Assembly (NCBI RefSeq): GCF_024758005.1
Contig: NZ_CP103288.1
Span: 2,914,001-2,978,000, forward strand
Direction: 5' to 3'
Origin: Pseudarthrobacter sp. NS4
Lineage (GTDB): Bacteria > Actinomycetota > Actinomycetes > Actinomycetales > Micrococcaceae
Length of the DNA: 64,000 nucleotides
Part shown: piece after piece, positions 1 through 64,000 of the stretch
Layout: each line of letters opens with the position of its first letter
How positions within the stretch are numbered: the stretch's first letter is position 1
Program-made: the position numbers and the translations under genes
Notes under the pieces: model-generated
Databases searched by the model: none
What the model saw: the letters and a program-made list of their open reading frames with translations, nothing else
What the model was told of the DNA's origin: nothing

Positions 1-672
1 CTGGACGGCATCTTCGGGAAACTGCCCAACGTCGTCTGGACCAACTTCGGTCCCGCCGCCGTGGAGGGCTTCGAACTTACCCGCGCCAAGCTCCGCCGCC
101 GCGGCGCCGTCACCGTGTACGGCATCGACAAGTTCCCGCGGATGGTGGACTACGTTGTACCCAGCGGCGTCCGGATTGCCGACGCCGACCGTGTGCGCCT
201 CGGCGCACACCTCGCCGAAGGCACCACGGTCATGCACGAGGGCTTCGTCAACTTCAACGCAGGAACACTGGGCACCTCCATGGTTGAAGGCCGCATCTCT
301 GCAGGCGTTGTGGCCGGTGACGGCAGCGACGTGGGCGGCGGCGCCTCGATCATGGGCACCCTCTCCGGCGGCGGCAAGGAAAAAATCACCATCGGAGAGC
401 GTGTCCTGCTGGGCGCCAACTCAGGCGTAGGCATCAGCATCGGCGACGACTCCGTGGTGGAAGCGGGCCTGTACGTCACGGCCGGAACCCGCGTGCGGGT
501 ACCGGGACCCAAGGACGAGGTGGGCGAGGACACCACCAAGATCGTCAAGGCCGCGGAACTTTCCGGCGTCCCCAACCTGCTGTTCCGCCGCAACTCCACC
601 ACGGGCGTGGTGGAGGTCCTCCCCCGCGCGGGCCAGTCCGTGGAACTGAACGACGCCCTGCACGCCAACTGA
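1..672 (+). CDS. dapD: 2,3,4,5-tetrahydropyridine-2,6-dicarboxylate N-succinyltransferase, 5' end outside window
   Basis: The frame is open from the first base, so this is the C-terminal 223 residues of DapD, which succinylates tetrahydrodipicolinate in the succinylase branch of lysine/meso-diaminopimelate synthesis. The visible part contains the left-handed beta-helix of hexapeptide repeats, with the glycine-rich stretch [18 protein letters not shown] that is characteristic of actinobacterial DapD, followed by further hexapeptide turns ([22 protein letters not shown]) written here only as a landmark. It ends four bases before the next gene. dapC, the next enzyme of the same branch, lies 5 kb away on the other strand, so the window carries two steps of the pathway. 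Confidence 0.93.
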
Positions 673-676
673 TTCC

Positions 677-1528
677 GTGGCGCGAAGACGCGGCCTGCGC
701 CGCTTTCTGGTGCTGCTGCTCGCCCTCGCGCTGGTAGCGGGCGGAATCTACTCGGCCGTGTTTTTCGTGCAGCGTTCCGAGACCCTCGTTTCGGAACGCT
801 GCACCGCTGTTGTCGGCGGCCGGACAGCCGAGCTGGCACCCGACCAGGCGGTGTTCGCCTCACTGATCACCGCCGTCGCGGTTCAGCGCGGACTGCCCCC
901 GAGGGCCGCGAGCATCGCGCTGTCCACTGCCATGCAGGAGTCCAAGCTGCGGAACATCGCACACGGTGACCAGGCCGGCCCCGACTCGCGGGGGCTGTTC
1001 CAGCAACGGCCCTCGCAAGGCTGGGGAACCGAGGAGCAGGTCATGGACCCGTACTACGCCGCCAACGCCTTTTATGACGCGCTGGTGAAAGTTCCGGGCT
1101 ATGAATCCCTTGAAATCACCGACGCCGCCCAGCGGGTCCAGCGGTCCGCTTTTCCCAGTGCCTATGCGCGGCACGAGGACATGGGTCGGTCCTTTGCCTC
1201 CGGGTTGTCCGGCCAGACGCCGGAGGCGGTGCAGTGCACACTTCGCTCCTCAGGCTCCGCCGGGGACGCCGGCGCCGTTTCAGCCGCCCTCGGCAGGGCC
1301 TATGGCCCCCTGGGGTCCGTGGTGGAGGGGCAGACCCTGGTGGTGGAAGCGAGCGGCAGCCAGGCCTGGTCCGTGGCGCAATGGGCGGTTGCCAACGCCA
1401 AAGATCTCAAGGTCACCAAGGTAGACGTGGCGGGGCGCAGCTGGGACCGCGCGGAACGGAACGGCTGGCGGGAATCGGCAGGTTTGGAAGGCCAGGTGCG
1501 GATCACGGTAGCGCCCGCCGGCACCTAG
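677..1528 (+). CDS. membrane-anchored lysozyme-like (transglycosylase-fold) protein
   Basis: 283 residues from a GTG start four bases after the dapD stop, so probably co-transcribed. An Arg-rich N-terminus followed by a hydrophobic segment (about residues 9-30) indicates a type II membrane anchor or uncleaved signal. Residues 60-170 resemble the lysozyme/transglycosylase fold: a helix with a conserved Glu (MQESKLRN), then a glycine/serine turn and the sequence RGLFQQRPSQGWG, then a Tyr/Asn-rich helix. This layout is shared by many actinobacterial secreted proteins that are annotated only as hypothetical. The C-terminal third looks like a small alpha/beta domain. Peptidoglycan cleavage is an inference; the substrate is not visible. 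Confidence 0.6.
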   Translation: MARRRGLRRFLVLLLALALVAGGIYSAVFFVQRSETLVSERCTAVVGGRTAELAPDQAVFASLITAVAVQRGLPPRAASIALSTAMQESKLRNIAHGDQAGPDSRGLFQQRPSQGWGTEEQVMDPYYAANAFYDALVKVPGYESLEITDAAQRVQRSAFPSAYARHEDMGRSFASGLSGQTPEAVQCTLRSSGSAGDAGAVSAALGRAYGPLGSVVEGQTLVVEASGSQAWSVAQWAVANAKDLKVTKVDVAGRSWDRAERNGWRESAGLEGQVRITVAPAGT

Positions 1529-1530
1529 GC

Positions 1531-2142
1531 TTAAACGAGGATTTCCACCACGGGCTGCACGTAGCTGCGGAACAGCTCCGGCTGGCCCATCAGCTGGTGG
1601 CTCATGATGATCTTGTCCGGCTCCAGGTACCAGGCCCGCTGCTCATTCAGGGGCAGTTCGATGATGGTCAGCCTGAAGTCGCGGGAATCGCGCCCCACTT
1701 CCATCAGCCGGTCGTCCACCATCTCCTCCAGCAGCTGGTCCGTGCCGCTGGCGGCCCGTTCCGCTTCCAGCTCGGCGTACTCGCTCCGGCGCTCCCGCGC
1801 CCATGTAAGGGCAGAGCCGAAGTGGGCCTGCAGGACGCGCTGAAGGGCGGGTGAGTTGCCAAAAGCCGCGAATTCCGGTGGCGCCAGTTCCGGCGACGTT
1901 TGGGGGTGCGCTTTGAGCAGTTGTTCCCACCAGGCTTCCCACTCGGTCTTGAGCGCGCTCAGGCCACCGACGTCGGCCGTCAGGTGCGTGTGGTCCACAG
2001 GACGGATCTTGGGAATGGTGTGTGAGAGCGACGGGTGGCCTACGCCGTTCAGTCCGGCCGTATCGCGGACATAGAGTGCAATCATCATGGGTCCGGACGT
2101 GTCCGTGGTGATCTGCCACCTTGAACCGCTTGCCTGATGCAT
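1531..2142 (-). CDS. conserved hypothetical protein, 203 aa
   Basis: An uninterrupted 203-residue frame on the minus strand, convergent with the preceding gene with only two bases between the stops. No signal peptide, membrane segment or recognisable catalytic motif is seen. The middle (residues 100-150) is charged and probably helical, and there is a short Trp-rich stretch near residue 70. I do not recognise the family. Codon usage is typical of the neighbouring core genes, so it is likely a real, actinobacterium-specific gene. Confidence 0.65.
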   Translation of the reverse strand: MHQASGSRWQITTDTSGPMMIALYVRDTAGLNGVGHPSLSHTIPKIRPVDHTHLTADVGGLSALKTEWEAWWEQLLKAHPQTSPELAPPEFAAFGNSPALQRVLQAHFGSALTWARERRSEYAELEAERAASGTDQLLEEMVDDRLMEVGRDSRDFRLTIIELPLNEQRAWYLEPDKIIMSHQLMGQPELFRSYVQPVVEILV

Positions 2143-2240
2143 CCGAAATCCTTCCCTGGCGTGCTCCTGCCGGGTCTGCTGATCCGCTTTGGCGCCCCGG
2201 TTATCAGTCTATTCCCGCTCCCTGCCCACGGTAACGCCCA

Positions 2241-2849
2241 TCACCGACTCAACCCGTCAAGATGCCGTTCCAGCACGTCAGTGCACATTTGCGCCGTCAT
2301 CCATCCGGGTTGCAGCAAGGCGTGCATGCACAGCCCGTCCACCGTGGCCAGGAGGCGTTCCGCTTCCAGCACGAGGCTCTCCTGCGGTTCGTCCGGTGGC
2401 ATCAGGGCGGCCACCACCTGACCGGCAACTGCTGCGACCTCCCGGTGGCTGCGGTCCGCAACGGCTGCCAGGAAGGGCCGGATCCTCGCCGAATTTTTGA
2501 ACGCCAACCAGGCGCAGGCTTCAACTGCACGCGTCTCATCAAGCGGCAGCAGGCCACCCAGGAGGGTTAACACCGCCGCGCGCTGCTCGGGGCTGCGGGA
2601 TCCGGCGGCCGTTACACCTGGCAACGAATCATTGAGCCGGCTGACAATCCGGTCCACCACGGTGGCAAAGGAATACTGGAGGAGTTCGTCGCTGCCGGCG
2701 AAGTAGTGGCGGACGGATCCGACGGCGAGGCCGGCCTCGTCCGCGACCTCACGGAGGGACGCCCGTTCCAACCCGTCAACGGCGATGATCCGAAGGACCG
2801 CTTCCACAACGTCCTGGCGGCGGGCTTGCGGATTCACGATTTTGGGCAC
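2241..2849 (-). CDS. TetR/AcrR family transcriptional regulator
   Basis: About 202 residues. The N-terminal 50 residues form the TetR helix-turn-helix (ASLREVADEAGLAVGSVRHYF), and the C-terminal region is the mostly helical ligand-binding domain, with a BetI-like appearance. A GTG at 2864 is possible, but the start at 2849 (second GTG, protein beginning PKIVNPQARR) matches the usual TetR length and leaves a palindrome at 2860-2873 just upstream, as expected for an autoregulated repressor. It is divergent from galE; the regulated gene and ligand cannot be told from sequence. Confidence 0.85.
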   Translation of the reverse strand: MPKIVNPQARRQDVVEAVLRIIAVDGLERASLREVADEAGLAVGSVRHYFAGSDELLQYSFATVVDRIVSRLNDSLPGVTAAGSRSPEQRAAVLTLLGGLLPLDETRAVEACAWLAFKNSARIRPFLAAVADRSHREVAAVAGQVVAALMPPDEPQESLVLEAERLLATVDGLCMHALLQPGWMTAQMCTDVLERHLDGLSR

Positions 2850-2859
2850 TGCTCTTTTT

Positions 2860-2873
2860 AGCACAGTTGTGCT
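2860..2873. promoter_or_regulatory. candidate TetR operator palindrome
   Basis: AGCACA-GT-TGTGCT is a perfect 6-bp inverted repeat around a two-base centre, placed immediately upstream of the preferred start of the TetR gene and in the divergent region shared with galE. Position and symmetry suggest an operator; binding is inferred. Confidence 0.45.
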
Positions 2874-2956
2874 GCCACCATAGCTGTGGCCCGCCGTCCT
2901 GCCCGGTATCCGGAACGTGGCGACGCCAGCAGGCCTCCGTGGGATAGCGTTGAGGC

Positions 2957-3970
2957 ATGAAAATCTTGGTTACAGGGGGCACCGGCTACATCGGTTCCCA
3001 CACTGTTCTTTCCCTGCAGGAAGCCGGCCATGACGTGGTGGTCATCGATAACCTCGTCAACTCCAGCGAGGAATCGCTGCGGCGGGTAGCCGAACTCAGC
3101 GGCAAGACCGCAGAGTTCCACAAGGTGGACCTGGTGGACGAAGCCGCCGTCGAGGCGGTCTTCGCCGGCGGCGCGATCGACGCCGTCATCCACTTCGCCG
3201 GCCTGAAGGCAGTGGGCGAATCAGTGCAGGAACCGCTGAAGTACTACTACAACAACCTTGTGGGCACACTGAACCTTATCCGCGTGATGGACCGGTACAA
3301 CGTCCGGTCCTTCGTGTTCAGCTCCTCGGCAACGGTTTATGGCGAGCACAACCCCATCCCCTACGTTGAAAAGATGGAAATCGGCGCCAACAACCCGTAT
3401 GGCCGTACCAAGGAGCAGATCGAGGACATCCTCTCCGACCTCGGTGCAGCGGATCCCCGCTGGCATATAGCCCTGCTGCGCTATTTCAACCCGGTAGGCG
3501 CCCACCCCTCCGGCCGCATCGGCGAGGACCCGCAGGGCATCCCGAACAACCTCGTCCCGTTCATCGCCCAGGTGGCCGTGGGCCGGCGCGAAAAGCTGAT
3601 GGTGTTCGGCGGCGACTACGACACTCCGGACGGCACCTGCCTGCGTGACTACATCCACGTGGTGGACCTCGCCGAAGGCCACGTGGCAGCCCTGGACCAC
3701 GTCGCAGACCGTACCGGCGTGTTCCGCTGGAACCTCGGTTCAGGCAAGGGCTCCTCCGTACTGGAGGTCCTGCGCTCCTTTGAGAAGGCAGTGGGCAAAC
3801 CGATCCCCTACGAGATCACCGGCCGCCGGGCAGGTGACCTGCCGGCTTTCTGGGCGGACGCCACCTCGGCGCTTGCAGACCTGAGCTGGTCCACCACCAA
3901 GACCGTGGACCAGATGTGCGAGGACCACTGGCGGTGGCAGAAAAACAACCCGCAGGGCTACGCCAGCTGA
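2957..3970 (+). CDS. galE: UDP-glucose 4-epimerase
   Basis: 337 residues, the normal GalE length. It interconverts UDP-glucose and UDP-galactose in the Leloir pathway and for cell-envelope glycans. The N-terminus has the NAD-binding Rossmann motif GGTGYIG at residues 7-13. The extended SDR catalytic set is present: Ser near 124 (FSSSATVYG), Tyr148 and Lys152 in the YGRTK motif. The galactose/substrate loop RYFNPVGAHPSG is also typical. The ATG start lies 108 bases from the proposed TetR start. galU, which makes UDP-glucose, is at 57.7-58.6 kb in the same window but in a separate unit. Confidence 0.96.
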   Translation: MKILVTGGTGYIGSHTVLSLQEAGHDVVVIDNLVNSSEESLRRVAELSGKTAEFHKVDLVDEAAVEAVFAGGAIDAVIHFAGLKAVGESVQEPLKYYYNNLVGTLNLIRVMDRYNVRSFVFSSSATVYGEHNPIPYVEKMEIGANNPYGRTKEQIEDILSDLGAADPRWHIALLRYFNPVGAHPSGRIGEDPQGIPNNLVPFIAQVAVGRREKLMVFGGDYDTPDGTCLRDYIHVVDLAEGHVAALDHVADRTGVFRWNLGSGKGSSVLEVLRSFEKAVGKPIPYEITGRRAGDLPAFWADATSALADLSWSTTKTVDQMCEDHWRWQKNNPQGYAS

Positions 3971-4077
3971 TCTCGATGGGCCCACGCCCGCCGGGTTCCC
4001 TGGCCGAGCTTGGGAGGCAAGGGAGCGGGTGGGAGGCTCAATCAGCAGGCAACTGAAGCTCAATCACCGGATACGCA

Positions 4078-4109
4078 ACGGCCGCCCACCTGGGAAGGTG
4101 GGCGGCCGT
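4078..4109. terminator. bidirectional hairpin between galE and gltA
   Basis: A perfect 14-bp stem (ACGGCCGCCCACCT and its complement) with a GGGA loop lies between the converging galE and gltA stops. There is no strong U-tract, which is common for GC-rich actinobacterial terminators. Confidence 0.75.
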
Positions 4110-4143
4110 CGTCGTAGTGGCTCGAACAGGGAGCCGGAGGGGC

Positions 4144-5430
4144 CTAGCGGGCCGGGTAATCCCTGGCGGGCTCGCCAATGTACAGCTGGCGGGGGCGGCC
4201 GATCTTGGTGTTCGGGTCACTGATCATTTCACGCCACTGGGCGATCCAGCCGGGGAGGCGGCCGATGGCGAACAGGACTGTGAACATTTTCTCCGGGAAG
4301 CCCATGGCCTTGTAAATCAGGCCGGTGTAGAAGTCCACGTTCGGGTAGAGCTTGCGCTCGATGAAGTAGTCATCGTTGAGCGCCTTCTCTTCCAGGCGCA
4401 GGGCGATGTCCAGCAGTTCGTCGTTGCCGCCGAGCTTGGTAAGGATCTCGTGGGCAGTGGCCTTGACGATCTTGGCCCGCGGATCGTAGTTCTTGTAGAC
4501 GCGGTGTCCGAAGCCCATGAGCCGGACGCCGTCCTCCTTGTTCTTGACCTTCTCCATGTAGTCCTCGGGCTTGGTGCCCTCGGCCTGGATCTGGCGCAGC
4601 ATCTTCAGCACAGCTTCGTTGGCACCGCCGTGAGCGGGGCCAAAGAGCGCGTTGATGCCCGCGGAGACGGACGCGAACAGGTTGGCATTCGAGGAACCCA
4701 CCAGGCGCACAGTGGAGGTGGAGCAGTTCTGCTCATGGTCCGCGTGCAGGATGAGGAGCAGGTCCAGTGCTTTGGCGACGATGGGGTCAACCTCGTACTG
4801 CTCGGCCGGCAGGCCAAAGCTAAGGCGCAGGAAGTTCTCCACAAGGTTGTGGGAGTTGTCCGGGTACAGCATGGGCTGGCCGATGGACTTCTTGTGCGCG
4901 TAGGCGGCAATGACCGGCAGCTTGGCCATAAGGCGGATGGTGGAGACTTCCACCTGTTCGGCGTTGAAGGGGTCCAGCGAGTCCTGGTAGAAGGTGGACA
5001 GCGCGGATACGGCCGAGGACAGGACGGGCATCGGGTGCGCGTCACGGGGGAAGCCGCCGAAGAAGCCCTTCAGCTCCTCGTGCAGCAGCGTGTGGCGCCG
5101 GATCTTCTGGTCAAACTCGTCCAGCTCGGTGGGCGAGGGCAGGTTGCCGTAGATCAGCAGGTAGGACACCTCGAGGAAGCTGGAGTGCTGCGCCAACTGC
5201 TCGATGGGGTATCCGCGGTAGCGCAGGATGCCGGCATCGCCGTCGATGTAGGTGATAGCGGAGGTGGTTGCTGCGGTGTTCATGAAGCCGGGGTCAAAGG
5301 TGACTGCGCCCGTCTGCTTGAGCAGCTTGGAAACGTCGTAGCCTTCGTTTCCTTCAATAACCTGGATGCGCGGGAGCTTGAGCTCGCCTCCTGCGTGAAG
5401 CAGGGTGGCCGCGTTGTTGGTCTCAGTCAT
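4144..5430 (-). CDS. gltA: citrate synthase
   Basis: 428 residues, consistent with the type II (hexameric) citrate synthase used as the main TCA-cycle enzyme in actinobacteria. It condenses oxaloacetate with acetyl-CoA. Substrate and catalytic residues are in place: His232 (HADHEQNCST), His267 (GPAHGG), His309 (GFGHRVYKNYDPRA) and Asp366 (NVDFYTG). The N-terminal extension with a small beta domain is of the GltA type rather than the methylcitrate synthase type. It is alone on its transcript, convergent with galE, and has a 240-bp upstream region that contains a CRP/GlxR-like site. Confidence 0.96.
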   Translation of the reverse strand: MTETNNAATLLHAGGELKLPRIQVIEGNEGYDVSKLLKQTGAVTFDPGFMNTAATTSAITYIDGDAGILRYRGYPIEQLAQHSSFLEVSYLLIYGNLPSPTELDEFDQKIRRHTLLHEELKGFFGGFPRDAHPMPVLSSAVSALSTFYQDSLDPFNAEQVEVSTIRLMAKLPVIAAYAHKKSIGQPMLYPDNSHNLVENFLRLSFGLPAEQYEVDPIVAKALDLLLILHADHEQNCSTSTVRLVGSSNANLFASVSAGINALFGPAHGGANEAVLKMLRQIQAEGTKPEDYMEKVKNKEDGVRLMGFGHRVYKNYDPRAKIVKATAHEILTKLGGNDELLDIALRLEEKALNDDYFIERKLYPNVDFYTGLIYKAMGFPEKMFTVLFAIGRLPGWIAQWREMISDPNTKIGRPRQLYIGEPARDYPAR

Positions 5431-5635
5431 GGAGTCCCCTTCATGAGGCTTCTGGGCCTCTGTCGAAAGCTTGATCCAACATCAGGTGAGCCGCGCACTG
5501 ACCCTGAGAACACAGGTTCCAACACCCGGGCTGCCTTCTTGTAGAAAGCCACCATTGATAGTCACTTAAAAACTACCGCTCCTTGGCGGGTGTCACTAAT
5601 CCGCGACGGCTCCAAGCCCCCTAAAATGCGGGCGG

Positions 5636-5651
5636 TGTGGCACGAGTCACA
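5636..5651. promoter_or_regulatory. candidate GlxR/CRP-family binding site upstream of gltA
   Basis: TGTGGCACGAGTCACA matches the CRP/GlxR consensus TGTGA-N6-TCACA at 9 of 10 defined positions. It lies about 206 bases upstream of the gltA start and just beyond the dapC stop. In Corynebacterium glutamicum, GlxR is known to bind the gltA region, which makes this placement plausible, but function here is inferred. Confidence 0.4.
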
Positions 5652-5672
5652 CGATTGTTACGCGGTCTCTTG

Positions 5673-6821
5673 CTACCGGGTTTCCTGCAGCCGCGCCACC
5701 GCGGCGTCGATCCGCTCATCGGTTCCCGTCAGGGCTACCCGGACATAGCCGTTGCCGGCCTCACCGTAAAAGACCCCGGGCCCCACCACAATGCCCCGCT
5801 CAGCCAGTCGCGCCACCGTATCCCAGGTGCTCTCCCCCGCCGTGGACCACAGGTACAGGCCGGCGTCGGAATCCTTGATTTCCAGTCCGAAGTCCAGCAG
5901 CGCCGGCATTAGCCGTTCCCGCCGGCCCCGGTACAGGTCCTTCTGGTCCTCGACGTGGGCATCATCGCCAAGCGCCACGCGCATGGCCTCCTGCACGGGA
6001 AAGGGAACGATCATGCCGGCGTGCTTGCGGCTGTTGACCAGGTTGGGCATCAGGTCCGGGTCCCCGGCCACGAAGGCCGCCCGGTAGCCCGCCAGGTTTG
6101 ACTGCTTGCTCAATGAGTAGACGGCCAGCAGTCCCTGGTGCGATCCACCGGCCACCCGCGGGTCCAGGATGCTGGGCACCGCCTGGCCGCCGCGCTGGAT
6201 GTCCCAGGTTCCCCAGCCAAGTTCTGCATAGCATTCGTCTGAGGCCACCACTGCCCCCAGCTCCCGGGCCTGCTCCACGAGCGTCCTCAGGGAGTCGGTG
6301 TCGCGGACACTGCCGGTGGGATTGCCTGGTGAGTTGACCCAGATGAGCCGGACCCGTGAGCGGGTGGCGTCGTCGAGCTCGTCAAGGTTATCTGTGGCCA
6401 CCGAGGTGACCCCGGCGAGGGTGGCGCCGATATCGTACGTGGGGTAGGCGACCTTGGGGCGTACGACGACGTCGCCGGGCTTTAGTCCGAGCAGCAGCGG
6501 CAGCCACGCCACGAGTTCCTTGGAACCCACGGTGGGCATGATGTTGCGGGGATCCAGCCCAGCAACTCCGCGGCGGCGCTCGAACCAGCCGGCGATGGCT
6601 TCCCGCAGCGCGGGCGTCCCATGGACGGTGGGGTACCCCGGAGCGTCGGCAGCAGCCTTCAACGCATCCTGTATCAGCGCCGGGGTGGGGTCCACCGGCG
6701 TCCCGATGGACAGGTTGACGGCTCCGTCGGGATGCTCCGTAGCCTTCGTGAGATACGGCGCCATGGCCTCCCACGGATAATCGGGCAGGTCAAGGCCGAA
6801 CGAATTCACTGCTGCGGTCAC
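5673..6821 (-). CDS. dapC: N-succinyldiaminopimelate aminotransferase
   Basis: 382 residues, fold type I PLP-dependent aminotransferase. Visible active-site features are NSPGNPTG (Asn168), Asp195 in SDECYAE, and the Schiff-base Lys239 in YSLSKQSNLAGYRAAF. In actinobacteria the gene directly downstream of the 7Fe ferredoxin gene and with this sequence type is DapC, which forms N-succinyl-LL-2,6-diaminopimelate from the product of DapD. It follows the ferredoxin gene by 14 bases, so the two are almost certainly one operon. Confidence 0.9.
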   Translation of the reverse strand: MTAAVNSFGLDLPDYPWEAMAPYLTKATEHPDGAVNLSIGTPVDPTPALIQDALKAAADAPGYPTVHGTPALREAIAGWFERRRGVAGLDPRNIMPTVGSKELVAWLPLLLGLKPGDVVVRPKVAYPTYDIGATLAGVTSVATDNLDELDDATRSRVRLIWVNSPGNPTGSVRDTDSLRTLVEQARELGAVVASDECYAELGWGTWDIQRGGQAVPSILDPRVAGGSHQGLLAVYSLSKQSNLAGYRAAFVAGDPDLMPNLVNSRKHAGMIVPFPVQEAMRVALGDDAHVEDQKDLYRGRRERLMPALLDFGLEIKDSDAGLYLWSTAGESTWDTVARLAERGIVVGPGVFYGEAGNGYVRVALTGTDERIDAAVARLQETR

Positions 6822-6835
6822 CTTTTCTGAATGCG

Positions 6836-7162
6836 TCAGTGGTCTTGGTTCTGCGGCGGCAGTGCAGCGATCATCGGGTGGTCCTTGCCGGTATTACCGA
6901 TCTTGGCGGCACCACCGGGCGAACCGAGGTCGTCGAAGAACTCCACGTTGGCCTTGTAGTAGTCGGCCCATTCGTCGGGAGTGTCGTCCTCGTAGTAAAT
7001 CGCCTCGACCGGGCAGACCGGCTCGCAGGCACCGCAGTCGACACATTCGTCCGGATGGATGTACAGCGAACGCTCACCCTCATAGATGCAGTCGACGGGG
7101 CACTCCTCAATACATGCCTTGTCCTTGACATCTACACACGGCTGCGCGATTACGTACGTCAC
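6836..7162 (-). CDS. fdxA: 7Fe (3Fe-4S/4Fe-4S) ferredoxin
   Basis: 108 residues from a GTG start. A longer frame extends upstream, but the conserved ferredoxin begins at TYVIAQPCVD, so 7162 is chosen. The cysteine pattern CVDVKDKACIEEC-PVDC followed by CVDCGACEPVC-P is that of the seven-iron ferredoxins of mycobacteria and relatives (FdxC/FdxA), small cytoplasmic electron carriers for cytochromes P450 and other redox enzymes. The C-terminal 45 residues carry no further cysteines, as usual for the family. The fdxA-dapC order matches the arrangement I recall from Mycobacterium tuberculosis (Rv1177-Rv1178). Confidence 0.93.
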   Translation of the reverse strand: MTYVIAQPCVDVKDKACIEECPVDCIYEGERSLYIHPDECVDCGACEPVCPVEAIYYEDDTPDEWADYYKANVEFFDDLGSPGGAAKIGNTGKDHPMIAALPPQNQDH

Positions 7163-7297
7163 GTCCCTGGCCTCTCCACGTTGGTTCCGGCGACCGCCGG
7201 TTCTTGCATCCGGCAACTCTGGCCGGACCCTGACATCTGAGCCTATTATCTCCCAGCCCGTTCCCGCGAACCTAGCCGGGCCGCCTAGTATGAACTG

Positions 7298-7534
7298 GTG
7301 AGTCAGCCTCCCACGCCCGCCGCGTTTCTTTCCGCCGCCGCGCCCGGTACCCGTGTAGTGGTGCGCTACCGGCTCGAGGATGGACTGACGGATGCGCTTG
7401 GTCACCTGGTTTCGTGCGACGCCGGTGCCTGCACGGTCCGCACGCGGCAGGCCGACGTCGTCATTCCCCTTGAGCGCGTTGTGGCTGCCAAGCAGGTGCC
7501 GCCGGCGCCGGAGCGCCGCCGCCCTGCACACTAA
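7298..7534 (+). CDS. small SH3-like protein resembling the N-terminal domain of Rv0428c-type acetyltransferases
   Basis: 78 residues from a GTG start. The pattern G-x-RVVVRYRLEDG-x-TDALGHLV, then a short beta hairpin and a final VPLxxVVAAKQVPP stretch, resembles the small beta-barrel domain that precedes the GNAT domain in Rv0428c-like acetyltransferases. Here the domain stands alone and no GNAT domain follows. It is divergent from fdxA and convergent with typA. Function unknown; the family link is from memory of the motif pattern. Confidence 0.55.
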   Translation: MSQPPTPAAFLSAAAPGTRVVVRYRLEDGLTDALGHLVSCDAGACTVRTRQADVVIPLERVVAAKQVPPAPERRRPAH

Positions 7535-7580
7535 GGGTTGCCCTCAACGAGGCCCGTGCCCACCCGGGGGCAAAGAAAAA

Positions 7581-7619
7581 GCCGGGACGACGGCGGAAAA
7601 TCCCGCCTGCCGTCCCGGC
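7581..7619. terminator. hairpin terminator downstream of typA
   Basis: A long GC-rich stem with short internal bulges (outer arms GCCGGGACG and CGTCCCGGC) lies just after the typA stop and after the stop of the small convergent gene. It is preceded by an A-run on the plus strand (a U-run on the typA transcript), which fits a rho-independent terminator. Confidence 0.75.
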
Positions 7620-7647
7620 AGTTCCACTGACCCGAAGGCCGTTGTTG

Positions 7648-9576
7648 CTAGACCTTTGCGCGGGCCCGGTTGGCCTTGGCGCGCTCGTTGGTGTCCAGGA
7701 TGACCTTGCGGATGCGGATGGCTTCCGGGGTCACCTCGACGCACTCGTCCTCACGGGCGAATTCCAGGGACTCTTCGAGGGTCAAGTCGCGCGGCGGCGT
7801 CAGGTTCTCGAAGGTGTCGGAGGAGGCTGCACGCATGTTGGTGAGCTTCTTTTCCTTGGTGATGTTGACGTCCATGTCGTCGGCGCGGGAATTTTCGCCC
7901 ACGATCATGCCCTCGTAAACCTCGGACGTGGGCTTGACGAAGAACGAGCCGCGTTCCTGCAGGTTGATCATGGCGAACGGGGTCACCACACCGGCGCGGT
8001 CAGCGATCATCGAGCCGTTGGTCCGGTACTCGATGGGGCCGGCCCACGGCTCGTAGCCTTCGGAAATGGAAGCTGCAATGCCTGCACCGCGGGTATCCGT
8101 GAGGAACTTGGTGCGGAAACCGATCAGGCCACGGGCCGGAACGATGAACTCCATGCGGCACCAGCCGGTGCCGTGGTTGGCCATGTTGGTCATCCGGCCC
8201 TTACGCGCGGCCATGAGCTGCGTGACAGAACCGAGGTACTCCTCGGGGACGTCGATGGTCATGTGTTCCATCGGCTCGTGGATCTTGCCGTCGATGGTCC
8301 TGGTGACAACCTGCGGCTTGCCGACGGTCAGCTCGAAGCCTTCGCGGCGCATCTGCTCAACCAGGATGGCCAGCGCGAGCTCGCCACGGCCCTGGACTTC
8401 CCAGGCGTCGGGGCGCTCCGTGGGGAGGACTTTGATGGAGACGTTACCGATCAGTTCCTTGTCCAGGCGGTCCTTCACCTGGCGCGCGGTGACCTTGGCA
8501 CCCTTGACCTTGCCGGCCAGCGGAGACGTGTTGATACCGATGGTCATGGAGATCGCGGGATCGTCCACGGTGATCAGCGGCAGCGGCTGCGGGTTCTCGG
8601 CGTCAGTCAGGGTCTCACCGATGGTGATGTCCTCGATACCGGCAACAGCCACGATCTCACCGGGGCCGGCGGACTCGGCAGGCACGCGGTCCAGTGCCTT
8701 GGTGGCCAGGAGTTCGGTGATCTTGACGTTCTTGAGCTCACCGTTGGCGCGCGCCCAGGCAACGGTCTGGCCCTTGCGCAGGGTGCCGTTGTAGATACGC
8801 AGCAGGGCGAGGCGGCCCAGGAACGGGGAAGCATCCAGGTTGGTGACGTGTGCCTGCAGGACGCCGTTCGGGTTGTACGTGGGCGCGGGGATGTGCTCGA
8901 TGATGGTCTGGAACAGCGGTTCCAGGTTCTCGTTCTCCGGGGCGCTTCCGTCAGCAGGCTGCTCCAGGGAGGCGCGGCCTACCTTGGCTGCGGCGTAGAC
9001 GACGGGAACATTGAGGATCTTGTCCAGGTCCAGGTCGGGGACCTCGTCCGCAAGGTCCGAGGCGAGGCCGAGGAGGAGGTCCATGGATTCGTGGACAACT
9101 TCTTCAATGCGGGCGTCAGGGCGGTCGGTTTTGTTGACCAGCAGGATGACGGGCAGGTGCGCGGCCAGGGCCTTGCGCAGCACAAAACGGGTCTGCGGCA
9201 GCGGGCCCTCGGAAGCGTCAACCAGCAGCACAACGCCGTCCACCATGGACAGGCCGCGCTCCACTTCGCCACCGAAGTCGGCGTGGCCGGGGGTGTCGAT
9301 GACGTTGATGGTAATGGTCTCGCCGTTTGAGGACGGTCCGTTGTAGGCCACCGTGGTGTTCTTGGCAAGGATGGTGATGCCCTTTTCGCGCTCCAGGTCA
9401 CCCGAGTCCATCACGCGGTCTTCGAGGTGGTTGTGCTCGGCAAAGGAGTTGGTCTGCTTGAGCATGGCGTCGACCAGGGTGGTCTTGCCGTGGTCAACGT
9501 GGGCCACGATCGCGACGTTGCGGAGGTCACTGCGTGATGCAGTGGCTACCGCGGTGTTGGTGGTGGTTTCAGACAT
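7648..9576 (-). CDS. typA: ribosome-associated translational GTPase TypA/BipA
   Basis: 642 residues, within the usual 600-650. The GTPase motifs are clear: P-loop [10 protein letters not shown] at residues 25-34, G3 [10 protein letters not shown] and G4 [11 protein letters not shown]-like domains II, III and V follow, and the TypA-specific C-terminal domain (about residues 480-600) includes [15 protein letters not shown]. TypA binds 70S ribosomes and is needed under cold and other stresses. It is a single-gene unit with a hairpin terminator after it and a 270-bp upstream region. Confidence 0.96.
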
Positions 9577-9846
9577 GCGTAAAGGCTCGATTCAGTGGTG
9601 AAAGTCAGCTGTTGTATCGCGACATTTCCAACTGGAACGCACGACGGATCAGGCCCTTAGCACAGGGCACCTTCCCCCAGTCTACCGGCAGTGGCATTTA
9701 TTGGCCTAAAAAAGCTCAACCAAGTTTGCGGTACCAATGCGGGCGGGCAGCCCCTGGCACGTCGCTGCCGTCACACTCGCTGGATAAATGCCGGGCAATG
9801 CCCCATGATTGCTGTTGATGAGCAGCGAGAAACCCGAGATATCAGC

Positions 9847-10782
9847 ATGCGTCCTGCACCTGCTCTGATACGGATTGCGGCTTTGGGGGTCGCGGCCGGA
9901 ATGGTCCTTGCCACTCCAGGCCAACCGCTGCAGGTAAACCCGCCGGATACCGGCACCCATGCCCCCATAATCCTTGCCGGCGAAGTCGATGGTCCGCCCA
10001 AACTGCTCAGGTCGGTCCGGGCTGGAGGTCAACCCGCAGCTGCACGGTATTCGTCACATCTGGACTTGGCTCAGGTCGTCGGGGGGATGGCCATCCCACT
10101 ACCGGGATCTGTCTACCGGAATCCGATCTCCGGCCGCAACGAAGTGGTTGTACCCAACGTCAGCAGGACTGCCGTCCTGATTGGTGACTCGCAGTCAGAG
10201 CCCGCAAACGGATGGCCAAGGCAGGCGCTTGCAGCCTTGGGGTATAACGTTCATTTTGCCGGCCTGGGGGGTACGGGTTTCGTCAGAGCGAACGGCAGGG
10301 TGGGCAACTACATCGATGCCCTGGAGCTCGGCCACTGGCTGCTTCCAGTGGGCACTCCCGGCTTGGTGGTGGTGCAGGGCGGCGGGAACGACGCCGGCAG
10401 CGGTGCCACGGATGCCCAAATCACTGCAAATGCAAACCGGCTTCTTCAGGAGTTGAAATCGAGGTATCCCACCACCCGAATCGTCATGGTTGGGACACTC
10501 GGGCGCGGCGCAGGAAACGGTGGCGGCCGGCGGAGCCAAGTGGATGCGCTGCTGGCGACCATTGCAGCGAAGCAGGGCATCACCTTCATCAGCGTCGGCG
10601 ACTGGTTGACCAAGCACAACCTGACCCACCGCCTCGCGGATACCGTTCATATGGATGCCGACGGGCGCAAAGCCCTGGGCATCCTGCTGGAGCGTCGCCT
10701 CCGCGAAATTAACGTTCCTGATCTTAAGGCCAGCACCGCCAGTTCCTTGGCCCGAACCGGGGAGGACAAGACGATGGACTGA
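9847..10782 (+). CDS. secreted SGNH/GDSL-type hydrolase
   Basis: 311 residues from the ATG at 9847; a longer frame starts upstream, but this start gives a clean signal peptide (two Arg, a hydrophobic core about residues 8-24, then Ala/Pro-rich mature start). Block I has LIGDSQSEP (nucleophile Ser), the oxyanion Gly follows in GLGGTGF, block III reads QGGGNDAG (Asn), and the Asp/His pair is in DTVHMDADG. This layout is that of SGNH esterases, including acyl-carbohydrate esterases. Substrate unknown. It is convergent with the ABC transporter operon. Confidence 0.8.
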   Translation: MRPAPALIRIAALGVAAGMVLATPGQPLQVNPPDTGTHAPIILAGEVDGPPKLLRSVRAGGQPAAARYSSHLDLAQVVGGMAIPLPGSVYRNPISGRNEVVVPNVSRTAVLIGDSQSEPANGWPRQALAALGYNVHFAGLGGTGFVRANGRVGNYIDALELGHWLLPVGTPGLVVVQGGGNDAGSGATDAQITANANRLLQELKSRYPTTRIVMVGTLGRGAGNGGGRRSQVDALLATIAAKQGITFISVGDWLTKHNLTHRLADTVHMDADGRKALGILLERRLREINVPDLKASTASSLARTGEDKTMD

Positions 10783-10829
10783 AGCCAACGCTCTCCAGGA
10801 GCGGCGGCCCCAGCCCATCACCTGTTCAA

Positions 10830-12551
10830 CTACGCCACTTCGGGCGGAAGCATCAGCTTGGCCCCGGGGATGGCGTTGAGCAGTGCCTTCGTGTACTCCT
10901 GCTGCGGCGATTCGAAGACCTGGTCGGTGGAACCGGTCTCCACCAGCCGCCCCTTCTCCATGACACACACGTGGTCCGCAATCTGCCGGACGACGGCAAG
11001 GTCGTGGGTGATGAACAGGTAGGTCAGTCCGAGGTTGGCCTGCAGGTCTGCCAGCAGGTTCAGGACCTGCGCCTGCACCAGCACGTCCAGCGCGGACACC
11101 GCTTCATCACAGATGATGACCTCGGGGTCCAGGGCCAGCGCACGGGCAATGGCAACCCGCTGGCGCTGCCCCCCGGAGAGCTCGTTCGGGTACCGCTGCA
11201 CGGCGGACTGTGGCAACGCCACCTGGTCCAGCAACTCCCGGACCTTCTTCTCCCGGCTGGCCTGGTCGCCGATCTTGTGCACCCGCAACGGCTCTTCAAT
11301 GGTGCGGAAGATGTTGTACATCGGGTCCAGGGAGCCATACGGGTCCTGGAAAATCGGCTGCACGCGGCGCCGGAACTTGAACAGCTCCCGGGTTTTGAGC
11401 AGGGAGGTGTCCAAGCCGTCGAACAATATTTTGCCGTCGGTTGGCTTTTCCAGCTGGAGCATCATCCTGGCCACCGTGGACTTGCCCGAACCTGACTCCC
11501 CGACGATCGCCGTCGTGGTTCCCCGCTGGACGTCGAAGCTCACGCCGTCCACCGCTGCGAAGTCCGTTGCCTTCCCCAGGCCCTGGCGGAGCTTGTACAC
11601 CTTCCGCAGGTCCTGGATCTGCAGGACGTTGTCCGCGGCGGCCGTCGCGGCAGCGGGGGCCAGCAGGTCCGTCGTCTCCACACCCTGTTCCCTGGCTGCC
11701 TGGATGCGGCGGCTGGCCAGGGACGGGGCAGACTCAACGAGCCTCTTTGTGTACGGGTGCTGCGGGTTGCGGAGCAGTTCCAGCGAGGGTCCTGCCTCCA
11801 CCACCCGGCCCTGGTACATCACGACAACCTTGTCGGCCCGTTCTGCCGCCAACCCCAGGTCGTGGGTGATGAGGAGTACGGACGTGCCCAGTTCGGTGGT
11901 CATGGTGTCCAGGTGGTCCAGGATCTGCCGCTGCACCGTCACGTCCAGGGCCGACGTCGGCTCATCGGCGATGAGCAGCCGAGGCTGGCATGAGAGCCCG
12001 ATGGCGATCAGGGCACGCTGGCGCATACCGCCCGAAAACTCGTGCGGGTACTGGTTGGCACGCCGTTTGGCGTCCGGCAGGCCAGCCTCGGACAGCACCT
12101 TGGCGATGTCATCCGGCCCGCTGGGCCGCCCGTTGGCGCGGAGGGTTTCCCGTACCTGGTAACCGATCTTCCAGACCGGGTTCAGGTTGGACATGGGGTC
12201 CTGCGGGACCATGCCGATGGTGTTGCCGCGCAGCTCGATCATGCGCTGCTCGCTGGCGTGGGCAATGTCCTCTCCGTCGAGCAGGATCTGGCCGCCGGAA
12301 ACCCGGCCGTTGTTGGGAAGCAGGCCGATGGCGGCCAGCGCGGTGGTGGATTTGCCGGAACCCGACTCGCCCACGATAGCGACGGTTTCACCGGGCATGA
12401 TGGTCAGGTGCGCATCGCGGACTGCATGGACTTCGCCGCCACTGCTCTTGAACGTGATGGCGAGGTCCCGGATTTCCAGCAACGGCGTGGTGCCCTTGGT
12501 GCCTGCTTCATCGATGCGGACGTCTGGAGTTGTCATCTCTTTATCTCTCAT
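10830..12551 (-). CDS. peptide/nickel ABC transporter, fused double ATP-binding protein
   Basis: 573 residues made of two ABC ATPase domains in tandem, equivalent to fused DppD and DppF. Walker A motifs (GESGSGKST) lie at residues 61-69 and 351-359; signature motifs are FSGGMRQR near 172 and LSGGQRQR in the second half; Walker B/D-loop segments LLIADEPTSALD and VIICDEAVSALD are present. Each domain ends with the oligopeptide-type C-terminal extension. The start overlaps the permease stop by four bases (ATGA); an ATG five codons later is an alternative. It is the last gene of the transporter operon. Confidence 0.93.
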   Translation of the reverse strand: MRDKEMTTPDVRIDEAGTKGTTPLLEIRDLAITFKSSGGEVHAVRDAHLTIMPGETVAIVGESGSGKSTTALAAIGLLPNNGRVSGGQILLDGEDIAHASEQRMIELRGNTIGMVPQDPMSNLNPVWKIGYQVRETLRANGRPSGPDDIAKVLSEAGLPDAKRRANQYPHEFSGGMRQRALIAIGLSCQPRLLIADEPTSALDVTVQRQILDHLDTMTTELGTSVLLITHDLGLAAERADKVVVMYQGRVVEAGPSLELLRNPQHPYTKRLVESAPSLASRRIQAAREQGVETTDLLAPAAATAAADNVLQIQDLRKVYKLRQGLGKATDFAAVDGVSFDVQRGTTTAIVGESGSGKSTVARMMLQLEKPTDGKILFDGLDTSLLKTRELFKFRRRVQPIFQDPYGSLDPMYNIFRTIEEPLRVHKIGDQASREKKVRELLDQVALPQSAVQRYPNELSGGQRQRVAIARALALDPEVIICDEAVSALDVLVQAQVLNLLADLQANLGLTYLFITHDLAVVRQIADHVCVMEKGRLVETGSTDQVFESPQQEYTKALLNAIPGAKLMLPPEVA

Positions 12552-13495
12552 CGCTGGCGGCTCTTCGGATCTAGGGCGTCACGGACGGCGTCACCCAGCA
12601 TGATGAAGCTCAGCACCGTGATGGACAGTGCAGCAGCCGGATACAGAAGAATTTCCGGCTTGGTCCGCACAGAAGACTGGGCCGCAGCCCCAATGTCATT
12701 GCCCCAGGACATGATGCTCTGCGGCAGTCCGATTCCCAGGAAGGACAGGGTTGCCTCGGCCACGATGAAGACACCCAGTTCCAGGGTGGCCAGCACGATG
12801 ATCGGGGCGAGGGCGTTCGGCAGGACGTGGCGCAGCAGCGCCCCGAATTTGGAGACTCCCAGCGCACGGGCGGCCGTGACGAAGTCCGCGTTGCGCACTT
12901 CGATGACGGCGCCGCGGGTAATGCGCGCCATCTGCGGCCAGGCCAGGAGCGAGATGACGAACACCACGGTCCATACGCTCCTGTTCTCGCGGAACAGGGG
13001 CAGCTGCGTGATCACCAGCGCACCGAGGATCAGCGGCAGCGCGAAGAAGATGTCGCCCAGGCGGGCGAGTACTGCATCGATCCAGCCGCCGTAGTACCCG
13101 GCGAGGGCGCCAACGGTCACGCCAATGACCAGCACGCACAGCACAGAGAGCAGGCCCACGGACAGCGATGCCTGCGTGCCGTGGATGACCCTCGAGTAAA
13201 TGTCGCAGCCCTGGAACGTGAAGCCGAACGGGTGTCCGGCGGTGGGTCCGCCTTCCGAGTTGGCCAGTTCGCAGCCTGCGTTGGGGGGCACCGAGGTAAA
13301 GAGGCCCGGGAACAGCGCCACTACGGTCAGGGCAAGGATGAGAAGCGCCGAGATGATGAACAGCGGACGACGGCGGAGCTTTCGCCAGGCGTCTGCCCAG
13401 AGGCTGAGCGGTGCCTGGTCAGTCTTGACGGCGTCCGTTGCCAGCAGCGGGGTTTCGTCGATGGGCGCCACGAAGTGGCTGTTGTTACTGGTCAT
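12548..13495 (-). CDS. peptide ABC transporter permease (DppC type)
   Basis: 315 residues from the ATG at 13495; an in-frame upstream extension runs through the previous gene in another frame and is not used. It has an N-terminal cytoplasmic stretch, one hydrophobic segment near residue 45, a periplasmic/external loop with two cysteines, then five membrane segments with the EAA coupling motif (AARALGVSKFGALLRHVLPN). This is the OppC/DppC architecture. It overlaps the upstream permease by 11 bases and the ATPase by four, a tightly coupled operon. Confidence 0.92.
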   Translation of the reverse strand: MTSNNSHFVAPIDETPLLATDAVKTDQAPLSLWADAWRKLRRRPLFIISALLILALTVVALFPGLFTSVPPNAGCELANSEGGPTAGHPFGFTFQGCDIYSRVIHGTQASLSVGLLSVLCVLVIGVTVGALAGYYGGWIDAVLARLGDIFFALPLILGALVITQLPLFRENRSVWTVVFVISLLAWPQMARITRGAVIEVRNADFVTAARALGVSKFGALLRHVLPNALAPIIVLATLELGVFIVAEATLSFLGIGLPQSIMSWGNDIGAAAQSSVRTKPEILLYPAAALSITVLSFIMLGDAVRDALDPKSRQR

Positions 13496-14444
13496 AGCGG
13501 ATCCTCGGGTCAAGCCAGGCGTACAGGAGATCGACGAGCAGGTTGGCCACCACGAACACCAGCACCAGCACGCTGACGATGGAGACAATGGTGGGTCCTT
13601 CGCTGCGGAGGACTGCCTGGTAAAGCTTGTTGCCGACGCCCGGAACGTTGAAGATGCCTTCGGTGACGATTGCGCCGCCCATAAGACCGCCAAGGTTGGC
13701 GCCCAGGTAGGTCACTACAGGGATCAGGGAATTGCGCAGGATGTGGGCCACGACTACCCGCGGCCGGGACAGGCCCTTGGCAGTTGCGGTCCGGACGTAG
13801 TCGGCGTTCATGTTCTCGCTGACTGAGGCGCGCGTCAGTCGAAGGACGTACGCGAAGGACACCAGCCCCAGGACCACCGCGGGCAGCAGCAGGCTGCCCC
13901 AGTCGGCGTTGGCGCCCACGGTGGGTTTGGCCCATCCGAGTTGTACCCCGAAGACCAGCTGGAACACGAAGCCCAACACGAAGGTAGGAACTGCGATGAC
14001 CACCAGGGAGGCCACCAGGACCGTGGAGTCGAACCAGCCACCGCGGCGCAGGCCGGCGAAAACGCCGAAGGCCACACCGAAGATTGCCTGGATGGCCAGG
14101 GCTTCGATGGCCAGCATGGCGGTCACCGGGAAGACCCGGGCAAGGCTAGCCGCGATGGGCTGGCCGGTGAAGTCGTTGCCGAGGTTGAAGGTGAAGAGGT
14201 TTTTCAGGAAGAGGCCGTACTGGACCCAGAAAGGCTCATCCAGGTGGTACTGGTTGCGCAGGGTGTCAATGATGGCCTGCGGGGGCTGCCGGTCGCCGAA
14301 GAGCGCCGCGATGGGGTCGCCGGGAAGGGCGAACACCATGTAATAGACCAAAAGCGTGGTGCCAATGAAGACGGGGATCACTTGCAGGAGTCGGCGCAAA
14401 ATAAAGCGGACCACCGGATCACCAGCCTTCCGGGTGGAAATCAA
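13485..14444 (-). CDS. peptide ABC transporter permease (DppB type)
   Basis: 319 residues. The N-terminus RFILRRLLQVIPVFIGTTLLVY is typical of DppB (given as a landmark in pieces: RRLLQVIPVF then IGTTLLVY), followed by the long external loop with GDP and the four to five further membrane segments; the EAA loop reads RTATAKGLSRPRVVVAHILRN in part. A GTG at 14414, with GGAAGG 12 bases upstream of it, is a reasonable alternative start. It imports peptides together with the neighbouring permease, ATPase and lipoproteins. Confidence 0.9.
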   Translation of the reverse strand: MISTRKAGDPVVRFILRRLLQVIPVFIGTTLLVYYMVFALPGDPIAALFGDRQPPQAIIDTLRNQYHLDEPFWVQYGLFLKNLFTFNLGNDFTGQPIAASLARVFPVTAMLAIEALAIQAIFGVAFGVFAGLRRGGWFDSTVLVASLVVIAVPTFVLGFVFQLVFGVQLGWAKPTVGANADWGSLLLPAVVLGLVSFAYVLRLTRASVSENMNADYVRTATAKGLSRPRVVVAHILRNSLIPVVTYLGANLGGLMGGAIVTEGIFNVPGVGNKLYQAVLRSEGPTIVSIVSVLVLVFVVANLLVDLLYAWLDPRIRYDQ

Positions 14445-14477
14445 ACAGGTTCATGGGTGCCTTCCTGCCGCAAGCCA

Positions 14478-14507
14478 ATGGGGGCCCGGCCTTGACCGGA
14501 CCCCCAT
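14478..14507. terminator. intercistronic hairpin between substrate-binding gene and permeases
   Basis: A 12-bp stem with one mismatch (ATGGGGGCCCGG against CCGGACCCCCAT) and a six-base loop lies between the lipoprotein stop and the permease start. There is no U-tract after it on the transcript. Such hairpins often act as partial terminators or mRNA stabilisers that keep the binding protein in excess; that role is inferred. Confidence 0.5.
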
Positions 14508-14535
14508 GTGCTTGTCGACAAGTTAGATCTGGGGA

Positions 14536-16221
14536 CTACTTTGCCGTGATGTCGAAGTAGCGGACGCCGCCGTTCCAGCCGGTTTCGGCCTTCACAACGT
14601 TATTGCTCCACACGATCGGACGGGCCTGATCCCAGAGCGGCAGACCGGGAAGGTCCTCGAAGAGGATCTCCTGTGCCTGGTTGAACTTCTCGTTGGCTTC
14701 TTCGCTGGTATTGGCGGCAAGGCCTTCCTGGAGGAGCTTGTCGAACTCGGGGTTCGAGTACTTCTCGTAATTGGAGGAGGCGTTGGTAGCCCAGACCGGT
14801 CCCAGGAAGTTGTACAGCGACGGGTAGTCACCCTGCCAGCCGGCGCGGGTAAGACCCGGGAGCTCCTGGGATTTGCGCAGGTTCAGGACTTCAGCGAACT
14901 TGGCAAAGGGCTGGATTTCCGCCTGGATGCCGAGGTTGTTCTTGAAGCCGTTGGCTACGGCGTCGATCCATTCCTTGTTGCCGCCATCGGTGTTGGAGGC
15001 AATCTGGAGCGGCTTGGAGTCGTCGTACGGCTGGATCTTTTCAGCCTGTGCCCACAGGTCCTTGGCCTTGTCGGCGTCAAACGTGAGGATTTCGCTGCCC
15101 TCGATGCCTTCCTCGAAACCCTCGATGACCGGCGGAACGAATGCCTTGGCGGGGGTGCGGGTGCCGTTGAAGATGACCTTGGCGATTTCCTCGCGGTTGA
15201 TGGCGTAGGAGAGGGCCTGGCGGCGGAGCTTGCCGGCTTCACCCTGGAAGTTCGGGTTGTACGGCGGGATGTTCAGCGTGGAGTTGGTGGCGACCGGCTT
15301 GGTGGCGTTGCGGTCCGGGAAGTCGGAGACGTAGGTCTTCAATGCGTTGGACGGAAGAACGTCGGTGACATCCAGGTTGTCGGACTGCAGGTCGGTGTAG
15401 GCCGGGCCCGGATCGGTGTAGAACTTGAAGGTCACGCCGCCGTTCTTAGCCTCGCGGGGACCCGTGTAGTCGGGGTTCTTGACCAGCGAGATGGACTGGT
15501 CGTGGATCCAGGCGCCTTCTTTTTCGAGCTTGTACGGGCCGTTGCCCACAGGGTTTTCGCCAAATGCCTTCGGGTCTGCCAAGGCAGCGGAAGGAAGCGG
15601 GAAGAAGGCGGAGTACCCAAGGCGGAGCGACCAGTCAGCCTCAGGCTGGGCAAGCTTCACCGTGATGGTGGAATCATCTGTTGCTGCCAGGCCGGACATG
15701 GTTTCGGCCGTGGGTGCAGGGGTGGTGGTGGTCTTGCCGTCGGCAGCCTTCTCGGTGGTTACCGCAGAGACCTCTTCATACCCGGCGATTGACTCGAAGA
15801 AGAATCCGTTGTTCTGCAGGTTCTTGGAGTTGGCTGCGTAATTCCAGGAATCCACAAACGTCTTGGCGGTGATTTCCTCGCCGTTGGTGAACTTCTGGCC
15901 CTGCTTGACCTTGATGGTCCAGTTCTGCGCATCCGCAGATTCGATCGATTCAGCCAGTGCGTTGACCGGCTTACCCTGCGCGTCGTACGTCCGCAGGCCT
16001 TCAAAGAGGAGTTCTACAACGCGGCCGCCGTAAACTTCGTTGGTGTTGGCCGGCAGCAACGGGTTCTGTGGTTCGTTGCTGTAGGCGGTGATGACCTTGT
16101 TCGGATCGCCGGCTGAGTCGCTGGCCCCATCAGTGGTGCCGCCTCCAGCGCCGCACCCGGTCAGGGCAAGTGCAGCGATTGCCACGATGCCCAGTGCTTT
16201 GGAAGTGCGCGTGAAACGCAT
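14536..16221 (-). CDS. peptide ABC transporter substrate-binding lipoprotein (family 5)
   Basis: 561 residues. A lipoprotein signal is visible: basic N-terminus, hydrophobic core and lipobox LALTGC with Cys23. The rest is the bacterial extracellular solute-binding protein family 5 fold, recognised from VVELLFEGLRTYDAQGKP, the WTIKVKQGQKFTNGEEITAKTF-type segment and the conserved NPVGNGPYKL motif. It captures peptides outside the membrane and feeds the permeases downstream. It sits 91 bases upstream of the DppB-type gene. Confidence 0.93.
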   Translation of the reverse strand: MRFTRTSKALGIVAIAALALTGCGAGGGTTDGASDSAGDPNKVITAYSNEPQNPLLPANTNEVYGGRVVELLFEGLRTYDAQGKPVNALAESIESADAQNWTIKVKQGQKFTNGEEITAKTFVDSWNYAANSKNLQNNGFFFESIAGYEEVSAVTTEKAADGKTTTTPAPTAETMSGLAATDDSTITVKLAQPEADWSLRLGYSAFFPLPSAALADPKAFGENPVGNGPYKLEKEGAWIHDQSISLVKNPDYTGPREAKNGGVTFKFYTDPGPAYTDLQSDNLDVTDVLPSNALKTYVSDFPDRNATKPVATNSTLNIPPYNPNFQGEAGKLRRQALSYAINREEIAKVIFNGTRTPAKAFVPPVIEGFEEGIEGSEILTFDADKAKDLWAQAEKIQPYDDSKPLQIASNTDGGNKEWIDAVANGFKNNLGIQAEIQPFAKFAEVLNLRKSQELPGLTRAGWQGDYPSLYNFLGPVWATNASSNYEKYSNPEFDKLLQEGLAANTSEEANEKFNQAQEILFEDLPGLPLWDQARPIVWSNNVVKAETGWNGGVRYFDITAK

Positions 16222-16508
16222 TCCGCCTCCTATGAGTTGTGGGAGATAACGAGGGGAAATTGTGCTTCCCCGCAGGCCGGACGCAGCTCTCGGCTGTGAC
16301 GCAACCTACATATAACGATTAGCCTAACTGCACGAAGTCCAGATACTGGTACTCCGTTGCCAAACCGTGACCGCGTCACGTCGACGTGATAGCCGGTAAA
16401 CGGAAGTTGTGCAAGTCACATGCTACTCGCCAGTAGCCTCTGAGGGCGAACCGGCCGTGAACGTTCCCGGCAGGAGCTGGTGGAGCCCCTGCAGGCAGGC
16501 CAGGACGG

Positions 16509-18269
16509 CTAGGCCAGGCGCCAATCCCATACGTTCCACCAAACCCCGAGTGGCCCGGAACTCGATTTCACTCCCGCGATCCGGGGCCCGAAGGCTGTGG
16601 TCCCGAGGGTCTGGTACAGCGGAAGCCCGTAGGCGTTCTCCCAAATCTGTTTGTCGATTTCGGCGAGAAGCTCGTCCTGTTTGCCGAGGTCGGTGGTTCC
16701 CGCCAGTTGTTCCATGGCCTTGTCCGCGTCGCCGTCGGAGAAACCGTTGAAGTTGCTGCCGGCACCGGTACGGAAGATCTGGGGAACCCTGCTGACTCCG
16801 GCGCCTGTCCCGATCCAGCCCAGCAGCGCAGCGTCATGGCCTTCCCCGCCCAGGGACTTTGCCCAGTCCGCACTGCCCTGCCCGCCGTCGACTACGCGGA
16901 ACCCCGCCAGCGCCGCCGAGTCCCGGATCAATGCGAAGGCTGTGGCACGGTTGGGGTTGTCCCTGTTGTAGAGAATCCGGACCGCGGGAGTGTCACCGTT
17001 CAGGAGCGCCTTGGCTCCCTCAATGTCCACTTCAGCGAAATCCGCAGACCCGTTGTTTTTCGCCGTGTCCGCATACCTGGGCTGCGCCGGCAGGAAGACG
17101 TGGGAATCCAGCGGTTTGGCGTCCGGAAGCAGATCCCCCACGACGGCGTCGACAATGGCCTGGCGTGGAACCGTCTTGAGGAAGGCCTCACGGACGTCTT
17201 CCTCCGCAAAAGGCCCGGCAAAATTAAGGTCAAGGTGATCGTAGCCGGACTGGTTGTACCGCTCGATAGTGTTGCCCTGCTCAGCCAGGCCTGCGAAAAC
17301 ATCCTCGGTGCCGGCGGAGGGTTGGGGCGAGATGATGTCCGCCTGCCCGCTCCGCAGCGCGTCAACCGCTGCGGGCAGTGCCCCGGTGAAGCGGATGTTG
17401 ATCTCATCGAGCCACGGCTCCGCTCCCCAGACATAGTCACGGTTCCGCACGAGCCTCATGGAAACCTCCGGAACGATGTCCCGCACGATGTAGGGGCCGC
17501 TGGAGAGGTACAGCGCGGGATCATCGGGAAGGGTTTTGGTGTCAAAGCCGGAGTTCCAGAAATCAGCGACCCTCTTCAGCTCCGCGTTGGCCACGGGCTT
17601 CGCGGGGTCACCGCGGGGTGAGTCCTGGATCAGGTCAACCAGGTCTTCTTCGTCGTTCAAGCCGCTCTTTGCTGCAATAACGTGCGCCGGCAGGCCGACG
17701 TCGAACGCAACTTCCCAGTCGGCGTAGGGTGTGGCGTACTCGAGGGTGATCGAACGTCCGTCGCTTCCGACCTCCGGGAGGTTGGTCCCTGCCAGGCCGC
17801 TGGTGTCCGAGGCCACGGAGAAGTACTTGGTCCCTGTTCCGGCAAGGGGGTCGGCGTCGTCGAAGTATCCTGACCCGGCAGCCCAGCTCAAGAGGAGGTC
17901 TCCTGCGTCGATTGCTTCGCCGTCGGACCATTTGACGCCTTCGTTGACGGTGTACTTCACCTTCAACGGTTCGTCGGAAACTTTCTCGAACCGCCCAAAG
18001 TTGTCATTGCGCAGGACGGCGGCGTTGTCATCCAGGTAGTAGAACCCGGAATGGGTGATGTAACCGACTTTGGAATTGATGTCGGTGTTGCCGTCGGCGC
18101 TGTAGGGGTTGAAGGAGGAGAACGCGTTAACCTCGGCGACGGTGGCAATGCCGCCCCGTTTGGTTTCCCCCACCACCACGGGCGCACTGCCGCCGCCGGA
18201 GCAGCCTGAAAGAACCAGCGCAGCCGCCACCGCCGCGGTAATGTACTGCATCAGACGCCTGACCGGCAT
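16509..18269 (-). CDS. second family 5 substrate-binding lipoprotein
   Basis: 586 residues with a lipoprotein signal (lipobox LVLSGC, Cys23) and the family 5 solute-binding fold: KYTVNEGVKWSDGEAIDAGD and SSGPYIVRDI are the matching segments. It lies 287 bases upstream of the other binding protein on the same strand, so it may share the transporter or be separately transcribed; no obvious terminator was seen in the gap, which otherwise holds nothing recognisable. Divergence from the other lipoprotein is large, so it is probably not a recent duplicate. It is the last host gene before the left junction of the integrated element. Confidence 0.9.
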   Translation of the reverse strand: MPVRRLMQYITAAVAAALVLSGCSGGGSAPVVVGETKRGGIATVAEVNAFSSFNPYSADGNTDINSKVGYITHSGFYYLDDNAAVLRNDNFGRFEKVSDEPLKVKYTVNEGVKWSDGEAIDAGDLLLSWAAGSGYFDDADPLAGTGTKYFSVASDTSGLAGTNLPEVGSDGRSITLEYATPYADWEVAFDVGLPAHVIAAKSGLNDEEDLVDLIQDSPRGDPAKPVANAELKRVADFWNSGFDTKTLPDDPALYLSSGPYIVRDIVPEVSMRLVRNRDYVWGAEPWLDEINIRFTGALPAAVDALRSGQADIISPQPSAGTEDVFAGLAEQGNTIERYNQSGYDHLDLNFAGPFAEEDVREAFLKTVPRQAIVDAVVGDLLPDAKPLDSHVFLPAQPRYADTAKNNGSADFAEVDIEGAKALLNGDTPAVRILYNRDNPNRATAFALIRDSAALAGFRVVDGGQGSADWAKSLGGEGHDAALLGWIGTGAGVSRVPQIFRTGAGSNFNGFSDGDADKAMEQLAGTTDLGKQDELLAEIDKQIWENAYGLPLYQTLGTTAFGPRIAGVKSSSGPLGVWWNVWDWRLA

Positions 18270-18359
18270 GCCGCCTCCTTGGGTATTCCCTCACCGGGAG
18301 GGGGACCTGGAGTCGCCAGGATCACGCCCTACGTAGTCAGGATAAGGTCTGTGGCCGCT

Positions 18360-18377
18360 TAGACGTTGAAGCGGAAC
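18360..18377. repeat. left attachment site (attL core)
   Basis: TAGACGTTGAAGCGGAAC, identical to 28544-28561. The preceding base is T here and C at the right copy, so the host ychF would have ended in TAA before insertion and ends in TAG now. Confidence 0.88.
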
Positions 18378-18520
18378 GTACCCTAGATACCCGCACAAGG
18401 TCGGCCGCCGTTGGTTTCATTGAATTTTAGCGGTTCTGGCAGTGGGCCAGTGTCGGACCGTTTCGCCTTGTTGCGGACCTCTTGCGGACTTTCTGCGGAC
18501 TGGAAGGCAAACTGGGCCGC

Positions 18521-18757
18521 ATGACTGAATGGATAGACTACCCGCACGCAAACTGCTGCCCGTGCCACACGACACGAAAGATTGCCTACAGCATCGAGGA
18601 AGCCGCAGCCAGAGTCGGAGTCAGTAGCCGTACGCTACGGGAACAGATAGCCGACAGCTACCTCATAGCACGGTACGTGGGGACGAAAGCCCTCATAGCG
18701 CACGAGGACCTGGTTACGTGGCTGAACAGCCTTCCGTCAGAGCCCAAGAGGAAATAG
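18521..18757 (+). CDS. helix-turn-helix DNA-binding protein, excisionase-like
   Basis: 78 residues from the ATG at 18521, which has GGAAGG about 13 bases upstream. Residues 20-70 form a MerR/excisionase-type winged helix: YSIEEAAARVGVSSRTLREQ, then a wing and the ALIAHEDLVTWLNSLP end that is typical of HTH_17 proteins. It lies next to attL and is convergent with the tail genes, an isolated position usual for late-acquired cargo or a second directionality factor. Whether it acts as excisionase, regulator or cargo is unknown. Confidence 0.65.
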   Translation: MTEWIDYPHANCCPCHTTRKIAYSIEEAAARVGVSSRTLREQIADSYLIARYVGTKALIAHEDLVTWLNSLPSEPKRK

Positions 18758-18780
18758 CACGATTGTGCTGTTTCACGAAA

Positions 18781-18814
18781 GGTGCCCCGCCAGAATCCTC
18801 GCTGGCGGGGCACC
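18781..18814. terminator. hairpin terminator after the HTH gene
   Basis: A perfect 13-bp stem (GGTGCCCCGCCAG and complement) with an eight-base loop, between the plus-strand HTH gene and the minus-strand tail gene. Confidence 0.85.
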
Positions 18815-18832
18815 TTCATAGTTTAACAGGAA

Positions 18833-18858
18833 GCCCCGCCCTCCGAAGAGAGCGGGGC
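18833..18858. terminator. hairpin terminator after the tail operon
   Basis: A second hairpin with 7-bp arms GCCCCGC/GCGGGGC and a 12-base loop lies about 25 bases beyond the stop of the Asp-box tail gene; a run of A/T bases follows on the minus strand. It probably ends the leftward element transcript. Confidence 0.7.
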
Positions 18859-18884
18859 AACTTAGTTGGGGAACTTAACCGGTC

Positions 18885-20540
18885 TTACGGTCCCCAGCCG
18901 TAGGTGACGAACGCGGTTCCTTCGGCAGGGTTAGCGCCTGACTGGTTGTAGATGACGAACTCCACGCCTTCATCTGAGTTGAGCGTGACCTTGGCCAGGT
19001 ACGGTTCCGTCTCAGCGAACAGGCTTTGCCGCTGCCTCTTATTGAAGGTGTCCACAGAGGCAATGGTGGTGCCGTCTTCGCGCCGGATCTTCACGCCGAG
19101 CGTTCCAGTGCCAGCCTTTTTCAGGACGCCGTAGTCGAAGATGTAGAGCGTCCGGTTGGTGGATGATCCGCGGGTGTGCCCGAACAGTTTGTTCTCGGTG
19201 ACTCCGAGGACGTGATAGCCACTGTTCTGCGTCTCCCAGGCGTAAGGCATGGCCCTGCGCTTCGTGACCGGCATGGGCGCGGTCCCGCGTGCGATCCGGC
19301 ACTTGTAGTAGGCGTAGTCAAAGTTCGTGCTGATGCCGAACGTTGTGAGCCAGAACGTATCACCGTGGATCTCAGCCTGACCCACGGGTGCTAGGGCGGC
19401 GTTGATGGTGGCCTCGGTAGGGTAGGCGGCGATCTCGTAGATGGTCGCACCCTGATCTTCCACGGCGTATAGGTGGACTGCCTTGTCGAGGTTCACGCCG
19501 GCTGTCGGCTCCTGAGAGGCCGAGCAGACCCAGCGTGTGCCGTCGCTGCTGGCCTTCGCCGTGAACCAGCCGGTCGAGTTGAACCTGTAGACCCGCTCCA
19601 CAACCGGGGCCGCAATGCCGATCTGGTTACGGTGCATCCTCATCAGGTACGGGTTGGATGATGCGTCACCGGTCCAGGCGATGTAGTCCGGGAACCACAT
19701 CATGCCGATGGAGCGGGCCGCGTCCGGCGAGCCGGTCTGCGCTTCCACCTGCTCATTCAGCACTACAGGTTCCACGCCTGTCTTGGCGGCGTTGGTCCGG
19801 TAAATGCCAGCTTTCGGGCGGGTGTCCCCCAGCATGAAGTACACGCGCTGGGAAACGCTGTCGTACTGGCAGGAGTGCATGTGGTCGATCCGGTTGGGAT
19901 CGGTCGTGCCGCCGCCCGGGAAGGTCGCGAACGTCGCCCATGTCAGCCCGTCGTCCGTGGAGCGGTAGATCATCACGTCCACGCTGTTGGCGGGGCTAAT
20001 GTACTCCACGTAGTACAGGTGCCCGTTCGCCGCGTCCTGGCACCACGACTGGACGCCCATGAGCCGGGTTGCGGCGCGGAGGGTGTGAACAACCGTCCAC
20101 GTCAGGCCGTCGTCAGTGGAGCGCACAATCTTGGTAGGGCTCTCCAAGGAGTGCGTCAGCAGTGTGCCAGCGGTGGTCTTCAGGAACGCTCCCGATGAGC
20201 CACCAAGGCCCGCGGCGTGCCGTCCAAGCCGCGTCCACGTCATGCCGCCGTCCGTGCTCTTACGGAACGTGTTGTCAAAGCCCACAGCGTAGAGCGTCTG
20301 CCCGTTCGCTTCGGTCCAGAGGATACGGAAGTCAGCTGTTGGGTTGGGCAGCGAGTCGAGCACCGTGAGCGTCGGAACACGAACGGGCTTGAGGAACTGC
20401 CCGCCGTTGTCCAGTTTCTTCACGCCGGCATAAGTGGCAGTAAGTGCCTTTGCCGTCTCGCTCTCGGGGTCTTTGATTTTGGTGGTGGTCAGGGCGTCAA
20501 GCAGGTGCGGCAAAACAGGCTTCGGATCAAGAAATCCCAT
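18885..20540 (-). CDS. Asp-box (sialidase-like beta-propeller) phage tail/receptor-binding protein
   Basis: 551 residues. Three Asp-box motifs S-x-D-x-G-x-T-W occur at residues 95-102, 141-148 and 194-201, with regular beta-rich spacing, which indicates a BNR/sialidase-like beta-propeller. The catalytic Arg triad of true sialidases was not identified, so a carbohydrate-binding or tail-tip role is more likely than hydrolysis. The first 60 residues are helical and may attach to the tail. It lies directly after the tape measure gene, the usual place for minor tail proteins. Surface glycan recognition is inferred. Confidence 0.7.
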   Translation of the reverse strand: MGFLDPKPVLPHLLDALTTTKIKDPESETAKALTATYAGVKKLDNGGQFLKPVRVPTLTVLDSLPNPTADFRILWTEANGQTLYAVGFDNTFRKSTDGGMTWTRLGRHAAGLGGSSGAFLKTTAGTLLTHSLESPTKIVRSTDDGLTWTVVHTLRAATRLMGVQSWCQDAANGHLYYVEYISPANSVDVMIYRSTDDGLTWATFATFPGGGTTDPNRIDHMHSCQYDSVSQRVYFMLGDTRPKAGIYRTNAAKTGVEPVVLNEQVEAQTGSPDAARSIGMMWFPDYIAWTGDASSNPYLMRMHRNQIGIAAPVVERVYRFNSTGWFTAKASSDGTRWVCSASQEPTAGVNLDKAVHLYAVEDQGATIYEIAAYPTEATINAALAPVGQAEIHGDTFWLTTFGISTNFDYAYYKCRIARGTAPMPVTKRRAMPYAWETQNSGYHVLGVTENKLFGHTRGSSTNRTLYIFDYGVLKKAGTGTLGVKIRREDGTTIASVDTFNKRQRQSLFAETEPYLAKVTLNSDEGVEFVIYNQSGANPAEGTAFVTYGWGP

Positions 20541-20592
20541 GATTGTTCTTCTCTTTCAGTAGGGTGCTGATTTCGTTATTGAGCATTTGGGG

Positions 20593-22389
20593 TTAGGTGC
20601 CCAGCGCCGCGAGTCGGCGCGTTACGGCGTGCGCTGTTGAAATGGGGTCGTCAACCTGGATGCTGAAGTTGTTCACCATCCCGGATCCCCCAGCCGCACC
20701 AATCGCGCCTACAGGGGTGAATGAGCCGGTACTGAACGCCGGCACCGAGGGGACAGAAACCAGCCCAGTAACCGAATCGGCTACCTTCGCGTGCATCCCG
20801 TCAATACCGAGAATCAAACCCTGACCAATGTTCACGCCATACTCACGGAACACACGGGACGGGGAACGGATGCCTAGCAGGTCCTCAAACGGGCCACGGA
20901 TCGCCTCGGGAACAATATTCAGGACCGCACGGCCAATGGAACCCATCATGGAGCCGATACCGTTGATGAGCCCTTGGATGATGTTCACGCCCACGCTGAA
21001 CAGTGCGGATCCGGCGTTACCAATCGCCCCGGTGATGCGCCCGATCAGGCCAGAGAAGAACCCAACAACGTTACCGATCATGGAGGACACGCCATTGACC
21101 ACGTTGTTCCACGTATCAGCGAAAAACCGGCCAATATTGCCAAGAATCGAACCGACAAAGCCGGCCGCGTTGGAGAGTCCCGCACGAATCACAGTTCCCA
21201 CGACGCCGATGACACCTGACACGATGGCCTGAATGTTATTCCAGATGCCGCCGAAAATGTTTTGGATGCCGCTCCAGACCTGCGACCAGTTCCCGGAAAT
21301 GGCGCCCGTCGCAACCTGAATCACGCCCTGGATGACCTGCATCACTCCGGCAACCAAACTGCCAATGGTATTGAACACGATGTCAACCACCGGCAAGAGG
21401 TTCTGCACCGTGGGAGTCAATACCGAGATGAGCTGATCAATAAACGGCCCCACCGCGGCCACAAGGCCATGGAACGCCTCCCCCACCCTTGCAGCCACCG
21501 GCTGGAACGCGGCAAAAGCACCACCAAGCCCGCCGCCGCCGATCCCAGACGTGAGCGACGAAACCCACGGCAGGACGTTGGTATTGATGAACGATGAAAC
21601 CTCAGTGATGATCGGCAGGAACGCCGTACCAAGCTGGGTTTGAATGTTCTCCCACGTCGCCGCCATGCGCTGCTGCTGACCGGCGAGCGTCCCAGACTCC
21701 TTAGCGAAATTGCCGTGAGCGTCCGCCGTCTGATCCATGATCAGCGCCATAGTTGCCGCCTGGTTAGCCTCAGCCGACAGTGCCCCGCCTACCTTGGAAA
21801 AACCGAGCTCAGCAGCCTTGGCATCAATCGCAGCCTGATTCAGGGATACGCCGTAAGCCTCCAGAGGGTCCCGCTCACCCTTCAGCGCCGACGATAGTGC
21901 CTCGACAGCCTGCGAGGTATCCCCGCCGAACATAGACGCAAGATCGGCGCCCAGGGTGACCATCTCGTTAGTCTTCCCCGCGAGCTCATCCATCGGCACG
22001 CCGGCATTCTTGAGCTGGGAACCAAGGACAGTGCCAAGCTTGTTGTACTCATCCTGGGTTAGGCCAACGGTCGTTGCCGCCGTCTTGGAAAAACCGAGCA
22101 TGTCCGCGGCCGCGGTCTTGAATACAGAGCCGATGGCTCCGCTGCTCTGCTCAAGCTCCCCAGCCTTACCGATCGCGTCTTTGAGGACATCCCCAGTCTT
22201 GAGAGCGATGCCCGCGATTGCAGCCGGCCCAACCATCTTCCCCAGACCGGCAAGGAAAGTCCCGCCAACCTGCTTCCCGGCGTCCGAGCCGACCCCGCCA
22301 ACATCCCCGAAAGCCTCTTTGATCTTTCCGCTAATCTTCGAGGTTTCGGGAATGATCGAGATGTACGCGGCCCCTAATTCAGTTGCCAT
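20593..22389 (-). CDS. phage tail tape measure protein
   Basis: 598 residues. The N-terminal half carries the tape-measure domain (AYISIIPETSKISGKIKEAF start, then AAGIALKTG and the GSQLKNAGVPMDELAGKT segment), followed by several long hydrophobic Ala/Gly/Val helices (about residues 260-480) and the typical end EDLLGIRSPSRVFREYG. Tape measure proteins set tail length and are pierced through the membrane at infection. At roughly 600 residues it would specify a short siphovirus tail. The presence of this gene without any head gene is the main oddity of the element. Confidence 0.88.
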   Translation of the reverse strand: MATELGAAYISIIPETSKISGKIKEAFGDVGGVGSDAGKQVGGTFLAGLGKMVGPAAIAGIALKTGDVLKDAIGKAGELEQSSGAIGSVFKTAAADMLGFSKTAATTVGLTQDEYNKLGTVLGSQLKNAGVPMDELAGKTNEMVTLGADLASMFGGDTSQAVEALSSALKGERDPLEAYGVSLNQAAIDAKAAELGFSKVGGALSAEANQAATMALIMDQTADAHGNFAKESGTLAGQQQRMAATWENIQTQLGTAFLPIITEVSSFINTNVLPWVSSLTSGIGGGGLGGAFAAFQPVAARVGEAFHGLVAAVGPFIDQLISVLTPTVQNLLPVVDIVFNTIGSLVAGVMQVIQGVIQVATGAISGNWSQVWSGIQNIFGGIWNNIQAIVSGVIGVVGTVIRAGLSNAAGFVGSILGNIGRFFADTWNNVVNGVSSMIGNVVGFFSGLIGRITGAIGNAGSALFSVGVNIIQGLINGIGSMMGSIGRAVLNIVPEAIRGPFEDLLGIRSPSRVFREYGVNIGQGLILGIDGMHAKVADSVTGLVSVPSVPAFSTGSFTPVGAIGAAGGSGMVNNFSIQVDDPISTAHAVTRRLAALGT

Positions 22390-22391
22390 GT

Positions 22392-22685
22392 CTAGCCCTT
22401 CCTTTCATTGCCTGGCTGATCCGTCGTCCAGCGCGCCGGATCCATATCCAGATCGTGCAAATTCATCCGCAGCTCGGCATTCCATGTCTGCGGGTAAGCA
22501 GACTTGAAAGCGCTAGCTGCTGCCCCGGTCAGAGCCACAATGACGCTCGCGGGCAGCTTCTTGTTCCGGCTACGGCCAATCTCGTCATCGATGCGCCGAA
22601 ACTCGGCCATGTCATCCTCGGCCATCGCCAGGATCATGCGCAGCGCATACGCTGCTGCGACCTCCTGTGTTGTTTTTCCTGCCAT
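22392..22685 (-). CDS. small protein upstream of tape measure, possibly tail assembly chaperone
   Basis: 97 residues from the ATG at 22685, preferred over an upstream ATG at 22718 because AAAGGAGC sits seven to eight bases before it. The stop is two bases from the tape measure start. Charged, mostly helical, without recognisable motif. The position immediately before a tape measure gene is where tail assembly chaperones are normally encoded, but no slippery frameshift sequence was recognised and the identification rests on position only. Confidence 0.5.
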   Translation of the reverse strand: MAGKTTQEVAAAYALRMILAMAEDDMAEFRRIDDEIGRSRNKKLPASVIVALTGAAASAFKSAYPQTWNAELRMNLHDLDMDPARWTTDQPGNERKG

Positions 22686-22711
22686 GTCTTTGCTCCTTTT
22701 CGTTGATGTGT

Positions 22712-23041
22712 TCACCATTTGCGGCTAGTCCTTAGCGGCCCCGGATCCGGCTTAGGTCTGGGGTTCTTACTCCCGTCGCCCTTCGCTGAGTTACAGCCGC
22801 GATGCATGCCCTGAAGACCTGCCAGGCCCGGCGCCATCCTGCCGCCAAGGTTCACGGCCTCGATATGATCGGCGGTGAAGCTCCGGGCGTCCTTCCAAAA
22901 ATCCGGGTACCGCTTCCGGTCCTCCATGTCCCACAAAAAAGGGCCACCGCATGCCACGCACGCTAGGCCCTGTGCCTGATACCTCCGCTTCAGCGCCTCC
23001 CGCTGGGCCACATAGCGCCTGTCATTCCTGTACGTCTTCAC
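22712..23041 (-). CDS. HNH homing-type endonuclease
   Basis: 109 residues from a GTG start at 23041; a much longer frame upstream reads through two other genes and is rejected. A zinc-binding CVACG pair, the central FTADHIEAVNLGG (DH of the first catalytic block) and MHRGCNSAKGDG (HxxCN-K) give the H-N-H metal finger. Phage HNH proteins of this size next to terminase genes often work with terminase at cos sites. Its start overlaps the end of the preceding small gene by four bases. Confidence 0.85.
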   Translation of the reverse strand: MKTYRNDRRYVAQREALKRRYQAQGLACVACGGPFLWDMEDRKRYPDFWKDARSFTADHIEAVNLGGRMAPGLAGLQGMHRGCNSAKGDGSKNPRPKPDPGPLRTSRKW

Positions 23042-23241
23042 AGCGGCCCCACCGCCCGATAGAACGCTTCCCGCGTCTCCCTGAAGAACGCCGCGAATCC
23101 GACCTGCCCCGCGGGCCAGGAATGCTGACGTGCCCACTCGAACCGAGCCAGCTTCCACCGCACAGGATCCGGACCTGCCTGATCCAGCCAAAGATGCCGG
23201 GGCAACTCCAGCGCCACGCCCTGCCGCTTCCGCCTCACCAT
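23038..23241 (-). CDS. small phage protein of unknown function, 67 aa
   Basis: Starts with an ATG that overlaps the previous stop by one base (TGATG) and ends overlapping the HNH start by four, both signs of translational coupling in a real operon. Rich in Trp/Arg/Phe (EWARQHSWPAGQVGFAAF). No domain recognised. Confidence 0.6.
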   Translation of the reverse strand: MVRRKRQGVALELPRHLWLDQAGPDPVRWKLARFEWARQHSWPAGQVGFAAFFRETREAFYRAVGPL

Positions 23242-23489
23242 CAGATTTCCACCTCATCCCACGGCTGATCCGGGGGCAGGTTCGCTCCCAAGTCAGACGG
23301 CAAATCCTCCACCCCGTCCGGCAGGTTCGCCTCAGCCCACGCACACCGCGCCTCATCCCACGCCGCCCACCGCTGATAATCCGAACCGCCCGGCCAATCA
23401 GCAAGAATGAACGTCAGAACGCTCTCCGGGATCTTCGCGCCGTTGACAATCACCTCGCGCTGACGGCGCCTAACCACGAGCCCGCCCAT
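23241..23489 (-). CDS. small phage protein of unknown function, 82 aa
   Basis: The frame is open further upstream, but the ATG at 23489 is the first start that leaves only a 20-base overlap with the small-terminase-like gene. The C-terminal half is acidic and Trp/Pro-rich (WDEARCAWAEANLPDGVE). Coupled by one base to the next gene. No family recognised; the exact start is uncertain. Confidence 0.55.
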   Translation of the reverse strand: MGGLVVRRRQREVIVNGAKIPESVLTFILADWPGGSDYQRWAAWDEARCAWAEANLPDGVEDLPSDLGANLPPDQPWDEVEI

Positions 23490-23799
23490 ATACACCACGC
23501 ACGCCACGCGCCAGCGGCAAATCATCATCCAAACCGGGAATCTGCAACGACGCCAACAACCGCGCCAGCGTGAGCCGCTGCTGCCGGGCCTCACCAACCG
23601 CCGGATGCAACCTCAAGCCCTGCGAACTGGTGATCATCAGCCCATCAACCTTCACAGCGGAGTCAAGCTCCACGATCCGGTCCCGAACACGGCACGCTTC
23701 CTCCAACAGGGCAAGCTCATGCTCAGCCCATTCAAACTCTGCCGTGGCAACTTCCCACAGCTTCTTGCCAGCGGCCTTCAAACCTCTGGGACTAGCCAT
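23470..23799 (-). CDS. small terminase subunit-like protein
   Basis: 109 residues from the ATG at 23799, with GAAAGG nine bases upstream. The pattern GLKAAGKKLWEVATAEFEW, then ELALLEEACRVRDRI and the end GEARQQRLTLARLLASL matches the short P27-type small terminase subunits annotated in actinobacterial phages, which bind DNA and recruit the large terminase. No large terminase gene follows; the next genes are small unknowns and an HNH nuclease. The family assignment is from motif memory. Confidence 0.6.
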   Translation of the reverse strand: MASPRGLKAAGKKLWEVATAEFEWAEHELALLEEACRVRDRIVELDSAVKVDGLMITSSQGLRLHPAVGEARQQRLTLARLLASLQIPGLDDDLPLARGVRGVYGRARG

Positions 23800-23844
23800 A
23801 ATCAACCTTTCAAGGGCCTAACGTTTCGGGTTCAGGGAGAGAAA

Positions 23845-23963
23845 CTGTGCCAATGCCGGAGGAGGCACAGGATCGGGGGTGGCCGGGGGGTGTGCCCACC
23901 CACCGGCAGGCAGAGGGGCCGGGCGGGGCGGTGATGACCCGCTGCCCTGCTCCCCTGCCTGCC
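23845..23963. repeat. paired inverted repeats upstream of the small-terminase-like gene
   Basis: Two hairpins occupy most of the 188-bp gap between the 289-aa gene and the terminase-like gene: CTGTGCC/GGCACAG (23845-23851 and 23864-23870) and GGCAGGCAGAGGGG/CCCCTGCCTGCC (23905-23918 and 23952-23963, one bulge). They could be a terminator, or a packaging (cos/pac) site, which often lies just before the small terminase gene. Confidence 0.5.
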
Positions 23964-23987
23964 GTGGTTGTCATTTGCTCTGTGCCC

Positions 23988-24857
23988 TCAGATACCTACG
24001 TAGTCGCCCACGAAGGGCTTGGTGCGTGCGGTGTTCATTGATGGCGCGAGCTGGTCGGCGGTGGCGCCGCCGCGGTGGTGCTGGTCTTCCGGGTCTATCT
24101 CAACGGGGCGGTGCATGCCGCGTCCTACCTGTTCGTACCGGGTTTCGATGGGTGCGGGTCGGCGGTAGTGCTTGTACTCGTCGAGGTCTGAAGCTTCGAT
24201 GGTGGCGCCGAGGGTGATGAGTGCGCCCCACTTTCCTGCCCGGCCGGTGGCGTTCTCCCATGCTTCCCAGACGCGGCGGCGGTGGAGGGCGCCGGGGTTG
24301 ACGGTGAGCGGGAGGGTGCCGTCTGCGCCTTGGATGGTGAGGCCGGCGAGGCGTGCGGCTTCGGTGAGGTTGGGGACCTGGCTGGTCAGGGCCGCGGCGA
24401 GGGCGGGCGCGTGCGCCCATGCGCTGCGCTGTTCGTCGGTCCCTGACATGAGGTGTTCGGGTGCGGTTTCGATGTCCACTGCCTGCATGGCTTCGGTGAG
24501 GGTTTGCGCGGTGGTGTTGAACTTGGCGGCGAGTGCCTCATAGTTCGCCGCGGCGGTCTTGGCGTATTCGTTCCGCAGTGCCGGGTACACCTCATCGGCA
24601 ACAGCGTTCATGACGGTTGCCCGGTCTACGTGGTTGGCAAGTTCCGCGAGGGTCAGCGCGTTCAGTTCCGCGATACGCTCCGGGGTTTCTTTTCCGAGGA
24701 TGGCGGCGGTGAGTTGCTGCTGTGCGGTGCTGGCCTGGTTGGCGTAGTCGTTCCAGCGGGTGAGGATCCGGTCGTATTCCTTGGTGGTTTTCCCGCCCGC
24801 GTTGGTGACGGTGGCGATGCTTGCGGTGAGCGTGTGCAGGGATTCGATGATGGTCAT
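23988..24857 (-). CDS. hypothetical phage-element protein, 289 aa
   Basis: 289 residues, ATG start two bases after the stop of the small gene before it. Predominantly helical and Ala/Thr-rich with likely coiled-coil segments between residues 20 and 130. The C-terminal 80 residues are charged and His/Arg-rich (RGMHRPVEIDPEDQHHRGG). No signal, membrane segment or catalytic motif. I do not recognise it. It is one of the largest genes of the element and sits between replication-type and packaging-type genes, so a structural or scaffold-like role cannot be excluded. Confidence 0.6.
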   Translation of the reverse strand: MTIIESLHTLTASIATVTNAGGKTTKEYDRILTRWNDYANQASTAQQQLTAAILGKETPERIAELNALTLAELANHVDRATVMNAVADEVYPALRNEYAKTAAANYEALAAKFNTTAQTLTEAMQAVDIETAPEHLMSGTDEQRSAWAHAPALAAALTSQVPNLTEAARLAGLTIQGADGTLPLTVNPGALHRRRVWEAWENATGRAGKWGALITLGATIEASDLDEYKHYRRPAPIETRYEQVGRGMHRPVEIDPEDQHHRGGATADQLAPSMNTARTKPFVGDYVGI

Positions 24858-24859
24858 TT

Positions 24860-25009
24860 TCAGTTCTCCAAAGCGTTGTAGATGAGTGCGGTGAGTGAGT
24901 TGTCGTCATTGAGGGCTAGGGGCGCGTCTTGTTCGTCGGCCTGGTATTCGGTGGGTTGAGCGTCGGGGAGGCCGAGTGCGGCTCTCAGGGAGGATTCGAG
25001 GTCTGACAT
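24860..25009 (-). CDS. small phage-element protein, 49 aa
   Basis: A 49-residue frame from ATG (MSDLESSLRAALGLPDAQ...) ending NALEN, acidic. Its stop lies two bases before the next gene start, and it fills the space between two other genes, which supports a real coding region despite its size. GGAGC-type ribosome-binding sequence lies upstream of the ATG. Function unknown. Confidence 0.5.
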   Translation of the reverse strand: MSDLESSLRAALGLPDAQPTEYQADEQDAPLALNDDNSLTALIYNALEN

Positions 25010-25020
25010 GGTGCGCTCCT

Positions 25021-25227
25021 TTAGGCGGTGGGGATGGTGAAGGTGTAACCGGCGATTCGTTCGTCGCCGGTGCGTTGGAGTCCGCAGCCGGGGGCGCGGT
25101 GGAATGTAGTGCCGGGGTTACTGGGGACGGCTCCGTTTTCGTGCCGGTGCACGCCGTTGCAGTAGGGGCAGCGGACTTTGATGTATTTGCCGTTGACTTG
25201 CAGGACGCCGGCTGTTGGGGTGGTCAT
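25021..25227 (-). CDS. small zinc-ribbon-like protein, 68 aa
   Basis: 68 residues with CPYC-x2-HRH near residues 20-26 and a further Cys at about 48 (APGCGL), which could form a metal-binding knuckle. Compact gene spacing: three bases after the preceding stop and 11 before the next start. No known family recognised; DNA or protein binding would be a guess. Confidence 0.55.
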   Translation of the reverse strand: MTTPTAGVLQVNGKYIKVRCPYCNGVHRHENGAVPSNPGTTFHRAPGCGLQRTGDERIAGYTFTIPTA

Positions 25228-25230
25228 GGT

Positions 25231-25401
25231 CTATTCCTGTTCGTTGGTTGGTTCGTCGCCTGGCTCGTAGATGGCGAGGCGGCTTTCTGCTTCTATGGCT
25301 CGTGCTTGCCAGTGCCTAAACAGGTCGTGCTCTTCTAGAGCTTTGGCTTTGTAGATTTCGCAGAGGTCTATGAGGTCTTGGCGTGAGAGCGAAGCGCTCA
25401 T
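25231..25401 (-). CDS. small phage-element protein, 56 aa
   Basis: ATG at 25401 overlaps the stop of the replication-type gene by four bases (ATGA), the reason for choosing it over an earlier in-frame ATG. Helical, charged (SRQDLIDLCEIYKAKALEEH). Unknown function. Confidence 0.55.
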   Translation of the reverse strand: MSASLSRQDLIDLCEIYKAKALEEHDLFRHWQARAIEAESRLAIYEPGDEPTNEQE

Positions 25402-26015
25402 GATGCCGCCTGCCCGCTCAACCACGCGCAGTCATCACAGCAATCTCGGCCTGCGTCCAGTGCTCGCTGATTCAACCTCCCGTTGCAGCCAGGAGTTGAG
25501 CAATCAGGGAAAGAACGAAGAGGCCTTGAAGAATGGCTGGGCGCGGGGCGAATTTCTTCTGAAGCTTTTCTTTCTTGAGGAACTGCTTTAGTACTTAGCC
25601 TTTCCTCTGCCTCTGCCTCTTCCTCTTCCTTTCCTTCAACCGTCACGTGACTGTCACGTGACGGTTGGTTATCTACGGGCTTGTCCTGCTCGCGCTTCCT
25701 GCGCTGACGGGTTCGGTCGGCCTCTCTGCGGTTCTCCAAGGCTGCTTCCAACTTCGCCGCGGAGGTCTGGATCTTGAGGAAGTCGCTTATCACCCATCCG
25801 TCAGGGGCGGGCGCCCAGAGGCCTTGCTGCACCAACATGTCTGGCCCTGACTCATCTGCAAAGGGAATGAGGTAGAGGTCTTCTCGGGTCACGGCCCCGT
25901 CTGTCATGTTGGAGACGGCCCACGCGTTAGCCAGGACAAAGAGCCGGAAATGCTCTGGCGGCAGCCTAAGCACCCGCCTGTCGTTCAGGTAGTAAGTGGG
26001 AAACCGTGAATCCAT
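25398..26015 (-). CDS. replication-type phage protein (winged-helix-like N-terminus)
   Basis: 205 residues. Residues 1-80 (RLPPEHFRLFVLANAWAVSN, then TREDLYLI and a GLWAPAPDGWVISDF wing-like end) resemble the N-terminal winged helix of phage replication initiators. Residues 90-150 are strongly charged, including a Glu/Ala run (EGKEEEEAEAEERL). The last 40 residues contain five Cys (CSTPGCNGR, CCDDC) that could bind zinc. The gene contains a 31-bp palindrome next to a homopurine tract, an arrangement reminiscent of origins located inside phage initiator genes. Initiator function is inferred. Confidence 0.5.
   Translation of the reverse strand: MDSRFPTYYLNDRRVLRLPPEHFRLFVLANAWAVSNMTDGAVTREDLYLIPFADESGPDMLVQQGLWAPAPDGWVISDFLKIQTSAAKLEAALENRREADRTRQRRKREQDKPVDNQPSRDSHVTVEGKEEEEAEAEERLSTKAVPQERKASEEIRPAPSHSSRPLRSFPDCSTPGCNGRLNQRALDAGRDCCDDCAWLSGQAAS
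25637..25667. repeat. 31-bp palindrome inside the replication-type gene
   Basis: Perfect 14-bp arms (CAACCGTCACGTGA and its complement) around CTG, each arm containing CACGTG. About 40 bases of almost pure pyrimidine (plus strand) lie directly to its left. Such symmetry inside coding sequence is unusual and is a candidate replication origin or operator. Confidence 0.6.
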
Positions 26016-26372
26016 TTAGACCTCCGGGGCCTCGTGGGCAGCAACGGCTTGCACTGCCGCGGTTAGGTCGGCGGCGAACCGGAGCGCTTCGGCCGGCGAC
26101 AGCACTGCGTAGTCCGGCGCCTCGTGCTCAGCCATCCACACTTCGATGGAGTGCTTTTGAGTCCTGTAGTCCCAGGTCGGCGTGATGATGTAACCGCGGG
26201 CAATCGTCTCGGTTCCGATCCAACGGCTTTCCGACTTGGGGGCCAGAGTGTAGCCGGCGGGTGGCATTGGGATGGGGCCGAGGACCTCCAGCAGCCTCGG
26301 CAGCGTCATACCCAACTCGATGGCCGTTTCCGCGAACTCTCGAAACGTGGCCGGGTACTTGGTAGTGTTCAT
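26016..26372 (-). CDS. hypothetical phage-element protein, 118 aa
   Basis: 118 residues, its stop abutting the next start without a gap (26016/26015). Residues 5-35 are helical; the centre is beta-rich with Trp/Tyr (GYIITPTWDYRTQKHSIEVW), then a helical Ala-rich end. No family recognised. Codon use and tight spacing support a real early gene of the element. Confidence 0.6.
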   Translation of the reverse strand: MNTTKYPATFREFAETAIELGMTLPRLLEVLGPIPMPPAGYTLAPKSESRWIGTETIARGYIITPTWDYRTQKHSIEVWMAEHEAPDYAVLSPAEALRFAADLTAAVQAVAAHEAPEV

Positions 26373-26382
26373 GATGAATCTC

Positions 26383-26625
26383 CTAGGAATTGGTGGGTTC
26401 TGAGACCGTGACGGACTTTGGCGAGGCGTCGCGGTCTTTCTCTGTCTTCAGGGCGACCTTGCAGGCCTTAGCCGGTGTCGTTCCCCGTGCCTCGTCCGTG
26501 GGCTGCCGATATGGGTTCTTAGCGTCTACTACTGCGCTGTTCAGCGGTCCCTCGTGGCTGGTGCCGTTCCAGTAGCCGGATTCCCAGGCTGCGGCGAGGT
26601 CGGCTTCTGAGTAGGTGCGGCCCAT
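26383..26625 (-). CDS. hypothetical phage-element protein, 80 aa
   Basis: 80 residues starting MGRTYSEADLAAAWESGYWNG, overlapping the upstream excisionase-like stop by one base. The N-terminal 25 residues are helical, the rest is polar and probably disordered. No domain recognised. Confidence 0.55.
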   Translation of the reverse strand: MGRTYSEADLAAAWESGYWNGTSHEGPLNSAVVDAKNPYRQPTDEARGTTPAKACKVALKTEKDRDASPKSVTVSEPTNS

Positions 26626-26816
26626 CAGGACGCTTCCTCGAACGCGGCGTTTATGTAGTCCTCAACATCGGAGGCCCTGAACATCCGGCGCCCGCCGATC
26701 TTGGCCGACTTTGGCGCGGTTCCTGCGTGGATCATCCAGCGGAGCTGTGCCTCAGACTTGCGCAGCCGTTCGGCAGTTTCCGCCAGCGTGAGCAGCGTTG
26801 CGATTGCTAGTGCCAT
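26625..26816 (-). CDS. excisionase-like helix-turn-helix protein
   Basis: 63 residues: TLAETAERLRKSEAQLRWMI helix pair, then a short wing and GGRRMFRASDVEDYINAAF, the standard HTH_17 excisionase layout. It is the first gene of the leftward operon, divergent from the repressor and close to the integrase, where a recombination directionality factor is expected. Confidence 0.7.
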   Translation of the reverse strand: MALAIATLLTLAETAERLRKSEAQLRWMIHAGTAPKSAKIGGRRMFRASDVEDYINAAFEEAS

Positions 26817-26912
26817 GACGTTCCTATTCTCTCAGGGACTTCTGCTGTAGTCCGGACATGAATAGCATGGCTGGTGATTGGGGGTGGTGTCAAGCTCTTG
26901 GGGAATGTAGTC

Positions 26913-26931
26913 TTATTCGCATGGAGAATAA
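26913..26931. promoter_or_regulatory. candidate operator over the repressor start
   Basis: TTATTC-N7-GAATAA is a perfect inverted repeat that covers the repressor ATG at 26921 and is nested in a wider one (AGCTCTT at 26893, AAGAGCT at 26931). No ribosome-binding sequence precedes the ATG; TAGTCT about 8 bases before it could be a -10 box, so the repressor mRNA may be leaderless. Confidence 0.35.
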
Positions 26932-27430
26932 AGAGCTCAGTGTCGGCGACGTGGCCAGACGCACCTTTGGTGAATCAGTGAGAAAGTACCGCTTGGCAAA
27001 CGAGTGGACGCAGGACACCCTTGCGCGGAACGTCACGAAAAATGGCGTCAATGCTACTCAGACAATGATTGCGAAGATTGAGCGGGGCGACCGGCCCACT
27101 TCCATCAGTGAGGCAGCCGTGATCGCCGCTACTTTTGGCATCCCCGTGCAGGCTCTCTTGCCGCTCGATAGAGAATCTGCCACTCAGTCCCAGCTAGGCG
27201 TCCTTCTATCGAACTTCAATAGCCAACTTGCGCGGCTTGCGATGTTCAGGGCCCAGGCGCTGAACATGGAGGATGCTCTGGAGGACACCCTCAATGAGTG
27301 GGATGAATACGTAAGGGACTTGACGCCATCAGAGCGGGATCATCTTGCGGCGGTAGATATTGATGCCCGCCCCAGCTCCGAGAACGGAATGAGGGATAAG
27401 CTTCGTGGCGAGCATTCAAAAGCGAGATAA
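26921..27430 (+). CDS. XRE-family phage repressor-like regulator
   Basis: 169 residues from the ATG at 26921. Residues 12-75 form a lambda-repressor-type helix-turn-helix (VRKYRLANEWTQDTLARNV and TQTMIAKIERGDRPTSISE), followed by a helical C-terminal region without a LexA-type peptidase. It probably controls the divergent early operon. It overlaps the integrase start by 26 bases, so the two are co-transcribed. The lack of a protease domain suggests induction is not by classical RecA-stimulated self-cleavage. Confidence 0.75.
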   Translation: MENKELSVGDVARRTFGESVRKYRLANEWTQDTLARNVTKNGVNATQTMIAKIERGDRPTSISEAAVIAATFGIPVQALLPLDRESATQSQLGVLLSNFNSQLARLAMFRAQALNMEDALEDTLNEWDEYVRDLTPSERDHLAAVDIDARPSSENGMRDKLRGEHSKAR

Positions 27431-28505
27431 CGGCTCTTGGCGCGCACGGTACCGCGACGACGCGGGCAAGGAGCACGCCAGGCACTTCCCCCGGAAGATA
27501 GACGCTCAGCGGTGGCTTGATGAGGTCACAACTTCTGTCGTTACCGGCTCTTATGTGGATCCGAAGTCTGGCAAGGTAACGCTCAACTCATTCTTTGCGG
27601 ACTGGTCACAGCGACAGATCTGGGCAGCCGGCACGGCTAAGGCCATGAGCTTGGCCGTGCGCTCGTGCACGTTCGGTGACGTGGAGTTCCGCAACCTCAA
27701 GCGCTCCCACGTTGAGGCGTGGGTAAAAAAGATGACCGTTGACGGCTTGGCGCCAGGAACGGTGAAGACCCGATACAACAACGTCCGCTCAGTGCTGCGC
27801 GGAGCCAGGAATGACAGGATGCTTGCCACGGATCCGGCGGACGGCGTTGCGCTGCCCCGCGGCCGGAAGGCTGAGCACGCAATGGCTATCCCTTCCCCAG
27901 AGGACGTGGGCAAGCTGTTGGCCGCTGCTGAGGTTCAGTTTCGCCCGTTCGTGGCTATGTGCGCTTTCGCTGGGCTGCGGCTCGGTGAGGCTGCGGCGGT
28001 GCAACTCACTGACATTGACTTCCTGCGACGCACTCTGAAGGTTCAGCGGCAGATACAGCGGGCAGGCAAGGGGGAAGTTGCCATCACTCCCCCGAAGTAC
28101 GGTTCAGAGAGGCTTGTGCACATCCCTGACGGGCTGGTGCAGATCCTCGCCCAACACGTCGAGCACATAGGCGTGCATAGCGTCCATCAATGGCTGTTCA
28201 TCGGTGATGGCGGGCTGCCTCCGCACCAGAACACGACGGGCTACTGGTGGCGGAAGACAGTGAAGGCTGCGGGGCTCTCAGACGTGCGCTTGCATGACCT
28301 CCGGCACTTCTACGCCTCGGGGCTAATTGCGGCCGGCTGTGACGTTGTGACGGTCCAGAGAGCGCTAGGTCATGCCAAGGCAACCACGACGCTGAACACG
28401 TATTCGCACTTGTGGCCGACAGCAGAAGACCGCACAAGGTCAGCAGCCGGAGCCATGATGGAAGAAGCTCTCCGGATTCCTGCGGACTCTGTGCGGACTG
28501 GCTGA
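27405..28505 (+). CDS. tyrosine recombinase integrase
   Basis: 366 residues from GTG. An arm-type N-terminus (RDNGSWRARYRDDAGKEHAR), a core-binding domain (about 60-140) and a catalytic domain follow. Catalytic residues are present in order: Arg192 (AGLRLGE), His297 and Arg300 (HDLRH), His323 (ALGHA) and Tyr333 (NTYSHL). It is oriented towards the attachment site, which begins 38 bases after its stop, the usual geometry. It probably catalyses insertion into the ychF 3' end. Confidence 0.95.
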   Translation: MASIQKRDNGSWRARYRDDAGKEHARHFPRKIDAQRWLDEVTTSVVTGSYVDPKSGKVTLNSFFADWSQRQIWAAGTAKAMSLAVRSCTFGDVEFRNLKRSHVEAWVKKMTVDGLAPGTVKTRYNNVRSVLRGARNDRMLATDPADGVALPRGRKAEHAMAIPSPEDVGKLLAAAEVQFRPFVAMCAFAGLRLGEAAAVQLTDIDFLRRTLKVQRQIQRAGKGEVAITPPKYGSERLVHIPDGLVQILAQHVEHIGVHSVHQWLFIGDGGLPPHQNTTGYWWRKTVKAAGLSDVRLHDLRHFYASGLIAAGCDVVTVQRALGHAKATTTLNTYSHLWPTAEDRTRSAAGAMMEEALRIPADSVRTG

Positions 28506-28542
28506 ACCTAAACCCACTGTTTACGGGGGAAAAAGGGCCTAA

Positions 28543-29628
28543 CTAGACGTTGAAGCGGAACTCCACCACGTCGCCGTCCGCCATGACGTATTCCTTACCC
28601 TCAATCCGAACTTTACCGCGGGACTTGGCTTCAGCCATGGAACCGGCATCGACGAGATCGTCAAATGACACCACCTCGGCCTTGATGAAGCCGCGCTGGA
28701 AGTCCGAGTGGATGACTCCGGCGGCCTGGGGAGCTGTGTCACCCCGGTGGATGGTCCACGCGCGGGCTTCCTTGGGCCCTGCGGTGAGGTATGTCTGCAG
28801 GCCGAGGGTGTGGAAGCCCACGCGGGCCAGCTGGTCCAGCCCGGACTCGTCCTGTCCGTTCATCTCCAGCATCTCGCGGGCTTCTTCCTCGTCCAGTTCC
28901 ACGAGGTCGGATTCGAGCTTGGCGTCGAGGAAGATGCAGTCCGCCGGGGCAACCATGGCCCGCAGTTCTTCCTGCTTTTCTGGGCTGCCCAGGATTGCTT
29001 CGTCCGCGTTGAACACGTAGATGAAGGGCTTGGCCGTGAGCAGGCTGAGCTCCTTGAGGTGCTCCATCTCCAGCTTGTCGCCCTTGATGGAGGAGTAGAT
29101 GGTGTCACCGCGTTCCAGCACCGCCTGGGCAGCCTTGATGGCTGCAAGCTCGGCGGCCTCCCGCTTCTTGATCTTGACCTCTTTTTCGATCCGGGGAATG
29201 GCCTTTTCGATGGTCTGCAGGTCGGCGAGGATCAGCTCGGTGTTGATGGTTTCCATGTCCGAGCGGGGGTCGACCTTGCCGTCAACGTGGATGACGTCGG
29301 GGTCATCGAACACGCGCACCACTTCGGCGATGGCTTCGGCTTCCCGGATATTGGCCAGGAACTGGTTGCCCAGCCCTTCCCCTTCCGATGCGCCCTTGAC
29401 GATGCCGGCGATGTCCACGAAGGAGACAGCGGCCGGCAGCACCCGCTGCGACCCGAAGATTCCGGCCAGCTTGTCCAGCCGGGGGTCGGGCAGGTTCACG
29501 ACGCCGACGTTCGGTTCGATGGTGGCGAACGGATAGTTCGCTGCCAGGACCTGGTTGCGGGTGAGCGCGTTGAAGAGAGTTGATTTGCCGACGTTGGGCA
29601 GTCCGACGATGCCAATAGTAAGAGCCAC
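28543..29628 (-). CDS. ychF: ribosome-binding ATPase YchF (Obg family)
   Basis: 361 residues from the GTG at 29628 ([16 protein letters not shown]), preferred over an ATG two codons earlier by comparison with the family N-terminus. The P-loop GLPNVGKST is at residues 9-17; the NxxE change that makes YchF an ATPase is part of the family (NADEAI in the G4 position). A coiled-coil insertion and a C-terminal TGS domain follow, ending FRFNV as in YchF generally. The 3' end is the attachment site of the element on its left, and the coding sequence is restored intact at the junction. Confidence 0.95.
28544..28561. repeat. right attachment site (attR core)
   Basis: Second copy of TAGACGTTGAAGCGGAAC; on the minus strand it encodes the last codons of ychF (FRFNV). 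The C at 28543 completes the TAG stop and comes from the element. Confidence 0.88.
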
Positions 29629-29718
29629 GAGCATTGATTCTACCCGCAGGGCGTCCCCGCCCAGTAACGGCCGATGTCATTGCCTCCGATTGTCAGAGCC
29701 CCGTGCAACAGTGAGGGC

Positions 29719-30945
29719 ATGGATGTTTTTGCGTTGATTCTGGCCTTGTTCATGCTGCTGCTTGGTGCCCTCGCAGGTGCTGCCGCCACCTATTTTGCGT
29801 TGCGGAAGAACTCGCATGCCCTGGAATCGGATTTCGACGCGGTCTCGTCCCGGCTTTCGGAGGTCAGCGCACAGTTCGCGGCAGCCGACGCCGAGCGGCG
29901 GCTTCTGACGGCACAGAACCGGGAGTTGGGCGAGGCCCGGACGCAGGACGGCAGCGTGCTCCGTGCACTGGCACCAGTGGCGGAGAAGCTCACGGCCGTC
30001 CAGCAGCAGGTGGCGCTGCTGGAGCGCGACCGGGTGGAACAGTACGGCCAGCTCGCGCAGCAGCTTCAGGAAGCCAGGCTCTCGGATGAACAGCTGATCC
30101 GGTCCACGCACGCATTGGAATCGGCCCTGCGGTCCAACAGTGCTCGTGGCCAGTGGGGCGAAGTACAGCTGCGGCGGGTGGTGGAGGCCTCCGGGATGCT
30201 GCGCCACGTCGATTTTGTGGAGCAGGTGCACAGTGCCGGCGGTGAATCTGCAGTCCGTCCCGACCTTGTGGTGCAGCTGCCCGGCGAAAAGCAGCTGGTG
30301 GTGGATGCCAAGGTTCCGTTGTCGTCCTACCTGGAAGCCCAGGAACTGGGAGCGGAAGATCCCCGGCGCGCGCAGCAGGGGATCTTGACAGCAACTGACC
30401 GCCGCACCCAGCAGTCCCTGTTGGCTGCGCACGCCAAGGCCCTCCGTGCGCATGTGGACTCGCTCAGCAATAAGAAGTACTGGGACATCCCCGGCAATTC
30501 CCCGGAACTGGTGATCTGCTTCATCCCGGCCGAGTCCATCCTTGCCGCCGCGCTGACGGCCGATGCGGAGCTCCTGGACCACGCCTTGTCCAGGAACGTG
30601 GTCCTGGCATCCCCCAGCACGTTGTTGGCCGTACTGAAGTCGGTCGCCTTTACCTGGCGGCAGGATGTGCTGACGGACAGCGCGCGGGAACTGTTCGATC
30701 TGGCGAGGCAGCTCTATGACCGGATGGGAACGCTGGGGGAAAACGTCAGCAAGCTGGGGTCCTCGCTGAAGTCCTCGGTGGACCGTTACAACTCCATGGT
30801 GGGCACGCTGGAAGCCCGGGTCCTGCCCACGGCCCGCAAGCTCAACAGTCTGGATGAGTCAGGTTTGGTCGCTCCGCCGGCAGTGGAGGTCACGCCGCGC
30901 GCCCTGGCCGCTCCGGAACTCCAGCAGGATGAGGCTGCCGCCTAG
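29719..30945 (+). CDS. rmuC: DNA recombination protein RmuC
   Basis: 408 residues from the ATG at 29719, with GTGAGGG just upstream. One N-terminal membrane segment (FALILALFMLLLGALAGAAA), a coiled coil (about 30-120) and the RmuC nuclease-like domain (ARGQWGEVQLRRVVEASGML, then RPDLVVQLPGEKQLVVDAKVP) in order. RmuC limits rearrangements at inverted repeats; its catalytic role is still inferred in the literature. Divergent from ychF, convergent with ispH. Confidence 0.92.
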   Translation: MDVFALILALFMLLLGALAGAAATYFALRKNSHALESDFDAVSSRLSEVSAQFAAADAERRLLTAQNRELGEARTQDGSVLRALAPVAEKLTAVQQQVALLERDRVEQYGQLAQQLQEARLSDEQLIRSTHALESALRSNSARGQWGEVQLRRVVEASGMLRHVDFVEQVHSAGGESAVRPDLVVQLPGEKQLVVDAKVPLSSYLEAQELGAEDPRRAQQGILTATDRRTQQSLLAAHAKALRAHVDSLSNKKYWDIPGNSPELVICFIPAESILAAALTADAELLDHALSRNVVLASPSTLLAVLKSVAFTWRQDVLTDSARELFDLARQLYDRMGTLGENVSKLGSSLKSSVDRYNSMVGTLEARVLPTARKLNSLDESGLVAPPAVEVTPRALAAPELQQDEAAA

Positions 30946-30976
30946 GACGGACGCCGCTGCCGGGAACGGAACGATG

Positions 30977-32056
30977 TCAGCTGCGCGGCCTGCGCCCGCC
31001 CAGCGCGCGGCTGACATCGCCGGCCTGCTTCAGGGTTGCGCGGAGCTCCTTGGGCAGCGAGAAGAGGAGGTCTTCCTCAGCCGTGACCACTTCCTCCACC
31101 GTGCCGTAGCCGTAGTCGGCGAGCAGGCGCAGCACGTCCTGCACCAGCACCTCAGGCACTGATGCCCCGGAGGTCACGCCCACGGTGGCCACGCCTTCAA
31201 ACCAGGCCTCGTCCACCTCGTTGGCGAAGTCCACCCGGTAGGAGGCTTTCGCGCCGTATTCCAAGGCCACTTCCACCAGCCTGACCGAGTTGGAGGAGTT
31301 GGCCGAGCCAACCACGATCACCAGGTCTGCCTGGGGTGAAATCTTCTTGATGGCTACCTGCCGGTTGGTGGTGGCGTAGCAGATGTCATCACTGGGCGGA
31401 TCCTGGAGGGTGGGGAACCGCTCCTTGAGCAGCCGCACCGTCTCCATGGTCTCGTCCACGCTCAGGGTGGTCTGCGAAAGCCAGATCACCTTCTCGGGAT
31501 CACGGACGGTGACTTTATCCACCTCGTGGGGGCCGTTGATGATCTGGATATGCTCCGGCGCTTCGCCGGCAGTCCCTTCGACTTCCTCGTGCCCGTCATG
31601 GCCGATGAGGAGGATGTCGAAATCGTCCTTGGCAAACCGGACGGCTTCCTTATGGACCTTGGTGACCAGGGGGCAGGTGGCATCGATGGTGCGCAGTCCG
31701 CGCTCCTCGGCTGACTCGACGACAGCCGGTGAAACCCCGTGCGCGGAAAAGATGACCAGGGCACCCTCAGGCACCTCATCGGTTTCGTCCACAAAGATGG
31801 CGCCCTTTTCCTCCAGGGAAGTCACCACGTGGACGTTGTGCACAATCTGCTTCCGCACGTAGACGGGAGGCCCGTAATGTTCCAGGGCCTTCTCAACGGC
31901 GATCACTGCGCGGTCGACACCGGCGCAGTATCCGCGCGGTGCGGCCAGCAACACTTTCTTGGTCCCCGCGACGGGGGCGGCAGCTGCTACTTCCTCCGGG
32001 GAGCGGCGCCTACGCGGGATGGTTGGCATCGAAAGGGAAACAGCGGAGGAGGTCAT
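30977..32056 (-). CDS. ispH: 4-hydroxy-3-methylbut-2-enyl diphosphate reductase
   Basis: 359 residues. IspH reduces HMBPP to IPP and DMAPP, the last step of the MEP isoprenoid pathway, using a [4Fe-4S] cluster. The three cluster cysteines are Cys44 ([12 protein letters not shown]), Cys128 ([12 protein letters not shown]) and Cys226 ([11 protein letters not shown]); HNVHV and FSAHGV supply the substrate histidines. The N-terminal 30 residues are a low-conservation extension, so a start at the ATG of residue 10 is possible. It is convergent with rmuC. Confidence 0.95.
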
Positions 32057-32065
32057 TTCTCCATG

Positions 32066-32917
32066 CTACCGGGTTGCCCGCCAACGCTTTCGCGATGCGA
32101 TTCCCGCCACAGTGCCCAGGAGCAGCAGCACCCCGCCGGTGATGGCTGTGGCCGCAGTCCAACCCAGGAAGTCCGCATTGGCCGATGCGACGAATCCGTC
32201 ACGGAACATGTTGGCAACCTCGTTTCCGGTGTCCGTTGCCAGTGCCCGGGCCGAACCCAGCTGTGCGCCCAGCGCCAGGAGACCGGCAAGCAGCAGCCCT
32301 CCAAGACCGGCGCCCACCAGCACGGTCCACCGGCGGCGGGCCGCTACCAAGGCAAGGAGGAAGGCGATCGCGGCACCTGCAGCAAACACGTATCCCAACG
32401 GGGCATAGGTGGCCAACCGTTCTGCCCACTCCCTGTGTTCGGGCTGGCCTACATTGATCAGAGTCTCTGCCGGCGGGTCCAGTGGAAGCCGCGTGGCACG
32501 GGAAATCTCCTCCGCACCCAGCGCTACCAAGGGTGCAACATCAAGGGTCAGGGAGGTCACCCCGCCGGACGCCCCGGGCTCTTCCGGGCCGTCCGGAACG
32601 CTGAGGCGATGGCTTTTACGCAGCGTTTCCTCCCAGGCAGCCGGGTAGCCGGGAAGCCCTGTCAGAGATCTCGCGGCGTCCTCAAGCACTGGCTGGACCA
32701 GGTCGGCGAGGAACCCCGGAACAGCGCTGGTGTCGATGGTCCCCACAGCAGCCACAGCCAACTGTTGCTGGAATTCGGTGTTCTTCCCCAGCGGGGCTGC
32801 CAAACCCACGAAGCCGTCCTCCTGGACGATGTTGCGGTCCAGCCAGATGGCCGGAACCGCCACGGCCGCAAGCAGGACACCCAACACGGTGGCGACGGCA
32901 GAAACGATAGTGCGCAC
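32066..32917 (-). CDS. conserved membrane protein of unknown function
   Basis: 283 residues from GTG. One N-terminal membrane segment, an external domain of about 140 residues, then three membrane segments (about 170-190, 198-218 and 250-272) and a basic tail. The external domain has no recognised catalytic motif. Its stop lies nine bases before the ispH start, so it may be co-transcribed with ispH. Common as a hypothetical membrane protein in related actinobacteria; function unknown. Confidence 0.7.
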   Translation of the reverse strand: MRTIVSAVATVLGVLLAAVAVPAIWLDRNIVQEDGFVGLAAPLGKNTEFQQQLAVAAVGTIDTSAVPGFLADLVQPVLEDAARSLTGLPGYPAAWEETLRKSHRLSVPDGPEEPGASGGVTSLTLDVAPLVALGAEEISRATRLPLDPPAETLINVGQPEHREWAERLATYAPLGYVFAAGAAIAFLLALVAARRRWTVLVGAGLGGLLLAGLLALGAQLGSARALATDTGNEVANMFRDGFVASANADFLGWTAATAITGGVLLLLGTVAGIASRKRWRATR

Positions 32918-33079
32918 AGCAGGTCCTTCAGGTTGATGGCGGTAGACCCATCCTAGATAAGGAACCTGGCCGGATTCTGTCAGCCCCGCATGCTACAGCT
33001 TATGGATAAGGTTGAATAACCGCCGCACAACAGACGAAGGACCCCATGCCCGCAGCTCAAGCCCCGCAAGGGTGTTCAC

Positions 33080-34420
33080 ATGTCTGAACAGGCTTCCCTT
33101 CCCGGCACCGCGCCCTCCACGCTGCCGGCCACGGCTGCAGAAACAACCCCGGACAACCCGTGGCCGCTTCAGTTGCTCTCGCAAAAGCTCAAGGCCCACA
33201 TCGACAGGACGCCCTCGGCGTGGGTGGAGGGCCAGGTCATCGAACTGAACCGGCGGGGCAGCAACGCCTACCTGACGCTGAGGGATGTTGACGCGGAGGT
33301 TTCACTGCCCGCGTCGGTCTGGACCAAAGTACTGGAGCGCCAGAACCTGCCCCTTGAACGCGGATCCCGCGTGGTGGCCCTGCTGAAGCCCGAGTTCTGG
33401 ATCAAGACAGGTCGGTTGAACATGCTGGTCCGGGACATCCGGCCGGTGGGCCTGGGTGATCTGCTCGCCCGGATTGAGAGGCTGCGGCAGGCACTCTCGG
33501 CTGAGGGTCTGTTTGCGGACTCCCGCAAGAAGCCCCTTCCCCTCCTGCCCCACCGCATCGGCTTAATTACCGGCAGGGAATCCGACGCCAAGAAGGACAT
33601 CCTGCGGAACGCTGCGTTGCGCTGGCCGGCGGTCGAGTTCGAAATCCGTGAGGTGGCCGTCCAGGGAAACACGGCCGTGTCCCAGGTTGTCCGCGCCCTC
33701 CGGGAACTCGATGCCCATCCTGTGGTGGACGTCATCGTCATCGCCCGCGGCGGAGGGGCGTTGGAAGACCTGCTGCCTTTCAACAGCGAGGAACTGGTCC
33801 GTGCCGTAGCGGCAGCGGCCACACCGGTGGTGAGCGCCATCGGGCACGAGGCCGACCGGCCGCTGCTGGATGATGTTGCCGATCTGCGGGCGTCCACCCC
33901 CACGGATGCCGCAAAGCGGATCGTGCCGGAGGTTTCCGAGGAACTGGCAGGCGTCCGGCAGGCGCGCGAACAGCTGAGGCGCTGTATGGAGCGCCTGGTT
34001 GACCGGGAGACGGACCGGTTGGCTTCGCTCCACTCCCGGCCGGTACTGGCCTCACCGGAGGGGCTGGTCACAGTCAGGGGCGAAGAAATTGAACGGCTGC
34101 TGAGAAGGTCGTCCGCAGCCGTAAACTCCACGGTGGTGCGCGCTGCCGACCAGCTCGAACACCTAAGGGCCCAGGTGCGTGCGCTGTCGCCGCAGAAGAC
34201 GCTGGACCGGGGGTACGCCGTCGTCGAACTCGCCGGGCAACCCGCGGGACCGGCAGCCATCGCCGGCCATGCCGTGGTCCGGCGCCCGGCTGATGCCCCG
34301 GCCGGGTCGCCGCTTTCCATAAGGGTGGCGGAAGGCCGTTTCGGTGCAACCTCCACCGGAGCACGCGAATCGAATATTTCTGATCAGGACAATCCGGAAA
34401 CGGGAGAACCGCATGAGTGA
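33080..34420 (+). CDS. xseA: exodeoxyribonuclease VII large subunit
   Basis: 446 residues. N-terminal OB-fold (residues 28-130: SAWVEGQVIELNRRGSNAYLTL), then the catalytic region with ITGRESDAKKD, VIARGGGALEDLLPFN and SAIGHEAD, a helical coiled domain and the C-terminal RGYAVV segment. With XseB it forms the single-strand-specific nuclease for mismatch and recombination repair. It overlaps xseB by eight bases, so the subunits are translationally coupled. Confidence 0.95.
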   Translation: MSEQASLPGTAPSTLPATAAETTPDNPWPLQLLSQKLKAHIDRTPSAWVEGQVIELNRRGSNAYLTLRDVDAEVSLPASVWTKVLERQNLPLERGSRVVALLKPEFWIKTGRLNMLVRDIRPVGLGDLLARIERLRQALSAEGLFADSRKKPLPLLPHRIGLITGRESDAKKDILRNAALRWPAVEFEIREVAVQGNTAVSQVVRALRELDAHPVVDVIVIARGGGALEDLLPFNSEELVRAVAAAATPVVSAIGHEADRPLLDDVADLRASTPTDAAKRIVPEVSEELAGVRQAREQLRRCMERLVDRETDRLASLHSRPVLASPEGLVTVRGEEIERLLRRSSAAVNSTVVRAADQLEHLRAQVRALSPQKTLDRGYAVVELAGQPAGPAAIAGHAVVRRPADAPAGSPLSIRVAEGRFGATSTGARESNISDQDNPETGEPHE

Positions 34421-34631
34421 GCAAAAGCCCGACGCCGGGATCGCAGCCATGAGTTACGAGGAGGCCCGCGAGCAGCTCATCGCAGTGGTGGGCAGGCTCG
34501 AAGCGGGGGGCGCCAGCCTCGAGGAGTCCCTGGCGCTCTGGGAACGGGGCGAGGCTTTGGCGGCGCGCTGCGAGGAGTGGTTGGAAGGGGCAAGGAAGCG
34601 GCTGGCCGCTGCCCGCGACCAGCCACTGTAA
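34413..34631 (+). CDS. xseB: exodeoxyribonuclease VII small subunit
   Basis: 72 residues from the ATG at 34413, GGGAGAA upstream. The family core is clear: MSYEEAREQLIAVVGRLEAG, then SLEESLALWERGEALAARCEEWL. Several XseB copies wrap the XseA helices. The small size, the overlap with xseA and the family motif leave little doubt. Convergent with the PPK2 gene 10 bases away. Confidence 0.95.
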   Translation: MSEQKPDAGIAAMSYEEAREQLIAVVGRLEAGGASLEESLALWERGEALAARCEEWLEGARKRLAAARDQPL

Positions 34632-34640
34632 GCACCAGTC

Positions 34641-35495
34641 TCAGGACCCGAGGATCAGCTCCCGCTCGGTGGCGACGTCGAACTCGGCTTTGGGCCACTC
34701 AAGATTCAGTTCTTCAAGTGCCCCCAGGAGCAGCTGTTGCACGGCGATCCGGGCGTACCACTTCTTATTTGCCGGAACCACGTGCCAGGGCGCGTCCCGG
34801 GTGCTCGTTTCATCGATGGCCGCCTGGTAAGCATCCATGTAGTCCTCCCAGAACGCCCGCTCATCGAGGTCGCCCCGGTTGTACTTCCAGTGCTTGGCCG
34901 GGTTGTCCAGCCGGGCCAGCAGCCGTGCCTTCTGCTCCTCCCCGCTGATGTGGAGCATCACCTTGACGACTTTTGTCCCCGACTCCGTCAGGCGTCCCTC
35001 GAACTCATTGATTGCCACGTAACGGCGCTTGATTTCATCCGGGCTGGCCCAGCCGTGGACACGGTGGATCAGCACGTCCTCATAATGGGACCGGTCGAAA
35101 ACACCCATCATGCCGGCAGCAGGGACTTCCTTCTGGATCCGCCACAGGAAGTCGTAGGACTTCTCCTCATCCGTCGGAGCCTTGAAAGCCTTGAACTGGA
35201 TGCCCTGTGGGTCGGTGGCGGCCATGACGTGGTTCACGATTCCGCCCTTGCCCGCCGTATCCATCGCCTGCAGGATCAGCAGGATCCGCTTCCGTCCGCC
35301 GAAGCGTGACTCTGCGAACAGCTTCTCCTGCAACTCGCCCAGCTCGTCGTCCAGGTCCGCCAGGAGAGCCTTTCCGTCCTCCTTGCTGCCGCTGTACCCG
35401 GGCGTGGAGTCCGGGTCCACGTCGGCCAGTGAGAATCCTTCCCCCGCCCGCAGGGTTTCAGACGGGTGCTGATCGAAGCCTGTGACGCTGGCCAT
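34641..35495 (-). CDS. polyphosphate kinase 2 family phosphotransferase
   Basis: 284 residues. The PPK2 P-loop variant LQAMDTAGKGG (residues 74-84) and Walker B region VFDRSHYEDVL are present, together with a lid-like segment rich in basic residues (ERRYVAINEFE region). This sequence type is often annotated as polyphosphate:AMP/ADP phosphotransferase, using polyphosphate to make ADP or ATP. The exact nucleotide preference cannot be told from the sequence. No neighbour suggests a pathway. The start at 35495 fits an AGGACTTCC-type upstream sequence. Confidence 0.88.
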   Translation of the reverse strand: MASVTGFDQHPSETLRAGEGFSLADVDPDSTPGYSGSKEDGKALLADLDDELGELQEKLFAESRFGGRKRILLILQAMDTAGKGGIVNHVMAATDPQGIQFKAFKAPTDEEKSYDFLWRIQKEVPAAGMMGVFDRSHYEDVLIHRVHGWASPDEIKRRYVAINEFEGRLTESGTKVVKVMLHISGEEQKARLLARLDNPAKHWKYNRGDLDERAFWEDYMDAYQAAIDETSTRDAPWHVVPANKKWYARIAVQQLLLGALEELNLEWPKAEFDVATERELILGS

Positions 35496-35547
35496 GGGAA
35501 GTCCTCTCTGCGAAGTGCCACGGGACTCAAGCGCCCGTGAGCACAGG

Positions 35548-36768
35548 CTAGTTCCCCTGGTACCTGCTTAGGAAGTCCCCCATCCGACCAACAGCCTCTT
35601 CGATGTCCTTGACGTTGGGCAGCGTGACCATGCGGAAGTGGTCGGGGCGCACCCAGTTGAAGGCGCGGCCATGGGAGACCAGGATCTTCTGCTCCCGGAG
35701 AAGGTCCAGGACGAACTTTTCGTCGTCACGGATGTGGTAAACCTCAGGGTCGAGCCGGGGGAAGAGATAGAGGGCACCGCGTGCCTGCTGGGTGCTGACG
35801 CCGGGGATGGCGTTAAGCATGTCGTAGGCCTTGTTGCGTTGTTCCAGGAGGCGGCCGCCGGGCAGGATCAGGTCATTGATGCTCTGGTATCCGCCAAGGG
35901 CCGTCTGGATCGCATGCTGGGCGGGAACGTTGGCGCACAACCGCATGTTGGCCAGCAGGCTGATCCCTTCCAGGTAGTCTGCGGCATCCTTCTTGGGGCC
36001 GGAGATGGCCATCCACCCCGCACGGTATCCGCACACCCGGTACGCCTTGGACAGCCCGCTGAAGGTCAGGCAGAGGACGTGGTCGCCGGTCAGCGCGGCA
36101 AGGTTTACGTGGACAGCGTCCTCGTACAAAATCTTTTCGTAGATCTCGTCCGCGAAGAGCACCAGGCCGTGCTTTTCGGCAAGGGCAACAATCCGCTTCA
36201 GGGTCTCCTCGGGGTATACCGCTCCCGTGGGGTTGTTCGGGTTGATTACCACGATGCCCTTGGTACGCGGCGTGATCTTGGCTTCGAGGTCGTCCAGGTC
36301 GGGCTGCCAGCCGGCGTCCTCATCGCAGAGGTAGTGCACAGGTTTTCCGCTGGCCAGCGCTACGGACGCCGTCCACAGCGGGTAGTCCGGAGTGGGAATC
36401 AGGACTTCATCGCCGTCGTCCAGCAGGGCCATCAGGGACATGGTGATGAGTTCGCTGACGCCGTTGCCCAGGTAGATGTCGTCCACGTGGATGTTCTGGA
36501 TCCCGCGCGTCTGGTAGTACTGCGACACTGCAGTGCGGGCCGAAAAGATGCCGCGGGAGTCACTGTAGCCCTGGGCATGGGGCAGGTGGCGGATCATGTC
36601 CACCAGGATGGCGTCCGGCGCTTCGAATCCAAACGGCGCGGGGTTTCCGATGTTCAGTTTGAGGATCCGGTGCCCCTCTGCCTCCATTTGCTGGGCGGCT
36701 TGAAGAATCGGTCCACGGATGTCGTAAAGGACGTTATTGAGCTTTGTGGACTGCCTGAATTCTGCCAT
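35548..36768 (-). CDS. alaA: alanine-type aminotransferase (AlaA/AlaT class)
   Basis: 406 residues, fold type I PLP enzyme. Key features: the N-terminus LNNVLYDIRGP, GNGVSELI phosphate-binding segment, NPNNPTG at 177-183, Asp207 in FADEIYE and Schiff-base Lys241 in SGLSKAYRVCGYRAGW. The sequence resembles E. coli AlaA, which makes alanine from pyruvate and glutamate; in mycobacteria the same type is AspC-named. Transcribed alone, with the osmoprotectant operon ending upstream at a strong hairpin. Confidence 0.88.
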   Translation of the reverse strand: MAEFRQSTKLNNVLYDIRGPILQAAQQMEAEGHRILKLNIGNPAPFGFEAPDAILVDMIRHLPHAQGYSDSRGIFSARTAVSQYYQTRGIQNIHVDDIYLGNGVSELITMSLMALLDDGDEVLIPTPDYPLWTASVALASGKPVHYLCDEDAGWQPDLDDLEAKITPRTKGIVVINPNNPTGAVYPEETLKRIVALAEKHGLVLFADEIYEKILYEDAVHVNLAALTGDHVLCLTFSGLSKAYRVCGYRAGWMAISGPKKDAADYLEGISLLANMRLCANVPAQHAIQTALGGYQSINDLILPGGRLLEQRNKAYDMLNAIPGVSTQQARGALYLFPRLDPEVYHIRDDEKFVLDLLREQKILVSHGRAFNWVRPDHFRMVTLPNVKDIEEAVGRMGDFLSRYQGN

Positions 36769-36821
36769 CCCTCAAATATGCCACAGGAAGGATGTGCCGC
36801 CGTTGAGACCTCACCCACACG

Positions 36822-36868
36822 GACGACGGCGGCTGCCGGACTTTACAAGTCCGGCAGCCGCCGTCGTC
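36822..36868. terminator. strong hairpin after the osmoprotectant operon
   Basis: A perfect 22-bp stem with a three-base loop (arms 36822-36843 and 36847-36868, beginning GACGACGGCGGC) lies 39 bases beyond the stop of the binding-protein gene and upstream of alaA. It should end the leftward operon and isolate alaA. Confidence 0.9.
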
Positions 36869-36906
36869 ATCGCCGGGCATGCCGTGGCGTACAGCGAAGG
36901 TGAACC

Positions 36907-37869
36907 TTATTTAACGATGCCCTTTTCCTTCAGCCAGGCGTCGGCTGCTTCCTTCGCGCCCTGCTTCTGGTCGCCGCTGACCGCGCGGTTGAGATTGATC
37001 AGGTCCTCGGTGGTGAGGATCCTGGAAACGGAGTTCAGTGCTTCCTTGGCCGTGTCCGTCACCTTGGCCTCGTTGTACAGCGGGATAACCTGCTGGGCGA
37101 TGAAGTTGTTTTTCGGATCCTCCAGGACCACCAGGTCGTTATCCGCGATGGACGGGGTGGTGGTGTAGATGTCGGCCACCTGCACCTGGTCCTCCAGCAG
37201 CGCCTTGAGGGTCAGCGGGCCGCCGCCGTCGCTGAAGGGCTCCAGCTTCTTGGGCTCGCAGTTGTAGTTCTCCTTCAGGCCGGGCAGTCCGTAGGCACGT
37301 TCCGCAAACGTCGCCGGAGCCCCCACCACAATCTCGCTGCAGACCTTGGCCAGGTCCTCGATGGACTTCAGCTGGTATTTCTCCGCCGTGGCCTTGGTGA
37401 CCACCATGGCGTCCTTGTTCTCAGCCTTGGCTGGTTCCAGCACGGCCAGGCCGTCCGGCAGCTTGTCCGGAAGGGCGCCGGCGACGTCCTCTGCCGATTC
37501 CTCGGATGCTTCCTTGTCCACGTGCAGCAGCAGGTTTCCCGTGTAGTCGGGAACTACGTCCACCGAACCGTCCTGGACGGCTTTGAAGTACACCTCGCGG
37601 GACCCGATGTTCGGCTTGGTGGTGGCTGTGACTCCCGCTGCGTTCAGCGCCCCGGCGTAAAGCTCTGCAACGATCTGGCTTTCCGGGAAGTCGGCTGAGC
37701 CAACCACCAGGGACGTCGCCTCTCCGGTGGTCCCGCCAGTGGTGGCGGGGGCATCGCTGAGCGGATCGGACGAGCCGCCGCAGGCGGACAGCGCCATTGC
37801 CAGGCCGAGCCCGGCGGCCAGTCCGCTGAAGGCCCGCCTGCCGAGGCGGGGGGGACGGCTTTCTTTCAT
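36907..37869 (-). CDS. osmoprotectant ABC transporter substrate-binding lipoprotein
   Basis: 320 residues. Lipobox LAMALSAC with Cys30; the mature part is the OpuAC-type glycine betaine/choline-binding fold (SADFPESQIVAELYAGAL, then PDYTGNLLL and RAYGLPGLKENY). It captures betaine, choline or carnitine-like solutes outside the cell. It is last in a four-gene operon and overlaps the permease by four bases. Ligand identity cannot be read from the sequence; a glycine betaine/quaternary amine role follows the family. Confidence 0.9.
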   Translation of the reverse strand: MKESRPPRLGRRAFSGLAAGLGLAMALSACGGSSDPLSDAPATTGGTTGEATSLVVGSADFPESQIVAELYAGALNAAGVTATTKPNIGSREVYFKAVQDGSVDVVPDYTGNLLLHVDKEASEESAEDVAGALPDKLPDGLAVLEPAKAENKDAMVVTKATAEKYQLKSIEDLAKVCSEIVVGAPATFAERAYGLPGLKENYNCEPKKLEPFSDGGGPLTLKALLEDQVQVADIYTTTPSIADNDLVVLEDPKNNFIAQQVIPLYNEAKVTDTAKEALNSVSRILTTEDLINLNRAVSGDQKQGAKEAADAWLKEKGIVK

Positions 37870-38612
37870 GACTTACCTCCTTGTACAACAGTCTCCGTGA
37901 GGACGGGGTCTGTGGGATCGACCGCAGCCTGCTGGCTGCGGCGTGACTGGCTTGAGGGTCCTGACATCAGGAACAGCCTCTGGAACAGGGACAGGAAGAG
38001 GTCGACGGCGATGGCCAGCGCTGCAATGAGAAGGGAGCCTCCGAGCATCTGCGGGAAGTCGCTGAGGACAAGGCCGTCGAAGAGGTACCGGCCAAGGCCG
38101 CCCAGGTTGATGTAGGCCACCACCGAGACCGTGGCTATCACCTGCAGGACACCGGTGCGGAATCCGCCGAACATCACGGTCAGCGCGTTGGGCAGCTCTG
38201 CCCGGAACAGGACCTGCAGTTCGGTCATGCCCATGGCACGGGCGGCGTCGACCACGTTCCGGTCAACGCTCGAAATCCCCGCATAGGTGCCCGCGAGGAG
38301 CGGCGGCACTGTGAGGATGACGAGCGCCCAGACCGGGGGCATCAGTCCGATCCCGGCGAGCAGCACGAAGAGCGTCAGCAGTCCCAGGGTTGGCAGGGCG
38401 CGGAGGGCACCAGCCAGTGCCACGATGGCCACTCTCCCCCTGCCGGTGTGGCCCACGTACAGGCCGACGGGCACGGCGATCGCGATGGCTATCAGCATCA
38501 CCAGGCCGGTGTACTGGAGGTGCTCCCCCAGCCGGGCGGGAATGCCGGCGCTGCCTGCCCAGTGCTCCGGGTCCGCAAGCCAGGCGAAGGTGTCGGTGAA
38601 GACGTTGCTCAT
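37866..38612 (-). CDS. osmoprotectant ABC transporter permease
   Basis: 248 residues from the ATG at 38612, with GGAGG nine bases upstream; an in-frame upstream extension is not used because this ATG overlaps the previous stop by four bases. Five to six membrane segments with the EAA-loop sequence AARAMGMTELQVLFRAELPN. It pairs with the other permease to form the channel of an OpuC-type importer. Confidence 0.9.
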   Translation of the reverse strand: MSNVFTDTFAWLADPEHWAGSAGIPARLGEHLQYTGLVMLIAIAIAVPVGLYVGHTGRGRVAIVALAGALRALPTLGLLTLFVLLAGIGLMPPVWALVILTVPPLLAGTYAGISSVDRNVVDAARAMGMTELQVLFRAELPNALTVMFGGFRTGVLQVIATVSVVAYINLGGLGRYLFDGLVLSDFPQMLGGSLLIAALAIAVDLFLSLFQRLFLMSGPSSQSRRSQQAAVDPTDPVLTETVVQGGKS

Positions 38613-39340
38613 GCGTTTCCGCCTCCAGCCTTCGGCACGGACATCCGCAGGGCTCCGTCCATTACCTCTTCCTGGATGTGGGCATCTTGCCTGCGGCTCT
38701 CCCGTTTCCCGGCCCGCTCCCACGGTGTGAGGATCCGCTCCAGCAGGACCAGGAGGGCATCCATCAGCAGCGCGAGGACCAGGATGGCGATAATTCCCAC
38801 CATCACTTCGGTGACGAAGTCCCGCTGGAGGCCGGAGGTAAAGAGCATGCCCAGGTTGCCGATGCCCAGGAGGGCAGCCACGCTGACCAGGGAGATGTTG
38901 CTGACTGACACCACGCGCAGGCCGGCGAACAGGACCGGAAGGGACAGCGGCAGGTCCACCTGCAGGAACCGTGCCAGCGGCTTGTATCCCATGGCGACGG
39001 CGGCCTGGCTCACGCCCTCGTCAACGGAGTCGAAGGCATCCAGGGCCGCGCGGACCAGCAGGGCCACGGCGTAGATGGTCAGTGCCACCACCACGTTGAC
39101 CGGATCCAGGATCCGGGTGCCGAGGATGGTGGGCAGGATGATGAACAGAGCCAACGAAGGGATGGTGTACAGGAGCGAGGAGGCCGTCAGTACCACCGAG
39201 CGGAGTGGGCGGCTCCGCCTGGCCAGCTGGGCCAGTGGGATGGAGATCAGCAGCCCCAGGATCATGGGGACAATGGCAAGCAGCATGTGCTGGCCCGCGC
39301 GTTCGAGGACCATGCCGCTGTTCGCGAGGAACCACTCCAT
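38609..39340 (-). CDS. osmoprotectant ABC transporter permease
   Basis: 243 residues. Membrane segments in the same order as its partner, with EAA-like loop SQAAVAMGYKPLARFLQVDLP. The start overlaps the ATPase stop by one base (TGATG) and the end overlaps the next gene by four, as is usual for co-translated transporter subunits. The C-terminal tail is charged and longer than in the partner. Confidence 0.9.
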   Translation of the reverse strand: MEWFLANSGMVLERAGQHMLLAIVPMILGLLISIPLAQLARRSRPLRSVVLTASSLLYTIPSLALFIILPTILGTRILDPVNVVVALTIYAVALLVRAALDAFDSVDEGVSQAAVAMGYKPLARFLQVDLPLSLPVLFAGLRVVSVSNISLVSVAALLGIGNLGMLFTSGLQRDFVTEVMVGIIAILVLALLMDALLVLLERILTPWERAGKRESRRQDAHIQEEVMDGALRMSVPKAGGGNA

Positions 39341-40440
39341 CAGAGCGCAGCCTGCCGCACCTGGCGTGCTTCTTCAATCAGGGCCAGGACTTCGCCGCCC
39401 CGGATGACACCGCGGACCCTGCCCTCGGAATCCACGGCCACGCCCAGGCCCGACGGCGACGACAGCGCCGCGTCCAGCGCCCGGCGGAGGCTCTCACCCG
39501 GGCGGAACAGCGAGCCGCCGGGAATGAGGCCGGTATCGGTGCCCGGGGTCGCCCACCCGAGCGGGCGCATGTCCGCGTCCACCACCAGCTGCCATTCGCC
39601 CGCAGCAGCGGGGTCGGAGACGTGGCCGGAGGGACCGCGGACGATCGTCGGGACCGGGTGGAGCGTGACGCCGTCGGACGGGGTGAAGCCAAGGTGGCGG
39701 AAGCCCCGGTCACGCCCAACAAAGGAGGCCACGAAGTCGTTTGCCGGAGCCCGCAGGATCTCCTCCGGCGTGGCGTACTGGGCGAGCCGCCCGCCTACTG
39801 CGAAGACAGCAACCCTGTCCCCCAGCACGGTGGCCTCATCAATGTCGTGGGTCACGAAAACGATGGTCTTTGCCAGGTCCTTCTGGAGCCGCAGCAGTTC
39901 CTGCTGGAGTTCGTCGCGGACAACGGGGTCCACTGCACTAAAGGGCTCATCCATGAGCAAAACGGGAGGATCTGCAGCGAGGGCGCGCGCTACGCCGACG
40001 CGCTGCTGCTGCCCGCCGGAAAGCTGTGAGGGGTACCGCTTGCCCAGGGGCCGGGCCAGTCCCACGACGTCCAGGAGTTCCCCGGCCCGCTTGCGGGCCT
40101 CGGACTTGGACACCCCGTTCAGCCTCGGAACCGTGGCGATATTGTCCAGCACCGAGCGGTGCGGCAACAGTCCGGCGGACTGCATCACGTAGCCCATGGA
40201 GCGGCGCAACTCCGCGGCCGGAACCGAGGTGACGTCCTTTCCGCCCACGGTGATGGTGCCGGAGGTCGGTTCCACCATGCGGTTGATCATCCGCAGCGAG
40301 GTTGTCTTACCGCAGCCGGAGGGCCCGACGAAGACGGTGATGGAGCCCTTCCCAATGGATAGGGAAAGGTTATCCACGGCCGGCTGCCCGCCCTGGTACT
40401 GCTTGGTCACGCTCTGAAATTCGATCATCGCCTGGTCCAT
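39340..40440 (-). CDS. osmoprotectant ABC transporter ATP-binding protein with CBS region
   Basis: 366 residues. Walker A GPSGCGKTTS at about residues 36-45, signature LSGGQQQRVGVARALA, Walker B PVLLMDEPFSAVD and switch His in FVTHDIDEA. The C-terminal 100 residues (PTIVRGPSGHVSD to the end) look like a degenerate CBS-domain pair, the element that senses ionic strength in OpuA/OpuC ATPases. It is first in the operon; an ATG four codons later is an alternative start. A 252-bp upstream gap separates it from the pirin gene and shows nothing recognisable. Confidence 0.92.
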   Translation of the reverse strand: MDQAMIEFQSVTKQYQGGQPAVDNLSLSIGKGSITVFVGPSGCGKTTSLRMINRMVEPTSGTITVGGKDVTSVPAAELRRSMGYVMQSAGLLPHRSVLDNIATVPRLNGVSKSEARKRAGELLDVVGLARPLGKRYPSQLSGGQQQRVGVARALAADPPVLLMDEPFSAVDPVVRDELQQELLRLQKDLAKTIVFVTHDIDEATVLGDRVAVFAVGGRLAQYATPEEILRAPANDFVASFVGRDRGFRHLGFTPSDGVTLHPVPTIVRGPSGHVSDPAAAGEWQLVVDADMRPLGWATPGTDTGLIPGGSLFRPGESLRRALDAALSSPSGLGVAVDSEGRVRGVIRGGEVLALIEEARQVRQAAL

Positions 40441-40692
40441 GGTCCGGACTTACCTGTTCTGCTCGGACGGCATCTGAATGCACCGCGCCATTGTCATCAG
40501 CACGCTGGTAGTTACGGTAACCCAATCCGGAGCCGGCATCACCAGCAGTGGCACCAAATCCGGGCAAAGGAATCCCTACTGTGACCATTCGGACCCGCGG
40601 GGCTGCCTGGATGGGGTGCGCTTTCGGCCTTTGCTGGCCAAGCGGAAACCGACACGCTGACCGACCGGCGCCCACAGGCCTAAAGTGGGAAA

Positions 40693-41709
40693 GTGACCAA
40701 CTTGGAGATAGCACCCCAGCAGGAAGTTTGTCCGCCGGCGGCCGCCGGGGGAAGCCCGGGCCCCTGCCTGCAGCTGTGGCCGGAGCGTGAAGTGCCACTG
40801 GGTGGCGTGCGTGCCATGAACGTCCAGCGGACCCTGCCCCAGCGGGGCCTTCCCACCATCGGAGCGTGGTGCTTCCTGGACAGTTTCGGGCCGGACAGGA
40901 CGGCCATGTCCGTCCTGCCGCACCCCCACATCGGCCTGCAGACCGTGACGTGGCCCCTGGCCGGGCACATCCGCCACCGCGACAGCGTGGGCAGCGACGT
41001 GGTGGTCCGCCCGGGGGAACTGAACATCATGACGGCCGGGCACGGCGTCTCCCACTCTGAGTTCGCGGTGCTTCCGGCTGCAGGGGAGGAACTGCCGCTG
41101 CAGCGCGGCCTGCAATTGTGGGTGGCGCTTCCGGACGGGGAACGGCACCGGCAGCCGGCCTTCGAGCAGCACCGTGAACTGCCGCAGGTGAGCGGGGCGG
41201 GCTTCACCGCCACTGTCATCGTGGGCGAGCTTGCGGGGGCCGCCTCCCCCGCCACCATGTACTCCCCGATCGTGGGAGCGGACGTTTCCTGTGAAGGAGC
41301 TGCGCTGCTGCCGCTGAACCAGGATTTTGAACACGGCATCCTGGTGCTCGACGGCGGCCTGGCGGTGGACGGGCAGGAGCTGCCGCCCGGGCCCCTCGGC
41401 TACCTGGGCACCGGCCGGACGGAACTCCAGGTCCAGGCCCTGCCCGGAACCCGCTTCCTGCTTATAGGCGGGGAGCCGTTCCAGGAGGAACTGCTGATGT
41501 GGTGGAACTTTGTGGGCCGCACCCACGAGGAAGTGGAACAGGCACGTGATGCCTGGGAAGCCCAGGACGGCCTGCCGGATGCAGAGATGGCTGCCGCCCG
41601 GTACGGGCTGGTACCGGGCCACGGCCCTGACTCCGGTGCCGAGGCGGGCCGCATCCCCGCTCCCCCGCTCCCCGCGGTGCGGCTGACTCCCCGCAAACGC
41701 GCCGTCTGA
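40693..41709 (+). CDS. pirin family protein
   Basis: 338 residues from GTG. Cupin-type bicupin with the pirin metal site: HPHIGLQTVTW (His pair) and a further His in GHGVSHSE, plus the C-terminal second cupin (FLLIGGEPFQEELLMWWNFVG). Pirins bind Fe and some are quercetinases or redox sensors; no function can be assigned here. Convergent with the kinase gene. Confidence 0.9.
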   Translation: MTNLEIAPQQEVCPPAAAGGSPGPCLQLWPEREVPLGGVRAMNVQRTLPQRGLPTIGAWCFLDSFGPDRTAMSVLPHPHIGLQTVTWPLAGHIRHRDSVGSDVVVRPGELNIMTAGHGVSHSEFAVLPAAGEELPLQRGLQLWVALPDGERHRQPAFEQHRELPQVSGAGFTATVIVGELAGAASPATMYSPIVGADVSCEGAALLPLNQDFEHGILVLDGGLAVDGQELPPGPLGYLGTGRTELQVQALPGTRFLLIGGEPFQEELLMWWNFVGRTHEEVEQARDAWEAQDGLPDAEMAAARYGLVPGHGPDSGAEAGRIPAPPLPAVRLTPRKRAV

Positions 41710-41727
41710 AGCCGACGGGGCGGACCG

Positions 41728-42678
41728 TCAGGCCGGTTCCGCCACCAGCTGGAGCACGCCGAGCACCGGTTCCTGGTCCAGCACGCGCACGTCGGACACG
41801 CCGGCCCTTCCCAGGTGCCGGCGGAAGGATTCCTGAAGGGGTGCCACGTTCATTCCCAGGCCACCGCCCAGGATGACAGGACCTGTGATGCCCAGCTGGC
41901 TGAGCACCTGCAGCGCCAAGTCTGCAAGATCCTGGCCGGCCTGGTCCAGGAGGGCCTGGCTCTCCGGGTGCCCGCCGGCTGCCGCCTCCACCACGTGCCG
42001 CGCCTGCTGGGCCCAAAAGCGCCGGCCCGTGTCCGGGGAATGGAACAGGGCAATGAGCCGGTTGGGATCATCCACACCGCAGGATTCCAGCAGGGCCTTG
42101 GTGAGCTCGTCCGCAGGCCTGCCCTGGTTCATCTTCCGGAGGCTGTGCCGCACAGCTTCGCGTCCCAGCCAGTATCCGCTGCCCTCATCCCCGAGCAGAT
42201 AACCCCAGCCGCCCGCCCGGGCCTCGCCGCCGTCGGCGTTCCTGCCCCAGGCGGCCGAGCCCGTCCCCGCGATCACCGCTACGCCCGTGCTCGCACGGCC
42301 CGCAGCGAGCAGCAGTCGGGAATCGTGGACCACGGTCACCCGGGCGCCGGGAACGTGCGGCTGGATCAGCGACGCAAGGGCTGCAGCGTCCTCGTCCGTG
42401 TCGATCCCGCCGGATCCCGCATACACCTGGGACACCGCTCCGCCTCCGATCCGGGAGAAGAGGTCGGCGATGTTGCGTGCGGCCTCGTCGCGGCTGACGT
42501 TCTGCACGTTGGAGCTGCCCGCGGACTCATCAGCAACGGGAATCCCGTCCTCGAACCGGATCCCGTGGGTCTTGGTGCCGCCGATGTCCAGACCGATAAT
42601 GACGTCGGCCAGCGGGCTGGATGCGGATGCCACAGGTTGTTCTGCGGGGCTTGCGGAGGGGTTCTCGGTGTTGGTCAC
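41728..42678 (-). CDS. BadF/BadG-type ATPase, probable N-acetylglucosamine kinase
   Basis: 316 residues from the GTG at 42678; a longer frame upstream overlaps the LysR gene and is rejected. The ASKHA fold is clear: phosphate-1 loop IIGLDIGGTKTHGIRF, AGTGSAAWGRN and GDEGSGYWLGREAVR near the middle, and VILGGGLGMN at the end. Members of this family include human-type GlcNAc kinases and bacterial amino-sugar kinases. Substrate specificity is inferred from family resemblance. The gene ends 18 bases from the pirin stop. Confidence 0.8.
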   Translation of the reverse strand: MTNTENPSASPAEQPVASASSPLADVIIGLDIGGTKTHGIRFEDGIPVADESAGSSNVQNVSRDEAARNIADLFSRIGGGAVSQVYAGSGGIDTDEDAAALASLIQPHVPGARVTVVHDSRLLLAAGRASTGVAVIAGTGSAAWGRNADGGEARAGGWGYLLGDEGSGYWLGREAVRHSLRKMNQGRPADELTKALLESCGVDDPNRLIALFHSPDTGRRFWAQQARHVVEAAAGGHPESQALLDQAGQDLADLALQVLSQLGITGPVILGGGLGMNVAPLQESFRRHLGRAGVSDVRVLDQEPVLGVLQLVAEPA

Positions 42679-42760
42679 GTCACAAGGGTACTGGTCTGCG
42701 GCGCAGGAGCTTTGACGCCTGACTATCGCGATGATGCAGGTCCAGCCCGGGTGCCGCCGG

Positions 42761-43735
42761 TCAGCCGGTCCGTTGCCTGGCCAGCCCGGCCAGCAGTTGC
42801 GGCCCTTCGGCCACCACCAGCTCCCGGAAGAGCCTGACGGCAACCGGTTCGGCGTCCGGCTTCCTGCGGCGCCAGGTCAGGCCCACCTCCCGGAAGGCCA
42901 GGGCTGAATCCAGGGGAACTTCCACCCAGCCCAGGTTCGCCGTCTCGGGGCTGACCGTCCGGCCCGGGGTGTCTCCGCCGGGCGGCAGGATGCTGACACC
43001 CAGTCCGGCGGACACCAGCCCGCGGACGGTATGGGAATCCTGGCTTTCGAAGGCGATGCGCGGACGGTAACCTGCTTCGCGGAAAAGTGCGTCGGTCAGC
43101 GAGCGCAGGCCGTACCCCGGCCCGAGCGCCACAAAAGGCTCAGTCCTGATATCGGCCAGCCCCGCCGTCGCCCGGCCTGCGAGTGGGTGGCTGTGGTGGA
43201 CCACCAGGCGCAGCGGCTCCCGGTACAGCGGTGCGGACTGCAGGATCCTGCCGGCCGCAGCCACAGGGGCGGTAAGCGCCAGGTCAGCTTCGCCGGAGGC
43301 CAGTTCCTCAAGGCAGGCATTGCGGGCGCCCTGGCTCAGGGCGAAGGCTGCGCCCGGGTGCCGGCTTCGGAAGGCACTGATCAGCAGTGGCAAGGTGGCC
43401 TCGCCAAAGGTGTGCTGGAACGCTACCGAAATCCTGCCCCTGGCTACCTCGGATTCGTGGCGTACCAGGTCCAGCCCGGCCTGGAACTCCGCCAGGGCTT
43501 GCTCGATGTAGGGCAGCAGGGTGCGGGCGGCGGGGGTCAGCCGGACGCCCCTGCCGTCCCTCACCAGGAGTTCGGTACCGACGACGGCGCTGGCCCGGGC
43601 GAGCACCCTGCTCACCGTGGACTGGGGTACTCCCAGGAGTTCCGCCGTTTCCGTCACATGTTCCGTGCGCCCCAGCTCGGCCAGCACCGGAAGAAGCGGA
43701 AGCAGCTGCACCAGCTGCTTGTGGTCTGCTTCCAC
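42761..43735 (-). CDS. LysR-family transcriptional regulator
   Basis: 324 residues from the GTG at 43735, chosen because AGGAGG lies about 10 bases upstream; the frame continues upstream without a better start. The N-terminal winged helix is at about residues 15-70 (HVTETAELLGVPQSTVSRVLARA), followed by the periplasmic-binding-like effector domain. It is divergent from an MFS transporter gene, the classical LysR arrangement, with an inverted repeat in the shared 96-bp region. The effector is unknown. Confidence 0.88.
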   Translation of the reverse strand: MEADHKQLVQLLPLLPVLAELGRTEHVTETAELLGVPQSTVSRVLARASAVVGTELLVRDGRGVRLTPAARTLLPYIEQALAEFQAGLDLVRHESEVARGRISVAFQHTFGEATLPLLISAFRSRHPGAAFALSQGARNACLEELASGEADLALTAPVAAAGRILQSAPLYREPLRLVVHHSHPLAGRATAGLADIRTEPFVALGPGYGLRSLTDALFREAGYRPRIAFESQDSHTVRGLVSAGLGVSILPPGGDTPGRTVSPETANLGWVEVPLDSALAFREVGLTWRRRKPDAEPVAVRLFRELVVAEGPQLLAGLARQRTG

Positions 43736-43781
43736 TGACGGGCCTCCTTTTGCAGACTTATCCTTTTCTGCTATCAGTTTG

Positions 43782-43805
43782 GCATGAAGTATGCATTGGA
43801 GGCAT
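43782..43805. promoter_or_regulatory. candidate LysR operator in the LysR/MFS divergent region
   Basis: GCAT-N5-ATGC at 43782-43794 overlaps ATGC-N7-GCAT at 43791-43805; the second contains the T-N11-A form typical of LysR boxes. It lies between the divergent starts at 43735 and 43832. Binding is inferred from position. Confidence 0.45.
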
Positions 43806-43831
43806 CTATCCCGTAGAGCTACGCTTGCGGA

Positions 43832-45073
43832 ATGCCACACAACGCCAGCTTCGCCGGCAGCGGAACGCCGCCGCGCTGGGATGGACATGCCAAGGGGTCA
43901 CGGACATACGGCCGGATCCTCGCCGGGCTGTCCTTTGCCGGAGTGGCGACCTTCGCCCAGCTGTACTCCACCCAGGCTGTCCTGCCACTCCTGGCCGCAG
44001 ACCTGAGCATTACCGCGGCAGAAGCCGCCCTCACCATCTCGCTTGCCACCGTGGGCCTCGCCGTGACGGTGATCCCCTGGTCCTTTCTTGCCGACCGGAT
44101 AGGCCGCGTCAAGGCAATGGCCTGGGCCATCTCCATCGCCACGGTGCTTGGCCTGCTGGTGCCGCTGTCCAGCAGTTTCGGGATGCTGCTGGCCCTGCGG
44201 CTCCTGGAAGGCATGGCCCTGGGCGGGATCCCGGCCATCGCCATCGCCTACCTCAACGAAGAAGTCACCAAGGCCCACGCAGCATTGGCCGCCGGAAGCT
44301 ACGTTGCGGGCACAACCCTCGGTGGCCTCACCGGCCGGCTGGTGGCCGGTCCCGCAGGTGAATTGTGGGGATGGCGTGCCGCCACCTTCGGGGTGTCGGT
44401 CATGGCGACCCTTGCCGCCGTCGCCTTCCTGGTCCTGGTGCCGCGGGCCCGGGGCTTTGTCTCCGCGCGGGCATCCGGGTTGGGCGGCGCACTGCGCACC
44501 CTCAGCCGACACCTGCGGAACATCCGGTTGCTGGCACTGTACGTCCAGGCCTTCCTGATGATGGGCGGTTTCGTTGCTGTCTATAACTATCTGGGCTTCC
44601 GTTTGTCCGGCGACCCCTTCGGCCTCCCCACCACGCTGATCAGCCTCATCTTCCTGGCCTACTTGTCAGGCACCGTCTCCTCGCGCTGGGCTGCCGGGCT
44701 CACCATGCGCTTCGGCCGCCGGAACATCCTGCTTGCCGGCCTGGCCCTGTCGACGGCGGGACTTGCGTTGACGCTGGCGCCCTCCCTCGGCCTGATCCTG
44801 GCCGGCCTGGTGGTGTTCACCGGCGGGTTTTTTGCCGCACACAGCATCGGGGCAGGCTGGACGGGCGCCATCGCCAGCACCGGACGGGCCCAGGCAGCCT
44901 CGCTGTACAACCTTGCCTACTACCTGGGGTCCAGCGTCATCGGCTGGGCCGGCGGGCTGGTCTTCCAGTCCTATGGCTGGACGGCCCTGGCGGTGACCGT
45001 CATGGTCCTTGCCTGCCTCACCGCCGCCGCTGTCGCCGTCGTCCATCCCCCGGCTGAACGCGCGCCCGCCTGA
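43832..45073 (+). CDS. MFS transporter
   Basis: 413 residues with about 12 predicted membrane segments. The signature between segments 2 and 3 (PWSFLADRIGRVKAMA) and the GXXXGP-like motif (AGTTLGGLTGRLVAGPAGE) place it in the drug/inner-membrane exporter type of the major facilitator superfamily, close to the YnfM-like transporters. Divergent from the LysR gene and therefore probably controlled by it. Substrate unknown. Confidence 0.88.
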   Translation: MPHNASFAGSGTPPRWDGHAKGSRTYGRILAGLSFAGVATFAQLYSTQAVLPLLAADLSITAAEAALTISLATVGLAVTVIPWSFLADRIGRVKAMAWAISIATVLGLLVPLSSSFGMLLALRLLEGMALGGIPAIAIAYLNEEVTKAHAALAAGSYVAGTTLGGLTGRLVAGPAGELWGWRAATFGVSVMATLAAVAFLVLVPRARGFVSARASGLGGALRTLSRHLRNIRLLALYVQAFLMMGGFVAVYNYLGFRLSGDPFGLPTTLISLIFLAYLSGTVSSRWAAGLTMRFGRRNILLAGLALSTAGLALTLAPSLGLILAGLVVFTGGFFAAHSIGAGWTGAIASTGRAQAASLYNLAYYLGSSVIGWAGGLVFQSYGWTALAVTVMVLACLTAAAVAVVHPPAERAPA

Positions 45074-45231
45074 TCAGCCCCGGCCGCCTCCGCCGCACAT
45101 TTCAGCGGCGAATTAACTGCTCCCAAAGGAAAGCTGCAGAGGCGTATATTCGGCGGGACGCGCAGGAAGCGGACGTGAAAGCGCAGAATCGGCGGTCTAG
45201 GATGAACGCAGGACCGTTGGAAGGAACAGCA

Positions 45232-45735
45232 GTGACTACAAATGCCAGGAACACGAGGCCCGGAGCGCACCTGGAGCCGCTGGACGCCATCGACGAGCGC
45301 CTCCTGGCTGCCCTCGTGGCCGACGCGAGGATCTCCAACAAACAGCTGGCCGAGCTCGTGGGCATAGCCCCTTCCACAGCCCTGATGCGTACCCGCGCCC
45401 TGTCCGAGCGCGGCATCGTCCAGGGCTATGCGGCCAAGCTCAGCCTCTCGGCAATCGGCAGGTCGGTTCAGGCTTTGGTTGCGGTGCGGCTTCGCGCCCA
45501 CGACCGTGACCAGATTGACCGTTTCACCGCCCGGGTCCCGCACCTGCCTGCCGTGCTGTCCACCTTCCACACGTCCGGCTCGGTGGACTACCTGCTGCAC
45601 ATCGCCGTCGGGAGCACCGAAGACCTTCGGGATTGGGTGCTGGACAACCTCGCAACGGACCCGGTGGTGGGCCACACCGAAACCACCCTCGTGTTCGAGC
45701 ACATCCAGGGCAACCACGGGCCGCTCCCGGAATGA
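45232..45735 (+). CDS. Lrp/AsnC family regulator
   Basis: 167 residues from the GTG at 45232, with GGAAGGA nine bases upstream. AsnC-type helix-turn-helix (LLAALVADARISNKQLAELVG and PSTALMRTRALSERGIV), then the RAM/ligand-binding ferredoxin-like domain ending near HIAVGSTEDLRDWV. It lies between two MFS genes and is convergent with the second. Target and ligand unknown. Confidence 0.9.
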   Translation: MTTNARNTRPGAHLEPLDAIDERLLAALVADARISNKQLAELVGIAPSTALMRTRALSERGIVQGYAAKLSLSAIGRSVQALVAVRLRAHDRDQIDRFTARVPHLPAVLSTFHTSGSVDYLLHIAVGSTEDLRDWVLDNLATDPVVGHTETTLVFEHIQGNHGPLPE

Positions 45736-45754
45736 CGGAACGGGCGCCGTCCGC

Positions 45755-47002
45755 CTAGCCGTTTTCCCGCCGTCGCACCGCCCGGGCCAGGGTCAGGGCG
45801 GACAGCACAAGCGAGGCGGTGCCGCATACCAGGACGAACCCGCCCACGGCAGCAGCCTGGCCAAACACTCCTGTCGCCCAGCCAAGGCCCAGGACCGGAG
45901 CTGCACTGCCGAGGTAAGTGATGACGTACACCGTACTGACAATCTGGGCGTGGCGGGCGGGCTCCACCCGGGCAGCCACCTCATTGAATACGGTCCGGAA
46001 AGCCAATCCCTGGCCCACCCCGGCCGCGGCAGCAGCGAGTACCAGCAGCAGCGGGCTGTGCCAGGCGCCGGCAGCTCCCAGCAGGAAGACTGATCCACCG
46101 AGGACGGCCAGTCCGGCCGGAACCACGTAGCGGCCACGCACGGCGAGCAACTGGCTGAGTGCGGAAGCACCCAGGGGCAGGCCTGCAAGCAGGCCGATGA
46201 GCGGCCGGGACTCAGTCTCCAGGACCTGGGCGAAGTAGCCGGGAGCCAGCGACAGGGAGAAGCCGAAGACGGCAAAGCTGAGGAAACCGACGGCGGATGC
46301 CAGCCAGAATGCACCCCTCGCGTTCTGCGACACGGACGGGCGCCGCGGTGCAAGGACGTGCAGGGGCCTGGACCGGGACGGCAGCATGATTGCCGGCCTT
46401 GCCCGGATCAGGTACAGCGGCACCAGCAGAGAGGCCAGGACCACCGAGTACACGGCGTAGGGGGCAGTGGTGGCTCCCGGCAGCAACGACAGCAGCCCTC
46501 CGATGACCGGCCCCGCAGCCACTCCGCCAGCCGAAGCCAGCAGGGTGAACCGGGACGCCCACTCCGGACGGGACGGCAGCAGCTCGCGCAAGGCTGCCGC
46601 GCTGGCACCCGTGGCCAGCGCAACCGCTATCCCCTGCAGGGCACGCCCCGCACACAACGCCGCCAGCGTTGCCGCCTCTGCGAAGACCCAGCCTCCCGCC
46701 AGGCCGGTGACCACGGCAAGGAGCAGTGCAGCGCGGCGGCCGATGTGGTCCGACCAGTGCCCGGCGAGCATCAGCGTGGCCACCAGGGCAAGGACGTAGC
46801 TGGCAAAGGCGGCTGTCACGTCCAGCGCGGACAGCCCGAGTTGGGCCTGCAGGAGCGGATAGAGCGGCGTGGCCAGATTGGCACCCACCAGAAGAACAAA
46901 GATGACCGCGCCTGCCATCACCAGCCGTGCCATGGTGGAGGCATCCCACCCGGTTGCTGCAGCCGGAGCTGGGCGCATACGGAGTTCGCTGAAGACCGTC
47001 AT
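45755..47002 (-). CDS. MFS transporter
   Basis: 415 residues from the ATG at 47002, with AAGGCGG upstream; the frame extends further but lacks a membrane-compatible start. Twelve predicted membrane segments; the loop after segment 2 reads GHWSDHIGRRAALL and is of the MFS type. Divergent from an Lrp-family gene across a 152-bp region with an inverted repeat, so probable local control. Substrate unknown. Confidence 0.86.
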   Translation of the reverse strand: MTVFSELRMRPAPAAATGWDASTMARLVMAGAVIFVLLVGANLATPLYPLLQAQLGLSALDVTAAFASYVLALVATLMLAGHWSDHIGRRAALLLAVVTGLAGGWVFAEAATLAALCAGRALQGIAVALATGASAAALRELLPSRPEWASRFTLLASAGGVAAGPVIGGLLSLLPGATTAPYAVYSVVLASLLVPLYLIRARPAIMLPSRSRPLHVLAPRRPSVSQNARGAFWLASAVGFLSFAVFGFSLSLAPGYFAQVLETESRPLIGLLAGLPLGASALSQLLAVRGRYVVPAGLAVLGGSVFLLGAAGAWHSPLLLVLAAAAAGVGQGLAFRTVFNEVAARVEPARHAQIVSTVYVITYLGSAAPVLGLGWATGVFGQAAAVGGFVLVCGTASLVLSALTLARAVRRRENG

Positions 47003-47091
47003 GGTGCCGCCTTTGGTTCTCCCGCGGACGGTTGTCCTTGTGGGAGCCGGCCTCGGGTGTGGATACGTGATGGCTCCAGGTTGAGGCATTG

Positions 47092-47130
47092 TTGCTCTTT
47101 TGACTCGGTTTATATGGGAAAATTGAGCAA
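47092..47130. promoter_or_regulatory. inverted repeat in the MFS/Lrp divergent region
   Basis: TTGCTC (47092-47097) and GAGCAA (47125-47130) are inverted copies spaced by 27 bases around an AT-rich segment with a TATATG box. This could be an Lrp-type operator controlling both genes. Confidence 0.35.
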
Positions 47131-47154
47131 GATCATCAAAACTTCCGAACGCGG

Positions 47155-47652
47155 ATGATGGAGAGTGACCATTTGAACAATCTTGACCCTACTGACCTGA
47201 AGATCCTCCTGGCCCTTATCCGCGATCCCCGGATCCAGATCGGTGAGCTGAGCGACTCGGTGGGAGTTGCCCGCAATACAGCACAGTCCAGGGTCCGCCG
47301 GCTGATCCGTGCGGGAGTGCTGCGAACCGGCGGGCGGGAAGTGGACCTTGAGGCCGTGGGCTATGACGTGGTGGCCTTCGTGACCATCGAGGTCTCGCAC
47401 CGCGAACTGGACGGGGTGGTCGCTGCGCTGCGGCTGATCCCCCAGGTCCTGGAGGTCCACGAGATTTCCGGACGCGGGGACGTGTGGTGCCGGGTTGTCG
47501 CCACGGACACCCACAACCTGCAGGCGTCCCTGCGGCAGGTCCTGCGGATCAAGGGCGTCATCCGGACGGAAACCGTCCTGGCACTGCACACCCATATTCC
47601 CTACCGGACCGAACCCCTGATCAGCGGCCTGGCCAAGGCGACCGCCGGCTGA
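47155..47652 (+). CDS. Lrp/AsnC family regulator
   Basis: 165 residues. Helix-turn-helix ILLALIRDPRIQIGELSDSV and ARNTAQSRVRRLIRAGVL, followed by the RAM domain (LEVHEISGRGDVWCRVVATD). A TTG at 47173 preceded by GGAGAG at about nine bases is an alternative start that would shorten it by six residues. Divergent from the MFS transporter, its probable target. Confidence 0.9.
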   Translation: MMESDHLNNLDPTDLKILLALIRDPRIQIGELSDSVGVARNTAQSRVRRLIRAGVLRTGGREVDLEAVGYDVVAFVTIEVSHRELDGVVAALRLIPQVLEVHEISGRGDVWCRVVATDTHNLQASLRQVLRIKGVIRTETVLALHTHIPYRTEPLISGLAKATAG

Positions 47653-47774
47653 CCACGGCCTCCACGCCGGAGCCGTGCTTCCCCGGCCGACTGCGGCCCG
47701 GCGGCTAGGATTTCCAGAATGGATTGGCTCACTTGCGTTTCCCGGATCAACTGGCTTGCTGTAGGCGTCCGGCC

Positions 47775-48770
47775 ATGACCATCATCGACAACGCCGTTTA
47801 CGTGGATGGCATCCGCCATGCCGAACCGAAGGGCCTTGAACAGACGTTCGAGACCCTCGCGCACCACGGCGGAATGGCCTGGATCGGGCTCTACCGTCCC
47901 ACCGCTGAGGAGATGGCGGCCGTCGCTGCCGAGTTCGGTCTGCATGCCCTCGCCGTCGAGGATGCCATTTCCGCGCACCAGCGGCCCAAGATGGAGCGTT
48001 ACGAGGACAACCTGTTCACCGTCCTGCGTCCCGCGCGGTACCTGGACGAGAGCGAAACGGTGGAGTTTGGGGAACTCCACATTTTCACCGGCCGGAATTT
48101 CGTGGTCACCGTGCGGCATGCGGAGATGGCCGGCGTGGCACGGGTGCGTAAACGGCTGGAGGCCCGGCCGGATCTCCTCCGCCACGGCCCTGAGGCTGTG
48201 CTGTATGCCCTCCTGGACAGGGTGGTGGACGACTACGCTCCCGTGGTGTCCGGGCTGGAGAACGACATTGACGAGATAGAGGACCAGCTGTTCAGCGGCG
48301 ATTCAACGGTGTCGCGGCGTATCTATGAGCTGGCCCGCGAAGTGATCCAGTTCCAGCGTGCCATCCACCCGTTGCCGGACATGATGCACCAGCTGAAGCG
48401 GGGATTCGCGAAGTACGGTGTGGAGACCGAGCTTCAGCACAGCCTGCGCGATGTGGAGGACCACGTTGAACGGGTGATCTCCCGGGCAGATTCCTTCCGG
48501 GACCTCCTGCAGAACGCCCTAACCCTGGATGGAACCCTGACGGCCAACCGGCAGAACGAGGCGAGTGCCGAGCAGAACGAGCAGGTGAAGAAGATTTCCT
48601 CGTGGGCTGCCATCCTGTTTGCGCCCTCGTTCGTGGCCGGCATTTACGGTATGAACTTTGACCACATGCCCGAGCTGCACTGGGATTACGGCTACCCGAT
48701 GGCGATCGTCCTTATGCTGGCGATCGGAGCGGCCATGTACGCCATCTTCAAAAGGAAGGGCTGGCTGTAG
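47775..48770 (+). CDS. corA: CorA-type magnesium/cobalt transporter
   Basis: 331 residues from the ATG at 47775. Large N-terminal cytoplasmic domain rich in helices, a long stalk helix, then two C-terminal membrane segments with the signature YGMNF between them followed by an external acidic loop (DHMPELHWDYGYP), and a basic tail. This is the CorA/ZntB fold. The GMN motif supports Mg/Co transport rather than ZntB, whose motif is GxN with other neighbours. Convergent with the HNH lipoprotein gene, 30 bases apart. Confidence 0.92.
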   Translation: MTIIDNAVYVDGIRHAEPKGLEQTFETLAHHGGMAWIGLYRPTAEEMAAVAAEFGLHALAVEDAISAHQRPKMERYEDNLFTVLRPARYLDESETVEFGELHIFTGRNFVVTVRHAEMAGVARVRKRLEARPDLLRHGPEAVLYALLDRVVDDYAPVVSGLENDIDEIEDQLFSGDSTVSRRIYELAREVIQFQRAIHPLPDMMHQLKRGFAKYGVETELQHSLRDVEDHVERVISRADSFRDLLQNALTLDGTLTANRQNEASAEQNEQVKKISSWAAILFAPSFVAGIYGMNFDHMPELHWDYGYPMAIVLMLAIGAAMYAIFKRKGWL

Positions 48771-48800
48771 TACGCCGGATCAGGCAGTACTCTGTCGGCG

Positions 48801-49550
48801 CTACCTGCAGGTGGCCAGGATCCCGGCAATGGCATCGTGCTCGGCCTGGGTCACCCAGAGCTGGTACTTCGCTTTCACGGAGGTCTGCCGGGCGACGTAT
48901 TCGCACCGGAACGCCTTGTCTGGCGGAAGCCACGTCGCGGCGTCCTTGTCACCCTTGGCACTGTTGGTGGGCCCGTCCACGGCCATCAGGTTCAGGGGGT
49001 CATTGGCGAGCTGCTTGCGCTGTTCGGCACTGAGCTGTTGGGCGCCCTTCTGCCAGGCGTCCGACAGGGGAACAATGTGGTCGATCTGGACCGCCGCGCT
49101 GGTTTTGTCACCGCGGACAAAGTTGATGGTTGCGCCCGTGTACTTGTCGGCCAGCGTGCCGGCAGCGACGACGCAGTCCGAGGTGCCGGGCTTGAACGTT
49201 TCACCCTCCAGGTCCCGGGCGAGAATGTCGTTGCGGGTGTCGCAGCCATTGCGGTCCACGTCCGCCCAGGCGGGTCCGAATTCGTCGCGGGCATAGCCGG
49301 TCTTCGGCGCACGGCCTTTGACGGCGAGAGTCTCCAGCTGTGCCAAGGCGGCAGCGGCCTCAGCAGGATTGGAGGACGACGACGGCGCCTGGGCTCCCGG
49401 GCTCCCCACCGTGCTTCCGGGGGCGCGTTGGATGGCTTCCGCGACCGCGGTGCCTGCCTGTGCTGCAGCCTCGCAGCCGGCAAGAGAGCCTGCAAGGAGA
49501 ATGCTGGTGAGAACTGTCAGGGACGTGGCGGCAAAGCGGTTGATCTTCAT
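48801..49550 (-). CDS. secreted HNH-nuclease-like lipoprotein (DUF1524 type)
   Basis: 249 residues. Lipobox LAGSLAGC with Cys26, a Ser/Ala-rich linker (30-70) and a C-terminal HNH domain of the DUF1524/GmrSD C-terminal type: VQIDHIVPLSDAWQKGAQQ (DH), then NDPLNLMAVDGPTNSAKGD with the conserved Asn-Lys pair. Cysteines at about 98, 109 and near the end could form disulfides outside the cell. Actinobacterial proteins of this type are common and of uncertain function; extracellular nucleic-acid degradation is plausible. Confidence 0.8.
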   Translation of the reverse strand: MKINRFAATSLTVLTSILLAGSLAGCEAAAQAGTAVAEAIQRAPGSTVGSPGAQAPSSSSNPAEAAAALAQLETLAVKGRAPKTGYARDEFGPAWADVDRNGCDTRNDILARDLEGETFKPGTSDCVVAAGTLADKYTGATINFVRGDKTSAAVQIDHIVPLSDAWQKGAQQLSAEQRKQLANDPLNLMAVDGPTNSAKGDKDAATWLPPDKAFRCEYVARQTSVKAKYQLWVTQAEHDAIAGILATCR

Positions 49551-49737
49551 GTTCCTTCGGATGCGCGGCTTGCCCGGGTTCTGGAAACGGGCACCGTTCA
49601 GACTAGCTGCCGGAGATCCGGCCGCCAGTCAGGCACGCTGACGCTGCGCAAATAAGGGTAGCGGCCGGACTCGACTGCCGCCCGGCAGCCGGCAGCGCCT
49701 TAGACGTCCTAAGACGGCGGGGATAAGGGCGCCCGGG

Positions 49738-49787
49738 ATTTTGTGGAGCTAAGGGGATTCGAACCCCTTACCTCTTCGATGCGAACG
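49738..49787 (-). repeat. partial duplicate of tRNA-Ala 3' half (attachment-site copy)
   Basis: Matches 55844-55893 at 49 of 50 positions (T at 49769, G at 55875). It includes the anticodon-loop 3' side, the T-arm and the acceptor strand but not the 5' half, so it cannot fold as a tRNA and is best explained as the far attachment site of an integrated element. Confidence 0.85.
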
Positions 49788-49982
49788 GTGGATAACGTGA
49801 GTTCACCCATGCTCACGAAAGAGTGCTCCGGCGCGGCACTAAGCGGATTCAGAGTCACGGAGCCTCACGTACGGTCACATCCGATTTACGCTCGTTCACG
49901 CTCAAAGTGTCATTCAAAGTGTTACTCCGCCGGTCCTGCGCAAAGTGGCCGCTCTCGGCCATCGAGGCGCATAGGACTCTCT

Positions 49983-50258
49983 GTGAACAAAGCAGACCTA
50001 GTAGCAACCGGCCCTTCGTGGATGCCGTCGGAATTGATGACACGGGATGAAGTGGCCGCATATTTGCGCCGGTCTCCCGGAACCCTGGCCAATTGGGCCG
50101 CCCAGCGGACGCGCGAGCCGCTTTCTCAACACCGACCATGGCCTCGCGCATCGCGTTGCTCGGCACTAGTCCCGTGGACCGAGTCATCGCCAGCTTCCGC
50201 GGCCCGCACAGCCACCCCTGCCCCACCCTGTTCTTCACATACGAAACTGAGGCTTTGA
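49983..50258 (+). pseudogene. remnant of an excisionase-like gene
   Basis: From a GTG, residues 14-40 read PSELMTRDEVAAYLRRSPGT followed by LANWAAQRTREP, the start of an HTH_17 excisionase. After about position 50125 the frame loses all resemblance and becomes a low-quality tail, so the gene is broken. It lies 200 bases from the attachment-site copy, as an excisionase would. The 49551-49737 stretch before the repeat holds nothing recognisable. Confidence 0.5.
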
Positions 50259-50281
50259 ATTGGCTGAAACCGGGCAACTAG
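50139..50281 (+). pseudogene. possible remnant of an integrase N-terminal domain
   Basis: In the next frame after the excisionase break, a stretch RVIASFRGPHSHPC followed by TLFFTYETEALNWL resembles the arm-binding start of tyrosine integrases (xxARFRGPDGR..F.T..EA..WL). It ends at a stop at 50281 and no catalytic domain follows. The resemblance is short and the call is tentative. Confidence 0.3.
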
Positions 50282-50519
50282 CCTTTGTGTCCCTTGCGGG
50301 ACGCCCGTTCCGGGCTGAAAATGTCCTTGTGGTCGCCTGCCGACGCCGTGGTTCTATGGTTCATTCAGGCCGTCAGCTAGCCGGGCGCTGGGGATCACGC
50401 TGTGGGCCCTTCACTGTTTCGTTAGCCGAGAACGAGGACTAGATTCCGATTTTCCCGGTGATCCCACGGGCGGCCGCTTATCCATTCAGCGGGGCGTCGG
50501 GTGAGGAGATGAGTAGGCC
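50282..50519. other. 5' non-coding region of the IS110-type element, candidate bridge-RNA segment
   Basis: About 240 bases without a convincing frame precede the IS110-type gene. Small hairpins are seen (TCCC/GGGA at 50289 region; CCGC/GCGG near 50475-50500). IS110 elements encode a bridge RNA in the non-coding end next to the transposase gene, so this is where one would be expected; no secondary structure could be computed. Confidence 0.35.
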
Positions 50520-51788
50520 ATGCTGGCCGAATCCCAGGATGAGGAGCAGATCATTGCCAGGGTCGCGGCCCTGGATATAGGCAAAGCCGAACTCGTGTGT
50601 TGTGTCCGGGTCCCGGCGGTCGGGAACCCGCAGAAGCGGTTACAGGAGGTGTCCACGCATTCGACCATGAGCCGATCCCTGGGGGAACTGGCCAACCATC
50701 TGGTCGATCTCCGGATCGAGCGGGTGGTGATGGAGGCAACCTCCGATTACTGGAAGCCGGTGTTCTATCTCCTCGAGGCTCACGGGCTCGAACCGTGGCT
50801 GGTCAACGCGCGCGACGTTAGGCATCTGCCGGGACGTCCCAAAACCGACGTGCTCGACTCGGTCTGGCTGTGCAAAGTCGCCGAACGGCAGATGCTGCGG
50901 CCCAGTTTTGTCCCGCCCGCCCCGATCCGGCGGCTGCGGGACCTGACCCGGTACCGGATTGACCTCGTCGGGGCGCGGACGGCAGAAAAGAACCGGGTCG
51001 AAAAACTCCTTGAGGACGCGTGCATCAAACTCTCCGTCGTGGCTTCGGATATTTTCGGGGTGTCCGGCCGGGAGATGATGGCGGCGCTCATCGCCGGCGA
51101 ACGGAATCCGAAAGTGCTCGCCCAGTTGGCGCGGGCAAGCATGCGGAAGAAGATCAGCGAACTCGAGGAGGCGTTCAGCGGCCACTTTGATGACCACCAC
51201 CGCTTCCTGCTGGCACGGATGCTGGCCAGGATCGACGGGATCGATGCCGATATCACGGCGGTCGATGAACAGATCGAGGTGCAACTGGCCCCTTTCGCGG
51301 GGGCGGCGGAGCATCTGGATGAGATCCCGGGCATCGGCCCCGTCGCCGCCGCCATTATCCTGGCCGAAATCGGGGCCGACATGACCCGGTTCCCAACCGC
51401 GGGGCACCTCTGTTCCTGGTCGAAGTTCTCTCCAGGCATCAATTCCTCCGCCGGGAAGACTAAGGGCAACGGCTCGACCGGGCATGGCAACCGCTATCTC
51501 GCCCGGGTCCTGGGAGAGGCAGCCGTCGTGGCCGGAAAGACAGATACGTTCCTGGGCGAACGCTACCGAAGGATCGCCCGGCGACGAGGCAGGAAACGCG
51601 CCATAGTCGCCATCGGACGTTCCATCCTCGTCATCGTCTGGCACCTGCTGCAGGATCCCAATGTACGTTTCCGCGACCTCGGCGCCGATCACTTCAGCCG
51701 CCACACCAACCCCGATACCAGCAAACGCAACCACGTCCGCCAACTCGAAGCCCTCGGCTACACCGTCACCCTGACCCGGGCAGCCTAA
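50520..51788 (+). CDS. IS110-family transposase (RNA-guided DEDD recombinase type)
   Basis: 422 residues, full length for the family. The RuvC-like DEDD set is in place: Asp19 (ALDIGKAELV), Glu72 (VVMEATSDYW), Asp110 and Asp113 (GRPKTDVLDSVWL). The C-terminal Transposase_20 region has PGIGPVAAAIILAEIG and the Ser-rich SWSKFSPGINSSAGK segment with the family serine. GAGGAG lies about 10 bases upstream of the ATG. The frame is intact, so it may be active. IS boundaries were not determined because IS110 elements lack clear inverted repeats; the 3' end probably lies between 51789 and 51900. Confidence 0.93.
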   Translation: MLAESQDEEQIIARVAALDIGKAELVCCVRVPAVGNPQKRLQEVSTHSTMSRSLGELANHLVDLRIERVVMEATSDYWKPVFYLLEAHGLEPWLVNARDVRHLPGRPKTDVLDSVWLCKVAERQMLRPSFVPPAPIRRLRDLTRYRIDLVGARTAEKNRVEKLLEDACIKLSVVASDIFGVSGREMMAALIAGERNPKVLAQLARASMRKKISELEEAFSGHFDDHHRFLLARMLARIDGIDADITAVDEQIEVQLAPFAGAAEHLDEIPGIGPVAAAIILAEIGADMTRFPTAGHLCSWSKFSPGINSSAGKTKGNGSTGHGNRYLARVLGEAAVVAGKTDTFLGERYRRIARRRGRKRAIVAIGRSILVIVWHLLQDPNVRFRDLGADHFSRHTNPDTSKRNHVRQLEALGYTVTLTRAA

Positions 51789-52044
51789 GTTCCAATCTTC
51801 AGGACTCGCCGACGGCTCTACTTTGCCCCGGACACCCACACCCGCGCCAACCACAGGCGCCGCATCTCATTTTCGGACTAGCAAGCCTTTGATGAATCCT
51901 GCCCAAACCCTGCATCAGAGCTATGGCAAAGCACCCAATTCCTTGATGGTGACAGCGCACTATTAACCCAACAACACGTCAACGGCAACCAACCCCTGAT
52001 CGGCGCCGAGGCGACACAGAATTGCAGCGGAAGCAGGAACGGCC

Positions 52045-52515
52045 ATGACTCAAGCACCAGCCCTGGATGAAGTGTCCGTCACCCGCGGCATCATCACCGA
52101 TTACCGCCCCCTGGACTTCCACACCCTCGGCGTCGCCGGCTGCATCGACCGGCTAACCGTACCCCTGCGCCGTCAGGGAACAGTCATCCGCTGGGAAACA
52201 CCACACCATGGCATCGAAATAACGGCCGCCTCCGCAGCACTGCTCTACCACGCGGCCCAGGAAGCACTCAGCAACGCCTTCAAACACGCACAGCCCACCG
52301 AAATCACCATCCGGCTCACGGCCGTCTACCACGGTATCCGCCTGACCGTGACGGATAACGGCAGGGGCTTTGACGTTAATGCCACCGGCGACCGGACTCG
52401 CGGGTTAGGGCTCCGCCTGATGTCCATCGCCGTCCACGAAGCCGGCGGCACTATCGTCATCGACTCCACACCCGGCAACGGCGTGCGCCTCACCATCACC
52501 CTGCCGCTGGACTAG
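52045..52515 (+). CDS. orphan histidine-kinase ATPase domain (truncated kinase)
   Basis: 156 residues. The ATP-binding (HATPase_c) domain of NarL/DesK-type kinases is recognised: N-box YHAAQEALSNAFKHA, G1 VTDNGRGFD, G2 GLGLRLMSIAVHEAGG and the GNGVRLTITLPL end. The sensor part and the DHp domain with the phospho-accepting His are missing; the first 40 residues match only the segment between DHp and ATPase. It lies just after the IS110 element, which may have removed its 5' part. A pseudogene is likelier than a free-standing ATPase. The 256 bases between the transposase stop and this gene show nothing else. Confidence 0.7.
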   Translation: MTQAPALDEVSVTRGIITDYRPLDFHTLGVAGCIDRLTVPLRRQGTVIRWETPHHGIEITAASAALLYHAAQEALSNAFKHAQPTEITIRLTAVYHGIRLTVTDNGRGFDVNATGDRTRGLGLRLMSIAVHEAGGTIVIDSTPGNGVRLTITLPLD

Positions 52516-52722
52516 CCATGGCTTTAGGCAGACCTGTCATCGGCTAACAGGTCAGGCGACTGCATGCGGCCGCAGGGTGAGCCCCAGAAAGATTCGCGGG
52601 TAAGACTCAATCAGTTGAACCACGATGCCGGCGGCACCCTAGATGCTGAGCTTGTGGCACTTGTAGCTTGGTAGAGTCAAGCGCACAGTGGGTCGAGCTG
52701 CGAACGACTTTCAGGGGGAGAA

Positions 52723-53398
52723 TTGGGGCTTGGCAATTGGCTGCAGAATGCCATAGGTGGAAAGGCCTCCCAGCCGCCGCCTCCATGGGATCCAGCCCCC
52801 GACCAGTCGGCATTCACGATCCGGGTCTCGATGCAGATCGACCCCTGCATGGAGATTGCCGGCACGACGACCTTCGCTAAGGATGCGGCCGCCGCCCTCG
52901 TTGACCGAAAGGGCCTCGCTGAGCGCGGCTACTACGAGGGCCAGGCGCAGCTGCAGCGGGATCCGGAGAATCCTGTCGATCCGCAGGCTGTAGCTGTTCT
53001 GGTGGATGGCGAGAAAGTCGGCTGCCTTCAGTCCTATGCTGCCAAGGACGCCGCGTTGCCGGCCGGTGCCAGCGAATCGGTGCCCTACCAGCTCCACGTC
53101 CTACGCGAACAGAAGTTGCTGGCCAAGGCATACGTCTGGCTGGGCGCCGGCGAGCCAGAATGGTCCCACACACGGGAGAACCCGCCGGCCCATGGTGGAC
53201 GGCGTCCACTACCTAGAGCTGGTGGAGCCCATCAAGCAGCTGAAGCGTGAGGGCAAGCTCAAAGAAGTCCTCGTCCTCTGCTACAAGGCCATCAAGGCCG
53301 CTGAAAGGGATGCCGGCCACCGGGAACCCGCGCCCCTGGTACACGGAGCAGGCCGCCATTCCGTCGCTCCAGTCGGCTGAAGCTCAATAATGGCGCTG
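52723..53398 (+). pseudogene. HIRAN-domain protein gene, frameshifted
   Basis: The first 150 codons give a HIRAN-type domain: MEIAGTTTFAKDAAAALVDR, NPVDPQAVAVLVDGEKVGCL and KAYVWLGAGEPEW. The natural continuation (MVDGVHYLELVEPIKQLKRE, then LVLCYKAIKAAERDAG) is in a different frame from about 53190, and the final segment (WYTEQAAIPSLQS) in a third from about 53335. At least two frameshifts, so not functional as one protein. HIRAN domains bind DNA ends or stalled forks. The C-terminal helical part is of the tetratricopeptide-like kind. Confidence 0.65.
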
Positions 53399-53453
53399 TC
53401 GTCTAGAGTTCCAAGGGCTGGCGTACCAGACAGGACATGGATGGCCAGATGCT

Positions 53454-54281
53454 TCACTCCCGGACGTTTTCCTCAAGGTAGCCAGCCACCCATGCTTGTA
53501 GCCGTTCGATACTCCAGGTAGGTGTGGCGACGAGGAGCACCTCACGGTCTTCGCGGATAACCCTGGTGATGCCGTCTTCCTCTTTGAGTGCCTTGACCAT
53601 GCGGGCCACCACCCGGCTGTACTCGTGGACGATGTCCTCCCGCAAGGACACCTCGAGCTCGCGGCCGCGGAGCTCGTCATCGCCCAGGTCTTCAACCTCA
53701 ACGATCGGTTCGTCCTCGCCGTCCATGTCCTCATTAGCGCCGTTCAGTCGCTCGATGACCGCCGCGGCCGTGCGAGCCAACTTGTCGTCAACGGAGGGCA
53801 CCCGCCCGGTGACCTGACCGCGCGCAGTCCCGGGAACCATGTCGGCCAGCGCGACTTCCTCACTGTCATTGGCTAGCACCGGGTGGTTCTGCCACATATA
53901 CGACTTGATCCGGTGGTGCCCTACACGCCAGCGGGCCCGCGGGGCGCCCCGCTCCACAACGCGACAGAGGTATGAAATCACCGCATCGACCATAGCCACT
54001 GACTCCGGCGACAGCGTCGGCTCCGTGCCGATGCCGTAGCGGAGCCACGACGGTGCATCAGACTCTGGCAGAGTGGCGCCTGCCTCCTGCTCAGTGAGCA
54101 CTGACTTTACCCAGCGCCAGAGCGGTACGAGGCTGTCCACGGTCTCATCGAGGGTAACGGCGTCCCCGCCGTGCTCAGACAGGAGCTCTGTGAGTTCTTC
54201 CAGCGCCCGCGGCCGCTCGTCGAGAAACTCCTGCAGCGCTGCTGCCGCCTCGCGCTTAGCCATCTTCCCGTAACGCGTCAT
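53454..54281 (-). CDS. hypothetical protein, paralogue A of the island pair
   Basis: 275 residues, cytoplasmic, acidic. Residues 15-65 form a helical region ending SLVPLWRWVKSVL; residues 90-135 contain SYLCRVVERGAPRARWRVG and the NHPVL motif; residues 189-222 are an acidic 34-residue unit (GEDEPIVEVEDLG ... SLREDIVHEYS); the end is WSIERLQAWVAGYLEENVR. All these blocks recur in the next gene. No known domain was recognised. The C-termini are nearly identical between the two, indicating fairly recent duplication. Confidence 0.65.
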   Translation of the reverse strand: MTRYGKMAKREAAAALQEFLDERPRALEELTELLSEHGGDAVTLDETVDSLVPLWRWVKSVLTEQEAGATLPESDAPSWLRYGIGTEPTLSPESVAMVDAVISYLCRVVERGAPRARWRVGHHRIKSYMWQNHPVLANDSEEVALADMVPGTARGQVTGRVPSVDDKLARTAAAVIERLNGANEDMDGEDEPIVEVEDLGDDELRGRELEVSLREDIVHEYSRVVARMVKALKEEDGITRVIREDREVLLVATPTWSIERLQAWVAGYLEENVRE

Positions 54282-54314
54282 CGGAAATGGATACCGTTCC
54301 CGGCCGCGCCGGCC

Positions 54315-55295
54315 TCAGTCACGGACATTTTCCTCAAGATAGCCGGCGACCCATGCTTGTAGCCGTTCGATACTCCAGCTCGCCGTGGCGACAAGAAGCA
54401 CTTCACGGTCCTCCCGGATCACGCGGCTGATGCCGTCTTCCCATTTGAGAGCTTTGACCATGCGGTCTACTACCGGGCTGTGCTCATGGCCGATGTCCTC
54501 CCGCAACGACACCTCAAGCTCCCGGCCGCGGAGCGTGTCCTCACCAAGGTCTGCAACCTCAACGAGAGGCTCGTCCTCGCGAATGCCACTGCCGGTCCGC
54601 ACCCGGCTGTGTTCGTGGCCGATGTCTTCCCGCAGCGACACCTCAAGCTCCCGGCCGCGGATCTCATCGTCGCCCAGGTCTTCGACCTCGACGAGCGGCT
54701 CATCCTCCGGGCTGTCGCCTCGGTTCAACTGCTCGATGAGCGCGCGAGCGTAATCGGCGATCTCATCGTCCGGGGACTCTCTGGCCCCTCGGAGGGCATC
54801 GACGGACGCTACGACGGGCAGTCGCGGCAGGAACATATGCCCCTCCGCCGTGCCCCTGACCATGACCGGGTGGTTCCTAAATCTGTAGTTTTTGGCGTGG
54901 TGACGGGCAATTTCCCACCGCGCCTGGGGCGCACGCTCCTGCACCACTGCCGCAAGGTAGGACACCAGCCCGTCCAGCAGGAACAGCGACTCCAGGGACA
55001 AGGTCGTCTCACCCTCGTACATGTACCGCTCCCAGGACGGCCACACGTCCCGCGGCACGGATCCAGGAGCCGTGGCGCCAGGGGCGTCCGCGCCGGCAAG
55101 GCGGGAGAGGATCCACCGCCACAAAGGAATAAAGCTCTCGATGGACCCATCCAGTAGCGCGTCCGGGTCCTGGCCGTCGGCCAACAAAGCCTCCCGCAGC
55201 CGCTGCAGTGCCGGCCCCCGCTCACCCAGGAACTCCTGGAACGCCTCCTCAGACTTTGCCTTCGTCATGTCGATGTAATGGACGAATCGTTTCAT
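54315..55295 (-). CDS. hypothetical protein, paralogue B with internal duplication
   Basis: 326 residues from the ATG at 55295, with AAGGGGG seven to eight bases upstream; a longer frame is rejected for that reason. Same block order as paralogue A (SFIPLWRWILSRL; SYLAAVVQERAPQARWEIA; NHPVM; WSIERLQAWVAGYLEENVR), but the 34-residue acidic unit is present twice (197-230 and 240-273, 30 of 34 identical). 33 bases separate the two genes, so they form a small operon with B first. Function unknown. Confidence 0.68.
   Translation of the reverse strand: MKRFVHYIDMTKAKSEEAFQEFLGERGPALQRLREALLADGQDPDALLDGSIESFIPLWRWILSRLAGADAPGATAPGSVPRDVWPSWERYMYEGETTLSLESLFLLDGLVSYLAAVVQERAPQARWEIARHHAKNYRFRNHPVMVRGTAEGHMFLPRLPVVASVDALRGARESPDDEIADYARALIEQLNRGDSPEDEPLVEVEDLGDDEIRGRELEVSLREDIGHEHSRVRTGSGIREDEPLVEVADLGEDTLRGRELEVSLREDIGHEHSPVVDRMVKALKWEDGISRVIREDREVLLVATASWSIERLQAWVAGYLEENVRD
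54477..54707 (-). repeat. in-frame tandem duplication within paralogue B
   Basis: Two copies of a 102-base coding unit at 54606-54707 and 54477-54578, offset by 129 bases. Encoded residues begin EDEPLVEV and end GHEHS in both copies. Paralogue A carries one copy only. Confidence 0.8.
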
Positions 55296-55330
55296 GGCAT
55301 CCCCCTTGTGTACGGCCACAGCATACCGAC

Positions 55331-55570
55331 GTGCCGAGTGGTCACCTAGGAATACTGAAAAAGCTCTTCGGGTCGTCGACGCCCAGGAGATCGTGGTGGA
55401 AGACGATGTCCTTCGGTGTCGTCCAGGCGCGGACCGGGTACTCCGATCTGTCGATGTCCTTCCAGACCGGGATCTACATGAGTGCCGTGTGGGTCTTGGC
55501 CGCGGCCTTTTTTCTTTACCGCAATCCGGAACACGTCGATCCCGTCGAAACGCCGTCGCCCGAGGCATGA
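55331..55570 (+). CDS. membrane-protein fragment of unknown origin
   Basis: 79 residues if begun at the GTG at 55331. It contains one hydrophobic segment (YMSAVWVLAAAFFLY) and ends NPEHVDPVETPSPEA. It looks like the C-terminus of a larger membrane protein whose remainder is absent. No family recognised. The following 55571-55849 stretch up to the tRNA shows no convincing gene. Confidence 0.3.
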   Translation: MPSGHLGILKKLFGSSTPRRSWWKTMSFGVVQARTGYSDLSMSFQTGIYMSAVWVLAAAFFLYRNPEHVDPVETPSPEA

Positions 55571-55849
55571 CCACGACGATTCAGCGTAGCCACCACAGCT
55601 GATCAGCACGACGTACAGACATCCGTCTGGTCCTGTATCCGCGGCCTCGAGCCGTGCGAACACTCGGAATGGTGGCCCTGGAGGAACCATCGGGTCCATC
55701 TCCTCCGGTAACGGACGCCAACGCCCCGGCTCGGATATTCATCGTCCACGGCGCAGGAGCACACTACACGGTTGTCCATTCCCGGACTGTGGCGGTCCTG
55801 TTCGTGGACACCCGCCCCGTGGATGCCACGCCAAAAGCCTTGAATTTTG

Positions 55850-55922
55850 TGGAGCTAAGGGGATTCGAACCCCTGACCTCTTCGATGCGAACGAAGCGCT
55901 CTACCAACTGAGCTATAGCCCC
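55850..55922 (-). tRNA. tRNA-Ala (anticodon CGC)
   Basis: A 73-nt cloverleaf on the minus strand: acceptor GGGGCTA/TAGCTCC, D-arm GCTC...GAGC, anticodon stem CTTCG/CGAAG with loop TTCGCAT, T-arm AGGGG-TTCGAAT-CCCCT. Anticodon CGC reads GCG alanine codons. CCA is not encoded. Its 3' part is the attachment site of the island on its left, and the complete gene is restored at the junction. Confidence 0.95.
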
Positions 55923-56077
55923 GGAACTGGCCGCCCCTTCTTCTCTAAGGTGCGGGACCGGTGACCCTAGGCTACAAATTTTCCCGGGCCAATGCCAACC
56001 GGCGCGCTCGAGGAGAACCGGCACACGCTGGTGCCTCCCGGCGTCGTGCAGCACCTGCGCCCAGGGGCGCCCTGTTC

Positions 56078-57022
56078 CTAGGCGCGGCGGCGCTGCAGGA
56101 CGTCATCGAGGTTACTCAGGGCGCTCTGCGCCTTGGTGAGCTCCTGCGCCTCTCCTGCAGCCGGAGCGGCGGACGGAACACCTGCAGCGCCCTGCCTCAG
56201 AGACGGCTTTCCCACGGCCTTCGGGGCCGCCGGCAGCTCAAGCGGTTCCGGCTCCGGGCGTTCGGCCTTTGCAGCCTCCACGTACACCGGCTTGGGAACC
56301 TCTACCGGCTCCCAGGGAGTGCCGGACGTAGTTCCCGACGCCACTGCTGCCGCACTGGTATCGCCGGCGGCCACGGCTACGGCCAGTGCTGCCTCCCTAA
56401 GTTCCTGGGCTGTCAGCTGCTTGACCTTCGGCTTGTGCGCCTCCGCGTCAAAAAGCGGGCTTTCCCGGCGGGCCGGCGCAGCTTCAGGCTTGGGCGGGAT
56501 GTTCTCAGCGGCATCAGGCCGCGGTGCGGGTGCACTCATTGCCGAACGGAAGGCGGCATCGACTTTCGCCTTGCGGTCCCTGACAGCCAACCAGCGCAGG
56601 ATGGCAACAGATCCTGCCGTCAGTACAGCACAGGCCAGCGGGAGGGCAGGAGAGCCGAGGCCGAAGATCAGCAACACCGCGGAAACGAAAGCTGTCACGA
56701 GGGACAGGAAACCGAGGAGCGCCAGGGCGGTGCGGCCGTATCGGATCCGGAACCCACCCGCAGGTGCCGGGCCTGCAGTCTTGGCAGCGGGTCCGGCACT
56801 CTTCCTGGTGTCCATGGCTTTCTCCTGCTGGGCGGCGACATTTAGTACCAAACCGATTGGTGGCTCCGGTTTTTCATCGGCTGGGGCTTCTGCCAGAAAA
56901 TCACCGGCGGGCTGGAACTGGTGCCGGCGGTTCCGGAGGACGTAGGGGGCGACCCACACAATCCAGAGCACAACGGCAACCACAAGGATCACTGAGCTGC
57001 TAAGGGGGAAGTCCACACTCAA
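56078..57022 (-). CDS. conserved membrane protein of unknown function
   Basis: 314 residues, from a TTG at 57022 or a GTG two codons later. One membrane segment at the N-terminus (VILVVAVVLWIVWVAPYVL), then a basic linker, two further segments around residues 100-145, and a long Pro/Ala/Glu-rich C-terminal tail (about 160-314) that is probably disordered and cytoplasmic. Such proteins next to galU/rimJ are common in related actinobacteria and are usually left unannotated. No function is visible. Confidence 0.65.
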   Translation of the reverse strand: MSVDFPLSSSVILVVAVVLWIVWVAPYVLRNRRHQFQPAGDFLAEAPADEKPEPPIGLVLNVAAQQEKAMDTRKSAGPAAKTAGPAPAGGFRIRYGRTALALLGFLSLVTAFVSAVLLIFGLGSPALPLACAVLTAGSVAILRWLAVRDRKAKVDAAFRSAMSAPAPRPDAAENIPPKPEAAPARRESPLFDAEAHKPKVKQLTAQELREAALAVAVAAGDTSAAAVASGTTSGTPWEPVEVPKPVYVEAAKAERPEPEPLELPAAPKAVGKPSLRQGAAGVPSAAPAAGEAQELTKAQSALSNLDDVLQRRRA

Positions 57023-57097
57023 AACCGTATGAGCATCCCGTGGTATGCCGCAGCATTACCTTCGGTGTGTCGCGGCCCGGCTCGCAAATGAGTGGAT

Positions 57098-57718
57098 TTA
57101 TGACGGGCGGGAGGCCAGCCAGCGTGGCAGCAGCCCCTCGGGAACTTCCTCGGACGTGAGGGCGAACGAACGGTGATCAGCCCATTCGCCGTTGATATGC
57201 AGGTAACGGGGACGGTATCCCTCGTCCCGGAATCCCAGCTTCTCCACCACGCGCAGGCTGGGCCCGTTTTCCGGCCGGATATTGATTTCCATCCGGTGCA
57301 GGCCCAGTGTTTGGAAACAATGGTCAGTTACGAGTGCCACGGCCGTGGGGGCGATTCCGCGCCCGGCGCGTGCCTGGTCAACCCAGTAACCCAGTGTTGC
57401 CATCATGGCCGAGCCCCAGACGATGGATGAGACGGTCAGCTGGCCGATGATTGCCGGATTCCTTCGGCCGGGAACCCGCTCGGTGATGACGAACGGCAGA
57501 GCAGTCGCCTGGGCCGCCTGTATGTTCAGGGAACGCACCATATGCCGGTAGTCCGGCAGGCCTCCGTGCGGGTCCGGGTTGGACGCCTCCCACGGCGCCA
57601 GCCACTGGCGGTTGCGGGCGCGGACTTCCGTCCATTCTTTTTTGTCCCGGTATCGGATGGGCCGCAGGACCAGGTCGCCGCATTCCAGGGTCACGGGCCA
57701 GATGGGGCCAAGGCGCAT
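57098..57718 (-). CDS. GNAT acetyltransferase of the RimJ/RimL type
   Basis: 206 residues from the ATG at 57718, six bases after the galU stop. It begins with the RimJ-like DLVLRPIRYRDKKEW and has the acetyl-CoA loop region (QARAGRGIAPTAVALVTDH, Q/R-x-x-G-x-G/A type) and the C-terminal NGPSLRVVEKLGF motif. RimJ/RimL enzymes acetylate N-termini of ribosomal proteins; other substrates are possible. Probably co-transcribed with galU. Confidence 0.85.
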   Translation of the reverse strand: MRLGPIWPVTLECGDLVLRPIRYRDKKEWTEVRARNRQWLAPWEASNPDPHGGLPDYRHMVRSLNIQAAQATALPFVITERVPGRRNPAIIGQLTVSSIVWGSAMMATLGYWVDQARAGRGIAPTAVALVTDHCFQTLGLHRMEINIRPENGPSLRVVEKLGFRDEGYRPRYLHINGEWADHRSFALTSEEVPEGLLPRWLASRPS

Positions 57719-57723
57719 GCGTG

Positions 57724-58629
57724 CTACTTGGACAGGCCGTCGGTGAAGCCCGGCAGCCATTCCCGCAAACCGGGCCCAAGATCGTCGCTGTCTATGGCCA
57801 GCTGGATGCACGCCTTGAGGTAGCTGAGCTTGTCGCCCGTGTCGTAGCGGCGCCCGCGGAATACCACGCCATAGACTCCGTGGCCGTCCCCGTCACCGGT
57901 GGCCAGTTCCTGCAGGGCGTCGGTGAGCTGGATCTCGCCGCCACGCCCTGGACCAGTGCCCTCGAGGACTCCGAAGACGGCGGGGTGCAGCACGTAGCGG
58001 CCGATGATGGCCAGGTTGGAGGGTGCTTCATCCGCGGTGGGCTTCTCCACCAGCCGATTAATGCGCACGTACCCTTCGCCGTCGATCTCCTGGATATCAG
58101 CGCAGCCATAGGCACTGATCTCTGATGGTTCCACTTCGATAAGGGCCACGACGGAACCCCCCGTTTTGGCCTGCACGTCAATCATGGTGCTGAGCAGTTC
58201 GTCGCGCGCATCGATGAGGTCGTCACCGAGCAGGACCGCGAAGGCTTCATCGCCTACGTGCTGCTTGGCCCGGAGCACCGCGTGTCCCAGGCCGTTGGGG
58301 TCCCCCTGGCGCACGTAGTGGATATCGCCCAGGTTGCTTGCTGCCTGGATGGACGCCAGCTTCTCGGTGTCACCCTTGTCCGAAAGCGTGGACTCCAGCG
58401 CGGGAACCCGGTCGAAGTGGTCTTCCAGTGCCCGCTTGTTCCGTCCCGTAATCATCAGGACATCGTTCAACCCCACGTGGACGGCTTCCTCAACCACGTA
58501 TTGGATGGCAGGCTTGTCCACCACGGGAAGCATTTCCTTGGGCATAGCCTTGGTGGCGGGAAGGAACCTGGTGCCCAGCCCGGCAGCGGGGATGACAGCT
58601 TTGCGGACTCGCGGGTTACTGGTACTCAC
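57724..58629 (-). CDS. galU: UTP-glucose-1-phosphate uridylyltransferase
   Basis: 301 residues. The nucleotidyltransferase N-terminus VIPAAGLGTRFLPATKAMPKEML is given in two parts (VIPAAGLGTRFLPATK and AMPKEMLPVVDKPAIQ), and later motifs include LGDDLIDARDEL and VEKPTADEAPSN. It makes UDP-glucose for glycan, trehalose and exopolysaccharide synthesis and provides the substrate of GalE. First gene of a unit with the rimJ-like gene; divergent from the cyclo-ligase gene. Confidence 0.95.
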   Translation of the reverse strand: MSTSNPRVRKAVIPAAGLGTRFLPATKAMPKEMLPVVDKPAIQYVVEEAVHVGLNDVLMITGRNKRALEDHFDRVPALESTLSDKGDTEKLASIQAASNLGDIHYVRQGDPNGLGHAVLRAKQHVGDEAFAVLLGDDLIDARDELLSTMIDVQAKTGGSVVALIEVEPSEISAYGCADIQEIDGEGYVRINRLVEKPTADEAPSNLAIIGRYVLHPAVFGVLEGTGPGRGGEIQLTDALQELATGDGDGHGVYGVVFRGRRYDTGDKLSYLKACIQLAIDSDDLGPGLREWLPGFTDGLSK

Positions 58630-58739
58630 CGGACTAATCTAACGTCAGCGTCAAGCATTCAGTAACAAAGGACCGGCTGCGGCTTGCCCGGGGGCCGGCA
58701 CGTAAACCGCCGAACGGCGGGCAAGGGAGGACATACACA

Positions 58740-59360
58740 ATGATTGAGAAGCAGAACGCCGCCAAGGACGGCATCCGTACAGCGCACCGGCAGCGGAGGG
58801 CTGTACGGAGCCCCGGAGAGCTGGAAGCCGCAGGTGCCGCTCTTGCCATCCACGGTGCCGCCTGGGCGGAATCCATGTCCGGTGGAGAACCGGCCATGTT
58901 CTGCGTCTACCTGGGCATCGGCGTGGAGCCGCCCACCCTCCCCCTCATCACCGCCCTCTACAACCACGGCCACAGGGTCCTGCTCCCCGTCTGCGAGCCG
59001 GGCAGGGAACTGAGTTGGGTCTTCTGGAGTCCGGACGTCAGCTTCGAGCGCAGCAGGTACGCGCCCATCCTTGAACCGTCCGGGCCCCGCCATGGACCCG
59101 ATGTGGCGGGGGAAGCCACGGCGCTCTTCATCCCGGCAACAGCCGTGGACCTCAGCGGCAACAGGGTAGGCCAGGGCGGCGGCTACTATGACAAATTCCT
59201 GGGACATCTTGCGACTGCCGGGAAGGAGATTCCGCTCGCCGCTGTTATCTACGACGATGAACTGCTGCCCGCAGGGCAGATCCCTGCCGAGGAGTTCGAC
59301 CGCCCCGTCCCCGCCATCCTGGCGCCGTCAGGGTTGCGGTCGCTGGTCGGCACCGTTTGA
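58740..59360 (+). CDS. 5-formyltetrahydrofolate cyclo-ligase
   Basis: 206 residues. Recognised by the N-terminal KDGIRTAHRQRR, the central VFWSPDVSFERSRY region and the conserved GNRVGQGGGYYDKFL motif, which binds the folate and ATP phosphates. It converts 5-formyl-THF to 5,10-methenyl-THF with ATP. In related genomes it often lies between galU and an FmdB gene, as here. Confidence 0.93.
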   Translation: MIEKQNAAKDGIRTAHRQRRAVRSPGELEAAGAALAIHGAAWAESMSGGEPAMFCVYLGIGVEPPTLPLITALYNHGHRVLLPVCEPGRELSWVFWSPDVSFERSRYAPILEPSGPRHGPDVAGEATALFIPATAVDLSGNRVGQGGGYYDKFLGHLATAGKEIPLAAVIYDDELLPAGQIPAEEFDRPVPAILAPSGLRSLVGTV

Positions 59361-59476
59361 ACCCGGGTGATGGGGGCGCTGGGGAATGATAGAATTGGCA
59401 CTCAGGCCCTGCGACTGCTAATGGACTACCATGTGGCAGCACGGGACCTCTCGTTTGCCCAAGAGGAGGAGCACCA

Positions 59477-59758
59477 GTGCCAACATATGCTTACGCCTGC
59501 AAGGATTGCGGCCATGCCTTCGATATCGTCCAGTCCTTTTCGGACAGCTCATTGACGTCGTGCCCTGAATGCGAGGGCACCCTGCGCAAGAAGTTCAACA
59601 GCGTGGGCGTCGTGTTCAAGGGATCCGGCTTCTACCGCACCGACTCCCGCGATGCCAAGGGCAGTACAGTCTCCGCAACTCCCCCGGCGCCAGCTTCGAC
59701 GGCACCGGCTCCCGCTGCTGCACCGGTGGCCTCCGTTCCGGCGGCAGCTGCCAGCTGA
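59477..59758 (+). CDS. FmdB-family zinc ribbon protein
   Basis: 93 residues from GTG with GAGGAGGAGC upstream. Residues 1-45 hold the zinc ribbon MPTYAYACKDCGHAF and SCPECEGTLRKKF, with two CxxC knuckles; the rest is a Pro/Ala-rich tail. FmdB proteins are putative regulators of unclear function. Confidence 0.92.
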   Translation: MPTYAYACKDCGHAFDIVQSFSDSSLTSCPECEGTLRKKFNSVGVVFKGSGFYRTDSRDAKGSTVSATPPAPASTAPAPAAAPVASVPAAAAS

Positions 59759-59780
59759 TTCCGGCTCCCGTTATTTCAAC

Positions 59781-59827
59781 GGCCCCGCGACCTGTTGTTC
59801 GGACGTTGTCCACATAGGCGCGGGGCC
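59781..59827. terminator. possible terminator after the FmdB gene
   Basis: Nine-bp arms GGCCCCGCG/CGCGGGGCC around a 29-base loop, 23 bases beyond the FmdB stop. The loop is long, so efficiency is doubtful. Confidence 0.45.
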
Positions 59828-59865
59828 GCTGTCGTGTGCGTCTTTTGTGCCCTTAGCGTGGGGTT

Positions 59866-60603
59866 ATGCCTGCACACCCGAACCGCGTCCGCCGGAAAAC
59901 CCGTGGGTTCCTTCACCTTAACCGGCGGCCGGGTCCTTCTAGCCGTTCCGGCACCAGCCGTCCGGCTGTGCGGTTAACCGGGTGGCTCAGCCGTAACCGG
60001 CGCCTTGCAGTCGCGCTGCTTCTCTGTGCCGCGGCGGCACTCACTGTGCACCAACTCACCCCGGCGCCGGTTTACACCGTGACCGCCCTGGCCGCTTCCC
60101 GGGATCTGCCTGCCGGCTCAGCCTTGGCGGCGGCCGACCTTGCCCATGTTCAGGTGCCGCCGGGCATGCTGGCAGACGGGTTCCTCCGCGAAGAAGGCGC
60201 GGCCGCCGGAAAGCAGCTGGCAGCCCCGTTGCGCAAGGGCCAGTTGCTGACGGACGCCCAGCTGCTGGGCCCCGGCCTGCTGACCGGCAGCCCTCCTGGT
60301 TCAGCAGCCGTTCCCGTAAGGATGGCCGATGCGTCCTCGATCCAGCTGGTTTCCCCGGGGCAGCTGGTCAACGTCGTGCTGACGGCAGGCAACGGCTTCG
60401 ACCAGCAGGAACCGTCAGAGGTCCTGGCATCAGGAGTCCCCGTGCTGTGGACGTCCACGAAGGGAAGCCAGGGCGGGCAGTGGCTCGGAACCCACGAGAC
60501 GGACGGGCTGATCGTGGTGGCCGCGGACGCTCAACAGGCAGCCCGGCTGGCCGGGGCGTCAACCCAGGGGAAGCTGTTCTTTGTCCTGGTAGGACCATCC
60601 TGA
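59866..60603 (+). CDS. SAF-domain protein of the CpaB/RcpC type
   Basis: 245 residues. A basic N-terminus, one membrane segment (about 45-62), then a SAF domain (TVTALAASRDLPAGSALAAADLAHVQVP) and the C-terminal RcpC/CpaB-like region (MADASSIQLVSPGQLVNVVLT). CpaB proteins take part in Flp/Tad pilus assembly at the outer face of the membrane; no other pilus gene is in the window, and in actinobacteria single proteins of this type are widespread, so a pilus role is not secure. Confidence 0.8.
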   Translation: MPAHPNRVRRKTRGFLHLNRRPGPSSRSGTSRPAVRLTGWLSRNRRLAVALLLCAAAALTVHQLTPAPVYTVTALAASRDLPAGSALAAADLAHVQVPPGMLADGFLREEGAAAGKQLAAPLRKGQLLTDAQLLGPGLLTGSPPGSAAVPVRMADASSIQLVSPGQLVNVVLTAGNGFDQQEPSEVLASGVPVLWTSTKGSQGGQWLGTHETDGLIVVAADAQQAARLAGASTQGKLFFVLVGPS

Positions 60604-60639
60604 CCCGCGGTGATCCCGGCAGTGGGCCGTAACTTACTG

Positions 60640-63600
60640 TTAGCCCCAGTGGGGCGGTTTCTGTTCCTTCAGCCAGGCATCGTGGTCATCGTCGCGGTCG
60701 CCCCAGGCACGGGGATCGTCCTCGGACGCTGTCTTCGGCAGGAGGCCCCCGGTTCCACCCTCGGCCACACCGGCAGAGGGTACAACCGGAGCAGCGGGGG
60801 TGTCCGTGGATGACGGTGCGCTGTTATCGGCGGCGCTGTTCTTCTCTTCTTCGGTGGCCACGTGGCCCACCTCCTTGCTGTCCAGTCCGGCCTGCATGGA
60901 CTCAACACCATGATGCCCGGCATGTGCTTCGGTGATTCCACCAGCGCGGCGCCCGGAAACCGGTCCGGGGGAATGCGTTGCGTAGGAAATCGAGGCAGGC
61001 TGTGCGGCGTCAATATCATTCAGCGCCTGATCGACGTCGTCGTCAAGGAAGCCGGCGGACGTGGCCGCCCGCGCCGGAAGCCCCATCTTTTCCAGCCCCA
61101 GGTACGCCGCAATCCGGTCAGCGCAGGCTGAGGGATCCGTGAACACCTCGATGGTCCACAGCGGCATATACCGCCAGCCCAGGCGTTCCAGCAGTTGCGG
61201 CCGCAACCGGCTCCGCTCCCGGACACTCATGGTGCGGTACTGTCCGGTGCCGTCCGACTCGATAGCCACCGGCCACGGCAGGTCGGCGTCATCCTGGCCC
61301 ATGGTGCTGAGCGGATCTGCGGCTGCCACCACGTCAATGGCGCCATCGTACTGGTGCCACACCCGTGCTCCGCGTGCACGCAGGCGGTCACCCAGGTCTG
61401 CCACCAACGGATCGGCGCCCAGTGCCTGCTCGCTGGCGGCAGCACGCGAGGCGGGAGTGCCCAGATCGGTATTACCCGATATTTCCCTGTCCAGGAGCGC
61501 ATACAGGTCCACGGCTCCATGCGTCAGCCGGGTTTGGTCCAGGTCCTCCGGCCGGAAGCACGTCAGCACGTGCATGGAGCGCCTGGCACGGGTCATGGCC
61601 AGGGCAAACTTTTCCCGGCCTCCATCGGCCGAGAGAGGCCCGAAGTTGTGCAGGGCACGCCCGTGGGGGGTGCGGCCGAAACCGGGCGAGAAAATGACAT
61701 GGTCGCGCACCAGGCCCTGGGCGCGTTCCAGGTCAACCACCCGGAAGGATTCGGGCCCGGCCCCGAAGAAACTGGCGAGGCCCGGATAGTTGGGCAGCTG
61801 GAGCCGGATGGACTCGCCGATCCGGGCAGCGTGCCGCAGGCTGGCTGTCACCACGGCCAAGGAAGTACGGGGGCGAAGGCGTGCGTGCTCGAAGACCAGC
61901 TCCACCACCCGGTTGACCTCGGCCACCACGGATTCCACGCCTTCGTGGTCGGCACTGGGCAGCCCCGTTCCGTCCGGGAGGTACTCCACCAACAGTGACC
62001 GGTCCAGACCGGTGGCAGACTGTCCCTCCGGCAGCCGGCGGAGGCTGCCGTCGTAAAAGTTCTTGCTCAGTTGCAGGACCAGGTCCTCGTCCACCGCCCG
62101 GTACACAAAGTTCAGCCGCCATACCGGCAGCACAGACGACAGTGCGTTGAAGGCGCTCTCTACGCGCTGGTGCGCCGATTCCCCCGGCGCCAGGCGCTCC
62201 ACGCCGACAGTGAAGGTACGGGGACTGGCAATCCGGGAGTCCCCGAAGGCGATGACCTGGCGGGCCCGCGCGATGGACGGCAGTACGGCCTGGAGCGAGG
62301 TGGCTTCTGCATCGAGGATGATCACGGCGTCGAAGTGCTGTCCCGCCGGGAGCAGCCCGGTCATCAGGTAGGGGCTCACGGACCAGACCGGAACCAGGGT
62401 GCCGATCAGGTCAGGTGCCTGCGCAGTCAGCGAGGAAAGGGAGACCCTGCCGTCCTTGAGCAGGCTGCGGAGGAGGTCAGCCTGCCGTGGCTGGTCCGTG
62501 ATGGCGGTCCGCCACCGCTCCGCAAGGTCCCAGCGCAGCCGGGCTGCGCCGCTGGCAATGTGGGCGTTGTCGGCCAGCCGGTACTCGGCTTCCAGTTGCC
62601 GGAGGGCGTCGCCGTCGGACATCGCGAGGTAGTCGTCGCCGCTGATCATGGCTTCGAGCGCAGACTGCCACCAGGCCAGTTCCAGCTCGGCGGCGACGGA
62701 GCCCGCAGGGACTTCCCGTTCCGCAAGATCGGCCAGGAGCTCCCCCAGCCCGTGCTCGCGCATGTTCTCCACCAGAAGCGTGCGCTCCGGGAGGGTCTTG
62801 AGCGTGTCTGTGTCCGCCACCAGCCGCTCGAGGCGTTCCATGAGGTCCTCGTACCGGACCCTGGACAGTGAACCGCCGGCTTCGGTGTGCTTCAAGGCCT
62901 CGCCCAGCTGGGCGAGCTCGCGGTCCAGTTCCCGGTACAGGGCGTTCATCTCGCCGAGCCCCGAGGGGACGGCAGGATGCCGTTGGGTGGTGGCATAGCC
63001 GGCCCAGTGGGCCCGCTGTTCCTGCACCAGGACGAGGGAGCTGTGCAGGTCGGCGATGTGGACTCCGGGCCGGACGTACTCCTTGGCCACCCTGCGCAGG
63101 CGGGACCGCTGCATGGAGGCCATCTCGATGCCGCGTTCCCGCCGCCAGGCGGAGGGAGCGGTGGCGGAGATGAGGTCCGTCACCGGCCGGTCGAAGATAT
63201 CCGGCGTGAATTTGTCCAGGCTGCCGCGCACTGCCACCAACAGCTCAAGCTGCTCGCCCCACTCGGCGAAGGATTCGCCCAGCCGGATCTCCGCGTGCTC
63301 GGCCACTGCCTTCATGCGGTCCCGCAGGACCGGCAGGCTCTTCTCCACAGACCGGACCAGTTCCTGGGCTTCCTCGGTTTCCTTGCGGGTGAGGAGCCGG
63401 GCGCCGTGCCACGGGCTGGTGGTGGAGGCCTTGCTGAAGCTGCCCAGCTCAGCCGCCCGGCGGAGCCTGCCGGCAAGCTCGTCGCGGTCACGGATGCTGT
63501 CCAGGACGCTTCTCTTCAGCCTCACGGTGGTGGCCGGGGCGGGATGGATGGACGTGAGCTCGGCAAGCGACTGCATGGCCTGGTAGGGCGAGCAACCCCA

Positions 63601-64000
63601 GCGCTGGCGGACGTTGTGCAGCGACGCTACATGGTCCATCAGGGCATGGCGGTGTTCCGTCAGGGTGTTGTGGAGGTTGCCAAGCTGCGGTTCCAGCGAC
63701 TTTTCGTTGCGGACGATGGCCCTGACCAGCTGTGCCTTCAGCTGCTGGGCCGTGACGTTCCCGGACAGCTGGAACAGGATGGAGTCGAGGCCAAGGGACT
63801 CCAGCTGGCCGGACACCTCGTTGAGGCTGGCGCGCCGGTCCCCCACCACCAGGACGGTCTTGCCGGCATCCACCAGGGCACCGATGGTGTTGATCGCCGT
63901 CTGGGTCTGTCCCGTCCCGGGCGGGCTGCTCACCACGAGGGAATCGCCGGCGCGGGCGGCGTCAATGACGTACTGCTGGTCCAAGTCCGCGTCCAGCAGG
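60640..64000 (-). CDS. superfamily I helicase-like protein with C-terminal nuclease-like domain, 5' end outside window
   Basis: The C-terminal 1119 residues, open to the right edge. The Walker A region reads SSPPGTGQTQTAI: the usual Lys is replaced by Gln. Walker B is VIILDAEATSLQ in place of DEAS/DEAT, and the following motif III is FGDSRIASP in place of GDPxQxxP. Motif VI (TRARRSMHVLTCFR) is retained. Around residues 880-990 of the visible part is a VSR/DUF559-like fold with WPVAIESDGTGQYR (Glu and Asp of the metal site) and LRPQLLERLGWRYMPLW. The last 110 residues are a low-complexity acidic tail. The altered motifs suggest weak or absent ATP hydrolysis. Confidence 0.82.
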   Translation of the reverse strand, partial: LLDADLDQQYVIDAARAGDSLVVSSPPGTGQTQTAINTIGALVDAGKTVLVVGDRRASLNEVSGQLESLGLDSILFQLSGNVTAQQLKAQLVRAIVRNEKSLEPQLGNLHNTLTEHRHALMDHVASLHNVRQRWGCSPYQAMQSLAELTSIHPAPATTVRLKRSVLDSIRDRDELAGRLRRAAELGSFSKASTTSPWHGARLLTRKETEEAQELVRSVEKSLPVLRDRMKAVAEHAEIRLGESFAEWGEQLELLVAVRGSLDKFTPDIFDRPVTDLISATAPSAWRRERGIEMASMQRSRLRRVAKEYVRPGVHIADLHSSLVLVQEQRAHWAGYATTQRHPAVPSGLGEMNALYRELDRELAQLGEALKHTEAGGSLSRVRYEDLMERLERLVADTDTLKTLPERTLLVENMREHGLGELLADLAEREVPAGSVAAELELAWWQSALEAMISGDDYLAMSDGDALRQLEAEYRLADNAHIASGAARLRWDLAERWRTAITDQPRQADLLRSLLKDGRVSLSSLTAQAPDLIGTLVPVWSVSPYLMTGLLPAGQHFDAVIILDAEATSLQAVLPSIARARQVIAFGDSRIASPRTFTVGVERLAPGESAHQRVESAFNALSSVLPVWRLNFVYRAVDEDLVLQLSKNFYDGSLRRLPEGQSATGLDRSLLVEYLPDGTGLPSADHEGVESVVAEVNRVVELVFEHARLRPRTSLAVVTASLRHAARIGESIRLQLPNYPGLASFFGAGPESFRVVDLERAQGLVRDHVIFSPGFGRTPHGRALHNFGPLSADGGREKFALAMTRARRSMHVLTCFRPEDLDQTRLTHGAVDLYALLDREISGNTDLGTPASRAAASEQALGADPLVADLGDRLRARGARVWHQYDGAIDVVAAADPLSTMGQDDADLPWPVAIESDGTGQYRTMSVRERSRLRPQLLERLGWRYMPLWTIEVFTDPSACADRIAAYLGLEKMGLPARAATSAGFLDDDVDQALNDIDAAQPASISYATHSPGPVSGRRAGGITEAHAGHHGVESMQAGLDSKEVGHVATEEEKNSAADNSAPSSTDTPAAPVVPSAGVAEGGTGGLLPKTASEDDPRAWGDRDDDHDAWLKEQKPPHWG

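Follow-up and report, generated by a model that had tools for sequence, protein, structure and literature searches.

An integrated element of 10,184 bp (~10.2 kb) in Pseudarthrobacter sp. NS4 is probably a phage satellite. Its gene content suggests that its own small terminase (TerS) and HNH endonuclease direct its DNA into the heads of a helper phage, and that these heads would carry chimeric tails with the element's own tape measure protein (TMP) and fibre. The element lies within the window, which is the whole stretch of 64,000 nucleotides that was analysed, and is exactly delimited by 18-bp direct repeats at the 3' end of ychF. Among 206 genomes of the genus, 19 (that of the window and 18 others) yielded an element with tail genes in which a portal or capsid gene was undetected.

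Integration site and gene order

The two repeat copies (18360-18377 and 28544-28561) are offset by 10,184 bp. Features of the element, in window positions, are:

18360..18377, attL, 18-bp direct repeat TAGACGTTGAAGCGGAAC, a copy of the ychF 3' end
18470..18501, candidate integrase/excisionase arm sites, a cluster of TGCGGAC(T/C) repeats at the left end with counterparts at 28480-28499
18521..18757, plus strand, excisionase-like HTH protein, 78 aa (phrog_66 / phrog_1840)
18833..18858, minus strand, terminator-like hairpin of 11 pairs 3' of the late operon (consensus match only)
18885..20540, minus strand, tail fibre/receptor-binding-type protein, 551 aa
20593..22389, minus strand, TMP, 598 aa (phrog_305, E 1e-47)
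22392..22718, minus strand, g108, 108 aa, with a 40% relative within the L105 replication region
22712..23041, minus strand, HNH endonuclease (phrog_338, E 1.5e-14), GTG start at 23041
23038..23241, minus strand, g67, 67 aa, with relatives behind TerS in L104, L105 and L106
23241..23489, minus strand, g82, 82 aa, with relatives behind TerS in L081, L104, L105 and L108
23470..23799, minus strand, TerS of P27 type, 109 aa (phrog_1496, E 8e-19)
23800..23987, candidate cos site, from position and composition: the G+C-rich non-coding DNA that separates g289 from TerS
23988..24857, minus strand, g289, 289 aa, mostly helical, without a match in phage records
24860..25009, minus strand, 49-aa ORF
25021..25227, minus strand, 68-aa ORF
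25231..25401, minus strand, g56, 56 aa, with relatives in several sister elements
25398..26015, minus strand, replication initiation protein, 205 aa (phrog_2447, E 8e-18)
26016..26372, minus strand, g118, 118 aa, with relatives in L106 and L110
26383..26625, minus strand, g80, 80 aa, with relatives in L106 and L110
26625..26816, minus strand, excisionase-like HTH protein, 63 aa (phrog_66)
26921..27430, plus strand, repressor-like HTH regulator, 169 aa (PHROG scan)
27405..28505, plus strand, integrase, 366 aa (phrog_1, E 1e-60)
28544..28561, attR, second copy of TAGACGTTGAAGCGGAAC, within the ychF 3' end

The element has the hallmarks of a satellite: site-specific integration between direct repeats with its own integrase, which we take from family knowledge to be of the tyrosine type, and its own replication (Rep, phrog_2447) and regulation (repressor- and excisionase-like proteins). 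SaPI-type PICIs are laid out with an integrase and a divergent regulator. Short repeats comparable to the candidate arm sites occur at both ends of L024, L044, L078 and L081. A scan for terminator-like hairpins found 16 against 8.7 expected, a sigma-70-type promoter scan found none, and an Rfam search gave zero matches.

Gene junctions around the packaging genes are close, with a 2-bp gap between TMP and g108 and overlaps of 7 bp (g108/HNH), 4 bp (HNH/g67, given the HNH start at GTG 23041), 1 bp (g67/g82) and 20 bp (g82/TerS). These coordinates show that the tightly spaced operon with coupled starts, placed at 22,685-23,489 by a sequence-only reading of this DNA, is real. TerS scores 23.1 bits against Pfam Terminase_4, slightly below the cut-off of 24.7; it has distant phage relatives because a phage family profile, phrog_1496, matches it. 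Its relatives at 80-85% are in L081, L104 and L105, and the HNH protein is 75% to those of L069 and L104. The candidate cos region gave only short matches to phages at E ~9, none of them meaningful.

Related elements and their tail genes

Relatives were located through markers that they have in common with the window, which makes this a non-neutral sample; 28 loci were read, and nine had no tail gene (L043, L044, L073, L074, L075, L077, L080, L082, L112). Where ends were found, elements mostly measure 9.6-16.3 kb (19.2 kb including an insertion in L072), and direct repeats were also found in L024, L044, L069-L071, L072, L076, L078, L081, L105, L106 and L110. TMP is encoded in ten elements (window, L026, L069, L070, L076, L078, L081, L105, L109, L110), and both TMP and fibre types vary between elements. 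L105 (G153; 9,843 bp, 24-bp repeat) has TerS (80%), g82, g67 and HNH followed by a 625-aa TMP, which is the window's order at another insertion site, and in L081 TerS (80%) and g82 precede a TMP from another lineage. The packaging module in the window's branch is TerS-g82-g67-HNH.

TerS occurs in 11 of the loci read, ten of which have a tail gene: TMP follows in five and a fibre or minor tail gene in another five (L108 by BLAST only), with neither in one, which has a large terminase. Large terminase (TerL) was undetected in the window and in nine of the ten other TerS loci, which is the pattern of TerS-type PICIs. The exception is L107, in which a large terminase adjoins TerS and HNH and a portal or capsid gene was undetected; the family is thus not uniformly without packaging-motor genes. 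An incomplete virion gene set is recurrent across strains (19/206 genomes) rather than the outcome of one deletion. The sequence-only reading had proposed to look for the same gene set, without head genes, in unrelated strains. Its satellite explanation is supported by the 18 further genomes of the genus that have tail genes with capsid and portal undetected, and by L105 and L081, where the TerS-to-TMP junction resembles that of the window.

The window TMP also matches phrog_971, a family named endolysin that stands beside many TMP families. Among phage and metagenome TMP homologues aligned with it, extra residues are present at one central place (131-142 in 7/10, 62-83 in 3/10), and the window TMP is without ~134 central residues that most of them have. 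Shortening is no rule among these elements, since the L069 TMP (755 aa) is not shortened and Pitbull-type TMPs of elements, at 977-1097 aa, are close in length to that of Pitbull itself (988). A TMP search of genome contigs found none.

The neighbouring 551-aa protein has weak BNR matches and consists of a ~45-aa N-terminal anchor and a beta-rich BNR-type domain. It had earlier been called tail-tip-like, and is better named a tail fibre or receptor-binding protein. A 42-aa anchor is common to the window and L069 (score 56, against at most 28 in 2,000 shuffles), whereas the C-terminal domains differ, and relatives of the window's C-terminal domain carry other N-termini. Protein relatives of the fibre do exist; searches of viral contigs and phage records found none.

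Missing head genes and competing explanations

Large terminase, portal, capsid, tail tube, chaperone and lysis genes were undetected in the window element by Pfam and PHROG profiles and by tblastn. Apart from the 49-, 68-, 56- and 80-aa ORFs, the element's proteins were covered by family libraries: ten by Pfam and PHROG, and the repressor, the integrase and both xis-like proteins by PHROG. Queries for tblastn with head and tail genes came from six phages, and the head-gene test misses some lineages (cross-phage recovery among the six was TerL 5, portal 4, MCP 4 and tail chaperone 2). In L070, L071, L024 and L025, PHROG families with a head or connector label match some tail-type proteins weakly (best phrog_697, E 8e-7). 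Together with the element's ends, these searches bear out the initial description of a 10.2-kb element with a small terminase, HNH nuclease and tape measure, and without detected head or lysis genes.

The 289-aa protein g289 adjoins TerS; in these elements the position before TerS is taken by proteins of several kinds, 200-290 aa long, of which g289 is one. The sequence-only reading had noted that it could prove to be a capsid or portal protein. As capsid or portal it was rejected: its predicted structure is confident and mostly helical, and Foldseek gave zero matches at E<=0.001 in PDB and BFVD; VIA-align gave middling Z scores (best 5.7), to unrelated helical proteins. As a candidate for a capsid-size redirection gene, g289 has the place beside TerS and the mostly helical fold but no structural match. 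No g289 relative was found in viral contigs, and genome contigs had it in three Arthrobacter genomes. Weak matches at family or order level in G293, G492, G517, G115 and G543 were rejected as relatives; the G293 locus (L045) was read and held no element, and G115 re-entered the sample through TerS. Among the best 120 TMPs, only one besides the window's own (P0085) came from a contig equal in length to that of a g289 relative (P0012), at 3.2 Mb, which was uninformative.

In the window's own genome, a helper search found no match to phrog_2 (annotated as TerL; other TerL families such as phrog_9 lay outside this search) or to phrog_12, which we take to be portal, and the sole TMP match was the element itself. 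A resident helper could therefore not be paired with the element and, because neither profile matched, the helper is more plausibly an infecting siphophage. Infection would relieve repression, upon which the element would excise and replicate with its own initiator. TerS and HNH would redirect the helper's large terminase to a cos site preceding TerS, with capsid, tube and connectors supplied by the helper. The satellite TMP would replace that of the helper and, because ~134 central residues that most aligned homologues have are missing from it, the tail is predicted to be shorter, by ~20 nm; the satellite fibre would replace or join the helper's and so alter adsorption.

It is unlikely, as an alternative, that TMP and fibre poison or decoy helper tail assembly and are not built into satellite particles. 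Blockers of tail or virion assembly are known (PLE11 Rta, Tai and a prophage assembly blocker), and the sister element L069 encodes a protein matching a defence model. However, the cargo consists of whole structural genes, often TMP or a fibre with a differing receptor domain, and a decoy would not need varied receptor domains; the PLE TMP, moreover, is incorporated and required for efficient transfer (PMC12987554).

Capture of tail genes by recombination with helper late regions, followed by retention without function, is very unlikely. The window TMP is about as near to phages or phage contigs (55-63%) as to the L069 TMP (61%), and TMP and fibre types that differ between elements fit repeated capture. 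Yet reading frames are open, and four elements have a similar stem-loop ahead of the tail cassette. Purifying selection acts on minor tail genes of the sister elements L070, L071 and L072, with omega of 0.07-0.11 (dS >1, hence approximate). Nor was a capsid or portal gene detected alongside, such as random capture might equally have brought in.

Least probable is a defective prophage, in which a small siphophage lost its head genes by one deletion between HNH/g108 and TMP. In its favour, TMP is clearly phage-derived (with matches in 1,040 phage records), TerS fits a phage family profile, and TerS-HNH-TerL is kept in L107. Against it, tblastn with TerS, g289 and g108 found nothing in 50,697 phage records; TerS, g82, g67 and HNH form a set in both L104 and L105, with head genes undetected; and 18 other genomes have tail genes with capsid and portal undetected, inserted at several sites and with TMPs from distinct lineages. 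No phage lineage was found that has homologues of the core genes and head genes at the same junction, nor was an intact relative or prophage with the window's junction found among the loci read. The earlier suggestion of a deletion from a ~15-kb Arthrobacter phage is not supported by these searches.

Relation to known satellites

The proposed satellite mechanism with chimeric tails has one direct precedent, the Vibrio cholerae PLE (Nature 2026, PMC12987554). PLE is a satellite whose capsid proteins come from the phage and which has its own TMP and other tail parts; PLE TMP and BhuB are found in PLE virions, PLE TMP replaces that of the phage, tails are 10 nm shorter, and tmp deletion lowers PLE transfer. 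According to that paper, well characterised dsDNA satellites hijack phage tails, and PLEs are the first family in which tail rebuilding is known. PLE1, PLE4 and PLE11 resemble the elements here in integration and in having their own TMP, in a comparison limited to mechanism. PLE lives in a host from a different phylum, and its helper, ICP1, has a contractile tail; PLE11 encodes TAC and BhuB near TMP and is described as obtaining tail fibres from ICP1, whereas the elements here have TerS, often with HNH, plus TMP, minor tail protein or fibre (PMC12987554).

Like the elements here, terS PICIs of SaPI type have an integrase, a divergent regulator, their own replication gene and a TerS that redirects packaging, and the two are alike in size; unlike them, terS PICIs as described in PMC10690885 do not include TMP or fibre genes. 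No capsid-size gene was recognised in the elements here, in comparison with SaPI-type PICIs. Capsid-forming PICIs also encode part of the virion and leave the rest to the helper (PMC10690885). They are the mirror image, with their own head and packaging genes and taken tails, whereas the elements here have tail parts with capsid and portal undetected (same source). Capsid, portal, protease, connectors and both terminase subunits characterize capsid-forming PICIs, and only TerS was detected in the window. Putative tmp genes are, however, indicated in a sampling of cf-PICIs (Extended Data Fig. 10 legend, PMC12987554). The Streptomyces satellites MulchRoom and MiniFlayer are actinobacterial like the elements here, and MiniFlayer has its own tail fibre; unlike the elements here, both encode terminase, portal and capsid and are without recognised primases (PMC10690885). 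Small actinobacterial prophage elements could be satellites, according to PMC10023795. In the open-licence literature, an Arthrobacter satellite with tail genes was not found.

We tentatively propose, with less confidence than the satellite reading itself, that in actinobacterial satellites a packaging module is accompanied by an exchangeable tail cassette (ruler, minor tail protein or receptor-binding fibre), and that re-measured and re-targeted tails on helper heads may reach cells closed to the helper. Such satellites would mirror capsid-forming PICIs, and chimeric-tail satellites would have arisen a second time, independently. If true, own tail parts on a stolen phage head could change which cells a satellite enters, and whether its host range differs from that of its helper becomes a testable question. 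A warning follows for small "remnant prophages" that have no phage genes but those of the tail: some may be functional satellites. A second lineage, present in 19 of the 206 genomes of a single genus and with differing receptor domains on a shared anchor, points to tail remodelling as a more widespread strategy among satellites. Compared with PLE, what would be new is the lineage, which is actinobacterial and headless, and fibres with exchanged receptor domains.

Ends, layout and recurrence of the element

In the 4.44-Mb, single-contig host genome, two copies of an 18-bp sequence bound the 10,184-bp element, and one of them forms the 3' end of ychF. A repressor-like gene and the integrase lie on the + strand at its right end. 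The - strand carries, in order, an excisionase-like HTH gene, small genes, a replication initiator (phrog_2447, E 8e-18 in the PHROG scan), the 289-aa gene (g289), a G+C-rich gap, small terminase (TerS), g82, g67, HNH, g108, tape measure protein (TMP) and a 551-aa protein gene, after which stands a terminator-like hairpin. TGCGGAC motifs are repeated near both ends (window 18470-18501 and 28480-28499) and likewise at the ends of sister elements L024, L044, L078 and L081 (L-numbers are loci read in other genomes). These repeats are likely integrase arm sites common to elements in different attachment genes, presumably glnA and yajQ among them.

Recurrence was followed by three markers in 206 genus genomes, own included: g289 occurs in four, the integrase (E<=1e-60) in 23 and TerS in 11 (12 matches). 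Twenty-eight loci were read including the window, three via g289 in the genus, two via g289 in the order (L043, L044), 13 via the integrase and nine via TerS; the 2.6-kb fragment L079, integrase matches of genomes G023, G028, G051, G071 and G092, and the other of the two TerS matches in G138 were left out. L045, a weak g289 match, was also read and holds no element. Of the 28 loci, 19 have tail genes, ten of these a TMP, and each of the 19 belongs to another genus genome (window, L024, L025, L026, L069-L072, L076, L078, L081, L104-L111); no tail gene was found in L043, L044, L073, L074, L075, L077, L080, L082 and L112. Direct repeats mark element ends at 13 loci; membership of loci where none were found, L025 and L108 among them, rests on gene content.

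Tail cargo, protein before TerS, and stem-loop with T-run, by locus
Window: TMP 598 aa; before TerS 23988-24857
L024: fibre cargo, tail protein and spike families, best E 7e-10; stem-loop 9184
L025: minor tail protein, phrog_5413, E 9e-63
L026: TMP 604 aa
L069: TMP 755 aa; before TerS 12692-13309
L070: TMP 1006 aa; before TerS 12500-13123
L072: minor tail protein, phrog_1885, E 2e-35; before TerS 11362-11985; stem-loop 5625
L076: TMP 1004 aa; before TerS 6214-7005; stem-loop 7768
L078: TMP 1097 aa
L081: TMP 1032 aa; stem-loop 10203
L104: fibre, phrog_11419, E 4e-64
L105: TMP 625 aa; before TerS 12602-13240
L106: fibre, phrog_15641, E 3e-60
L109: TMP 990 aa; before TerS 9283-9924
L110: TMP 977 aa; before TerS 9983-10630
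L083 (phage VResidence): stem-loop 6210

Minor tail proteins of L070, L071, L072, L107 and L111 are similar to a viral-contig gene sited after that contig's TMP, and the L108 minor tail gene was recognised only by its BLAST match to L025 (E 4e-18). Defence-model matches in or beside sister elements are PDC-S45, MzaC and TmtA, a type I methyltransferase and Tmn (L069 9266-10024; L075 2869-11635; L074 14622-16133; L085 18032-18883), the L085 protein lying close to the L072 element but beyond its left repeat. An insertion-sequence-like gene pair (517 and 262 aa, presumably IS21-like) lies inside the L072 element behind the minor tail genes (6197-8535). Related-looking 684- and 672-aa proteins occur at the ychF site (L080 15172-17226 and L085 15091-17109); the former takes up most of a 4.7-kb remnant element and the latter has no PADLOC match.

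Packaging module and head genes

The head-less TerS-to-TMP junction that the sequence-only reading had singled out was sought in other strains, and a like one was found. L105, a 9,843-bp element with a 24-bp repeat in genome G153, has TerS (80% identical to the window), g82 (55%), g67 (46%) and HNH (34%) followed directly by a 625-aa TMP, which is the window order except that its g108 relative (40%) sits in the replication region. L081 (13,254 bp, 38-bp repeat) has TerS (80%), g82 (57%) and then a TMP of another lineage, and L104, whose cargo is a fibre, has TerS (85%), g82, g67 and HNH (75%). These orders indicate that packaging genes move as a group, with tail genes alongside in different elements. 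A second small-terminase type in L024, L070 and L076 (90-94% identical to one another; omega 0.09 for L024/L070) matches, in L024 and L070, phrog_226, a family that PHROGs labels minor tail; its phage relatives lie near record starts, and one is annotated terminase small subunit. Stem-loops of similar sequence with a T-run stand directly before the tail cassette in L024, L072, L076 and L081, and a like one precedes the scaffold gene of VResidence; they may be late-gene control elements.

In Pfam and PHROG scans, ten window proteins yielded TMP, TerS, HNH and Rep as well as a weak match to BNR; of head genes, TerS alone appeared. In tblastn of the window with head and tail genes of phages VResidence, BaileyBlu, Preamble, Ashes, Pitbull and LuckyBarnes and some viral-contig genes, the TMP was the sole match. 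The scans bear out the earlier claim that TerS, HNH and TMP are present, and neither search detected a head gene other than TerS; a very distant head gene could escape tblastn, since control queries from other phages recovered TerL in 5/6, portal in 4/6 and MCP in 4/6 phages. Among 70 proteins of the window and relatives scanned against PHROGs, a selection of ORFs, the only ones to match a head or packaging family above weak level were TerS proteins and a single TerL, that of L107. Weak matches to families with a head or connector label fell on tail-type proteins of L070 and L071 (phrog_697, E 1e-5 and 8e-7) and L025 (E 3e-5) and on the L024 spike (E 7e-5 and 1e-4). No phage-gene tblastn match to portal, capsid, protease, connector, tube or chaperone was found in overlapping sets of 20, 15 and nine regions, one set using four of the six phages, and the L107 TerL (phrog_9, E 3e-71; 47% to BaileyBlu TerL) was the sole head or packaging match. 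L107 9400-13588, adjoining a recombinase-like gene, carries TerS-HNH-large terminase and a minor tail gene; portal and capsid were not detected there. A lysin/TMP-query match at L108 2777-3214 lies in an apparently chromosomal gene outside the element.

The possibility, raised at first reading, that the 289-aa protein would prove by structure prediction to be capsid or portal is not supported: its model from 40 sequences (mean pLDDT 90) is mostly helical with a C-terminal hairpin, gave nothing in PDB or BFVD by Foldseek at E<=0.001, and seems unlike either a portal or a capsid of the HK97 fold. There are 39 protein relatives, and neither g289 nor its distant relative P0033 has a match in 50,697 phage records. 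The position just before TerS is often occupied by a 200-290-aa protein whose kind differs between elements: g289, a 263-aa protein in L076 (no BLAST match to g289), a 207-aa family, and ~212-aa proteins alike by eye. A common function for them, in packaging or in setting capsid size, would be a guess.

Tail proteins

Tail genes look kept and changed. Omega of the minor tail gene between L070, L071 and L072 is 0.07-0.11, an approximate value because dS is above 1. The window TMP aligns full-length with homologues and, at 598 residues, is the shortest among the best 120 of 1,382 (median 772); those of L026 (604) and L105 (625) are also short, that of L069 (755) is not, and Pitbull-type TMPs are about as long as Pitbull's own. 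Of ten aligned phage or metagenome homologues, seven have 131-142 extra residues at a single central position and the other three have 62-83; in a second alignment 134 residues of relative P0043 fall in two pieces, after residues 293 and 305. A TMP acts as a ruler, at ~0.15 nm of tail per residue, so 134 residues predict a tail ~20 nm shorter. In PLE satellites of Vibrio cholerae, a TMP shorter by 95 residues gives tails 10 nm shorter, as PMC12987554 describes.

The 551-aa protein is modelled as a beta-rich fold (pLDDT 89; most of the first 52 residues poorly modelled), and its best Foldseek matches (E 2.6e-10, low TM-scores) are propellers, among them sortilin and sialidases. Phage fibres usually vary by the exchange of receptor domains on a common anchor. 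Residues 1-42 of the 551-aa protein match the start of a 543-aa protein in L069 that differs from it elsewhere (0/2,000 shuffles as good). Relatives number 54 at E<=1e-62 plus nine weak ones; the N-termini of 16 compared are mutually different, several fibre-like by eye.

Proposed mechanism and known satellites

Integration, gene content, recurrence and junction are observed; the other steps by which the element likely works are inferred. An infecting siphophage would induce it and the Rep protein would replicate it; TerS and HNH would redirect helper TerL to a candidate cos site in 23800-23987; helper capsid, tube and connectors would be used for the particle, with the satellite's own ruler and fibre built into the tail. 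The own genome has no phrog_2 (TerL) or phrog_12 (portal) match, so an outside helper is probable; 11 other satellite genomes, likewise searched, have none inside an element.

These elements were not found in print among the open-licence papers searched. According to PMC12987554, PLE-encoded TMP and hub protein displace those of ICP1 in PLE virions, tmp deletion lowers PLE transfer, its authors name PLEs the first family of this kind, and putative tmp genes are noted in PLE-like elements and some capsid-forming PICIs (cf-PICIs). The elements here would work alike in the respect that matters, own tail proteins replacing those of the phage. They differ from PLEs in host phylum, TerS/HNH module and siphovirus-type TMPs, and by these traits look like another lineage. 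The head genes that define cf-PICIs are missing from them, as far as detected. They show those features of a TerS-type satellite that could be examined.
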